From Varroa destructor (taxonomy: Eukaryota > Arthropoda > Arachnida > Mesostigmata > Varroidae), in NCBI RefSeq assembly GCF_002443255.2, contig NW_019211460.1, forward strand, positions 35,659,498 to 35,723,497: a DNA stretch of 64,000 bases, read 5' to 3'. The notes under the pieces are model-generated. The model was not told the DNA's origin, ran no database searches, and saw nothing but the letters and a program-made list of their open reading frames with translations. This document shows positions 1 to 64,000 of the stretch, in pieces; position 1 is the first letter of the stretch, and the number at the start of each line of letters is the position of its first letter. The translations under genes were made by a program, and so were the position numbers.

Positions 1-2150
1 TATGTATGTCAGAATCATACGTAGCCATGATAGTTATACAGTCTTACGTCAGATCTAGTTAACTGGTACGGTGTACACGTTGCCACTGGGTTTCCCCTTT
101 TCTCGGACACAGTGCAGTGCATGAACGTGCCATTCAAAGATCGGTTTCACACTGCGTGTAGCCAACAGTGTCTGGGATCGTTGTCGTGCAAAGCCATACT
201 TTTTGCAAAAAACTAGACATAGTAGGTTCTACTTTTAAAATCTCTAGGTACGCTTTGTTGCTGCAGTATGTGTTACTGAACGATTACCGGGGTTCAACAT
301 AAACCTGAATCTCAGAAGGAAAATTTCTATGGACAAAAACGCATAACTATTCATGATACTAATATATTAGTATGGATACATGTGAGAGCGCCCCTTGTCG
401 CCGCTTCTGTTATGTTTATTTGCCAATACATCGTTCACAGAGTATTCATCAATGAACAAAAAGGTGATACCTCGCATTGCAGATTAAGCCATCAGGGACT
501 ACTATCGAATCCTCCAAAGCGAATAAAATCTATAATTTTTGCTTACGACAATTACATGGGGCTCGTACAAAGCCCCTTCGAGATTTGTTTTTCCTAGGCT
601 ATACAAATTTGCTTAGATTATTATTTTTTATATATTCTAATTAGTATTTGTCCAGCTGTGTATACTACATGAGAAACGTAAGGCGTTGCTGCTGTCAGGA
701 ATAGTCCTGTAGTAAATCGTGGACAACTTTCGCGCGGGAGGTACACAGGAGATTCTGCGACGGCTAAAGTATGCATTTTACCACCACACGATCGTCAGGA
801 CACAGCTGCGACCAGACTATTTATCTTCGTTGCAGTTTCTGTACTAGTGGTAACTTAGACGATTTATTCCACGTTTCCGCTTCATTGAGCCGCTTTTGGG
901 CGTCTGCGGAGAACTTGCTGTCCTAGCGTTGCAACCCCGTTGCAGCAAAAACATGCCATCTTCCTTAGCTTAAATCTAGATATTGTACGCTTATGCCGCC
1001 TTGAGAGTTGCTCTGACCATAAAATAATGGTCCACATTCGTATGTACACTTAGTACAATAGAATACTGTCAACGAAACGCTTCGACTGACGCATGCGTTC
1101 CAGAGACGCCTTGCTGTCTTTCAGTCTTTATTCAACGGAATCATTGTAAGCGATAGAAAACATGCCTTCCACTTTTTTACAAGTTCATATTTCCTTAGCA
1201 TGAAAGGTTCCGAAAGTCATATAATACCACGGCAGGACAATCAAGGCCTGAAACTTGTGAAGAGGACGCTACGTGAAATATTGCTGCAGTCATTGTTTTG
1301 CAAAAACATGACCGGCTAGGTAGGTGGATTATAAAGCAAAAAAAAAGAACGCGAAGTAATTCAGGAAAACTGATCCTAAGAAAACTTCAGCTAAACTTCG
1401 ACTGCTGTCTTAGGCAGCAGGAAACATTTTTACCATGAATCGTTATTTGCGCAAACACAATTTCGTGTACTACTTCACTGTCTGGTTGTTTTAAAATGAA
1501 CATTCATTTTGTCAATGTACTCTCACTGAATAAAGACAGAATTTCCGTAGAGGGTTGTTAAACTTCAAACGGTTATAATTTTGTCCACCCACAGAATTGT
1601 CGTCCGATGTAACATTCGTTTAGGTTGAAGACTCTGTTTGATGCTACATTTTAACATCTGAACGTTCCATATACAAGGCGCACTTACTTGTTGGAACTAA
1701 TTATAAAATAATCCTCGGCAACAATAATTACATTTTGCGAAAATGGGTTTTGTGTAATTTGCTCTGATCTGTACAGTTGAATCATAGCAGAAGATTTTTT
1801 GCTTTACCGTAATAAAGGTCAATTACGTCAGCATACACCTAAGAAGATCGAATATAAATTATTTCTTTATTATCATTATGATATGGTCGACGCTATTGAC
1901 CAAAAGATCGCACTTATATGGAAACAAAACGTACTGTTTAATGTTATCCATCTATAGCCATATAAGGCATGTGTCACACTGGCATTAAATCCAAAATTGA
2001 ATGGTTTCGATGAGTTTGAAAAAAACGAAAATATTATATTCAACCAATGCGCAAGTTATATTTTTCCTACTCTTGTATAGTTCTAGTAGTTTGGAAATTG
2101 AACGTTATCGTCAGATCAGTAATTCAAATATATCATTTGGAATGTGTTTG
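1..2150. other. AT-rich non-coding stretch
   Basis: No gene is recognised here. Stop codons are frequent in all six frames. The only open frame over 60 codons (382-597) starts with GTG, not ATG, and resembles no family I know. No simple repeat, RNA gene or mobile-element end is visible. It is most likely intergenic or intronic. Confidence 0.6.
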
Positions 2151-2930
2151 TGGCATTACCTCGCCGATGCGTTGACGTATCGCGCGAAGTGTGAGGTGAG
2201 GAGCTTGACGCAGTCGCGTATGGTGTTGGTGGCCCTGCTATTGCTGCTGGAACTTTCGGTGTGGTCGATTTCGACCAGCTTTGCCGTACCGATGGTGGCA
2301 AGACCTCTTCGAAAACTGCGAGTGGCAGTCGGCGCCGAAGAGAAGTCAGCTGGCGCGCGGGTGATGTTGACGGGCTGCCGACTCAGCCCTTCCTAGTCCC
2401 TTGTTTCAAACGGCCCATCCCTAGCGCGCCTTCACCCTGTATCCAGAACCGGTACGAAAAGCAGGCTCACGCGCCAAACTACAAACAAAAATGAGAATCC
2501 TGTTTGCCGGAGAGCCAACAGGCTATAGTGAGTAGAAAAACAGTCACTCCCCACAGAGGTCGCCCACCGGTCTGTCGGACGGCCGAGCGAGGCATCATGG
2601 CCAAGTATAAAGCAAAGCGGCCTGGGGTGCAATAGCGAGGGCAATGTAGGTCGTAAAATTCGATGGTGCCTGAAGGGAGGCAAAATAGCAGAGATGGTAG
2701 CAGATTCGGTTGAGAAGCAGACGCCGCTTCCAAAAAAATGTAGACCAAACAAAGAAATGCAAGCGTCGCTCCTGCTTGCCTCGAAAAATCGAACTGCAGA
2801 GGAAATGTACTGCTCTTGCAATACCATTCGTGATTCATCCATTATGGATAGCGTAAAAGTATCAAACAAAACTATAATTGCTACATTTGCCGACTACACG
2901 TTAGGTAGCGCACAGTGTGTGTGTGTGTAG
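2150..2930. other. GC-richer patch with overlapping open frames, no recognised gene
   Basis: Base composition rises relative to both flanks. Open frames of 77 to 145 codons overlap on both strands (for example 2432-2869 minus and 2261-2494 plus). Such stacking is what a GC-rich, stop-poor patch produces by chance. None of the translations contains a motif I recognise. An untranslated exon or promoter region is possible but not shown. Confidence 0.35.
2915..2928. repeat. (GT)7 microsatellite
   Basis: Seven uninterrupted GT dinucleotides directly follow the sequence GCGCACA. It is a plain dinucleotide repeat of the kind common in animal genomes. Confidence 0.9.
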
Positions 2931-2997
2931 ATCAGGAATCTAAGGGTCCTATGGAACGATCCAGCAACTTCACCTAGTACCAAATGTTCTTTTATAC

Positions 2998-3015
2998 ATA
3001 TATATATATATATAT
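2998..3015. repeat. (TA)n microsatellite
   Basis: An uninterrupted alternating A/T tract of about nine repeats. It is a simple repeat with no other visible role. Confidence 0.9.
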
Positions 3016-4778
3016 CCTTCTTTTACATATAACGTCAGCCATCGATGTTCGATGTCTTATATAACAAAGAGCTATTTCCTTAGAAATAAGTCTAGCACAT
3101 ATCATTGTTATTAAACATAGTCGCAATTTTCATTTCTTTATTGGTGTTGTTCCAATAAATTTTCTGTTATTATTCATGTTGTCCTGTTTCCTTCACTAAA
3201 TTATCTGGTTACTAATAATACCTAATACAGCTGGGGTAGCTTTTAACTGCTACTGATCTAGATGGGGAACGTTCTGGACGAACAGCGTCCTGTTGCAATC
3301 AGGGCAGACACTGCCAATGCCAACATCTCCCTAACGAATATTGTCGCCAACTAATTATTATTAACAGAGTTTCAACTAAGAATATAGCCTACCTCGTCAC
3401 CGTGCCAATTAAAACGCATTGCCATGGCACGAGTCTAAAATAAAAACATGTCTCATTAAATCCGGGGTTACCCGGGTCAGCAGAGTTTCTGTGACAGCTG
3501 AATACTGAAACAATGGGCCAAAAGTCTACTGTTTATGTATTCATCCGATGGCAATGAGTTCTTTTAAGAAGATCGAGGCAAGTTCTACAGAAAACGTATG
3601 GGTGTGTTTACCAAGCTTATTTACAAGTCTGTTAATTTACCCTCCGTTTCGAATTATTTGTTGAATAATAGTATCCTATCGTTGACTCATTTTTTCTATG
3701 AAAGATGTACATTAGCTCGTGGTAGCGTACTCCGATATTTATAACAAAAAATTCGAGTACGTGTCTTCACTACAATACATAAAGATAGTTCTTTAGAGTG
3801 CCTCGATCATACCTCAGCAATAAAATGTGCAGGATATATCCTACGAGAGTTCTTTTTTTTGTTTTTTGTACCATTAATAATAAGGGTATTAAAAGATAGC
3901 TCATAGATATACATCAATATCTTGGTTTTGTCTCTCTTGCTTGACCAATTCAAGTCCTGGATCTCATTCGTTGCAGGTACAAGGCAATTTATAACTGAAT
4001 TAAGTTTATTATACGATACGAACCGTGAAGTTATGTTTGTCCAGTTGGACTTCATTGCGCTCGGAGCTTTTCATGTATTCGATTTAGTCGCCATCACGGC
4101 ATATGAACGGGTTTCAAAAGGTTTCCTAGCTTCAGTTCCACTTTGATGTAGCGAAATTATACGGTATTCGCTCATGCGCTAAACATCATATTCCTATTTA
4201 CATTCTAGCCCTATAAAATCAACGCAGCAATCCAAGCTAGTGAATAATTCCTACTACAAATGCCAAAATCCGCCCACACTGATTCGTAGAGAGCGAATTT
4301 AGCCTATACTAAGTGGCCTTACTGTAACGATGCAGACAAGGGCACGTGGGGCGAAAGACACGGCCTGGCCAGCGGGATAAAAAACGAATTAATTGTGCGC
4401 AGATTTATACTCCTTGACCCATATGGCAATAGTCGTAATCATAGGTAATTTATGGGAAGAACTCCAAAGGTTTTTTTTCCTTTATTAAAAGAGCAATTCA
4501 AAAAACGCACTTTCTGCAGAGTCCATGGTATCTCATTTATTAACTTTTGTAATTTATTCCGTCTCCAATTTGCATGCTCTTCTTCTCTTTCCAGCGTCTG
4601 TCGTATCTATTATAAACATCTAAGCCACGTATCCACGCTATTGGTCTTGTTTTTACGTCAAACGCCATCGCCTTCGTCCTGTACAACTTGGAGGTTATAT
4701 TGGTTCACTGGAGGGTTAATCATTTCGTCGATATCTGGATATTAGCTGTCCACTGCTGCTGTATTTACAACAGCTATC
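3016..4778. other. AT-rich non-coding stretch
   Basis: No recognisable gene. Short open frames (3807-4055 minus, 3922-4146 plus, 4452-4745 plus) resemble no known protein, and two overlap each other on opposite strands. A short run of T lies near 3847-3863. Nothing else stands out. Confidence 0.55.
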
Positions 4779-6085
4779 CTAGATGGAGCTATCGAGACAG
4801 ATGCTTCTGCATGAGTGGTAAATGTTAGTTGGGGTTAGAGGTGGTGGGGCTAGCGAAAGAGGAGCAATCGCCACATCGAAACGGTTAAGGGGGTCCGGCA
4901 GGACACGGTAATTATCGCCCCTTCTGTGGAAGATAATTATTCCATGTATCGTTTCATGTTCATCGCTTATCGCTAAGCTGTCGGTTGGCAGAGACACCAG
5001 GTGGCAACATACGTCAGTGGCTAGTAGTAGTGATGGTAATAATGGTGTTACCTTGTCTCGTTGATACTCGTGCCCAGACCGTACGAACGAGTAGTGTCCA
5101 CACACACACGATCTGTGTTGGCCGCCGATGCCAGCCATTAGCCGAGGGTCCAAACATTTTTCACATAATGCGTTCATAGAGATTTCTGGTGTGATTTTTT
5201 TGTATGTGGCCTCAGAACTACATCTCGACCATATGACCTGCGGTTTGATTGGGTCTCTTTCTTCGACGATCGGAACATACCCATTTCAATTACACTCTAA
5301 TCGTATATGGTAAGACCAGTTTGCATGTAATGATTTGATCGTGACCATCCCATGTAGTGAATAAATGCATTTTCCGACCAGCGGGTAGGACATCTGTTAC
5401 ATCAGGTGGCTACATTCGCGGTTACTGGGTGAGCAGTAGCCAGTTGAAAGGGAGTGTTTCGTGGAAACTGTAGCAATGAATATGGCCACAGCCTGGCGGG
5501 TTCGAGTGAAGGAGCCATGTAGTCAATGTAGTGACCAAATGAAGAATCAGCGGGAGAGCCTTATCGACTTCCGGCAGGAAACTTAGCGATTGCGGGTCGG
5601 CGACAGCAACGGGGATGTCCACTTCTGGGGCCGCCATTTCCAGCTTGGAAAATGTTATTGAGGCCAATAGCAAAAGCATAGATGCCGTATCGATGGTAAA
5701 AGTTCCTTGCAGCACTCGAGAAGCGGTACATGAGGGCCTGTCTGGAAAATAGAATGGATGTGACGGGAGATATAGGATATGAGGGAAGGCAAATCCATGT
5801 TTTACTAGACAATAAATCGATGGCTGAATTAGAGGCATGTAAAGGATCGATTCCTCGCACCTTGACAGGTCGTATCGGCTCTTTTACCTAACTCGCATGA
5901 ATACAATCATATCCATGACCGCACTGTGTGTTGTTCGTATTACTTTATTGATGACTACTCTAGAATTGGTATCAAATGCTACAGACAAATGCGACATGCT
6001 CTTACACAATCTCATTGTATTAAAAACGAGCTCTCGCGCCCGGTGAGATAAAACACACTTTTTTGAAAACACATCGCCCCGTAAG
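4779..6085. other. Mixed-composition stretch with chance open frames
   Basis: Open frames of 60 to 138 codons lie on both strands and overlap each other (4779-5177 minus, 5422-5838 minus, 5561-5860 minus). None carries a recognisable domain. A short CA run lies at about 5099-5109. I would not call a gene without transcript evidence. Confidence 0.45.
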
Positions 6086-7160
6086 CTATTTGTGTATAAA
6101 TATAACACGTGTACGCAAAGCCTCCCTTTGCTGAACGGAATGACATTCACCTAGCTCGAGAAGAGGCAAACTCACCGGACAAACTAATAGAGCAGACAGA
6201 TATCTTAAAGAAGAAGCAAACTCCGATGGTCCTCGGTCAATCTGCGTCGCCGCATTTCTCAGGCCACAACAAAATCTACCCACTGCTTTGCAGTGTTGAG
6301 TTTATAAACAGAAGTCGCGAAAGGGAGCGTGTGCATGGAAAGAGAACGATGGCTGTCAGCAACTATGTAGCTACTACTACATGGGAGGTGTTAAAAGGCG
6401 AAATTCGATATGGTCTTTGAATGTTCTCTGCTCCTGCAGGGGACTTTTCAGAACCTATGTTTTTCAATTCATTCAATATATTGGCTCCGATGAAATTGTC
6501 GCTTGCCTCCGCTGCCTTCTGTCGTGTGACTCTGCTTGGACTGCCGGAATTGTCACCGTAGCAGTCATCGTCGCTGGCGTACGACGTCCGCGTCGCCTCC
6601 TGTCTAACCAGGCTATTTCAGCCTGTCCTGCCGCGTCCCGATATCTCCGAGAATTTCGGTCAAGTGCGCGCGGCAGCTGAGGGGATGCTCGCTTGGAAGA
6701 ACAACGTTTTAATTAAAATGGTTAAACAACGGGCACGGCCAGCTGAAAGTGGAGTTGTATTCACAAGGGAAACATAAGAAAAGAAAGTAAAAGATCGTAT
6801 AACGAAAAAGATTCACCACGGCCACACCGCGCGAATCGGTACGGAGCACGTAGCGCTGACGCGCGGCCACCATCAGAGGTCGAGCTGCAGCCGCTGCTGT
6901 TAACCAGAGTCGATCCCGAAACAGCAGTAGAAGCCATCTCCAGCGAATATAACGAACCCGGCAACTCGAGACGTGAAACGCTTTGGGCCAAATTTAATTT
7001 GGTTGTGTTGGATGACTGTAGCTGAAGTTTTTATTATATTGTTCCCAGATTCATCCCAGAAGAAGAAGAAAACGATAACGGAAAGCAACGCGAAACACAC
7101 GACCGGCGCAGAGTAAGCGAGACGTCATCGATTCGCACGCTTTTCTTTCAGTCTTTGTAT
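6086..7160. other. GC-richer patch, no recognised gene
   Basis: The part from about 6,480 to 7,120 is visibly richer in G and C, with several CG dinucleotides. Overlapping frames at 6109-6420, 6381-6680 (plus) and 6761-6991, 6900-7100 (minus) show no known motif. A regulatory element or untranslated exon is possible. Confidence 0.35.
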
Positions 7161-8460
7161 GCTTGCCTGTATTACCCCTGTCGTAACCCCATTGTATCTA
7201 TAATTTAAATTTAATTGCTAAACATAGAATAGAATACCGCTGAAGTACGCGCGAGCACAGCGCAACACTCACTTCAACAAGATTATTCAAACGCGAGCTG
7301 GAAACCTCAGCGATGACGCGTCATAGAAAAGCGATGACACAACGAATGGGTAGCTTGCGAAACTCGTTAAGTGGCCAAGTTATTGTGCGTCAATAACAAT
7401 GTAACCGGGGAAACAATAGACTGTTATTTGTAGCTATAATAGGGAAATACTCTTCTTACATTATTAAGGGCTATAACCATTCGCTCCAAGGTTGTATGTA
7501 TCAACTTCTTCGTACGCAATTGGTGTCGCTTTCGGTTATCAATGAAAATAATAAACATCTACCTGTGGACAATAACTATGGAAAAGTGGTTGAATCCTGT
7601 TTATCCGACCATATAAATAATCATATATATATTTAAAAAAAAGCTGCATCAAGTGATGAAAATAGGTACTCAGAACAGGTAACAAATAGTAACGTCTAAT
7701 CCTACAGCGCACGGACTCTTCCGACTTCGGCGCCCTCGGAACAAAAGCCCATCCTGTTTTTCTCCTGGAACTGGGATCGCTGCAGCTATGTATCGGTGGA
7801 TTTACTCGACACGTGAGGCGACCTGCAACAACACCCTTTGTTCTAATGTTTAAAGTAAGCGTTATTTCTTCGCTTGTAGGTAAAGACAGACGGTTAATGA
7901 TACTGGTATAAATACAGAAAAAGACGCACTATTAAATAAGCTTGAATAATTATCGACCGTTAATTAAAGAACTGCAACTGTTTCAGTCTATTTTCTCTGG
8001 GACGTTCTCCCCTGACGTTGAAATGACGGGTCGTAGGTTCCATAATTTGGAAAGCTGTTATAGCGTATTATTTTTCTATGTATTCACGTAAGACTTGCTA
8101 ATTTACTCTATATTCTATTTAATTCTTACTTATATAGTTAACACATTGTGTTTTAGATACTCCCTAACTAAATTTAGTTGAGAAAAAAATCAACTCCAAT
8201 TGGGGTTTCATTTCAATGTGCTATGTTACAAGGACAAAGGGAGTTAAGGCAAGGCTTTGTGCTTAGGCTGTTGCTTTTTATGGCCTGTTCGACAGCCTTC
8301 GAAATTTGCCGTCCCCGTCTTGAGCTGCAAAATAATAATAATTGATTATAATCCGGATTCGTCTTGCCGTTACGGAAGAAATAATCGGATCGATGAGGTT
8401 TGATGGCGTAAAAAGCACCTTTAAACTAATGGGCCGTTTTCAGTTAATATCTCCTCTACC
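7160..8460. other. AT-rich non-coding stretch
   Basis: I see no open frame of interest, no RNA gene and no repeat longer than a short TA run near 7,624-7,633. It is most likely intergenic or intronic. Confidence 0.6.
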
Positions 8461-8469
8461 GTCTCGTGT

Positions 8470-8502
8470 CCCGTCCCCCGTCCCCCGTCCCCCACCCCAC
8501 CC
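8470..8502 (-). other. G-quadruplex-forming motif (C-rich on plus strand)
   Basis: The plus strand carries six C-runs of three to five bases separated by spacers of one or two bases (GT, or a single A). Read on the minus strand, this gives consecutive G-runs of 3, 4, 5, 5, 5 and 3 with 1-2 base loops. That far exceeds the usual requirement of four G-runs of three with loops up to seven. The short unit CCCCCGT is repeated in tandem, so it is also a small minisatellite. The complementary C-rich strand could form an i-motif. Such tracts affect replication and transcription in other systems; no role is shown here. Confidence 0.85.
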
Positions 8503-8542
8503 GCATCCGGCTGGACCAGGCTTTCTAGCTTGTTCTAGCTAA

Positions 8543-10200
8543 TGCCATATACTAATCTTTACTATATGCGTAATCGTTGTTTTTTCTATCAGGTTCTAAG
8601 TTCATATGGAATATCAGATGCTGAAGAAAAGCTTGTCATGATAAGAACGGCGCCTATATGATTTCCTATAGTACAATTTTCGTTTATCTAATAAATGCAG
8701 TATATAAACAAATGCATTTTAGGCAACGGAAGCAAATGATCATTTGTCGTCGGTGGGGTACCTGCCGAGGTCTGCAAAGTGTATATACTTGTATAACGTA
8801 TAGATAGCTTACCTGAATGGTACTAACGTGGGAAACCTCTGCTTGAACCTAAAATATCTAGATATCATAGCACCCCAAATCAAACTAAGATAAATTCGCC
8901 TGAAATGGGCGTTCCATATAGACCCAAGGATACGGTCGATCCCCAGATATATTGTAGATAATGAAACAATATGACGGTAACGAAGTTATTATTTGTGAGT
9001 CTGATTATATGAAAATTGAGCTTGCCTTACAATGAGTAAGCGAATGAATGGAATAGAACGATGACACAAACAATATAGAATGATTCACAATCGCCGTATT
9101 CAAAAGGCTGGTTGAAAAGGAGATAATAGCATACTCGCTATACGTCTCCGATTCTATTGATTCCCTATAGAGAACTGTACCTTCTAAGCCAGCAGCTGAT
9201 GGTTGTGCTGCTTCTGCTGCTAGTCGAAAGCCCTAACGGAAATGAGTCTACCTGGAAGAGGGTGGTGTTATTAAGCCAGTGCTAGCTGCTCGCTCTTTTG
9301 GTGTGTAAGTAAGCCGTTCCGACAATTACGGGCTATTGTTTTCGTCCCATATCCTCATGAGAAAGCGACCAGTGCGCCACTTGTCCCTAACCTAGGCAGC
9401 TATACCCGTCGATAACGGTATATGTAGTTGCCGCCTCTGCGCAGCTTCAAATCGGCATCAGCTCGATATGGCAAAACGAACTATAGAATCAATTACTTCA
9501 CACGGTCGTTAAGAATGATTGAGAAAAACTGGAAATACAACACATGCATTTCATGATAACAATCATCAAAAATATGCTAGAGCTAGCTTTCTACCCATAC
9601 ATAAAGATGATTGAAGGTTCAACTATACCGAACCGAAAACATCTCTAAAGGCTCTAGTACACATCGCTAGTAAAACATTTCAGGTAATGCAATACAGTCA
9701 TACATACACGTCGGACAAGAAATAGCAGTCATGAAAGCGATTCTTGTCGTACAGGCCTTACGTGACTGGAAGCGGAATGAACTAGCTAGTTTTAAGGCCA
9801 CTTATATAACCTACGATTTAAACCGCCTGAAATTTTGCCGCTTCTAATCCACTATATCTTCCAAGAAAAATAGTGTATCAGGGAAGTTAAGTGTAGCTAT
9901 AACAACTAAGTTAATCATGATAATTGCGAGCGACTGGGACAATAGAGAAGTTTATGTAAATCGCAATTTTCTTCTGTAGAAGCTGCTGGAGGTTTTTCGA
10001 ATCTATTTTTAAACACAATATTAGAGAAAAACACACTATATATTCCTTAATAAAACATCATGGGCGTATAACTGGGCATCCATTGTACGACACATTTCGT
10101 TTGTGAGCATTCTATAGTCGATGCACGCCTTTATATGACATATACTTGTTCCCTTTGTTAATTTGTGCTTTCATTATTACTAACTTTACTACCATTCCCA
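8543..10200. other. AT-rich non-coding stretch
   Basis: There is no open frame above 60 codons and no recognisable RNA or repeat. It is single-copy within the window. Confidence 0.6.
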
Positions 10201-10590
10201 TGTGCGGCGGTGACCCCTACTTCTTGAAGTTTCTGGTATTGACACTGCCGTAATCGCCAGCGGCGATGTGAACGCCCCCTTTGGCGCGCATCTGCAGAGA
10301 TTCGACCAACTGAAGCCGCTTCTCATTCCGTTGCTCCTGATCTTTTTCACCTGAGTGCTTTCTTGTCACTTTCCCTCCTGGGCGCGAGAGCGTGTTCTAA
10401 GTATTTGCCCGACCGACTAGGCCATACTCTGTACGGTATAACGCCGTCCTGTCAGAGCCAGTACCGCCTCTTATTGAAGCTTTACGCCCGCTCCTACCAT
10501 GACCGTCGCTGCAGGCAAACGTCGGCCGAATGTCGATCATCATCATCATCATATTGTGCATCACAGCGGCCATCTACTCGAACATAGGCG
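10200..10590. other. Short GC-richer patch
   Basis: A small region of higher GC contains one 74-codon open frame at 10363-10587, which runs into the CAT repeat at its end. I do not recognise the product and consider it chance. Confidence 0.35.
10536..10553. repeat. (CAT)n microsatellite
   Basis: About six tandem CAT/ATC units without interruption. It is a simple trinucleotide repeat. Confidence 0.9.
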
Positions 10591-13380
10591 AAGGAAATCA
10601 TACTTAGGGAGCTAATTGAGATCAATGCAAGCCAGGCTGGCTTCCGAGTCATTCGTTAAGCCAGCATCTCGTACATTCAAAATCCAATCCTAAAGAAATA
10701 TAAGAAAGGCAATGCACAAAACCGAGTCCAAGTCGTATCGCCTCTATTGGGGCGGCTATAAACATGTCAACTATTGGCATCGGTAATAAAAAAAAAAACG
10801 AATAAAAAACTATTGTTGATAACTAGCTACTCGTTGTACGGCTTCAGTCGAACACTTTTTAATACAATAGAACACTTTTTATTTTGAATTAATAGATTTA
10901 GGATAGCTACATTTTATTGATTGGCAAACGTAGACGTAATCGGAAATTTTCAGGTCCGTTTCAGGTCGTTTGTTAGAACAACTAGACAAAGCAAACAGTG
11001 ATGTTACTATTATTATTATTATTATTATTAGGAGAAAAACCGTTACCGATCGTTTAGAGTGGGGCGGTTTTTGACGTGTGTGTTGATCGAGAACATCTTG
11101 TACTGTGATTCTCCTAGACTAAACATTTGCTGTAAGGCATCGACTTTAAGGGCTCTTAAGATGTTTAGTGGAAAAGGATACATATATAAATGTGTGTCAA
11201 TGGGTTAACTTTTTGAGATCTCTTCTAAGTTGAGTGGTGCGCTTCCCAAAAATGCTTCTCAAAAATCTTCGAATTTCGTATCTTTCCGGCGCATCACGTC
11301 GTCCTGCCACTCCCCGGATCGTCCAGGAAGATGGTTTGCTTTTACTTACGAGGCGTTCTTATTCACAGTCGATCAAACCCTTGCTTAAGAAGAGAACGAA
11401 AGATCTCTAAGAAATTAGATCTACGTAGTCGTTGAACTTTATCTATTGGATAATTAGCTGAAAAAGATTAATACTTTTTTCCAAGTTTACCACCTAGAAT
11501 GTTGAATAAACATGAAGGGCAGCACCGGATAATAAGCTTAAACATTCATTTGGTTCAGTAGTGAACTTTTTTGGCGAGAGTTACAAGACGACACGCTGAT
11601 GCTTGCGAGATCCTTGTATTTACGCTGTTGCATTCCGCTAGCCAATTGATCGTGTTGAATGTTCCGTTGTTCGATAGACTGTAATTAGTCGTGATAATTC
11701 GTTCTTATCGCTGGCCATTACGAGTACATCGAAATAGCTTAGTTCATTAGGGATGTTATTTCGTGCTCGACAATTGAATAAATCAATGTTTCGAGTTTTT
11801 TTTTTAGCCGGTACTGCCGTCCATTCACTAGTTTGTTTACTAAGGGCTAGGGGACGTACCCGGTAAAGAATATTTATTTTTCTACCGGTTCTGACAGTCG
11901 GTCTTTGTTTTTTCGTTTAGGGGCGACATTATGTAGCAGCTCCATTTCAATATGGACTAAAGATACTACCGCTAACTTGTGTCAAGTTGCCCATAGCTGC
12001 TACACTGCAGATATTGTAGATTCTCTCTTCTGTGCGTTGTAAAGGCCGTTTCAAGCTCGACCAGTGTAGTCATATAGTCATCCTGCATCAAGCACTAACC
12101 AGCCCCGATGTCCTTGAGGGCAAAGCGGAACCTTAGAGTATTCACGTTCTACAGGGTACGCTCTTGTCGCTAGATAATTGATGAACTTTGATAATAGCTA
12201 AGGTAGCTAGACGAGCAAGCTGTGAGAACATACAACTTAACTTAATTCGATCTTACTGCCGCTATAACTGTCGGGTGGATGAATTAGTGATCTGTCAACT
12301 GCGAGCCTTCAACTGACAAGCAATGCCTTTCTGAAATTCATCGAATTGCTCATATACGGCTGGCGCAGGGTTGCCTTTTTACGGCCTGCATTACTATTAT
12401 CCATTGTTCCCCTCTAGTATAATGTTCAAGTTGGCCACTATTGCACCACACTGCCTGTGAAGGGTCCATGACAGGGACTCACTTTCAGGAAACAGCCGGT
12501 TAGAGCAATTCATGGAAGGTATGTCTATGTATGACTACGAAACAATGCAGGTGCGTCCACCAGTGGTTACACCATGTTGTACGATATAGCAAATCCATTT
12601 CTGGGCAGCTGCGTCGAATGTCATCTAAGTTTCTAGTTTGCCTAACCCTAATCGTTTTCTCTCCCTTATTCTTCTGCTAGGCTTGCTACCAAAGCATCCA
12701 TGAAGAGTTTCACAGTTTGTGAAGTGAAATCGTCGCAATTATCTAGTAATTGAACCCAACCAATCGATATGTGTCAGTTATAAGAACCTAGAACTCATCA
12801 TTTTGCTGCATTTGAATGTTCTGTTCTTTTCGTTACAATGCACGAACAGCTTTGATTGCTGCTTTTGGTCGTGTTTCGTCCTGTGCCTTACACTAGGCCA
12901 TCAGTTAAGAGGAAATTTTAGGCATCACTATTAATTTGGTTAAATACTGCGTGTCGGTTTTCGACGAGAGCGGAGTGGTTACTGTCGCTAACTTATGGTT
13001 GAATTGCAGCTCGTCCTTTTTCTTCTAATGTACTCTTGGCAAAGAACTTACCGGGTTACTTTGTGAGTTCTTACATGTCATCGGTATACATGATTAAGTC
13101 GTAATAGAGACCAAGCCATCACTTACAAAATTATAGGCCGTAACCAGAGCTCACTCTTAATAACCCCTTATTAGGCGCATGAAAAATTATTCTCGGCTAT
13201 AATAATTCCGATAAAAGCGAGGCCACTTCAGACCTCCCGATCGTTTTATAGGCTTCCTCATTGATTTTCCAGAAATCAAAACGAATATAATATGTCATAC
13301 CGTTCATACACTGAAGTACTCTTAACCCTCTTACGAGACAAATGATGATTTGATTTGTTATTTTAGATACTTTGTAAAAC
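10590..13380. other. AT-rich non-coding stretch with small repeats
   Basis: No gene is recognised. A short direct duplication beginning GAACACTTTTTA occurs at 10850-10861 and 10870-10881, followed by the ATT repeat. The one open frame (13197-13382 minus, 61 codons) resembles nothing known. Confidence 0.55.
11008..11030. repeat. (TAT)n microsatellite
   Basis: Seven to eight uninterrupted TAT units, a simple trinucleotide repeat. I looked upstream for a retrotransposon body that might end in such a tail and saw none. Confidence 0.9.
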
Positions 13381-15270
13381 ACTAAGGATATCGCGCTTAA
13401 AACTTCGCATTAGCAATGTTTGGGCTTACGAACCCCCTTTACCTTTACACCCTTAAACTTTCCTGTCAGATTATTTACATTATTAATTAAAATGGTAAAT
13501 AGATGAAAAAAACTCATACTTTGTTTGCGATGGCGTTGACTAAGTAACTCGGCACTTCTAAAGCATGATAAATATAGAGTTCCATTGCTCCTAATAATTA
13601 CATTGTAGGTAGCAATTGAAACATGTGCAACAAGATTAAAACATGGAACTTTTTTGGTATATTTCTTGGTATTTTTTGGTAAATTGGTAGAAATTGTATC
13701 TATGGGTCCTTCACAATAATCTTAATGTTAAAGAAATCCGTTATGTACATAATGTGTATGTGACAATATTTAAAACGACACAATATTATACTGTTATATA
13801 TGAAATTATATATGTATGAAAACAGATATATATGAAGTTTACGTGTTATTTAAGAATTTAAAAAATATCTTTTTTAGATTCTTAACTTTATCCACATGTG
13901 CGTCTTTACACTGTGCTTTACAGCTTTGCATTGTGAGGTCGAACGTAAACTTACGGTTAAAAAAGACTTGTTTATCGTCTCATCCGATGGCAGCACGTTT
14001 TTGCCTATTTCTTCAACTTCAGATTTACATCTTGCAAAGCTCGAGCGTTCATTTTGTTCACCTTCCCTGTGAACATACTCGCAATGCTTTTTACTAGTAC
14101 CCGATTTCAGTTTTTTAAGACGAAGTTGTCGAACTAGCGTTAACTCTATAATCCTTTGCCAATAATCAGGCAGTTCAAGGATTCCTTCAAGGTGGAAATA
14201 CTTTTAAATCGAAATAGCAGAACACCCATTTTCTGTCTTCCTTTTCTGACTTCCGGACATATTCTAATAAACAATAGCCTAAATAAGCTGAATCTGGCTA
14301 ATAATAAGTCGTGCGAGCAGGATCTTCCGAGTCCTGCTAATAGATGCCTTCTCTGGTCCTTAAAACTTTATGTGGACGGGTGCCGTCATTCAATACAATT
14401 ACTTAGCGATTTTTGGCTCCTGGAAAACCTTTGCTGTCTAGTTGAGCTGTTTCATCGACTCGGTTCTGTGCTAACCGTTTCACGAGATTTTAGAAACACG
14501 AAGTAGAGCATTACTGCTAGTACTTCTCACATAGGACACAGGGACACCTACTTTCTGGTAGTATCCCGCTTTACACGAGATTTGGTTGATTATTAGGGGC
14601 TAACAGAATCCGATATTACTTCACTCGTATCTGATCAGCAAGTCCATACTAAGTTTGAGTAAAATTTTGGTCCCGCAATGTCTGCAGATGTTCATTTCAA
14701 AACATCCAAGCGGTTACACAAGATGGAGTATTTGCCGACAGTTGCAACATTTCATTCAGACCTGTATAAATATATACTAGAAAAGTTAGTTGAGCAGAAC
14801 GTTATGCTTTAAGTGACGTTTGTTGAATTTTATTTGCTAAATAAAATGATAATAATAGAATAAAATAATAAATACACAAGGCAGGTGTCGTCAGTGGAGT
14901 GTTCCAGAGCACGTGAATCGGAGTGATCGCTTTATCAAAGCTCAAGTATTAAAACAATTAAAGCTTTAGCTACTTTATTTGCCAATAAGTAGTTAACAAG
15001 AAAATATTGCGATAATACCGCATGAAAGTGGACGATCAGTTTTAGTGAATACCTTGATTTTATTAGTATCAAATGAGATGATTCCTATTATCTATTCTAG
15101 ACGAGATTGAGTACAAAGACATCATTTTGTTTGTTAAATGCTATAGATTTGAGCTCGTAGGATACATGTCACGAGTATAGCAGCCGTGTCTCGATCTGAT
15201 CTGTCTTTCTTACAAAGTCTAAGATCTAAGTAATACAGAAAACTACGTCGGAAAGATAGTGACGAGTATA
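13380..15270. other. AT-rich non-coding stretch
   Basis: Two open frames (13816-14097, 93 codons; 14156-14506, 116 codons) have no recognisable domain. A degenerate TTGGTA-containing repeat lies at 13654-13690. An A/T hairpin with 9-bp arms and a 3-base loop is at 14827-14847. Both are ordinary for AT-rich animal DNA. Confidence 0.5.
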
Positions 15271-16560
15271 GTGTGTCTGTTCATCCGTTTATCTTTCTGT
15301 GTTTAGCATGGAGACTGTTCATATGCAAGCAAGAGGACACCAACCGTTTTAGTTGCTTACTAAGTTGTTGAAGCCCCTCGTATTGAAGCCATTCTGCCAA
15401 CTCTGTGTATCGTGTTGTTTTGTTTAGAACCCCTTTACCCCACACTGCCGTTCCCCAGTGCAGGAAGAAGCAAACCAAGTCAACTAAGCTTAGTCGAAGA
15501 GAAGAAGAAGCAGAAACATCAGCAGCATAGAAGAGGAAGAAAACCAAACCAGGAAAAAATGACAGTTCAAACAACGAATAGAGAAAGTGAGTGTTGGTGT
15601 AGAAAGAACGTAGTGGTGTTTGGGGTGCACCAATACTGTTTGAGGCAGTGGGACGCCTATGAGAATAGGAGTGGGTGGCAAGGCAGGAAAAGCGGGTAAA
15701 ATGAATAAAAATCTATTCACAGCGTCTTCGTCATTTTTATGAGCTTACCTCCCCTAAACTCCCTGTCCGTCCAGTCGTCCGTTCGCTTCACTTCAACTAC
15801 TCTAGCTCCCTGCTTTTGCAGCCCGCACAAACGCAGCCTGCTTCGAATCCCTCAATCTTTCCTGTCTTTTTTCCCTCATTTGGCTTTTCTCAATCTTCGT
15901 CATCGTTCTCGTTTCTGGGAATCCTCCACGACCACATGTGCATGCGTCCTCGGCCTGCGCCGAGGAGTCTGACTGGCGACGGCTATTCCGCCTCTTAGCT
16001 AGGAAAGGTGCGCGGCGGGCAGACATCGCAAGCAGGCGGAATGGGGCAACTATCTCTCTGAGGGACGTAGCTGGCAGCAAAACAAAACGACGCAGGAAGT
16101 TTCACTATAGACTACCAGCGGTGCTCTGCAGTAGCTGTATCGCTAGCTACGTACCAAAGGCGCTGCAAGTGAGGGAACGAGCCGCAATGCCCGAGAAGCT
16201 GCTGCCGCTGGTCGGCGAACCGGGTACGAAACGATGGATAAAGGACAGGGCCGAAGAGAAGAAAAGGGATACGCCGGGGGACAAAGGACATCATGATGCT
16301 CTATCAAAACCAACTCATTCAGTACCATAAACACTAGAAGCGGTACAAGGAAGAAGTACAAGCCGGGTCACTGGCTAACCAACAATCTACCTAACCATCG
16401 ACCAGATTTCAGTTTCTGCCTTCTTTTTTCAGCCAGCCACGTTCGGCTAACAGCAGCTAACAGCGTCTGCTACCAGCCACACACCTCTTAAACCCAAAAA
16501 CTGTCCCTGTCCGCCACTTCCAAAAGGAATTCGATTTGATGCCTCATCCATCTTGACCTG
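15270..16560. other. GC-richer patch with many overlapping frames
   Basis: This stretch is purine/pyrimidine biased and richer in G and C than its flanks. It has stacked open frames on both strands, for example 15412-15699 plus against 15281-15574 minus, and 15938-16330 plus (130 codons) against 15802-16080 minus. None has a recognisable motif. Candidate roles are an untranslated exon or a promoter-proximal region; neither is demonstrated. Confidence 0.35.
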
Positions 16561-19320
16561 GTAGTAAATTTCAACCTCATAGTCAGCCGAGACGCGTGGT
16601 ATTACACGCGTTTGCGCCTAGCATGTACGATGATGCGATACAAATCACTACCGAAGTTAACTAGAGGGCCGTATCGGTTTCGCAGAGATTGACCGATTTG
16701 TATGCACTGCACTGGTGGGATATGCGCACTTTGGTTTCTGTATGAAGTATTATATATGCACTGCCCGAATATAGCAAGGCACCTTAGTTTCCTGTTATGG
16801 ATCTAGCTAAGAGAACTTATCGGTTTAGACTTATCTCTTTCACGGCAGTTCAGAGGCTTTGGCAGCAGAATGCAAAAGTTTTCCTTTGCCTCGATAACAC
16901 AAAAATTGCGCATAGATAAACGATCATTGCATTTATAAATATAATATTGTTGTCATCGTTGCATGTGGAATAACACTGTATGTGACAGTATGGATGATTC
17001 CTTGGTAAACTGCCCGTGCTCTTTAGGTTATATTTCCATATGTTGCCTACAAATAAAATTAAACGATTCCCATCAGTTATTTTATTTGTATATTGTTGTA
17101 TAAGAATAACACATAATGTACAACAACGAGAATATCTGCCCCTCGACGAATATCTTATTAAATGCCTTACAGTTCGATCTGAAGAAAGAAGATAGGGCTC
17201 GCAGGTCAAATTCCAAATGTTACCCTTCAGGTTGCATGGCAAACAAACCAACTACAGCTAAGAGTTCGTTCTTCTTGCGCGGATAAATGATATACCCTGA
17301 CCCCCCCCCCCCCCCCTCTTTCCCCGTGAAAAGACGACTCATAGACCATTTGAGGTGCTTGTCCATTTCCATCATCACATTATAGACATCATCGTAGGTA
17401 CTTTTTGTACTTTTCAAGGCAAGAGCTTCTACAAGGTCTATATAAGAGGCTCAATAATGGCGTCGCCTACAGTCAGCACCAATCCATTCCAGCGAAGTAC
17501 TACACGGGTCCTGCTATTCTCACGTATCGAACTTTTTAACCTGCAAGCTCGCGGCTGCCGTATGCATCCGTTTGGTTTTGAGGATTACTGCTTCTGTATT
17601 TAATGCTTTAATATGGTGCAGTAAGAATGTGAGGCACATAATGATACCGTTCCCCGCAGTGTACTATCCATACGTTTTATAAATCCCTCGCTTGATTAGC
17701 TTGCCACAGGTAACCTACGTAATTGACGCCATCCTTTTCTCGTTGGTTTCACCAGCATATATGTTGCATCAACTGCTCGGCATACGTAGTACGACGTCCT
17801 GGTGCATCCGTCACAGCAAGGGACGGAACCGTGCACTCTTTGATCGCGGCGTGCCCATAGAAGACAGTCTCTCTGGACAGCAAGACCTCTGATATCAAGA
17901 ATTTTTTTCATGTCTTCACCCATTTCGAGTTTATGAGCTAGGAATCACTGTCGCGTTGTTCATCACAGTTGTCCTAGCGATGGTGTTTTGTTGTTGTGCG
18001 ACTTTGAAGATCGCACTAATTATTCCGGACAAAATTTACAGATAGATCACCAGATGGTGCAATGGAAGTGCGTCTGCCTGTTAAACTTAAAGACACTTTG
18101 TGGTGTAAGTTTGAAACGGGGCGTACGGACATTTCACTTGGTGCTGGCAGGCACCTGTCTAAAGCGATGCTAAAAGCAACACCGGATGTAGAAAAACTCG
18201 AAACAAGTCGAAGTCACAAGTGATCTCCGCGCCCTTGTAAACCACTCCCAAGTTGCCGATTCTTACTCCACTTTTCACGACCGGGCATTTTCGGCAATCG
18301 TCGATGCATGAGATTATGATTTGCCTTTTGTTTCCGAAACATGCTCGATTTAGGCTATGGAACTTCAGTCATGACAATATTTGTACAGAGCTGTCTCGAA
18401 CACCTAAGGATCTAAATAATAAGCAGAGTATGTACGTTGCACTGGATTTAATGGTCTGGTATTTGCAGGTTAGCGATGTGGGGTGCCTTCTGTTATATTC
18501 GTTCCTTCATTGAATGCTACTGTCTATCTGTGGGTTAGGATAATAACACAAAAACAAGCCTCATTAATCTTTTGTTCTAATGTACACCGACATAACTCAA
18601 TGTGGTGGTTATTGTTGTTAACAACTCTGTTTCCAATGGCTATGCATACATACTAGTATGAATGTCTTCCGTTTTGTACTTTCTTTCGTCTTGTACACCA
18701 AGGCTTGGAAGAAAAAGATCGTATCTTTTGTCTTTGTCGGCTGGCAACAAAAACTGATTTTTGTTCTCGGTCAATCGCATCTCGCTTGGTCAGTCAAAGA
18801 CCGTGCCAAGAAAACGAAGTCTTAATACCGGTGATTAACTTAAAACCCCTTCGTTAAGCTATTTTAAATCCCAAGGGGAATGGGCAGCGCTTTGGCGCAT
18901 CGTCTGAATACTTTTTTTCCTAATAGAGTGCCTATAATTAGAGTTACGCGGTGTTCCATGGAAGTACATCTTCTTACACCGTTTTAAGAAACTTAGAAAC
19001 CTGTTAGACCTGTAAAAAAGATTTTGTTAATAGATATAACTGTAGTGAGTTTGTCGGTAACACGAATGCTCGCTGCGAATACTCCCGAGTGCAAATTCTG
19101 AACGAAGTGCGTCAGGAACAACTGCCAAAAGGGATTTAATGCTTATGCTTACGCACATTGACAAACATATATGGTAACTAACATGCAAGACATCCGGTTA
19201 GTCTACCTATACATCCCATATTTGCAGGACGTTTCAAAAATGGGGCACTAACGCCACAAACAGCGTACCGTTGTAACTGTGTTTTGATGACTCTAAATAT
19301 AATGCTGTTCCAAGAACTCT
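16560..19320. other. Mostly AT-rich non-coding stretch
   Basis: No gene is recognised. Open frames of 60 to 133 codons lie on both strands, with 16850-17251 minus the longest, and all lack known motifs. The stretch contains the C-run at 17301-17316 and a TATA-like box at 17439-17446 (TATATAAG) without convincing supporting elements. Confidence 0.5.
17301..17316. repeat. Mononucleotide C run, 16 bases
   Basis: Sixteen consecutive C residues, equivalent to G16 on the minus strand. Long C/G homopolymers are rare, prone to length error in sequencing, and able to form quadruplexes on the G strand. The true length is uncertain. Confidence 0.85.
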
Positions 19321-21200
19321 AGCTTGCTTCCCAGTGTCAAGCGTCGAACCTTTGAACGGGCGAGCGTTTGCGCGGTGTATCTACTCTGGACAAAAGTAGA
19401 CGAAGCGACTCAGAGGCGTTGCCGGCCGCAATGGCCCAATCTGTTCGTGGTAGCGGTAGAAGATGCCAAAGCTACAAGAAACATCAAAAAGAGGTGTCCA
19501 ATTGCCCGTGAGACTGCGGAAGTGCCATAGCGAGCGAGTTGCTAACATCCGCGAATGGCAATCGACTGGTCGTCATAGCCGCCGCAGCTAGGATGACACC
19601 ATTGCGGCAGACGAAGCAGTTCTTCTTTGTGACCCTGCGCTATACGGTGCTGTGACATTATCGACGTTTCCTTTCTTTCTCGGCGCCCAACACCAAGAGG
19701 CACTCTGCCCCTCACAGTCATGTTCCATATTCTAGGCCAGGTCATCTAGTGTCGCACCCACTGGGAGCCTGTCCCTTACCCATTGCCTATAGTCGTCAGG
19801 GGCCTCATCCTCTTAGGAGTGGCCGTTTCGACGCTACTCAAAGCGTCTCATCTCTACTTTAACTCCATTCTTTGCTTCGCCACCACTACCATCGAGAGCA
19901 AGCGGGAGGTTCTTTTTTGTTACTGATCATCGATGGGGGTTGTGGAGGCGGAATCATGCTTGTATACTGAAAGGGGAAGAAAAGAAACCCTAAGAACGCA
20001 CGAGCAAGTCCTCTTTACGCTGCTCTTCATGCAGTTTTTTTTAGCCTTTGCTGCGTATTGCCTCCTCGCCACTAGCGAAGGCGACAGCTTTGAGGACATC
20101 TCCTCAACATCTTGCCAACTCGTCCATCTCTTCCGCCTTTCACAGATTCTTACCACTGATCGCCGCTATTCCCGACTCAAATACCCGGCAAAAGTCTAGG
20201 GGAATACGAGAACGTGTAAGCGAATATCGAATATGGAGAAGACTAGCAGGGACTGGTAAGGGCGAGGTCTAAGCTACAATTGTTATGAGCTGGATCAGCT
20301 GTATCGTGAGCCATATGCAGGTAGATATTTATATGTAACTCTAATATCAAGGGATGGATTGACTTGTTTATAATGTGTGACTGCTTATTCGCTAACATAA
20401 AGTGTAGAGTGTAAGATTTTCTATGTTTTAAAGCTATCTGCGTTTCCTTTCAAATTTCAAAGTGATCGCATTTTGTATCGTCGATTACACCATTAAGCTT
20501 ATTACAAACAAAACGTACGATTGAAAACGAGTCGTTTCTATTGGCAGCATTGATAAACGGCGAAAATTCCTACAAGGAGCAATATCCGAAGCGGTGTGTC
20601 AATAGACAGACGACGTTTGCTGACGTCCCCATGGCCTTGTTCGGCCCCACGAGTGGTCTCTTTGACCCCAAATGCGATGAGTGAGGTCTAATTTGCTTAA
20701 CGGGTTCGGCATGCAAATGTGAAACGAACGACTCAATCGCCTCCGCCACTAGTCGATGACAGTGGCGTGGCAGCTCGCAACCTCAGCAGCTTCGAGCTTT
20801 CGGGGCTTCCTTCATATTCTCCGCTTGTCCTCTTCTCGAAATCGGCGTCCCAAGTGCAACACGCAGTGCAGTCTTTGCAGTGATGAAGACCAAGAGAAAG
20901 TGAGAGGAAAAAGGGGGACGAACAGGACCAAGACGTTGGCGTGAACGAGGACTAAGTCGGCGATGTTGGGCCAGTTAAAAGCAGCTGACACCCTACAGGT
21001 CCCCGTGCCTTGCCGCGTGACTAGTGGTGTAAATTGGGTAAAGACGACGCCAAATAGCAGGCGGAAAAAGCAAAGTCATCCCGTGTCGATCGTCAGGCGA
21101 AATAGACAGAACAGAATAAAAAGGCAGACTCCCATCGCTGCACGAGTCCTCGGCAGCCACAATACAATGCTGTTACTTAAATGCTTCGAATTTCACGTCT
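19320..21200. other. GC-richer patch, no recognised gene
   Basis: Composition is higher in G and C and CG dinucleotides are common. Open frames at 19324-19530, 19542-19745 (minus), 19920-20156 (minus), 19933-20199 and 20963-21202 overlap or abut and share no domain I know. An AT-rich gap at about 20,290-20,560 divides the patch in two. It could contain regulatory or untranslated transcribed sequence. Confidence 0.35.
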
Positions 21201-23880
21201 GAAGCTGCCGTTAGGCTAGACACAATGCAGCTACTACTACTATCGACGCGATTAAAAGCAAAAGACTGCTGCAAGCCACCCTCATCTCATACGATTTGCT
21301 GGAGGCACGGACAACCATTGACTGTGTACTATTCTGTTGGACATATTTAAATGACTTCGACCAGACTCTACATTGATGTACACGTATGGAATGCGTGCAT
21401 TAGAGAATCATTTCTTATGAGACTGCCTAATACAAGGACTATATACAGAATTTCCCCCAAGGGAAATCGAGCGGATCCCGGTTCGTAGAGGATAGATTAA
21501 TGGTGATCGATATGCAAAAAACTGTTTCTGCATACAGACAAGGTGAAAAAAGTGTGAGACAACTGAATTTCGTGGTCAATTGTTTGACATAAGCGAGGGT
21601 ATGAAAATTAAATATTTAAAAATGATTTTTCTAGTTTTACTGATGTTCGCAGGTGACAGTTTTAAAAAAAAATTTGAAAACCTTACTCTTAATGATCACC
21701 TTTATTGAATACGAAGTTTCCGAACAGAATCTGCCTGGCGCCTATCGGTACGTGGCTGGAGTTTTCATCCAGGAGTTTCGTTTATAAGTAGTTACCTTAT
21801 GTTTCGCGGGAGTAAACAATGTGTAGGGTGCCATCACACCCGTTTACTTACGTTTTCAAGAAAATTACGGGACTGATTTTATCAAAAAAGTCTGAAATAT
21901 AATCGATGCGATGTAACTCTATCGGGCTCTTAGAGATTTTACGTGTAGGCCTCGTTCTGCGCTCACCCCTCTATAATGATCTTATCTCCCGAGGGTGTAG
22001 CAGTGTAGAAAAGAGTAGAATTAGATGAAAATCAGTAACTTCGTTTGTTTCCCACGGGAGTAAAGTTGTAGAAGGTTGCCCGTTGGTATGTACAGGAGTG
22101 GAGATTCTGGGGGGAAGAAAGGTAATATCACGCTGAGTATAAAGTACACGTCTAATGTGGCCGCTGGCTGCAGTAGACGTTTTCTAGAAGATCACCAAAC
22201 CGATTTCATAGGAACAAACTTTACAAATACTATGCGATCCAACTCTATTGGGATATCTAAAAGCGAATTTTATGAGGTGAGGAAGGCTTTACGAAGTAGC
22301 ATTTGTGATGTCGCATTATAAACGTACGTATGAAGACTAAGGATAGTCATGTTCAAATTCAACTAATGTACAGTTACTTAGTCAGGCAATTATATTGACA
22401 GCAGAAGGCTTGAAGACAACGACGGTGTTCTTTGTGCTATCAATGGTAATATTTCCGCCTAAGCTACAGGGTCTGGCAATAGACCCCTTGATGGCTGACT
22501 GAAATAAAAATAATTACCATAACTGCAAAGTAATAATTATAATCCGTTCTGTATATAATTTATAATGTACGATCCATTAGCATACGTGCCTAATTCTAAA
22601 TATGACAGTCGGCTGAATTGTAGTAAAACATTATAATCAGATTTATCAATCATTGTACGATGCGATATTACAGTTCCTACATTAGCCGCAGAAGTAAAGA
22701 AGAAGTGTACCATAACCCACTAGTCTTCCATCACCAGTAAAGAATTAGCTATAATTTTCTGCGACACGTACCATCGGTCTTCAAGATTTTCGTTCATCGT
22801 CTTCTCGCCCTTATTGGTCCTACTTTACACTTTAGTCTTTGCCCTTAGAGAAAATCTGGCATGGTTATATATGTGGCTTGTTGATTAAGCACAATTCCAA
22901 TAGGATACTATTGTAAGCCTTTTTATAAAATCATTCACGGGGCTATGCAATGCAATAGGTGTAGTAGAGGCCAATAAACCTTTCAAGCACATAAAGGGCA
23001 TTTATATTTGCAAAACGAACCGGGCACTCTGAGTTACGTGTTTCGATTATTTCTCACAGGATGTATTCAGTTTTATAACGCTGACTACCCTTAATACAAT
23101 TTCTACTGTGTAACGGGAGGTTCGAAACGAAGTACACCGAAATATACTGAAAATAAGAAATACGGTCGGTTCCAGCAGTACTATGATATGATAGATCTAT
23201 AGGAATTGAACTCAGACGCAAAACACATCGTATAGTAGGACCAACGCTAACCTAGACCCAACTAAAGCTGCTCTAAATACTAGATGACGTTGCTTTGCAG
23301 AGCATTATTTATTCACCATTGGCAGACATTTGTGTATATGAGAAGATAACATATTTACGCACATTTGGATCTCCATTGCTCTTCACAAACTACATATTTA
23401 TACGAGCTCGACAATAAAGTAAATAGGATTTCAAATAAAATAGCGCGCTTAGTTTCCTTCGTTTCACCCTTGATGAATCAATGACGAGTTCGCCGATTAT
23501 GTATATGAGGGATTCAAAGCTAAGAAGATGGCTGATTTGCGGCACATGATCGCGCGTATCGTTAGAGTTAACAGAAACGCGAAGTTATGCTATTCAATTT
23601 ACTAGTGAAGGCTATCTTTCGAGCGGTGCATGGTAAATTTGGTGCTCATTAAGCCGCACTAGCTGTAGACGTACAAGTAGAAGTAACTGATGCCAAAGTG
23701 ACTGGTGCCCTGTTTCGTCAGTTCATGTATGTGTAAGTATATGTAATCTGAAGTGCGCCTCAAGGGCCGTTTCTTTAGGCAAGAAGGGTAAGAAGCAAGA
23801 GCAGAAGCTGCAGCAACATAACCACGGACATTATTTCGAGCTGCCCTCTTTCTAGAATTTCCCACGGGGCAGATCCTTAC
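21200..23880. other. AT-rich non-coding stretch
   Basis: Only two short open frames occur (22076-22321 plus, 23659-23865 minus), without recognisable content. No repeats or RNA genes are visible. Confidence 0.55.
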
Positions 23881-24600
23881 AGCTAGTGGGGAAGGCCACC
23901 CACAGCTTTTTTTCTTTGTAGTGTTTTTCTTAAGTGACTACTTCAAGTCGACGTACCGCTCCGCAAACGTCACGTTTTGCAGGTCTCTATCGGCCCACGT
24001 TGCGGCCGCCGCTCTCTCACACGACTGCGTCGTCTGCTTCCTTCTAAAGTCCTGTTTTCGCTTGCTCTCCTCTCCCCGTGCCCCGCCTCGTACTCTCACT
24101 GGCGCTAAATAAAAAAAAGAGCGAAAAGAAAGAAGAACACATACGAGAAGAGGCAAAAGTCAGAGCGACTGAATCGAAATAACGCTTACACTTCATAAGA
24201 AGAAACGGCTAAAAGCGCTAGCGTCTCTAGCAGCAATAGCATAAGTGGTAGCACTGGGAGCGGGTGCCGCTTGCGTGCGCGAATGAATATTTTAATTTCA
24301 GAGGATCCCGAAAATCCACTGCCCCGAGGGGGAACAGATCCGCATGCAGAACGCTGAATTCAAATGCATCCCTTGTCATCCACGTGTCTGTCTGTATGCC
24401 AATCTGTCTTTATAGTGTTTCATCTGACTAAAAAGAAGGGTGCCAGCGGATACAAGCCAGAAGGCGGTTACTTTTCTTTTGCCGCTAAAAAGGGCCTGGT
24501 AAGAATGCACGTCGTAGTGGACCTCTTGCCTAACTCCGCGGACGCGACCGAAACAACGGTGGTTAGGAACTGTTATTAGTGGTTAGTATGCACATTGTTT
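23880..24600. other. GC-richer patch, no recognised gene
   Basis: Composition rises and open frames overlap on opposite strands (23921-24112 plus, 23938-24156 minus, 24364-24579 plus). No motif is recognised. Confidence 0.35.
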
Positions 24601-26868
24601 ACCATAGATTCCATGAGCAGCACTTAAAGAGGTAACAGTATAGCGTCTACGCTATCGGAAGTCATATCTGTAAATAAATAGCGTGATTAGCCATCATACC
24701 CCGCCAACTAGCTTACGTGGAAAATGTAGACGCGTAAGCGGTTGAGATAAACGACTTAATCAGATGTGGTGGCACGGGCATAAAGGCTGGAGATGTCCCT
24801 TGGTTTCCATCTTGACAAACATCGTTTCCGCTAAATTCAATGGCATCATCGACATGGTCAAATTTTCTAGTGGGATTTCACACGACTGTTATAGTAAATG
24901 AACTTGAATAATTGCGTGTGTTAAAGCCCATAGATAAGACTTATCGTAGAATATTATTACTGCTGCTAGTATTTCCATAGACTCTTTCAAAACAATAAGA
25001 TGCAAACGATCAGCCACCAACGTGAGTCAGATCTGAGCTAACCCTAATCCTTGTTGAAAATTCGGATCTGTTCGATTTCCCATTGTATATTGAAAGTAAT
25101 AAACACCGTTTAAAAGTTTTTTTGATTTGAATTATCTTAAATTCACTGAGTCTAATACGTTAAAGGATAATCTCTGTCTACTATATCTTATATATCGTTT
25201 TTTTTCTTACTTTACTCAAATAGAAATTTGATGTTTTACTTAAGACAGGATTTGTAATATATCTAAACCAAACGTTCGTTCCTTTTGCCGGAACTATGAG
25301 CGACAAGTCTTACCATCTAGAAACTCAGCGACATCAAGACTGTCAAGGTTCCGTATCAGTGGTTAACGCTCCTATGCAGTGCTAACATAGTTCCGAAAGC
25401 AAAACTGTAAATATATATATATATATATATATTTTTTGACATATATTGAAATAGTGCAACCTGTTCTACTAGTGAAAAAAAAATTAGTTATATCTACCAA
25501 TTAGTATGTTATAGTACTGGGTTAAATTTTAAATGTTTATTGTAGTAAATGCAAGATTCAGTTGAGCAGTTGCGTTCGACAAGTTTATCCAAAATTTGTT
25601 GTACTCAATGAGCAATATTAAAATACGACTCGTAATTATTAGGCAATAACCTAGGTGAGGGTTCGCTTTCCCTTTAACGTCTCCACATTACTTCTATATA
25701 TTATTCGAGAGCGCTTTTTTTTCCTCTTTAAACGCGTTCTACCTTCACTGCTTAATGAACTGAATTTTACGTCAGGTTCAGACTTCATAAGTGTTTCTCG
25801 CTTCTTCATCTTGAATAGCTACTCTATTTCGCCTCTTATCAAGTCGAAAACCTGCCGAAGTAACTCCGAATATTTTTACCCTGTATAATGTAAGCCCGAT
25901 GTCTAGGAAAACTGCTTAAATGTGACCTGCAAAATTCTATAAAGACGCTGGAGCTCGAAGATACGCCCTGCATCGGTCGTTATTGAAAATATGTAAGGAC
26001 TGTCTAAAGGCACATCTAAGCAAAGACGACTGCAAAAGACCGCAAAGACTGTTATTTGGCCGAAAAGACGAACTGCGATTACGTAACTATTAAGAAGCAC
26101 CTTAAATTTATACAATTTTTTAAAAAAAGCCTGGCTACTTTATTAACTCAATGAGGGGTGCTAATAAAGACTTCTCGTTGTCTCTCAAGACCTAGAAAAT
26201 ACGCAATCGCTATGACAGGTTTCTATGTAGAATTACGTCACGTATGAATAGAAGGACCTTCGATACGAAGCAGAGAATAGAATGGATAGCTTTGGGGACC
26301 ACGTTTAAGCCTAATGTTAAGTCAGATCTCTGGACTTGAGCGTATCTCGTAAAACAATGATTTGCGTTTGGTGGGACTGGAAGGGTCTTATATAGTGGGA
26401 AATGGTTGATAAGCACAAGAAGGTAGATAGAGATCTGCATATAGACCAGTTGCATTCATTGAGTGGGCTCTGCAGCACAAAAGGCCCGATTGATAATGCA
26501 AAGGCACCCTTTACCACGACAGTGCCCCGCAGGCCAGTCATAGCAAAGACTGATGAAGCTGCCAGCATGAAAGGACACCATAAGTCGGAGCTTTTTTCTG
26601 CACCCGCTATACTCTCTAAATCCTATGATGACGTATTACCACTTCTTCCAACCATCAGTTAATGATGAAGAGTAACGGCTAATGCCTAATAATAATTATT
26701 GCAAGAATTTGACTGAAACTTCGCGTTTTTTTCGGTAGCTGAAAAGCTGTTCTTATTACTGTTGCAACCTAATAAATCTTTTCAGTGATTCGCTGCCATG
26801 TCTACTGATATGCCTCGGTGATTGTGTGACTTTTATAGTCTCTCGATATGTTAAATTAGTACGAATCG
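24600..26868. other. AT-rich non-coding stretch
   Basis: No gene is recognised. Overlapping frames at 26210-26455 (minus), 26317-26568 (minus) and 26402-26662 (plus) have no known motif. The AT microsatellite at 25411-25432 lies inside. Confidence 0.55.
25411..25432. repeat. (AT)11 microsatellite
   Basis: Eleven uninterrupted AT units followed by a T run. It is a simple repeat. Confidence 0.9.
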
Positions 26869-26869
26869 T

Positions 26870-26926
26870 ATTCTACAGTCGATCTTTAGACGTACTTTAC
26901 GTACGTCTAAAGATCGACTGTAGAAT
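26870..26926. repeat. Perfect 26-bp inverted repeat with 5-base loop
   Basis: The left arm (26870-26895) and right arm (26901-26926) are exact reverse complements over 26 bases, separated by the loop TTTAC. Pairing stops abruptly on both sides. As RNA from either strand this would fold into a fully paired stem. Animal pre-miRNAs normally have mismatches and larger loops, so a microRNA is not the first guess. A foldback made by template switching during replication, a small palindromic insertion, or an assembly or library foldback are all possible. A CAT run (26927-26935) follows the right arm directly. No known arthropod microRNA seed was recognised. Confidence 0.9.
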
Positions 26927-27512
26927 CATCATCATCGTATGCACGTAGTTTGAAATATCCACATACCTCCCTTCTATTGCAGCTTTTCAAAACGGCTAGC
27001 ATTCTGTTCAGTTGTCAGCGGTAAGCTTTTAATTCATAAAGTTCAACAAAACATTTAATTTGGTATTGTGGCACATTTTCACCAAAGTTCGCCTATTAAA
27101 ACTTCTTTTCTACACAACAAATTGTAAGTTATCTCAAACATCCCGCAATATTATCTTTATATAGCTGCTACATGTTTCAAGAGGGTTTTAAGATACATTT
27201 ATTTTGTTAATCTTAATCCACTTCTTATTGCCAAGTAACTAAACCCTGAAAAAATGATCATTCGTTAAATAGTGTATAAGTGTACTTTTAGGACACCATC
27301 CGATACGAGATATTCTAAAATCGCATATTTCCACTACCGTTTAGAGTCCGTCGCATCAAATGCATGTAGTTTAGAGCGTTCCTGACTCTTGTACGGCAAC
27401 TTGGCTAGCCAAAGAAAAACTAAACCCACCGTAGTTGTCTATAGCTATACTATTATATACGTTACTATACGTTAATCGTTATAGTAGGAGCTGAAAGGGA
27501 GTTAACCTACTA
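26927..27512. other. AT-rich single-copy flank left of the duplicated block
   Basis: No gene or repeat is seen. It ends at the blunt left edge of unit A. The bases just before 27513 do not match the bases before the second copy at 37128. Confidence 0.6.
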
Positions 27513-27538
27513 TGTCTTGAAGATGTGTTGGTCTGATT

Positions 27539-27934
27539 TTACTGCGTTTCTACTGCGAAGTGTGCAATCATCTCAAAAGTCAAATCGTTCCCCGTCGTCA
27601 AACAGCATTCTTCAGCTACGAACCTGTTATTACCGAACGGATTGACTTGTATTGCCACTACCCGTTCTTTGGTAAGTGGAATCGGTCGATCTGTCGACGA
27701 CGTCTCTGTGCCTGGAAGAGGATGAACCTTTCGTATCCACGTTCCCGTTCCCGTTCGCGTCCCTGCTTGCAGAAGCAGCCGATGGGTTGTAGAAGAGCAA
27801 CTACCCCATCTTTCCAAAGAGGAAGTGTCAATTTCGTCATGATCTGCAATCGAATGTCGATACGACCTCGCAAAAGGAAACTCATTTTCCACTACTATCG
27901 CTAGCACTACCCCCTGTTTATTGCAATCCTTGTT
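27539..27934. other. Region open in several frames at the left end of unit A
   Basis: About 130 codons are open on the minus strand, 114 codons on the plus strand (27560-27904), and a further minus frame (27658-27885) is open as well. The longest minus frame has no ATG until near its C-terminus; it can only be opened at a GTG, so it would have to be a spliced exon to be real. The hexamer repeat CCCGTT gives Arg-Ser or Gly-Thr dipeptide runs in two frames. No domain is recognised. The same arrangement recurs at 37154-37549. Confidence 0.3.
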
Positions 27935-30900
27935 CTAGTCCAGTGTAGCAATCAGTCAATATCTACGTCCTCCTAAAATCATGCTCGAATTATGATCGTC
28001 TTGTCAACGACACAGTCTACCACAAATTAGCTTATCTTTGACATACGATTGCCTATTACTACCTACGAAAAACGGCATTTACTATTTTTGAGCTACTTTA
28101 TATAAGGCTCTTATTGGGCATAGTTGACGCACAGATAAACCGTGTATGCAATATAGGCGTGCGGTAACGTCTTGTGAAAGATCTGCAGCGGTAGCTCAAC
28201 GACAGTAAAATCACCGCGATCCTGTTAGACTTCCGAAAGCTCTATTTGATAAAATAAACCAATCACCCATTATCAAGTAGAACCTTTGTGGACACACGTA
28301 TTATTCGATGTATATAATCGCCGGTTGGTTTTCTGTGTAAAGGCGGGGTGTACTCAAAACGCATTAGAATACACTATAGAATTTTGCATTATTCGTATTA
28401 GAAAAAATTGCATTTTTAGCTGGTTAATTTCTCTTCCTTGATAAGGTCAGTCGTGGGTCTTCATTATATAATAATATTAGCCATCAAGCCAACTCTTTGC
28501 CGCCAGGCTCATTCTTCGACTAGTATTCACGTTTATTCAGGCCGCAAACGAAAACGCTCTTTTGTTACAGCGTATGCTTGCAAGCTGGCGCAGTGTGAGT
28601 AGTGCGCGGCCGTTCATGTCCTGTTTGAAGTGCCTGACATATTCTATTCTACTTTTCGCGCACAAAGGGTCTCGATTTATCAAAAGATGCCCTTGTAAAA
28701 AGACTTCTGAACATCGATAGATGAACGTTCATTTTGATGAACAAAAATTCCTATTTTATATTAGCTGTGGTACTTCAAATTTATTTGGTGTACGACCCGC
28801 CATCTGCAGCTGTAGGCGATAATGTCAGCTGGAATAAACTTGGTACGTTTCGAGTTGTTCGATGTGCGGGATTACTTGCATCTGAAGACACTCCCGAATT
28901 GTTCATTCAGTGAAGGTAATCAATGATAAGCTTCCCTCCCGCGAGAGCCTTTCTTAGTTCTTTCCTGTGAAGTTTTTTTACATATATTTCTCAGTTTCTA
29001 AGGAACGCTATTCGGATAATCAAATCAATGCAAAGAGGCTGTCAGCTTGTTTATGAAAAGCAGATCTCCAGATGGTCTGTTACCGTTGAAAGGCAGAGGG
29101 TAGTGAATGCTGTCGGACAATACTGTTGCAGTTAAAAAAAACAAGATAATTGCTCAACGTTTTGGAACAGCAAAATTCAATGTAGTGCCTTTATATTTTA
29201 GAAAAAATCACGGGAATTATCTTTCTGTGTGCACTAATGTCGTAGTACAAATTTATCACTTATTTAATTTTTTCTTACTAATTCCTACTCGCGTACTTGT
29301 GGTAACGCTTATTTTCACTGTCCACTACGTTTCAGCACACTGTGAACTAAACAGTTCCTCTGGACTTTCTCCTCCATCATTCGCTTATTGCGGTATAGAA
29401 GCTTCTTGGAGGAAGCTTCCTTTCGGTGTAGAAGATTAGCGCAAGCGGCTTTTTAGAAGGAAAGGATCATATCCGTATCAATTAAATATTGGGTTAAACA
29501 GTTGTTATATTTTCATCAAATTCACAAATTTTTCTTAAATAGTTGCCAGTAATAGATATTCTCACTCGAATACTGTAATCCTTTTTGGGCGGAGATCCTC
29601 TTCGATTCTGAGCTGTGCAATAGCGAACAATTATTTTTTCTTGGTGACAAATCTGTGAAGAAATCAGTTTAACGTTAAGTTAATCAGTTGATAGTTCACA
29701 TAAACTATCCTCGACAAGATTTTGTATAGCGACAGCTGGTCTGTCCTTTGGTCGTCGACATTCAGTCGGTGCGTGGGGTAGCCAGCATTAGTGTTTTTAT
29801 GAGTACCCTATTGAGTGTAACCGAGTCCTCGTTGTCGCCAGGCAATAGTACAACCTTTCAGCCAATTCACTAGTCATTTAGCATCTTGAGACAATCTTCT
29901 TTAAATCTGAACATCTGCCCACGCCACAAAGATTTATCAACAGCCGCTTCGAAATTTTATAAGCAGCTGGTCTTTCCGAGATAAAATTTTTTTCCATAGA
30001 TGGCACAAATTACTTCAACTACTTCACATGGAGCTTAACGAAGCTCGTCTCTCCGAGACGACCCTTTCCGGGACTTAGCCTCCCCTGTTCAGGACGGACC
30101 ATACAAACTAATAGAAGACGCCAGGAGCTTTTCAATAGTAAGCTGCGCTAAGCACACACGAAAGGAACAGTGTAAACAGAAAGTATTTGAAAAAAAAAAG
30201 CGATCTACCAGTCAACGCTGAAGAATACGTACAAGCTAGTGTGAGTGTTAAGTAACTTTTATAGGATCTATTTAGCAAAATCGTAAAATTAAGGTCACCA
30301 TTAGTGTGACTAATTTAGCGATCTACTACATATCTCAAGCGTGATATATAGAATATAGCATGGGTTACGATTATAAGTCTGAACCTAGAACTATACCATA
30401 TCTTCAGAAGCTACAAGTTTGATACATCTAAACTAAGGCTATATGTAAATTGCGTTCAGTAACGAAGCAGTCGTGTTCAAATCCTAAACTTGTTCTTCCG
30501 TGCTCGCGATATATTCGTATTAGGAATAAACAACCGATTTGCAATATGTCGCTATTTCGCCTGAGCGCATACGCCGTAGTACGTTTTTATTGCCTAACGG
30601 CATGCCCGGGTACATTTTATATGGTGCAAATAGTCTTCAATGAATTAAGCAGATCTTATCGCCTTGCCCTAAGTGACAAACCAGCTGTTTCTATAGCAAT
30701 CGCTTACATACTAGACATATCAAAAACTCTACTAAATAAAACTATTATATCTATCATTATGATATATATATCTACGAAACGTATGTCAAGACAGGGTCAC
30801 CTGTGGTGTGTATACATATATTTAAGGCAATGACAACTCGTAGGGCAACACGTAACTGAAATCACTGAAGAACTCAATTAGGGCTCCGTTTAGCGAAGTC

Positions 30901-32546
30901 TCACCCCTTAGCTTTTTAAGAGATATAGAAAGTACTATAAAATATGGATGATCAAAACGCAGGCAGATTCTGATAAACTGTCTTAACAGCTTGATATAAG
31001 TATTAATTGCAGAACTGAAACTAAAATTTGAAACATTACTAGATAGTAACACATTATCCATCGACCTCGTTAGAAGGTTAAGTACCTCGAGAGAAAGTTA
31101 AGTAAACGACAGAGAGCGCGTGTATAAGAGCTGAGACAGGCACAGTTGTTAAAATAATTCGCTGACAAGTTCTTTCGCTCTCCATCTCCAAGTAGTGACA
31201 TGCCCAAATACCATTATCAGCTCTGAATATCGATCCGGCGACCTAATCTGTATATATGTACATTATGAAAAAAGAAAAATGAGCAAGACAAATCATTATC
31301 GACCCATTTGTAAGGTTGTCAGGGATAAAAAATGTAAAAGGGAAAATGTAATACCGGCCTAAATGCAACAGCAGAGCCGGCACCACAATGGAAAAAAGAA
31401 ATTACTGGCTATTCCTCAAAGGGGAATGACTGCTATGAGAACCGATTTTCTGGACAATCAGACATCTTTAAGATAAAAAATCATAGTGATAACAAAGCTG
31501 CCTCAATTACTGGTGGAAACATTTATCAAGTAGGAACCATTAGAACAGCTCATTTGATGTGACTCACTCGCGATACCCTTTCGGTGGCAAATACTGGGCT
31601 ATTGGCCCAATAATGAGGATTAAAAATCATAAAAGGACATTTATATTTTGTACTAGAGCAGACGCAGGAATAGATAGATACTAGCTATATGATTGCAATT
31701 AATCGTCACAGCATGGCTAGGCACAACTTTCTGTAATTAACTTGAATCTATACTTACTATATTGCCGGCTAAGTATACAGGTCGCTTCGGCACACAGTCA
31801 ATGTTTACAAGATTACGAGACGCGCTGATTGCGCTATCCAGTGGCATCCATCCGTCCATAGAATTCAACAATCCAAGCAATTCTATTCCTGGCGGAGCAG
31901 GAAGTTAAGTATAACGAGTATAAATTACGTATATAAAAAATCTACTTGATAACTCCAATAAATAAAGAGGAAAAGTAATAAGAGAAAAATATAATCAACA
32001 TCTGGAGAAATAATTAAAATTTGTCACGGCTAGGCCTTAGACAGTGTACACGAGCGCAATCACAAGGTTAGATAACTAACTCCCAAACACTAATTTAGGC
32101 TTGAAAAGAACAGGCCTACGGCACAACAGTACTCGTTCGTTGATGAGATGTTTATCGTGCAAGAGCCCCAAAAAGTTACTTCGACAACCTTAAACGAACC
32201 TTTAAGGGATCTACCTCATACACCGCGGCCGAAGCAACGACCACTGCAATAGCCTCGTATCGCTGGAGCTAACGTCAATATTAGTCCCTCGACGAGCAAT
32301 GACTTTCGTAATTTTTTTCAGAGCATGTATTATACAATATATATGGTTAAAAACACCAACATGGCGGCATGTTCATGAGGACGGTATTCCAATAAAAGGC
32401 AGGTGCGTTGAAGGTTGCAGTTTGTTGCGTGGCTTCCAATTATCTTCACTTGAACTCGTTTAGGCTTCCTCTTTAAAAGCCTTTAAAGGGATTCCATCCA
32501 AACTTCTTTTGAATTTTGAATCAAATTGAAGTGAAAAAGCAGATGG

Positions 32547-32950
32547 ATGTACATTATGTTGCGTAGCGGCAAAACAGCTTCTGGCATTGCCGCCGCTCTA
32601 CCTGTTCATTCCTATACGCCGTCTTCTTTTCCGCACAATTTCTATCTGCTCTTCTGTAGCCTTTTTCCGTTGACGCTTTTGCTACTGCTGGCACTACTGC
32701 AGCTACCGCGATGCCAGCCGCTTTTCGAGGCAGCATTAGCTGAGGCTGAGACAGGGCCGTCGGTAGCGGTGGCGGTTAAGTTTCGAACAACGAACAGCAA
32801 TCAGTCGGAGGTTGATTGGGGTTTAGGGTGAAAAAAGCTGGGAGAAAGAGCAGGCGGAAAGGTTGAGTGACGGCCAAACAGAAGTCTAATCAGGGGCGAC
32901 GTACAAAGGAGTGGACCTACAAGCTAAAGAAACGGCCCAAATCACCACAC
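32547..32950. other. GC-richer patch in unit A with a hydrophobic small open frame
   Basis: A 94-codon ATG frame at 32547-32831 has a leucine-rich hydrophobic stretch at about residues 32-54 that could pass for a membrane anchor. An opposite frame (32554-32736) is also open. CTG/GCC-rich DNA gives leucine and alanine runs readily, so I rate it unlikely to be a gene. The copy in the second unit A starts at 42162. Confidence 0.2.
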
Positions 32951-35780
32951 ACTAAACAGCCACTTGTATTCTACCACTACTGCTGAGGGATCAAGGAGTT
33001 GAACCATCGAAAAACTGCTCAACAACAGTAACAATGAAACGAAGAATGATTACATTTCAAAGTTGAACCGCAGCTGTGACATCTTCGCTCCCAGGCCCTC
33101 ATAATGCCGCCAGCCATGGGTTACAGTTTATATGGACGCGCTAAAACGGAGTAATCGAACGAGCAAAAATTATTAAACAAGTAAAAGGCATATATGAGGA
33201 AATACGACGATTGATGCTGTTTATTGCGATGATTTCTGTATGTTTAATTTGCTCACGAATATCTCTAAATAGGGAAGCTTTGTCTCACGCATCTATCATC
33301 ATAATGCTTGAGAAAATTTAAAAATAAGTGCACCTAATGACAAGCAGCAACGCCTACTGCGAACGTTCACCACATGATTTGTGTAAGCTTACCGTTGGCG
33401 TTTGTTCCCAGTAGTTGATTGTTTTAGGAAAGGATATCGCGCCTATCCTTCACAGGATCGACTGCACATAAACGATATTGATGTGCTGCGGGACAGTGAT
33501 CAACTGAATTATTATTATTAGTTAATTAATTAAATTGAACGCCAACGATAAAAGACCACGTCTAAATTTCAATACATTCAAGACTTGTTACTGTTCGAAG
33601 ATCAAGTTAATGAGAACTTGGATAGAAGACTTCTGCGAGATACTAATTAACATGCATTAAAAACAGGGCCAGCAATTGTATTTCCTCCAAATAACGTAAT
33701 CGGGCGTATTCAATATGGGGTAACGAGTATCAACCAATACAAAGGAAGCAGCTATTTTTTTTTGCCAAAAACAGGAAAGCAGTTTCTCTAAAAGCGACAG
33801 TTATTCCGATAACGGTCGGATTACTGGCATATAGGACGAATGTTCTGGTTGTGTGCAGTAGTAAATTTAGGTAAGCCATTTGCAGTAGGATGGGCCGAGA
33901 CATGGCCAGATACACGATCGCTTGGATTTTCCTCCCGTTAATGTGGTTAAAGTCAACCAGACAGGTAATGTTACATATTCGCGAAAGCCTACAATTATAA
34001 AATTAGAAGTCTTACCTCTTCGCAGCCCGGGCAGCCTTGTCGTAGATCTAGAAAATCGAATACGCTGCCACCTGCTTAATCAGGATGATGCTATTCAACC
34101 TATGAACGAAAAGCTGCATTTGTGCAATGCGCAAAGCCGATTGAGTAAACCTACTCAAGAATACGAAAATTTGTGTCGATGTTGAAAAATTTCTCGGCAG
34201 CCAGCCCAACTGTTGAAGAAAGGGCTAATCAACTGGCGAAAGAGTTCTTATATTCGCAGGCATCACTTCAATACCTCGTTATCGACGAGATAATGTAAAC
34301 GAAGATGGAAACAAGCAAAAATCACAGGAATCTGGTAAATTTATTCCGACTTCATCATGGTCACATCGGCGTTAGTTTCCATTAAGCAGTCCCCTTCGCA
34401 ACACTCGTTACAAGCGTCTTCTAAAACTTGGCGTACTAGAAACTCAACAATCGTAGCTGTTAACTTTTATAGGTCGCCGATGCATGTAGGAACTGAGTCT
34501 TGGCCTTTAGCAATATCGGTTGCTATTAGTAAGAAGGTAAAAATCAATGTAAACAATATACGTATAGTGCAATGGATGTATAGGCTCACACGACAACCTG
34601 AAGGTTTGTCCAACTGAGGTTGTCCTAAGTGTACCGACAAAAAATATTCTAGTAAAGCTTTTTTCGCTGATAATACTTTGCGCAGTTGCGTTTAATATTA
34701 AAAAAAAAAAAGAATACCAAATACGATTAGGTAACTAATAGGAAAATTGGAACGACGCCGAAGTAGGCTTCATGGAAGTTGATGAAGACGCATAAGGTAT
34801 TACGTGAACAACCTGAAGCCATCCAGTGAAACAGCTATATTTTATATCTCAGATTTACATATGTGCGGAGGTATAAGCAATGAACCAGAAGTAGCAGTAC
34901 AAGTATTTTTAGCAAAAATCCAGACAATTCATGAGCATTGAATAGTGATGTTATCTTCTGCATAATCTTATTATCGGCGCAATGATTTGGGCAACTAAAG
35001 CTCTGAGTGGAAAAAGCTGGAAGTTGAAAGCTCAAACCCCGGCAGTGATATCGATTATACAACAACTGTGATTAAAGAATGTAGGTACGACCTGCTCAAT
35101 TTAACCATATATATCTCTAAACGGGTTACGTTTTTTTGTGTGTTTATTTCGAAGGCGGAAAGTTATTCGGGCTGACTACCATAGGAAGATAACGGTAGCA
35201 TTAGTAAATATCACCCGACCATCAGTTCATGGCCTACTGTGAATAACGGTTGCTTAATTGTGAAGTTAACTGAATTCGACTAATGAAGTACTGAGTCATT
35301 CGCAGTACTCTCAGCAGCAGTCACAAAGTCGAAATCCTAACGGCTAGACAGGTAAATGATCTTTTTTTGACAGTGAATACCTTATCAGTTAAGGTAATAA
35401 TGTACCGTAATAACTTGCTCTCTATATTTACATATATAGGGCATAATTTAAGCGATTGATATGGATGAATCATGCTACGGTTACAGAATGGCCGGCATAC
35501 ATAATGGCTTTATTTCTGCCTATCGTACATTTTATTGCTGGAGTTCGGCAATTAGAGGAAGGAACATTTGTCGAAGCAGTAATAACCCTGATAATGTCCT
35601 GCGGTTCCGTGCTCGGTATTCCCTATTATCCAAGACAGTAAGCCTTTGGCTAAGCAGTATCTATAATCCGGGATCCAAAGTAGCTCTAAATATAGCAGAT
35701 ATGCACCGCAGTTGTATTCTTCGTTGGTATAAATCCCTTGGTAATAGCATGCTAGGTGCCATATTTTTTTTTATGTGCTC

Positions 35781-35824
35781 AACAAAAAAGGTTAGGCTTA
35801 CAAACAAAAAAGGTGCTAGGCTTA
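35781..35824. repeat. Imperfect 20-22 bp tandem duplication
   Basis: The units at 35781-35800 and 35803-35824 both begin AACAAAAAAGGT and end TAGGCTTA, differing by a two-base insertion (GC) in the second. It looks like a small replication-slippage duplication. It recurs in the second copy of A, 9,615 bases later. Confidence 0.8.
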
Positions 35825-36912
35825 AGCTGCCAGCTCGTTGTATCTGTTGCTTCTACTAGCAATATCATTCTGTGGCAATCTCTTTAATTTGAGTTGATCA
35901 GGCCCACTTGGTCAGGAACCATCTTTAAGGACCTCGAGTTCCGCTTTTACCGACAGATCTGAAAACGAATAGTTCGAGAATTGGGCGTACAATTAGATTA
36001 CCTGAGATGGCAGGAATCAGTACGTAAAGTGATGAAACAACTCAAAAATATGGCTGTTTTTATTGTTCTCGAATTGATGCCCTATAGACAAAGAAAAAAA
36101 CAACAAAACATTCACTTGAAACAAACGCTAAAAGCTCCGTCCAGCACGTACCGCTTTAAATGGGTTCAGTTTATTGTGGCCAGCAAACATCTCTGGATAC
36201 GATCAAATCGCTCTCAAGGCTTTCACCCCAAACCGTCCCCTTTTCCGACGAGGCTTGCATACGGTTCGCAGTACCTATAGCAGTATTATATTGTGTTTGT
36301 GGACAAAAGTTTCTTATCGTAATTCTCAGCAAAGCTTTTCAGCTCGATACTCGGTTATTATACTTTACGCACGTCTTTAGCGCTAACGTTGTGGAAAAAA
36401 AGGTGCTATTTCATCTTTTTTTACTAGTTATTTTTATTAATTAGTTTGCCCACTTCCAGGCTCGATTATGAAAGAGCTCAAATATGACTCATATAACGAA
36501 TGCTACACTCAGTAAAGTTTGAGCCATTCTTTGCCCTGAAGCGGAAAATTAGCTTAGCCTTAGAGCACTGCTGTGCCGGTATCACTGTGATACTTCTCGT
36601 TCTGGCAACAAAACGGTGCTAACATATTCACAACTGAACGAGACATTTCCAGTAAAGAAAATCATCTGAGGCAACACTTTCGGCATGGAAGTTGCATTGG
36701 CATTCGTTGCTGAATTATTGGTGGCATAGTTGTCGTCATTTGGCATCTTCTGTCACCTCTTCTAGACTGAGAACGTCATGCTCTCTAACCGTTGTACCGA
36801 GTCAACAAAACGTCTCTTTGTCATTGTGCTCAGCGATTCGTGCTTAGCCAAACGATAAGCTACGAATATTAGTGAACTGCCATCTTGTCATAAACGACTA
36901 TAGCGCCATCTA

Positions 36913-37127
36913 AAGTTAGCGAGGAGGAGGAGGAGGAGGAGGAGGAGGAGGAGGGTGAAAAGCCCATTGGACTTTGCGGTACGGCGATGACTCATCGGTC
37001 TGCGTGTATGTGCCATTGTATGATGGGCTATGACCTTGGAATTTGATCAAAATTGCCAAAGTCACGATCGTCGTATGGGCATAAAAAGTGACTCGATTTA
37101 AATTCGTTTATTGCCATCTTGAGCAGT
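36913..37127. repeat. Segment S, first copy (215 bp, with GGA microsatellite)
   Basis: It begins AAGTTAGCG, contains a pure GGA tract at about 36921-36955 (35 bases), and ends TTGAGCAGT. The same segment recurs at 48428-48672 with a longer tract. Outside the tract the two copies appear identical. Here it is flanked by unit A on both sides; in the second copy it is flanked by unit B on both sides. The natural context, A then S then B, can be read from the A-S join here and the S-B join at 48672. Confidence 0.95.
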
Positions 37128-40100
37128 TGTCTTGAAGATGTGTTGGTCTGATTTTACTGCGTTTCTACTGCGAAGTGTGCAATCATCTCAAAAGTCAAAT
37201 CGTTCCCCGTCGTCAAACAGCATTCTTCAGCTACGAACCTGTTATTACCGAACGGATTGACTTGTATTGCCACTACCCGTTCTTTGGTAAGTGGAATCGG
37301 TCGATCTGTCGACGACGTCTCTGTGCCTGGAAGAGGATGAACCTTTCGTATCCACGTTCCCGTTCCCGTTCGCGTCCCTGCTTGCAGAAGCAGCCGATGG
37401 GTTGTAGAAGAGCAACTACCCCATCTTTCCAAAGAGGAAGTGTCAATTTCGTCATGATCTGCAATCGAATGTCGATACGACCTCGCAAAAGGAAACTCAT
37501 TTTCCACTACTATCGCTAGCACTACCCCCTGTTTATTGCAATCCTTGTTCTAGTCCAGTGTAGCAATCAGTCAATATCTACGTCCTCCTAAAATCATGCT
37601 CGAATTATGATCGTCTTGTCAACGACACAGTCTACCACAAATTAGCTTATCTTTGACATACGATTGCCTATTACTACCTACGAAAAACGGCATTTACTAT
37701 TTTTGAGCTACTTTATATAAGGCTCTTATTGGGCATAGTTGACGCACAGATAAACCGTGTATGCAATATAGGCGTGCGGTAACGTCTTGTGAAAGATCTG
37801 CAGCGGTAGCTCAACGACAGTAAAATCACCGCGATCCTGTTAGACTTCCGAAAGCTCTATTTGATAAAATAAACCAATCACCCATTATCAAGTAGAACCT
37901 TTGTGGACACACGTATTATTCGATGTATATAATCGCCGGTTGGTTTTCTGTGTAAAGGCGGGGTGTACTCAAAACGCATTAGAATACACTATAGAATTTT
38001 GCATTATTCGTATTAGAAAAAATTGCATTTTTAGCTGGTTAATTTCTCTTCCTTGATAAGGTCAGTCGTGGGTCTTCATTATATAATAATATTAGCCATC
38101 AAGCCAACTCTTTGCCGCCAGGCTCATTCTTCGACTAGTATTCACGTTTATTCAGGCCGCAAACGAAAACGCTCTTTTGTTACAGCGTATGCTTGCAAGC
38201 TGGCGCAGTGTGAGTAGTGCGCGGCCGTTCATGTCCTGTTTGAAGTGCCTGACATATTCTATTCTACTTTTCGCGCACAAAGGGTCTCGATTTATCAAAA
38301 GATGCCCTTGTAAAAAGACTTCTGAACATCGATAGATGAACGTTCATTTTGATGAACAAAAATTCCTATTTTATATTAGCTGTGGTACTTCAAATTTATT
38401 TGGTGTACGACCCGCCATCTGCAGCTGTAGGCGATAATGTCAGCTGGAATAAACTTGGTACGTTTCGAGTTGTTCGATGTGCGGGATTACTTGCATCTGA
38501 AGACACTCCCGAATTGTTCATTCAGTGAAGGTAATCAATGATAAGCTTCCCTCCCGCGAGAGCCTTTCTTAGTTCTTTCCTGTGAAGTTTTTTTACATAT
38601 ATTTCTCAGTTTCTAAGGAACGCTATTCGGATAATCAAATCAATGCAAAGAGGCTGTCAGCTTGTTTATGAAAAGCAGATCTCCAGATGGTCTGTTACCG
38701 TTGAAAGGCAGAGGGTAGTGAATGCTGTCGGACAATACTGTTGCAGTTAAAAAAAACAAGATAATTGCTCAACGTTTTGGAACAGCAAAATTCAATGTAG
38801 TGCCTTTATATTTTAGAAAAAATCACGGGAATTATCTTTCTGTGTGCACTAATGTCGTAGTACAAATTTATCACTTATTTAATTTTTTCTTACTAATTCC
38901 TACTCGCGTACTTGTGGTAACGCTTATTTTCACTGTCCACTACGTTTCAGCACACTGTGAACTAAACAGTTCCTCTGGACTTTCTCCTCCATCATTCGCT
39001 TATTGCGGTATAGAAGCTTCTTGGAGGAAGCTTCCTTTCGGTGTAGAAGATTAGCGCAAGCGGCTTTTTAGAAGGAAAGGATCATATCCGTATCAATTAA
39101 ATATTGGGTTAAACAGTTGTTATATTTTCATCAAATTCACAAATTTTTCTTAAATAGTTGCCAGTAATAGATATTCTCACTCGAATACTGTAATCCTTTT
39201 TGGGCGGAGATCCTCTTCGATTCTGAGCTGTGCAATAGCGAACAATTATTTTTTCTTGGTGACAAATCTGTGAAGAAATCAGTTTAACGTTAAGTTAATC
39301 AGTTGATAGTTCACATAAACTATCCTCGACAAGATTTTGTATAGCGACAGCTGGTCTGTCCTTTGGTCGTCGACATTCAGTCGGTGCGTGGGGTAGCCAG
39401 CATTAGTGTTTTTATGAGTACCCTATTGAGTGTAACCGAGTCCTCGTTGTCGCCAGGCAATAGTACAACCTTTCAGCCAATTCACTAGTCATTTAGCATC
39501 TTGAGACAATCTTCTTTAAATCTGAACATCTGCCCACGCCACAAAGATTTATCAACAGCCGCTTCGAAATTTTATAAGCAGCTGGTCTTTCCGAGATAAA
39601 ATTTTTTTCCATAGATGGCACAAATTACTTCAACTACTTCACATGGAGCTTAACGAAGCTCGTCTCTCCGAGACGACCCTTTCCGGGACTTAGCCTCCCC
39701 TGTTCAGGACGGACCATACAAACTAATAGAAGACGCCAGGAGCTTTTCAATAGTAAGCTGCGCTAAGCACACACGAAAGGAACAGTGTAAACAGAAAGTA
39801 TTTGAAAAAAAAAAGCGATCTACCAGTCAACGCTGAAGAATACGTACAAGCTAGTGTGAGTGTTAAGTAACTTTTATAGGATCTATTTAGCAAAATCGTA
39901 AAATTAAGGTCACCATTAGTGTGACTAATTTAGCGATCTACTACATATCTCAAGCGTGATATATAGAATATAGCATGGGTTACGATTATAAGTCTGAACC
40001 TAGAACTATACCATATCTTCAGAAGCTACAAGTTTGATACATCTAAACTAAGGCTATATGTAAATTGCGTTCAGTAACGAAGCAGTCGTGTTCAAATCCT

Positions 40101-43100
40101 AAACTTGTTCTTCCGTGCTCGCGATATATTCGTATTAGGAATAAACAACCGATTTGCAATATGTCGCTATTTCGCCTGAGCGCATACGCCGTAGTACGTT
40201 TTTATTGCCTAACGGCATGCCCGGGTACATTTTATATGGTGCAAATAGTCTTCAATGAATTAAGCAGATCTTATCGCCTTGCCCTAAGTGACAAACCAGC
40301 TGTTTCTATAGCAATCGCTTACATACTAGACATATCAAAAACTCTACTAAATAAAACTATTATATCTATCATTATGATATATATATCTACGAAACGTATG
40401 TCAAGACAGGGTCACCTGTGGTGTGTATACATATATTTAAGGCAATGACAACTCGTAGGGCAACACGTAACTGAAATCACTGAAGAACTCAATTAGGGCT
40501 CCGTTTAGCGAAGTCTCACCCCTTAGCTTTTTAAGAGATATAGAAAGTACTATAAAATATGGATGATCAAAACGCAGGCAGATTCTGATAAACTGTCTTA
40601 ACAGCTTGATATAAGTATTAATTGCAGAACTGAAACTAAAATTTGAAACATTACTAGATAGTAACACATTATCCATCGACCTCGTTAGAAGGTTAAGTAC
40701 CTCGAGAGAAAGTTAAGTAAACGACAGAGAGCGCGTGTATAAGAGCTGAGACAGGCACAGTTGTTAAAATAATTCGCTGACAAGTTCTTTCGCTCTCCAT
40801 CTCCAAGTAGTGACATGCCCAAATACCATTATCAGCTCTGAATATCGATCCGGCGACCTAATCTGTATATATGTACATTATGAAAAAAGAAAAATGAGCA
40901 AGACAAATCATTATCGACCCATTTGTAAGGTTGTCAGGGATAAAAAATGTAAAAGGGAAAATGTAATACCGGCCTAAATGCAACAGCAGAGCCGGCACCA
41001 CAATGGAAAAAAGAAATTACTGGCTATTCCTCAAAGGGGAATGACTGCTATGAGAACCGATTTTCTGGACAATCAGACATCTTTAAGATAAAAAATCATA
41101 GTGATAACAAAGCTGCCTCAATTACTGGTGGAAACATTTATCAAGTAGGAACCATTAGAACAGCTCATTTGATGTGACTCACTCGCGATACCCTTTCGGT
41201 GGCAAATACTGGGCTATTGGCCCAATAATGAGGATTAAAAATCATAAAAGGACATTTATATTTTGTACTAGAGCAGACGCAGGAATAGATAGATACTAGC
41301 TATATGATTGCAATTAATCGTCACAGCATGGCTAGGCACAACTTTCTGTAATTAACTTGAATCTATACTTACTATATTGCCGGCTAAGTATACAGGTCGC
41401 TTCGGCACACAGTCAATGTTTACAAGATTACGAGACGCGCTGATTGCGCTATCCAGTGGCATCCATCCGTCCATAGAATTCAACAATCCAAGCAATTCTA
41501 TTCCTGGCGGAGCAGGAAGTTAAGTATAACGAGTATAAATTACGTATATAAAAAATCTACTTGATAACTCCAATAAATAAAGAGGAAAAGTAATAAGAGA
41601 AAAATATAATCAACATCTGGAGAAATAATTAAAATTTGTCACGGCTAGGCCTTAGACAGTGTACACGAGCGCAATCACAAGGTTAGATAACTAACTCCCA
41701 AACACTAATTTAGGCTTGAAAAGAACAGGCCTACGGCACAACAGTACTCGTTCGTTGATGAGATGTTTATCGTGCAAGAGCCCCAAAAAGTTACTTCGAC
41801 AACCTTAAACGAACCTTTAAGGGATCTACCTCATACACCGCGGCCGAAGCAACGACCACTGCAATAGCCTCGTATCGCTGGAGCTAACGTCAATATTAGT
41901 CCCTCGACGAGCAATGACTTTCGTAATTTTTTTCAGAGCATGTATTATACAATATATATGGTTAAAAACACCAACATGGCGGCATGTTCATGAGGACGGT
42001 ATTCCAATAAAAGGCAGGTGCGTTGAAGGTTGCAGTTTGTTGCGTGGCTTCCAATTATCTTCACTTGAACTCGTTTAGGCTTCCTCTTTAAAAGCCTTTA
42101 AAGGGATTCCATCCAAACTTCTTTTGAATTTTGAATCAAATTGAAGTGAAAAAGCAGATGGATGTACATTATGTTGCGTAGCGGCAAAACAGCTTCTGGC
42201 ATTGCCGCCGCTCTACCTGTTCATTCCTATACGCCGTCTTCTTTTCCGCACAATTTCTATCTGCTCTTCTGTAGCCTTTTTCCGTTGACGCTTTTGCTAC
42301 TGCTGGCACTACTGCAGCTACCGCGATGCCAGCCGCTTTTCGAGGCAGCATTAGCTGAGGCTGAGACAGGGCCGTCGGTAGCGGTGGCGGTTAAGTTTCG
42401 AACAACGAACAGCAATCAGTCGGAGGTTGATTGGGGTTTAGGGTGAAAAAAGCTGGGAGAAAGAGCAGGCGGAAAGGTTGAGTGACGGCCAAACAGAAGT
42501 CTAATCAGGGGCGACGTACAAAGGAGTGGACCTACAAGCTAAAGAAACGGCCCAAATCACCACACACTAAACAGCCACTTGTATTCTACCACTACTGCTG
42601 AGGGATCAAGGAGTTGAACCATCGAAAAACTGCTCAACAACAGTAACAATGAAACGAAGAATGATTACATTTCAAAGTTGAACCGCAGCTGTGACATCTT
42701 CGCTCCCAGGCCCTCATAATGCCGCCAGCCATGGGTTACAGTTTATATGGACGCGCTAAAACGGAGTAATCGAACGAGCAAAAATTATTAAACAAGTAAA
42801 AGGCATATATGAGGAAATACGACGATTGATGCTGTTTATTGCGATGATTTCTGTATGTTTAATTTGCTCACGAATATCTCTAAATAGGGAAGCTTTGTCT
42901 CACGCATCTATCATCATAATGCTTGAGAAAATTTAAAAATAAGTGCACCTAATGACAAGCAGCAACGCCTACTGCGAACGTTCACCACATGATTTGTGTA
43001 AGCTTACCGTTGGCGTTTGTTCCCAGTAGTTGATTGTTTTAGGAAAGGATATCGCGCCTATCCTTCACAGGATCGACTGCACATAAACGATATTGATGTG

Positions 43101-46100
43101 CTGCGGGACAGTGATCAACTGAATTATTATTATTAGTTAATTAATTAAATTGAACGCCAACGATAAAAGACCACGTCTAAATTTCAATACATTCAAGACT
43201 TGTTACTGTTCGAAGATCAAGTTAATGAGAACTTGGATAGAAGACTTCTGCGAGATACTAATTAACATGCATTAAAAACAGGGCCAGCAATTGTATTTCC
43301 TCCAAATAACGTAATCGGGCGTATTCAATATGGGGTAACGAGTATCAACCAATACAAAGGAAGCAGCTATTTTTTTTTGCCAAAAACAGGAAAGCAGTTT
43401 CTCTAAAAGCGACAGTTATTCCGATAACGGTCGGATTACTGGCATATAGGACGAATGTTCTGGTTGTGTGCAGTAGTAAATTTAGGTAAGCCATTTGCAG
43501 TAGGATGGGCCGAGACATGGCCAGATACACGATCGCTTGGATTTTCCTCCCGTTAATGTGGTTAAAGTCAACCAGACAGGTAATGTTACATATTCGCGAA
43601 AGCCTACAATTATAAAATTAGAAGTCTTACCTCTTCGCAGCCCGGGCAGCCTTGTCGTAGATCTAGAAAATCGAATACGCTGCCACCTGCTTAATCAGGA
43701 TGATGCTATTCAACCTATGAACGAAAAGCTGCATTTGTGCAATGCGCAAAGCCGATTGAGTAAACCTACTCAAGAATACGAAAATTTGTGTCGATGTTGA
43801 AAAATTTCTCGGCAGCCAGCCCAACTGTTGAAGAAAGGGCTAATCAACTGGCGAAAGAGTTCTTATATTCGCAGGCATCACTTCAATACCTCGTTATCGA
43901 CGAGATAATGTAAACGAAGATGGAAACAAGCAAAAATCACAGGAATCTGGTAAATTTATTCCGACTTCATCATGGTCACATCGGCGTTAGTTTCCATTAA
44001 GCAGTCCCCTTCGCAACACTCGTTACAAGCGTCTTCTAAAACTTGGCGTACTAGAAACTCAACAATCGTAGCTGTTAACTTTTATAGGTCGCCGATGCAT
44101 GTAGGAACTGAGTCTTGGCCTTTAGCAATATCGGTTGCTATTAGTAAGAAGGTAAAAATCAATGTAAACAATATACGTATAGTGCAATGGATGTATAGGC
44201 TCACACGACAACCTGAAGGTTTGTCCAACTGAGGTTGTCCTAAGTGTACCGACAAAAAATATTCTAGTAAAGCTTTTTTCGCTGATAATACTTTGCGCAG
44301 TTGCGTTTAATATTAAAAAAAAAAAAGAATACCAAATACGATTAGGTAACTAATAGGAAAATTGGAACGACGCCGAAGTAGGCTTCATGGAAGTTGATGA
44401 AGACGCATAAGGTATTACGTGAACAACCTGAAGCCATCCAGTGAAACAGCTATATTTTATATCTCAGATTTACATATGTGCGGAGGTATAAGCAATGAAC
44501 CAGAAGTAGCAGTACAAGTATTTTTAGCAAAAATCCAGACAATTCATGAGCATTGAATAGTGATGTTATCTTCTGCATAATCTTATTATCGGCGCAATGA
44601 TTTGGGCAACTAAAGCTCTGAGTGGAAAAAGCTGGAAGTTGAAAGCTCAAACCCCGGCAGTGATATCGATTATACAACAACTGTGATTAAAGAATGTAGG
44701 TACGACCTGCTCAATTTAACCATATATATCTCTAAACGGGTTACGTTTTTTTGTGTGTTTATTTCGAAGGCGGAAAGTTATTCGGGCTGACTACCATAGG
44801 AAGATAACGGTAGCATTAGTAAATATCACCCGACCATCAGTTCATGGCCTACTGTGAATAACGGTTGCTTAATTGTGAAGTTAACTGAATTCGACTAATG
44901 AAGTACTGAGTCATTCGCAGTACTCTCAGCAGCAGTCACAAAGTCGAAATCCTAACGGCTAGACAGGTAAATGATCTTTTTTTGACAGTGAATACCTTAT
45001 CAGTTAAGGTAATAATGTACCGTAATAACTTGCTCTCTATATTTACATATATAGGGCATAATTTAAGCGATTGATATGGATGAATCATGCTACGGTTACA
45101 GAATGGCCGGCATACATAATGGCTTTATTTCTGCCTATCGTACATTTTATTGCTGGAGTTCGGCAATTAGAGGAAGGAACATTTGTCGAAGCAGTAATAA
45201 CCCTGATAATGTCCTGCGGTTCCGTGCTCGGTATTCCCTATTATCCAAGACAGTAAGCCTTTGGCTAAGCAGTATCTATAATCCGGGATCCAAAGTAGCT
45301 CTAAATATAGCAGATATGCACCGCAGTTGTATTCTTCGTTGGTATAAATCCCTTGGTAATAGCATGCTAGGTGCCATATTTTTTTTTATGTGCTCAACAA
45401 AAAAGGTTAGGCTTACAAACAAAAAAGGTGCTAGGCTTAAGCTGCCAGCTCGTTGTATCTGTTGCTTCTACTAGCAATATCATTCTGTGGCAATCTCTTT
45501 AATTTGAGTTGATCAGGCCCACTTGGTCAGGAACCATCTTTAAGGACCTCGAGTTCCGCTTTTACCGACAGATCTGAAAACGAATAGTTCGAGAATTGGG
45601 CGTACAATTAGATTACCTGAGATGGCAGGAATCAGTACGTAAAGTGATGAAACAACTCAAAAATATGGCTGTTTTTATTGTTCTCGAATTGATGCCCTAT
45701 AGACAAAGAAAAAAACAACAAAACATTCACTTGAAACAAACGCTAAAAGCTCCGTCCAGCACGTACCGCTTTAAATGGGTTCAGTTTATTGTGGCCAGCA
45801 AACATCTCTGGATACGATCAAATCGCTCTCAAGGCTTTCACCCCAAACCGTCCCCTTTTCCGACGAGGCTTGCATACGGTTCGCAGTACCTATAGCAGTA
45901 TTATATTGTGTTTGTGGACAAAAGTTTCTTATCGTAATTCTCAGCAAAGCTTTTCAGCTCGATACTCGGTTATTATACTTTACGCACGTCTTTAGCGCTA
46001 ACGTTGTGGAAAAAAAGGTGCTATTTCATCTTTTTTTACTAGTTATTTTTATTAATTAGTTTGCCCACTTCCAGGCTCGATTATGAAAGAGCTCAAATAT

Positions 46101-46527
46101 GACTCATATAACGAATGCTACACTCAGTAAAGTTTGAGCCATTCTTTGCCCTGAAGCGGAAAATTAGCTTAGCCTTAGAGCACTGCTGTGCCGGTATCAC
46201 TGTGATACTTCTCGTTCTGGCAACAAAACGGTGCTAACATATTCACAACTGAACGAGACATTTCCAGTAAAGAAAATCATCTGAGGCAACACTTTCGGCA
46301 TGGAAGTTGCATTGGCATTCGTTGCTGAATTATTGGTGGCATAGTTGTCGTCATTTGGCATCTTCTGTCACCTCTTCTAGACTGAGAACGTCATGCTCTC
46401 TAACCGTTGTACCGAGTCAACAAAACGTCTCTTTGTCATTGTGCTCAGCGATTCGTGCTTAGCCAAACGATAAGCTACGAATATTAGTGAACTGCCATCT
46501 TGTCATAAACGACTATAGCGCCATCTA
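37128..46527. repeat. Unit A, second copy (9,400 bp)
   Basis: An exact direct repeat of 27513-36912, shifted by 9,615. It starts immediately after segment S with no shared bases at the join and stops at the exact base where the first copy meets S. At that point the sequence becomes a run of N. Its contents are those of the first copy and carry no recognised gene. Confidence 0.95.
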
Positions 46528-46552
46528 NNNNNNNNNNNNNNNNNNNNNNNNN
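46528..46552. other. Assembly gap, 25 N
   Basis: Twenty-five undetermined bases separate the last base of unit A from the first base of unit B. In the complete version of this junction the 215-245 bp segment S occupies this place. The gap therefore stands for S and its length is a placeholder, not a measurement. Confidence 0.98.
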
Positions 46553-47103
46553 GGTGGTAACAAACTTAACTTTTGGCACGTTTTCATATACACCTATTTA
46601 GACTCATTGAAAATGAGTGTCAACGTTTTATGTGGACTGAAATATCTCAGCCGTATGTTGTCCACAATCAGAGAAGCAACACCCGTACGTATCACAATGA
46701 AAAAAACAATTCGAGGAATAAAGGATGGTAAAATAAAGCCACATGGTAAAATTAATATTAAAACCTATGTAGCACAGAAAAACTGAGTCTCAGCAGAAAA
46801 CTGAAAGCGCTACTCTGATTATCTTCCTACTGCAAAAAAATATTGTCTCATTGTATAACAGCATTAAGGAATCTTGAAAATTACACCTCAGAGTATGCTC
46901 ACTTCATATCATATACTCACTGGACCTTGAGTACGCGACCCGAAATACGATATTTTATATTAGACCCACTGTTTATTTGAACGTGCTGCTCGTTTTCGGA
47001 AAATATTAACTCTTAGAAAATAGAATTTATCGGTTCTTTTTTTGTACGCCATCTTACCTACGCCGCATCTATATATTTAGTTATGAATCACACTTTACTT
47101 TCG

Positions 47104-47119
47104 GAGCAGACGTCTGCTC
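47104..47119. repeat. 16-bp perfect palindrome
   Basis: GAGCAGACGTCTGCTC reads identically on both strands and is followed by a further GTCTGCTTCTGC. It could be a symmetric protein-binding site or chance. The second copy is at 49224-49239. Confidence 0.7.
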
Positions 47120-47730
47120 GTCTGCTTCTGCAAACTTTCGCTCAGGAAGCTAACGAAGTCGACATGTACATCCACTCATCAGCGTACGGCGTACGGTTGC
47201 ACTAGCTACATCGAAAATATCAGACGTGCTCACAAGCAGCTGTCGTCTGTCAGATAAACTTCTATCACGTTATCTACATATAGACTGTACAATCATATTT
47301 CTATTGTCGGCCTTTTTTTCCGGCCTAGCACATACGCTATTGTGATACGAATACAAGTCGTAGTAATGGGCTGATGATTATGGCAATAGATTCAGCAAGA
47401 CGCCTCTTGCTAGTTTCAGGAATCGGTATCGAAAAATGTTTACGCGATGATTGGTCAGATCGAAGCAACTTACTTGTGATGCGATCACGATATGTCTGGT
47501 TTTCAGGTTAAAAAGTTCAATGCAATCAAGTTCTAGCAGGTGCAGCATACGAATTCGGCTGGTAGTAACGTTGTAAAAATTCGCACCGTTGTGTAGCATA
47601 GAAAAGACTACCACAGCGAACAAACAACCGTTCACTCTATCCCTAACCGTTGTTTTCATTCGATATCAAAATATGAATAGGTCGAACAAAGGTGTCTGGA
47701 CAAGGTCATTCGTAGACTTAGTCCTATTCA

Positions 47731-47757
47731 AATAAAGCAGTATTGTATTGTATTGTA
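47731..47757 (+). mobile_element. Possible 3' end of a truncated non-LTR retrotransposon
   Basis: A polyadenylation signal AATAAA (47731-47736) is followed four bases later by a short TATTG tandem tail, TATTGTATTGTATTGTA. Several arthropod LINE families end this way. No reverse transcriptase frame is visible upstream, so at most this would be a 5'-truncated copy. A simple pentanucleotide repeat next to a chance AATAAA would look the same. Confidence 0.3.
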
Positions 47758-48427
47758 TGTAGCTGTATAATATTAAAACCTACGCTCGTCTATTGCTTTC
47801 TCACTTCGCCGCATTCTAGACTGTCAAGGGCCTATTTGCCGTTTGTTGTTACGACGATTCAGCCACCTTCTGTTCTGGAACGCGTCTCTAAGGAATGACG
47901 AGAGAGGATACGTTTTACGATCCGGTATTTCACCGAAGCGGGATATGAGGATACACGGCAATGATGTATTTGAGTAGGAATTAGATCCTAACATGGGATA
48001 AAGTATATATCATCTAACTGGTTAGAAAATACCTCTAGAACCTGTAGAAAAGCTATACGCGGGTTTTATCTAAGAGAAAGACAGATTTTTTTTATTAGAA
48101 AACGTTGGGAAGCCAATGACAAAACTCGGACAAGCATTCCTTCTTATGGCCAATTCTGCCATCTATTTAATCTAATAGCTTGATTTAGGCAGCCGGATAA
48201 TCTCCGCTCTCTGCAGTTCAGAGTTCTATTAAAAATCGGATTTTTCAAAGCCACGTCCTCAATCCACTAGAAGCCGCATAATAAAATTTGACTGCTAAAG
48301 ATATTATAGTCAAAGGTAGTGATTGCGATTATTATTCGTTTACGTATATAAGAAGTACAGAACTATGAAACAGTTCTTACAGCTTAAGTTGCTAGGGGCA
48401 TCCCCTAAGTATGCTTCTCAAAGACTC

Positions 48428-48672
48428 AAGTTAGCGAGGAGGAGGAGGAGGAGGAGGGGGAGGAGGAGGAGGAGGAGGAGGAGGAGGAGGAGGAGGAGGG
48501 TGAAAAGCCCATTGGACTTTGCGGTACGGCGATGACTCATCGGTCTGCGTGTATGTGCCATTGTATGATGGGCTATGACCTTGGAATTTGATCAAAATTG
48601 CCAAAGTCACGATCGTCGTATGGGCATAAAAAGTGACTCGATTTAAATTCGTTTATTGCCATCTTGAGCAGT
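48428..48672. repeat. Segment S, second copy (245 bp, with longer GGA microsatellite)
   Basis: Same ends and same non-repeat sequence as 36913-37127. The GGA tract spans about 48436-48500 (65 bases), which is 30 bases longer. It contains one interruption near 48456-48460, where a GGGGG run replaces GGAGG. It is flanked by unit B on both sides. The plus-strand purine tract can form G-rich secondary structure. Confidence 0.95.
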
Positions 48673-50547
48673 GGTGGTAACAAACTTAACTTTTGGCACG
48701 TTTTCATATACACCTATTTAGACTCATTGAAAATGAGTGTCAACGTTTTATGTGGACTGAAATATCTCAGCCGTATGTTGTCCACAATCAGAGAAGCAAC
48801 ACCCGTACGTATCACAATGAAAAAAACAATTCGAGGAATAAAGGATGGTAAAATAAAGCCACATGGTAAAATTAATATTAAAACCTATGTAGCACAGAAA
48901 AACTGAGTCTCAGCAGAAAACTGAAAGCGCTACTCTGATTATCTTCCTACTGCAAAAAAATATTGTCTCATTGTATAACAGCATTAAGGAATCTTGAAAA
49001 TTACACCTCAGAGTATGCTCACTTCATATCATATACTCACTGGACCTTGAGTACGCGACCCGAAATACGATATTTTATATTAGACCCACTGTTTATTTGA
49101 ACGTGCTGCTCGTTTTCGGAAAATATTAACTCTTAGAAAATAGAATTTATCGGTTCTTTTTTTGTACGCCATCTTACCTACGCCGCATCTATATATTTAG
49201 TTATGAATCACACTTTACTTTCGGAGCAGACGTCTGCTCGTCTGCTTCTGCAAACTTTCGCTCAGGAAGCTAACGAAGTCGACATGTACATCCACTCATC
49301 AGCGTACGGCGTACGGTTGCACTAGCTACATCGAAAATATCAGACGTGCTCACAAGCAGCTGTCGTCTGTCAGATAAACTTCTATCACGTTATCTACATA
49401 TAGACTGTACAATCATATTTCTATTGTCGGCCTTTTTTTCCGGCCTAGCACATACGCTATTGTGATACGAATACAAGTCGTAGTAATGGGCTGATGATTA
49501 TGGCAATAGATTCAGCAAGACGCCTCTTGCTAGTTTCAGGAATCGGTATCGAAAAATGTTTACGCGATGATTGGTCAGATCGAAGCAACTTACTTGTGAT
49601 GCGATCACGATATGTCTGGTTTTCAGGTTAAAAAGTTCAATGCAATCAAGTTCTAGCAGGTGCAGCATACGAATTCGGCTGGTAGTAACGTTGTAAAAAT
49701 TCGCACCGTTGTGTAGCATAGAAAAGACTACCACAGCGAACAAACAACCGTTCACTCTATCCCTAACCGTTGTTTTCATTCGATATCAAAATATGAATAG
49801 GTCGAACAAAGGTGTCTGGACAAGGTCATTCGTAGACTTAGTCCTATTCAAATAAAGCAGTATTGTATTGTATTGTATGTAGCTGTATAATATTAAAACC
49901 TACGCTCGTCTATTGCTTTCTCACTTCGCCGCATTCTAGACTGTCAAGGGCCTATTTGCCGTTTGTTGTTACGACGATTCAGCCACCTTCTGTTCTGGAA
50001 CGCGTCTCTAAGGAATGACGAGAGAGGATACGTTTTACGATCCGGTATTTCACCGAAGCGGGATATGAGGATACACGGCAATGATGTATTTGAGTAGGAA
50101 TTAGATCCTAACATGGGATAAAGTATATATCATCTAACTGGTTAGAAAATACCTCTAGAACCTGTAGAAAAGCTATACGCGGGTTTTATCTAAGAGAAAG
50201 ACAGATTTTTTTTATTAGAAAACGTTGGGAAGCCAATGACAAAACTCGGACAAGCATTCCTTCTTATGGCCAATTCTGCCATCTATTTAATCTAATAGCT
50301 TGATTTAGGCAGCCGGATAATCTCCGCTCTCTGCAGTTCAGAGTTCTATTAAAAATCGGATTTTTCAAAGCCACGTCCTCAATCCACTAGAAGCCGCATA
50401 ATAAAATTTGACTGCTAAAGATATTATAGTCAAAGGTAGTGATTGCGATTATTATTCGTTTACGTATATAAGAAGTACAGAACTATGAAACAGTTCTTAC
50501 AGCTTAAGTTGCTAGGGGCATCCCCTAAGTATGCTTCTCAAAGACTC
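48673..50547. repeat. Unit B, second copy (1,875 bp)
   Basis: An exact direct repeat of 46553-48427, shifted by 2,120. It begins directly after segment S and ends at a blunt join to unique sequence at 50548. The copy of the possible retrotransposon tail is at 49851-49877. Confidence 0.95.
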
Positions 50548-51840
50548 GGGTAGGGTTGTTAGCGGCAGCGTGGCTATATAGTATCAGAGAATATGGCCTT
50601 CAAACTCCGATACTGTGTTTCGAAGCTCTGGAACATGCCGTAGCAATTCGAAACTGGATTTTTTTTAACTCTAACTTAAAATTTGATGTTCAAGCAACCA
50701 CGCGAACGTTTCCTAAATAACTCCTTAACGTCCTTAATTAATCGTAATCCCTATTTATTCGAAACTTACGTTTCTAAAATCCAAAGTACGACAAAAGCAT
50801 TAATTGCGTTGCTTCAAATAGATGTGTAGATCAGATATATAATCTCGGTTTTGGAAAAAAAAAATGTAATTTTTCATATTTTAGAGGTATCTAGCATTGT
50901 CCTGATAGACTAGGTACGACACCTATCAAGGTAATTATTATCAAATATCCAGTACCTCTTTAAAAATGCGTCGAGGCACCTAAGGGAGAGACTCGAACGT
51001 TTGAAATCGCTTGTTTCGAACACTGTTGACTGCAAACTACTCATGCTAATCAATTTTAGATTGTCAGCTTCAGTTTAAAGAAAATCCCTAAGAAGTCGAC
51101 GAGTTAGCCGCGTTCCAACGATGTGTAATAGGACATCGGCCAAACAACGTTTGTTTATTTCTTCCTTCATCCTTTTCCCAAGCTATGTTACAGATAATGC
51201 GCTCTCGAGTTTCGTTACTACAGCCTCACATCTACGTCTACCAGCCCAACCGTCATCTCCTAACTAAATAGATTAAGAACTAATGTTGTATTCTTGGAAG
51301 AATGTTGAATGGGTCTTCGTAATTATTCATCTGGCACGGAATCTGCTTTCGAAGTTGACTTCCAGGGAGTCAGTGTCGACCCAGATCAGATTATACGGCT
51401 GTCGCATACAATTGTGCATGAGCGAAATCGTTTTCTTCTTTTCTCTGTAACTTCGATCGGCGAACACACAATCAAGCACAACTCCGTCAAATTACACACA
51501 CACACACCCTCAAGTCCCGTAGGTACATAAAACCCGACTTGACTTCAAACATATTCACAGAGATTATGAAAGTTTTAATTTTTTCACTTATTATGTTCTC
51601 ATAGTTTGTTTGATGTTCCTGATCCTCGCCCGGTAGCCGTCATAGCTTCTCGTATGTATATAGACTCTAATCAGTGAATATTTGAGACAGTTCGATCCTG
51701 TAGTAATAACGATGTATCCACGTACAGCGTATTTAGATATTTTATAGAGGACCTAACCAGCTGACCTGCCGTACGGCGTATATTTGCGTTCTATTGCTGG
51801 CGTACATCTGATTTGTATTTTTCTTTCTTTGTGAAGAGAA
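50548..51840. other. AT-rich single-copy flank right of the duplicated block
   Basis: No gene is recognised. One 73-codon frame (51309-51530) ends in the CA repeat and has no known motif. Confidence 0.55.
51494..51507. repeat. (AC)7 microsatellite
   Basis: Seven AC units without interruption. It is a simple repeat. Confidence 0.9.
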
Positions 51841-52140
51841 GGCTACTTCGGTACCGTTAGCAGCCGGGAGCTGCCTTCGGCTTTCAGCCATCACACTCCT
51901 GCTTCTGTTTCCACACCATAATCCTTTCCTACATAACCCCCACGACCCCTCTACACTTTCCTTTTTCGATGTCATACGACGACTACTAGAAGCTGCGAAA
52001 AATACAACAACATCAGTAGCGGCAGCGGCGACAAAAGTCACGTCGCCTCACATTTTCTAGCTCTCTTTTTTTTTTTTTTTTTTTTTTCTTTCTTTATTTG
52101 CCTCGCCCGCATTCTTCTAAGCAGCAAGTAAAGAAAGGCT
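51840..52140. other. GC-richer patch next to a poly-T run
   Basis: A short GC-rich segment contains a 99-codon minus frame (51742-52041) without a known motif. It is followed by the T22 run and a pyrimidine-rich TTTC stretch. The pyrimidine tract ending near CTAAGCAG at about 52119-52126 could act as a 3' splice site, but I have no other support. Confidence 0.3.
52066..52087. repeat. Mononucleotide T run, 22 bases
   Basis: Twenty-two consecutive T, then CTTTCTTTATTTG. It may be a poly-A tail of an inserted element read from the other strand, or a simple homopolymer. No element body is visible on either side. Confidence 0.85.
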
Positions 52141-54300
52141 AGCATCTTAAGCGTGCGGGTTGTTACCGAATAGTAAAGACTGGGTTATTAGAACGACAAC
52201 AATGTAAACGTGGTAGAAACAGCAAAGAGAACCTTCAGGCATTGGTTGACAAAGGCATGTGTCTACGTCGACAATACAGAATACCGACGGTCATCTACAG
52301 GTGTGAACAGAAACAGAGCGCTATAGGATGCTGACGTATGGGAACGTCCGGGAAAATCGAGCATTTCAACAAGTTGAAAGTCAGATACACAAACAAACAC
52401 AGACGAAACAAATTGAAAAAATTTGTTCGACTAAACATGCGTGTTTTGTGCCCCGTTGCGGATGTCCATAGGCGGTAATTAGACTGGTCGGTGAAGCCTG
52501 CCCGAGTTTTCCTTAGTCGGTATAGATCGACAACGAAAATAGTTCTGTTACGTTTGTGATTGACGTTGCCACAGATACACGGGCAAACATTAATTTTTGC
52601 CCTAATTTCTTGTTCCAGGGACCTGGCCCGTTGGTGCTGCCTACAAATGAAAGCATGTTTATATCACATTAAACGTATATTTACTCTGAAAAATAGAAAG
52701 AAAAAGCATACGACAAAAATGTACCGCAGACGCTTACCCTCATCTGAATACACATACTCTTGTTCAGTGGCAAAGGGCAGATATTATGTGCCTTTAGTGA
52801 TCAGTGCTATAATTAGTCATTAGAACCGTTGGAACTGTAAAAAATATAAATGGTACAGTACGCCACGTTTATTATATGTGCACATATAGCATGTGCAAAA
52901 ATTGTGTGCAGATTCGATGTCGTCGTACGATATTGACTTTCGATTACTTGAGCGACCGGAATAATTTATAAAACAATTTTTTAGCACAGGTATACATGCG
53001 ATATGTAGTGACGTGAGCCTAATATATACATCACGCTTCACACAAATTCACTGGTTGTTCTATTATTATTAGTACGAAAATTACTATTGACAGATCTGTC
53101 TTTCTTTAAAACCGATCTTTAGGCATCAGCAGAACGCGGGACCAACAAAGGCAGCATTGCCACATATTGTGGTAAGTAACAGAGACAGCGTTTAGATTGC
53201 GCATACGTGCTTGCGTGCGTGTATGCGGCCAGCGAATGTCGTTGCTCATTCTGACACTGCGTGCGGCAACAGTTTCTGGTCCCATGAAAGCAAAATCACA
53301 AGAGTCTTACTGCGGCCGAGCCAATGGCGCCATACTAAAGGCATCGCTGCTCTGATCCATAACACTATAAATATCTGTGACAAAAAGGAAACAAAATCGG
53401 GCTCTTCGTTGCCGTTCAATAGAATTTTGGTGTCGATCGAGGCGGTGACACGGGAGAGCCACAGAGCACAGATTCTAACTTATATCTTTTTCATCGTCAT
53501 CATTTCTTTATTGCCTTCATTTACAAGCTACGGCTTACAAGTGAATATCCCTATTATCGCCGCTTCAAAGTGGTGATGGATAAATGCCTTCTATATAGAT
53601 ACATGTGACGCTACTTTTTATGACAGCGGCCGACATGTCCTGTCTCCTAATGGTCCTGTAATTGTCACGAGACAATCACAAACTACGACACGCTCGCTAA
53701 TTATCATTTCTACCCTTTGGTGGATAAAATTCATACATTTCAAATTCGAAGCTAAGAAATGTGCTAAAAAAAACTCGATGGACGTTCGTACGGCCGTCCT
53801 TGTAAATGAAGCAAGCTACTGAAGTTCAACGTGGTGGCCGCCATCGTACATGTAATTATGTATAGTTGTAACTCAATTCTGTAATTGCATTTTGATCTTC
53901 TCAGCGAATGCTTCACGTTCACCCTGAAGCTTCGTCGAACATTGCGAACTGTTAACAAGCCACACATCCCAGCGGCTCATTCGGCCATCCTAGTTCGGTC
54001 AGGCCTAGTTCAGTATTAGTGATAAGCATAATTACGACAATACGCTCTCAGCGAAGCAGAAGATCAATGGGCCCCGACTCATTTGTAGAGCAAATTGACT
54101 ACTGACATCGCTGCATCCAGCTGACCTCGTCAATTGTACCTCTATAATTGAGTTACGTTTCGTGCTGGCACAAAAAAAAATGATCTAATCATCACCTCAA
54201 CCGTTTCGTCTTTGGCACACCTTGTACAACTTAGATAGTTTCAGTCGGTAGGTTTTGCCCAATATATATCTGTGTAACTGATGTATGCGTAGCAGGTCAC
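52140..54300. other. AT-rich non-coding stretch
   Basis: Short open frames (52560-52823, 53211-53576, 53764-53967 minus, and others) have no recognised content. No repeats or RNA genes are seen. Confidence 0.5.
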
Positions 54301-55430
54301 AGAGGAAAGCAAGTTAGTCGGGTCTAGATACACATACGATACCTCGATGCGCATGGCTTCTGCGTCGCCACTGGCAGGCGCACCGTACCGGGCGTACATC
54401 TACGGTTATGAAGTTACTTTGCGCCAGTGCCGCTGCTAAGACTACTGCGACTATCGTGATGTTCGTCGGAACCCGATAAAACGACGACAACAACAGCAGA
54501 GGCGGCAGCAGCAGCATCGACTGGCTCGGTGCAGCCGCTACTGTGGTAACGTGGAAGACGGTGTTCTAGAAAGCAGCGAGGGTCGGGCTGCTGCTTCGTG
54601 GTGGTCGTCCTTCTTTCTTCCTGATGTTACTGCCGCTGCTATTGCCGGTCGCTACAGAAGCTTGTGCTGCCTCACCGGCTTCCTCTTCCGGTGATACTCC
54701 TCGCTGCCTTCGGCTTCGATGGCATCCCGGACGACGAGGACGACAGCGACAGTGGCGGCAGTCGGTCCTCCGTTATCCTCTTGACAGCGGAAAGAGGGGG
54801 TAGACGAGTGCTGCTCCCGGCAGCGGCGCACCGTAGAGAACTGCATCGGAGCCCAGGGAAGATGGGAAGACGAGGCGACGTGAGACGGGGGGACAAAAAG
54901 AAGGTAGCTTCAAGATGTTACTACTTTCCTGTTCTTTCTCTCGATAGGTCCTCCTCTACCTCCGACCCAGCCGCAGCAATTCCGATCCTTCAACTGGAGC
55001 CGGAATCGGGTAAATCTTTCCACAGACGAATGCCGGTAGTGCTGGCGAAAAGTTCCCGACCCTTTCCTTTTCTGACTGCATCCCAACCATCTCACATCTG
55101 TCTGGCAACCCTCTGAACCACATTTGCCGATAACGTTGTAATGATGTTTTTGGTTACAGCGGGAGGGGTCGCGAAAGGGACAAAGTAGAACATTTAGATC
55201 AGACCACCCGAACGTAGTACAGATTCAGCCAATGGCGAGGGAGCGCGACTGGATGCAAACGTCAATGGAACGGATATACTGCTGTGAACGAAGCACAACA
55301 AACCAACGACGACGACGACGACGATGATGGCGGAGGTGCGCTGGATGGGGATGGGAAAAGGGGAGATCGGAATCGAGTTACTAATATGATAGACTGAGTA
55401 AAATAACGTCTCTAATGAGAGCATCGTCTC
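54300..55430. other. GC- and CpG-rich island, candidate promoter or untranslated exon
   Basis: This is the most GC-rich part of the window, dense in CG dinucleotides and in CAG, CGG and ACG runs. It holds the longest open frame in the window, 54664-55116 plus (150 codons), and overlapping minus frames at 54314-54517, 54652-54846, 54672-54896 and 54910-55095. The stacking shows that stops are merely scarce. The 150-codon product is rich in Asp/Ser and Arg early on and has no recognised domain. A good acceptor-like sequence, a pyrimidine tract ending GATAG, lies at 54947. A transcription start or 5' exon of a neighbouring gene is plausible, but this is inference. Confidence 0.35.
55306..55323. 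repeat. (ACG)6 microsatellite
   Basis: Six ACG units followed by ATGATG. It is a simple trinucleotide repeat at the edge of the GC-rich island. Confidence 0.9.
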
Positions 55431-57820
55431 GAACGTCACTAGCCTTCGACTTTGAGATCACATCCATTCTCTCTGTCCAAAAATTAAGCGATATTTCGTA
55501 GAATGATTATTTTCGCAGGCGGGCTACATAAGACATAAGGACAAACCTCTCATTGAGTTGCCTGTATGAAGTATGTTAAAGTGTGAATGTGAATATTAAA
55601 GTTAATCTAAATCATATCTAACTGTGCTCCTTGCGAAACGCAAGATTAATGACAAACGCGATTTACGTGAGGACGTTTCAACTTACCCCCATGAACAAAA
55701 GCATTTATTAATTAGGCGCTTCTGGTAAACATTGTCAACTGAATGAGCCCCGAATGTCATCCCAGTCGCACGTACCTTTGAGGTAATCCCAAAGCTACCT
55801 TTAAAATAACATAAACTTATAGATATCGTTTTCGTTTAGAACAGGAAAAAGTAAGACCGTGCTTGTGATATATAGTTTACAATGCTATCTGTGCTCGGTC
55901 ACTTGCGCACAACGTTAAGAAATATAATGCTATCGCAGAAAGTACTCAGGGAATAATTTTCAGTTTTGTTCTGACTTGGTATATTAACAGCGTTGGCCAG
56001 GCTCGCAGACAGTATCCCTAGTTGATAAATACTAGTATATATTTGGAGAAAAAATTGAGGTTCCTTGTTAAAGAGGCCACTTGCGGTAGGCTCGAGCCTC
56101 GTTAAAACATGTACACTTCGTCGTGTATTTCAGTTCAATTGGGACGTACTTCGGTTAGCGTTGGCCCTTCATTTAGACCGGTACGCTTGTCTACACCTGT
56201 CAGGCGCCAATAGATCGATAAGGCGATAAGGGTACATTAATGGGTACATATGGTATAAGTGCAGCTCGGCGAAATCCCATGGACTGCAGAAGGGTTAATT
56301 GGGATGGTAGTTTTGTCGACAAAAGCAACCCTCCACACGTGGTTTCTATTTGCAGCATTTTTTTTCAGCTACATTGATGGGGTGAGCTCGGCCAACTTTT
56401 CTATAAGATAGCACGATTGTGCTTTGGTTGTTAACGGCACTAGACATATTGCAGAGGATTTTCCGTTAAGTCTATGATCTAGCTATTGAGAACATCGTAC
56501 TTCGATCGACCGGCAGCGCAGGTTAGCCGAGTAAAGATTCACAATTACCTTTCGCTTAGTTTCCAAATTAAAGCGAGTACTAGCTACTTTTCACCTTTCA
56601 TTTCGCTGGCGGCTTGTGTTTACTCTAACAATTTGCGGATCTAAAGTTTTTTCTTGCTCTTAAATAGAGTTTCACAGCACGTAGATTTTTTACATTAGGA
56701 ATCTGATGTCATGGTCACAAATAACGACCCATAGATGAATCTATAGGGTACATCGGAAAGCAATTTCTCATCTTCAAAATTCTTTAAATCGTTCTAACTT
56801 TTCTGAGGAGTCAACCTAGTCTACTAGAGTAATCTATTTGGCTTCCCGTTTCCTTTCAGCTATTAAGGCAATAGTCTATTTTTTCGGCTGCTGACATAGA
56901 TATCCACTCAACCGTAACCAGGCTTATCTTCGAACCTCTGACTCTTATTTTGAATCGCTTGTTTCCCGAGCCGTACTATATGGATTTGATTAGTTATAAT
57001 CCGGGAAAGCAAGTCTAGGTTTTCAAGTAGGCATAATAGGATATTTGCCTAACGTAGGTAAATGTTATTGAAACTGCCAGAGACTCATGAAGCCAAAAGC
57101 TGACATACAACAAGACTACTAATCGGCATTCTTCGCCTCTTTAGGGCCTATGTGTTATCAATTTTTGACTCACAGTTTGGATTTAATGATTTGTTGTATT
57201 TCCGGTACTAGGGCTTCCTATTGAATCGTTTACCTACCCTTTGTTGCGCTAAAAGTTGTTGTAAAAGTTCCCTTACTTAACTTAGTTAACTTTTTAGCGA
57301 TTGACCCTTTCATTAACCTCATGCAAGATTCACTTTATTGTGATAGTGATGCAACAAGCTCCTACGAAGCTTTTAAATTCATTGGGCTCAATCGTCACTC
57401 AACAGAGCAGCCTAATCCGCTTCTTGCAGACGTCCCAAATCTATGGGGTTTTAAAGTCCTGAAATCTCTTTAAACAAAAACTCTTTCAGATACTGTTCCG
57501 TGTTCGCCTTCAACCCCTTATATGAATGGTCCTCATTGCCTCGATTGCATATACTCTGACAGCTGGAAATTGCTGAAAAAGGTATGATCGAATAGCACAT
57601 AAGACATCTACAAGCGAACCCTGCTAAAATATTCACTGCGTACCAAACATAGGTTAGTCGTACGAAAGAGAATTGCTTCAAGTTTCTAACCAAACGGTTA
57701 AATAAAATGCACGAGTGGCAAATATTGAATGTTGTTGATTATTATTTTTGATTAACTTATAACAATATTGAACACAATTCATTTGCTAAAAAAATATTAT
57801 CCAGCTTGTGACGTTATGCG
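55430..57820. other. AT-rich non-coding stretch
   Basis: No open frame of interest apart from 57451-57693 minus (80 codons, unrecognised). No repeats are seen. Confidence 0.55.
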
Positions 57821-58980
57821 TTCATTTAAGTCGATGCCATCCAAGAGGCTGAAAAGGTGACTTCTTTAGCTGGGTATCTGGAAGAAGACCCAAAGAGAGT
57901 CGGCACGGGAGAGAGAGATGCAAAGGGGAGAGGATGGGGGGTACGTCTACATACGTTTCGTTAGCCAAATATTCGTTTTCTTCGTAGAAACGTGAGTAGC
58001 CAGCCATTCGGCAATCGACGAGAGGATAAACGAACGCTGGTTAGGCCATATATATTTGTCTGGTGGGAACATTAAACAAAGATGGTGGGCGGGGAAGATG
58101 GTTTTACTGATTGGCGGTCGAAGGGTCAGCTAATAATTGTGTAGCTTCGTCCTCTTCTTGTTCTTTTCTTATGTAGGTGCAGCGAAGTAACAGAATAGAG
58201 CAAAGGCAAGACAAGACTGATCAAAAGGGTGTCCAACCTAGGTCTTCATTGGTATTCTTGTACACAGCTTTCAATCTGTCACAACCAAGCTACAAATTCG
58301 CCAATAGAAACACAACATTGACAAGTACAACATTTGTCCATGATCATTTCGCATAAAAAATACTAAATCCTAACGTATTTTATATGACACGAAATGCAGT
58401 TCAAGATGTATCATTCAGCGGTTGTATGGCTACGTACCCTACCTGTAAAGATCCCGTTATTATCATTACTATTATGATTATGGTAAGAGCTAGAAGTAAA
58501 AAATATATGACAGATATTTTAAAATGATAGCCTTGCTTGAGGTAACGAATCTTTAGTTGAGCTTTAATTAAACGAATCAGCTGATTCTATTTTATGCTTA
58601 TTTTAGGAAAACCTTGTAGGGATGTTTTGATGTACTCATGACAAACTTGTGATCTTGAAGGTACTAAATTTCACTGGTATCGGGAAAGGAATATTTCGCA
58701 TCAGCGCGCGCTTTTCGAATTAATTCCTGTGTAACTTTATAGTGGGATAGTCGGACTTTTTTTATGAACGGCGAAAACGCCTAGACTAGAAAACTAGATA
58801 CATGTTTTAGTGAATGCATTGCTAGTGTTATTTAAAAGTGCTGTTACTCACGAATGTGAAACTGTAATCAAAGGCCTGTCCGTTCGCATATTTTTTTCGA
58901 TAAAAGTACATCAAATTGTAATCTTTCTACAACCTTATGCATTAAATGGAATAAAAGCCTGCAAAAGGCTAAGGACCTGC
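57820..58980. other. Small GC-richer patch followed by AT-rich DNA
   Basis: Positions 57,820-58,110 are G-rich on the plus strand, with one 61-codon minus frame. The rest is AT-rich, with one 61-codon frame at 58810-58995. Nothing is recognised. Confidence 0.45.
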
Positions 58981-59720
58981 TCGTCATATGAGTAAACCCT
59001 CGGAGACCTCGGCAGGGTCGTAAGTGAGTCTCTCATCCGTCTCCTCCAGACACACGAAGGCCACACACATCGCTAGCGACAGCGACTAGTGGTAAAGGTG
59101 GGGTCAGAATAGTATCTGCTGGGTGGGGGGTATGAATTGACAGAAAATGGGAATAGGCAGCCTAGGACATAGGCTTACCAACACGACGGTTGCTAAGGAG
59201 GCCACGTCGAATGTGGGACCTCGCTTGGCCTACTCGTTTCGGTTCCCCGCAGCTAACCCGTGCAAATCGGGAAAGCTCAAGGAGAAATCGATCTTATTGC
59301 CCCAATCAAGCTATCCACCTAGCGAAGCAACACCCCGTTTATTTCTATATTTTGGCTTTTTTTCTATCAAATTAGCAACACTAGAAGGGCCGAACCGTAA
59401 GGGTTTTGGCCGGGTTTGTTCGCGACGACGCCCCTACATGCCGATAGTACTGGGGTGCCACTCCGGACGCGGGATTTGACTCCCTTTTTTTTCTCAGAGC
59501 GTGAGACCCAGATCACCGAAGGTCGAAGCAACATGGCCTCATAACGTGCCGGACAAGCAGAAGGTAGCGAACGAGAAGAAGACCTTTCTTCAGCTAAGAA
59601 AATAGCCTTATATCGGGACAGCAGGAAATTGTCTTCACTGATAGACGGATATAGGATGAACAGAAAGAGCATAGGTCAGTGGGGACTTTCGGGGAAATCT
59701 TGGAAGATGGGGTTGGGAAT
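58980..59720. other. GC-richer patch, no recognised gene
   Basis: Composition rises. Open frames of 110 codons (59147-59479 plus) and 101 codons (59367-59672 minus) overlap at their ends and carry no known motif. It could be regulatory or untranslated transcribed sequence. Confidence 0.35.
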
Positions 59721-62700
59721 AAGAAGGATATTGTTCTTTCAAAATATAGGTCTCTGAAGGCGTTATAAACTTCGAAACAAAATAACTCCTTAAAGATACC
59801 TCGAGTGAACTCTAGAAGATGATCCGTTTAAAAATGTAGTTTAGAGCAGGACAGTTAGACTACGATACTAACAGAGGGAAACCTGAACGGAATGTTTTAA
59901 CTACTAGGTCGTCGATGACAGGCGACGAATGATTATTAAGGCCGCCTTACTCCAAGGCATGTCGATATTTCTCAACGGATGTATTTAGTCAATTGGCCTT
60001 ATTCGCCATGATAAACGCTTCGATTATCAGAGCATAGCTGCTCGCAGAAAAGTAGGAGCTCGGTTTACAGTTTTTGTACCATCTGCAATCTTGGCTAAAA
60101 ATACACAAATTTGGTTAGCAAACACGCTTACCTAATATTTTAAGCACAGCCACTTACATATAATGGGAAACTTATTATTATAGTTACTTAAAAAGTCGTC
60201 CTTAACGTACAGTTGTATAGAGTACGTAGACTTACAATGTAAACAAGTTGTGATCACAAGAGTCAAAAAAAACTTGCAAAGACTGTGAATCAGTCACGAC
60301 TATAGTCAACCAGACACGTGAATATGTGTTCTCTTTAAATCTGAAGAAGTTCTAAGCCCCTATTAAATTGGCTGTTGGTTTTTAGGGCGTGGCGTTTTTG
60401 AGGGCTTTGCCGACACTACCTTACCAATAACGTTAACCTGCAACGGACGCGACAATCGTAATCTTGCCTCCAGAAAGGGTTGTTATAAGGGATTCTTATC
60501 TGCATTACTCACATCATTATACGGCACACAAATGACAACTTCTATGTGCCGACACTTTTCTGCAAAAACTATCGTACACCAACATAAATTAGAACGTTCA
60601 TTAAGAACGCTGGAAACAAATGGGCGGAACATTCGTTTGTACGTGTTTTAACCGATGGGATGAAAATAAAAGCTTTTGTTAAACGTTGTAAATAAAGGAT
60701 TTGGCCAATTATTTTCGGTTCGTTTCCACGAACTACAAATACGTCACGTTTGCGATTTTTGCAGAGAATCACGTAGAAGACGTTACGCCACGCTCACGTT
60801 GAAAACTTCGCTTCTTAAACGATCAGAAGTTAGCGATACAACAATTAGACAGGGGTTAACGATTAGCGCAGGTTAATAAGTGTGTAATTATATCTGAATA
60901 TTGTAAACTGAGTGGATTATATTGAAAACGGCCCATTATATTTTGTACAGGGTTGCTATATATACCATGTTGATGTATTGGACATTCTGAATATTCTCTT
61001 GAATATGTGGCCGAGCACTCAGCCAGCTTTGAAGACAATGAATGACAAAATCCAACATACGTATTCTTCGGGTTAACCGAACGCCATATCATTATTTTAT
61101 AGCAAGGCAAAAAACTACTTCTCATGAAGCTTACTAATAATACCAAAAAAACACATGGGTGGACGAAGATAAAATGCTTTAATCTATCATAATATAAAAA
61201 GATTTTTTTTACTCGCACAGATTATGTACTAAATAAAATATTACTCATAAATGAAGATGGCTGTGAGGCTCCTTTTCGCCGTATATATAAAAGTCACACG
61301 TTAGGGCTATTCCAGATAGGACACATCCGAGCAAGCCCATTAGTAAATTATTTGAATAGTTTATCAAACCAGACCGTCTTCAAATCAGCCGAGTGTATTA
61401 CCAATAATATGCTAAATGATCATGCCGCGTGCAGATTACGTGCCATCTGCTATCGTACTTGTGAAAGCAGCAAATACGGTGCTTTACGGGCTCCACCCAG
61501 TGCCACCCGCCACTTTGGAGCTACGTCCATGAATGTGAGAAAAGATTCGATAAACACTTTTGGTAGATAGGAACTCTCAGGACAAGCTGTACGGCGAACG
61601 CTTATGCCTACAGAATAAGCGCTACGCGTAAATGGTCGCGCCTCCTTTCTTGCTGATTCGACTAACCCCAAAATGACGTCCTCTAGACTAGAAAACAAAT
61701 GAAAAATATTATCAAAGTGTTTCTTAACTAACTTCTATATTAGCATGTCTTTATCTAATTAGTACAAGGGAGGATTTTCCTGCAAATGGACATCAGACAA
61801 CTCGGAAGTCCCCATTGTAATTTGCGCAATTACTAATTAAGAGCCGTTAAAATTATGGACCACGCAAGATGCCGTCTATAGACAGATGAAACGAAAAGAC
61901 CAATAAATCTAGGGTCGTCCGTTTCGATAGCCGTTAAGTACTATAACGAACTCCTGCGCTGCGGCTGTTGGACCTCTATAATTTATAGCTGGAGTTAGCC
62001 TCACATACGTACCTTGCAGGCGGGCCGCCTTTCTGTTTCGTATTTTTAACATAAAGGAAGACGCATACTCTCCGAAATTTAGTGTAACAGCGGATCAGTG
62101 ATGGAACTGTTTTTTTTTTTGGTTACGTACAAAAACTTCGGTATTCTTTGATAAGCACATTTAAACGAGTAGCATATATTCAAACCGAAATAACAAGCAG
62201 ATCTGAATGTGTACGTATCTTTTTTTTCTTGTTTGTGATATACAAAGCTGCTAGGAGGCCATCACAATAAAAAAGACACTTATCAAATACATCTTTTCGT
62301 AGAGAACAAGCAGTATCTACGTTTTGAATCTTCTACAAAGAGAGCTACAACTATGGCGCACACTTCTACGGTCACAACCTGTGTCCTTTTTCGTTATTGC
62401 TATAGCGCTGATAAGCGATGACCGGTTTTAAACCTCTTAGCGCTTGGCAATAATACAGGATTAGATAATACATTATTCAGTGCGGCCACAGTATAGTTGG
62501 TCCTTACGTACTGCATATTAAGCATACTTCAAATAGCTGCAACTTCGAATCAAACGGAGCATGCCTACGTTCGGCGTCAAACAGAGAGTACTACATATAC
62601 CAAAAGTTATCACCGGATCACCATGGGGCGTGGTTTCGGCTGTCGCAAATGTTTACTTTACTTCGCAGCCTCCGTCAAAACGAATAAATAGCTTCGCTAG

Positions 62701-62880
62701 ATTATCAGTCATGTAAATAAATCAGCATCGGCGTTTGTTCTGTGTAATTAGTAACACAAATTTCTTCAACTCTTATCTGGAAATCTATGATATGACTCTA
62801 CATAAGCATTATAAGACTGTTTTTAGCTATGTACGGCAGACTCACTGTTAGGAATGGTGCAAAAATGTTGCGGAGCAAAA
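59720..62880. other. AT-rich non-coding stretch
   Basis: No gene is recognised. The longest frame is 60856-61218 minus (120 codons, no motif). A consensus-quality TATA box (TATATAAAAG) lies at 61284-61293, 59 bases before a 72-codon ATG frame at 61352-61570. I treat it as a weak promoter candidate only. Confidence 0.45.
61284..61293 (+). promoter_or_regulatory. TATA-box-like sequence
   Basis: TATATAAAAG matches the animal TATA consensus and sits in a slightly GC-rich context (CGCCG before, GTCACACG after). Transcription would start near 61,314, but no initiator matching the arthropod TCAGT type is there. The downstream 72-codon frame is unrecognised. A chance match is likely in AT-rich DNA. 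Confidence 0.15.
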
Positions 62881-64000
62881 ATCTCTAACGGCAAGCCAAA
62901 GCTACGGTAAATGGTCCTGGCAAAAAGAAGAGGGACGGCGGCCTACATGTGTGCCCGTAAAAAGCTGATTTCGCTGCTTTATGCTGTGCTACTAGCCGAT
63001 ATGTAGGCCTGATCGCATTCGCAGGCCAATGGATTTGGGCATATTCGCGATCACAACACCCAGCAGCAAACACTAACGCCAGCCAAGATCGGCAGTTTCT
63101 CGTTCCTTTTTTCTTCGATTTTCACAGGTAGTTGCGGCGGCAGCGGGCGAGTACATCGTTGCGCCTTTGTCGGCGCTATGGCTCCGCTCGCGCCTCATCT
63201 TCATCGGACAACGAACGACATCTCCATTCTGTTGGGTATTGACGTCATCCTCGGATGTTTTGGATGTATAACATCAAGCACAGCAACTCTTGGTATCCTT
63301 TTCTTCCTTTTTCTTCATTTTCTTTCTGTTCGGTGTGGCGTTGTCATAGCCAACGCCATTCGATGTTACCGGTATTGCTTCTGGCCCTAACTTGGTCGAT
63401 TCGAACAGAGCTTCGGTTCTTTCACTAAAATGAGGCCATGAACGCCATCGGCGGCAGACGCCTGCTACCGCAACGTGAGAACCATAACGAAAGGAGACCT
63501 ATGGAACCTATAGTGTGCTTTTACAGACGATACACCGTAGCATGAGAGCTTTCAGGCCCGTTTTGAGAAGCCCGCCCTTTCTTTCCTTTCGACATCGTTC
63601 CGCGGATCTCTTTTTCAGACCCTCTTCCCCCGTTTCACTGGCCTGGCCTGGCCTGGCCTTCTTTGCCCATCTGACGCCCACGTCCACTGGCAGAAGCAGT
63701 ATCACGGAACCACTCCCCGCTGTTCTCGCTACTACTTCGACTTCAACTGCCATCGCCATCGATGGCCTCTCGTGTCGTCGCTAACAACGACGATAGCAAC
63801 GTCAACAGCGAGCATTGGTGGTGTTGCTGCTGCTGTCGCTAGTGCTTTTGCTGGTCTGGACTTCCCATTCGGCAGACTTCCCATAATTTCCCTGCCAGTT
63901 TTTCGGGGCGTACTGCATATCTTTCAGCATCGCCGCTTCCATAGAATAGGGTAGGACCAGTGTTCCTCTGTGGCGCGCGGTAGCAAGCCACAGTCGTCGG
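62880..64000. other. GC-rich region at the right edge, candidate exon or promoter
   Basis: CG dinucleotides are frequent and the region continues past the window edge. A possible branch point CTAAC (63072-63076), a pyrimidine-rich tract and CAG ending at 63127 form a splice-acceptor-like arrangement on the plus strand. Downstream frames (63178-63390, 63515-63784, 63772-63954 plus; 63508-63759 minus) overlap and resemble no known protein. The DNA is rich in CTG, TTC and GCC, which gives low-complexity Ser/Thr/Ala/Leu translations. Confidence 0.3.
63641..63659. repeat. (GCCTG)n short tandem repeat
   Basis: Nearly four tandem units of GCCTG. It is a small pentanucleotide repeat. Confidence 0.85.

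What the first reader, a model, noticed from the sequence alone, without database searches (positions are those of the whole stretch)
27513..50547. Mirrored double duplication A-S-A-N-B-S-B, best explained as a false duplication of a single A-S-B locus
Unit A (9,400 bp) occurs at 27513 and 37128, unit B (1,875 bp) at 46553 and 48673, and segment S at 36913 and 48428. Each pair has a constant offset and looked identical wherever compared. The left edges of the two A copies and the right edges of the two B copies have unrelated flanks, with no homology at the joins. The middle part (37128-48427) is A, then 25 N, then B: exactly the outer locus with S missing. Removing 37128-48672 gives a seamless A-S-B. 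This fits a gapped scaffold version being kept inside the gap-closed version at a microsatellite. If real, it would instead be two very recent tandem duplications (A-S and S-B) sharing one hinge.
Basis: partly seen in the sequence, partly recalled or inferred. Interest (0 to 1): 0.75.

Follow-up and report, generated by a model that had tools for sequence, protein, structure and literature searches.

The report
False assembly duplication around a gap
A stretch of animal DNA appears doubled in mirror-like order around a 25-letter gap, most likely because the assembly kept both a gapped and a gap-filled copy of one locus, so it should not be read as a real duplication.

Summary
The layout L-A-S-A-N25-B-S-B-R is there at the stated coordinates. 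Both A copies (9,400 bp) and both B copies (1,875 bp) match without a mismatch, with no microhomology at the novel joins. Correction: the S copies are not identical. S1 (215 bp) and S2 (245 bp) differ only in a (GAG)n array, 33 vs 63 nt, S2 with one GGG unit. The gap has exactly the edges of S: A stops one base before S starts and B starts one base after S ends. Taking out one repeat leaves a contiguous A-S-B with no residual duplication. Best reading: a false duplication in which a gapped A-N-B piece was kept inside its own gap-filled version. A gap of exactly 25 N is what the gap filler PBJelly writes for short gaps (PMC6733440, passage), but the responsible tool is inferred, not shown. Real twin tandem duplications are not formally excluded: no reads were available, the species was not identified, and the home genome could not be searched (11 of 11 tries unanswered). 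An ordinary artefact of low biological interest, useful as a warning for copy-number work.

The parts
27513..36912 (+). unit A, copy 1 (9,400 bp)
   Evidence: 100% identical to 37128-46527; left neighbour does not match the sequence before copy 2
36913..37127 (+). segment S, copy 1 (215 bp), with a pure GAG array at 36921-36953
37128..46527 (+). unit A, copy 2, probably redundant
   Evidence: 100% identical to copy 1
46528..46552 (.). assembly gap of exactly 25 N, with the same edges as S
   Evidence: only N run in the window; edges compared
46553..48427 (+). unit B, copy 1 (1,875 bp), probably redundant
   Evidence: 100% identical to 48673-50547
48428..48672 (+). segment S, copy 2 (245 bp), with a longer interrupted GAG array at 48436-48498
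48673..50547 (+). unit B, copy 2
   Evidence: 100% identical to copy 1; followed by unique flank R

Best explanation
This is a false duplication made during assembly. The genome most likely holds one locus L-A-S-B-R. An earlier, probably short-read, scaffold held A, a gap at the GAG microsatellite, and B. A later step supplied the missing segment S. Instead of replacing the gap, the output kept A-N25-B and placed it between A-S and S-B. S1 and S2 are then two renderings of the same segment, from different reads or from two alleles of a microsatellite. Shown: the exact layout and identities. Inferred: the history, and that a PBJelly-like gap filler wrote it.
For: A and B pairs have 0 mismatches over 11,275 bp. 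The gap edges coincide to the base with both S edges: the A|S boundary is marked independently by the B1|S2 join, and the S|B boundary by the S1|A2 join. The two novel joins lack microhomology. Taking out one repeat restores a contiguous locus with no residual repeat; if S2 is kept, only its microsatellite matches itself. The gap is exactly 25 N; PBJelly by default inflates gaps under 25 bp to exactly 25 bp (PMC6733440, passage) and treats 25 or more N as a gap (PMC3504050, passage). [quoted passage not shown] Gap filling with PBJelly raised duplicated single-copy genes from 95 to 105 in one fish assembly (PMC9635638, passages).
Against: By my reasoning, ordinary double extension of a gap by spanning reads would give A-S-B-N-A-S-B rather than A-S-A-N-B-S-B, so I cannot name the exact software step. 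A gap filler or scaffolder would normally leave N at unsupported joins, but S1|A2 and B1|S2 have none. The GAG arrays are only 33 and 63 nt, short enough for ordinary short reads to cross, so it is not obvious why a contig should have ended there. Perfect identity is also compatible with a real duplication up to roughly 13,000-130,000 generations old at assumed mutation rates of 1e-8 to 1e-9. No read depth, long reads, second assembly or home genome was examined.
Confidence: 0.93

Rival explanations
1. Real, very recent tandem duplications of A-S and of S-B next to each other, with a third S hidden in the gap (true order A-S-A-S-B-S-B). A graph assembler would then cut its pieces at the repeat boundaries, which would also explain why the gap edges equal the S edges.
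For: The order can be written as two tandem duplications sharing S. Zero divergence allows a recent origin. S1 and S2 differ in array length, as slippage after duplication could give. The joins S|A and B|S carry no N.
Against: Needs two joining events without microhomology, both using an edge of the same 215-245 bp segment, both too young to carry any mismatch, and the window's one gap lying in exactly the third S. A single-history artefact explains all of it at once.
Confidence: 0.04
2. Mis-linearised haplotype bubble: two microsatellite alleles of S were used once each, A-S1 from one allele and S2-B from the other, with the gapped A-N-B left between them. This is a form of false duplication, so its probability lies within the 0.93 of the main explanation; the cause would be heterozygosity rather than a gap filler.
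For: S1 and S2 differ exactly in the GAG array and by a substitution-type interruption, as two alleles would.
Against: A and B show no heterozygous difference over 11,275 bp; a difference in the array alone can also come from read or consensus error.
Confidence: 0.25
3. A mobile element carried a second A or B.
For: A mariner transposase relic lies about 1 kb left of A1.
Against: The relic is outside both units. By eye, in the 80 bases each side of the edges printed, I saw no target-site duplication or terminal repeat; I ran no dedicated search at the edges. Pfam found no family inside A or B at E up to 0.05.
Confidence: 0.01

Closest known systems
False duplication beside an assembly gap, homotype class (PMC9516828, passages)
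   Same: Adjacent identical copies with a gap among them; no difference between copies of A or of B that would mark two haplotypes
   Different: That paper ascribes the homotype class to accumulated read errors and defines it by read depth and k-mers, which were not testable here. Here the copies are mirrored on both sides of the gap and the missing segment is written twice
PBJelly overfilled gap (PMC3504050, PMC9635638, passages)
   Same: A gap, here of exactly 25 N, remains although much sequence lies on both sides
   Different: Extension by spanning reads should put S-B before the gap and A-S after it; here A and B themselves border the gap
Heterotype false duplication (two alleles kept as paralogues; PMC9516828, passages)
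   Same: The S copies differ as microsatellite alleles might
   Different: A and B do not differ at all

Membership tests
False duplication in an assembly | Copies next to each other with an assembly gap between them | tested here: inconclusive
   A gap of 25 N lies in the middle of the structure, between A2 and B1; but the members of each pair (A1/A2 and B1/B2) are parted by S1 and by S2, not by the gap itself
False duplication in an assembly | Read depth in the copies below the level of correctly assembled sequence | not testable with these tools
   No reads available; the home-genome search was unanswered in 11 of 11 tries
False duplication in an assembly | Discordant or absent read linkage across the novel joins | not testable with these tools
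   No reads available
False duplication in an assembly | Removing one copy gives a contiguous locus without residual repeat (my own criterion) | tested here: met
PBJelly gap-fill product | Remaining gap of exactly 25 N | tested here: met
   signature from a passage of PMC6733440. Other programs may also write 25 N
PBJelly gap-fill product | Genome known to have been processed with PBJelly | not testable with these tools
   Species of the window not identified
PBJelly overfilled gap | New sequence reaching into the gap from each side is the continuation of the flanking contig | tested here: not met
   After S1 comes A again, not B; before S2 comes B, not A
Real tandem duplication | Junctions supported by single molecules | not testable with these tools
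   No reads available

The most novel reading that the evidence does not exclude
Two very recent, real tandem duplications (A-S and S-B) share one microsatellite-bearing hinge S, so that S is present three times and acts as a breakage point from which DNA on both sides was copied.
Probability: 0.04. Interest if true: 0.4.

Novelty: not a real feature. Interest (0 to 1): 0.1.

Why it matters
As biology it most likely does not exist. It matters as a recognisable error pattern: a gap whose edges coincide with the edges of a segment found intact on both sides, flanked by exact copies. The pattern can be searched for in any gap-filled assembly and would otherwise add about 11.5 kb of false copy number, hide variants through multi-mapping reads, and look like a recent segmental duplication.

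Tried and rejected
Home genome: the same request to the genome search (where own) did not complete in 11 of 11 tries, so I could not ask whether other 25-N gaps in the same assembly show the same layout, which would have been decisive.

Genes: six frames of L, one A copy, one B copy and R were scanned against Pfam with X at stops, E up to 0.05. One family was found, the mariner Transposase_1 relic in L. S, the second copies and stretches across the region edges were not scanned. No gene was available to show a broken exon order.

Organism: three protein searches. An ORF in A had 1 candidate, none at E up to 0.01. An ORF in R gave 1 protein of 318 candidates, P0001, 99% identical over 92%, a cluster standing for 11 contigs, longest 18,711 bp, source '-', the mark the tool uses for proteins that the window itself encodes. 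An ORF at 63541 gave 1 protein of 71 candidates, P0002, source 'lgn'. None names a species. P0001 in viral contigs: 12 pattern matches, none a relative; in genome contigs: 148 pattern matches, 1 weak relative (50% over residues 18-61) on a bacterial MAG contig, not pursued. A 39-base pattern at the end of A: 0 matches in viral contigs. These scans may leave out the window's own genome. From memory I suspected a Varroa mite because of G+C near 41% (counts) and a recalled use of PBJelly; PMC6773775 (passages) gives 40.9% GC and PBJelly for assembly Vdes_3.0, but nothing ties the window to that genome and I do not claim it.

Motif: ATAGCGCCATCTA at the end of A, up to 2 mismatches, gave 3 matches against 1.15 expected, reached by 14 of 100 shuffles: nothing.

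Literature: seven searches; one search found no paper. Passages, not whole texts, were seen of nine papers: PMC9516828, PMC3504050, PMC4580222, PMC9635638, PMC8848313, PMC7757076, PMC6733440, PMC6618069, PMC6773775. I did not see this mirrored layout in those listings and passages; that is no proof that it is unpublished.

Grid idea: A, B and the gap are multiples of 25 bp, and A and N+B multiples of 100. Chance is 1 in 625 and 1 in 10,000, but the grids were chosen after seeing the lengths, and I found no step that would produce them.

Full report
What is there. The 64-kb window has one run of N, 25 long, at 46528-46552. A self-comparison finds two long exact direct repeats: A (27513-36912 and 37128-46527, 9,400 bp) and B (46553-48427 and 48673-50547, 1,875 bp), both with no mismatch, and a shorter pair S. 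The order is L-A-S1-A-N25-B-S2-B-R. At every edge the match stops abruptly: extension beyond the edges is 0 bp, and the two novel joins, S1|A2 and B1|S2, have 0 bp microhomology.

S1 (215 bp) and S2 (245 bp) are not identical. They share the first 8 bp and the last 174 bp; between these lies a GAG array of 33 nt (pure) in S1 and 63 nt in S2, with one unit GGG instead of GAG. The S offset is thus 11,515 before the array and 11,545 after it.

The strongest argument. The inner block is A, gap, B. Its gap begins at the base where S begins and ends at the base where S ends. These positions are marked independently: the left edge of S by the B1|S2 join, the right edge by the S1|A2 join. If the outer repeats were real and the gap merely an unsequenced spot, the gap edges would have no reason to fall on both breakpoints. 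One way round this is a true third S inside the gap, with an assembler that cuts at repeat boundaries; this is kept as a rival. Taking out 37128-48672 or 36913-48427 leaves a contiguous locus of 52,455 or 52,485 bp with no residual direct repeat except the microsatellite against itself in the second case (plus strand, E up to 1e-5).

Why an assembly error. Exact identity over 11,275 bp, a gap inside the repeats, joins without homology, and a microsatellite in the missing segment point the same way. A gap of exactly 25 N is a default product of the gap filler PBJelly: the gapFinisher paper states that PBJelly inflates gaps under 25 bp to exactly 25 bp (PMC6733440, passage), and PBJelly's own paper defines gaps as 25 or more N (PMC3504050, passage). 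[quoted passage not shown] One fish assembly went from 95 to 105 duplicated single-copy genes when gap-filled with PBJelly (PMC9635638, passages).

What does not fit neatly. By my reasoning, reads spanning the true locus and extending both sides of a gap would yield A-S-B-N-A-S-B. The observed order instead keeps A and B next to the gap and puts a full S outside each, without N at those joins. I therefore favour a bookkeeping error in which the gapped piece A-N-B was retained inside its filled version, but I cannot name the exact step. The GAG arrays are short enough for ordinary short reads to cross, so the reason for the original gap is not evident either. The lengths 9,400, 25 and 1,875 are all multiples of 25; this was noticed after the fact and stays unexplained.

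Could it be real? Zero differences bound a real duplication to roughly 13,000-130,000 generations at assumed rates of 1e-8 to 1e-9, which is not impossible. Two such events sharing a hinge, with the window's only gap in the hinge's third copy, is a much longer chain of coincidences. I give it 4%, a judgement and not a computed value.

Surroundings. Pfam scans of six frames of L, one A copy, one B copy and R (stops as X; S and the second copies not scanned) gave one family: Transposase_1 at about 26348-26464 (searches gave none), a degraded mariner with weak matches to four distinct Mos1 sequences among solved structures (best E 0.00067). ARAGORN with bacterial settings found no tRNA and no Rfam family reached its gathering score. 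Together with the mariner relic this looks like noncoding animal DNA, an inference; the species was not identified. An ORF in R belongs to a protein cluster of 11 contigs of at most 18.7 kb, but A's ORF found nothing, so no independent copy of the locus could be compared.

Verdict.

Noticed in passing
window 25635-26693: Degraded mariner-like element: Pfam Transposase_1 match at about 26348-26464 and a possible pair of 17-nt inverted ends, 88% complementary, at 25635-25651 and 26677-26693.
   Followed up: partly
window 26870-26926: Perfect 26-nt inverted repeat with 5 nt between the arms.
   Followed up: no
window 36878-36887 and 37112-37121 (and their copies at 46493 and 48657): The 10-mer TGCCATCTTG occurs near the end of A and the end of S and nowhere else on the + strand of the window; the other strand was not searched for it.
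   Followed up: no
window 54625-55116: ORF matching the 150-aa protein P0001, a cluster of 11 contigs, longest 18,711 bp, source '-'; it may serve to identify the organism.
   Followed up: partly
window 63541-63954: ORF with a relative P0002 (source 'lgn'): 99 of 105 aligned positions identical, with a 4-residue insertion and 2 substitutions, the N-terminal part not aligned; possibly an allele or a sister species.
   Followed up: partly
window 27513-50547: A (9,400), the gap (25) and B (1,875) are all multiples of 25 bp, seen after the fact and unexplained.
   Followed up: partly
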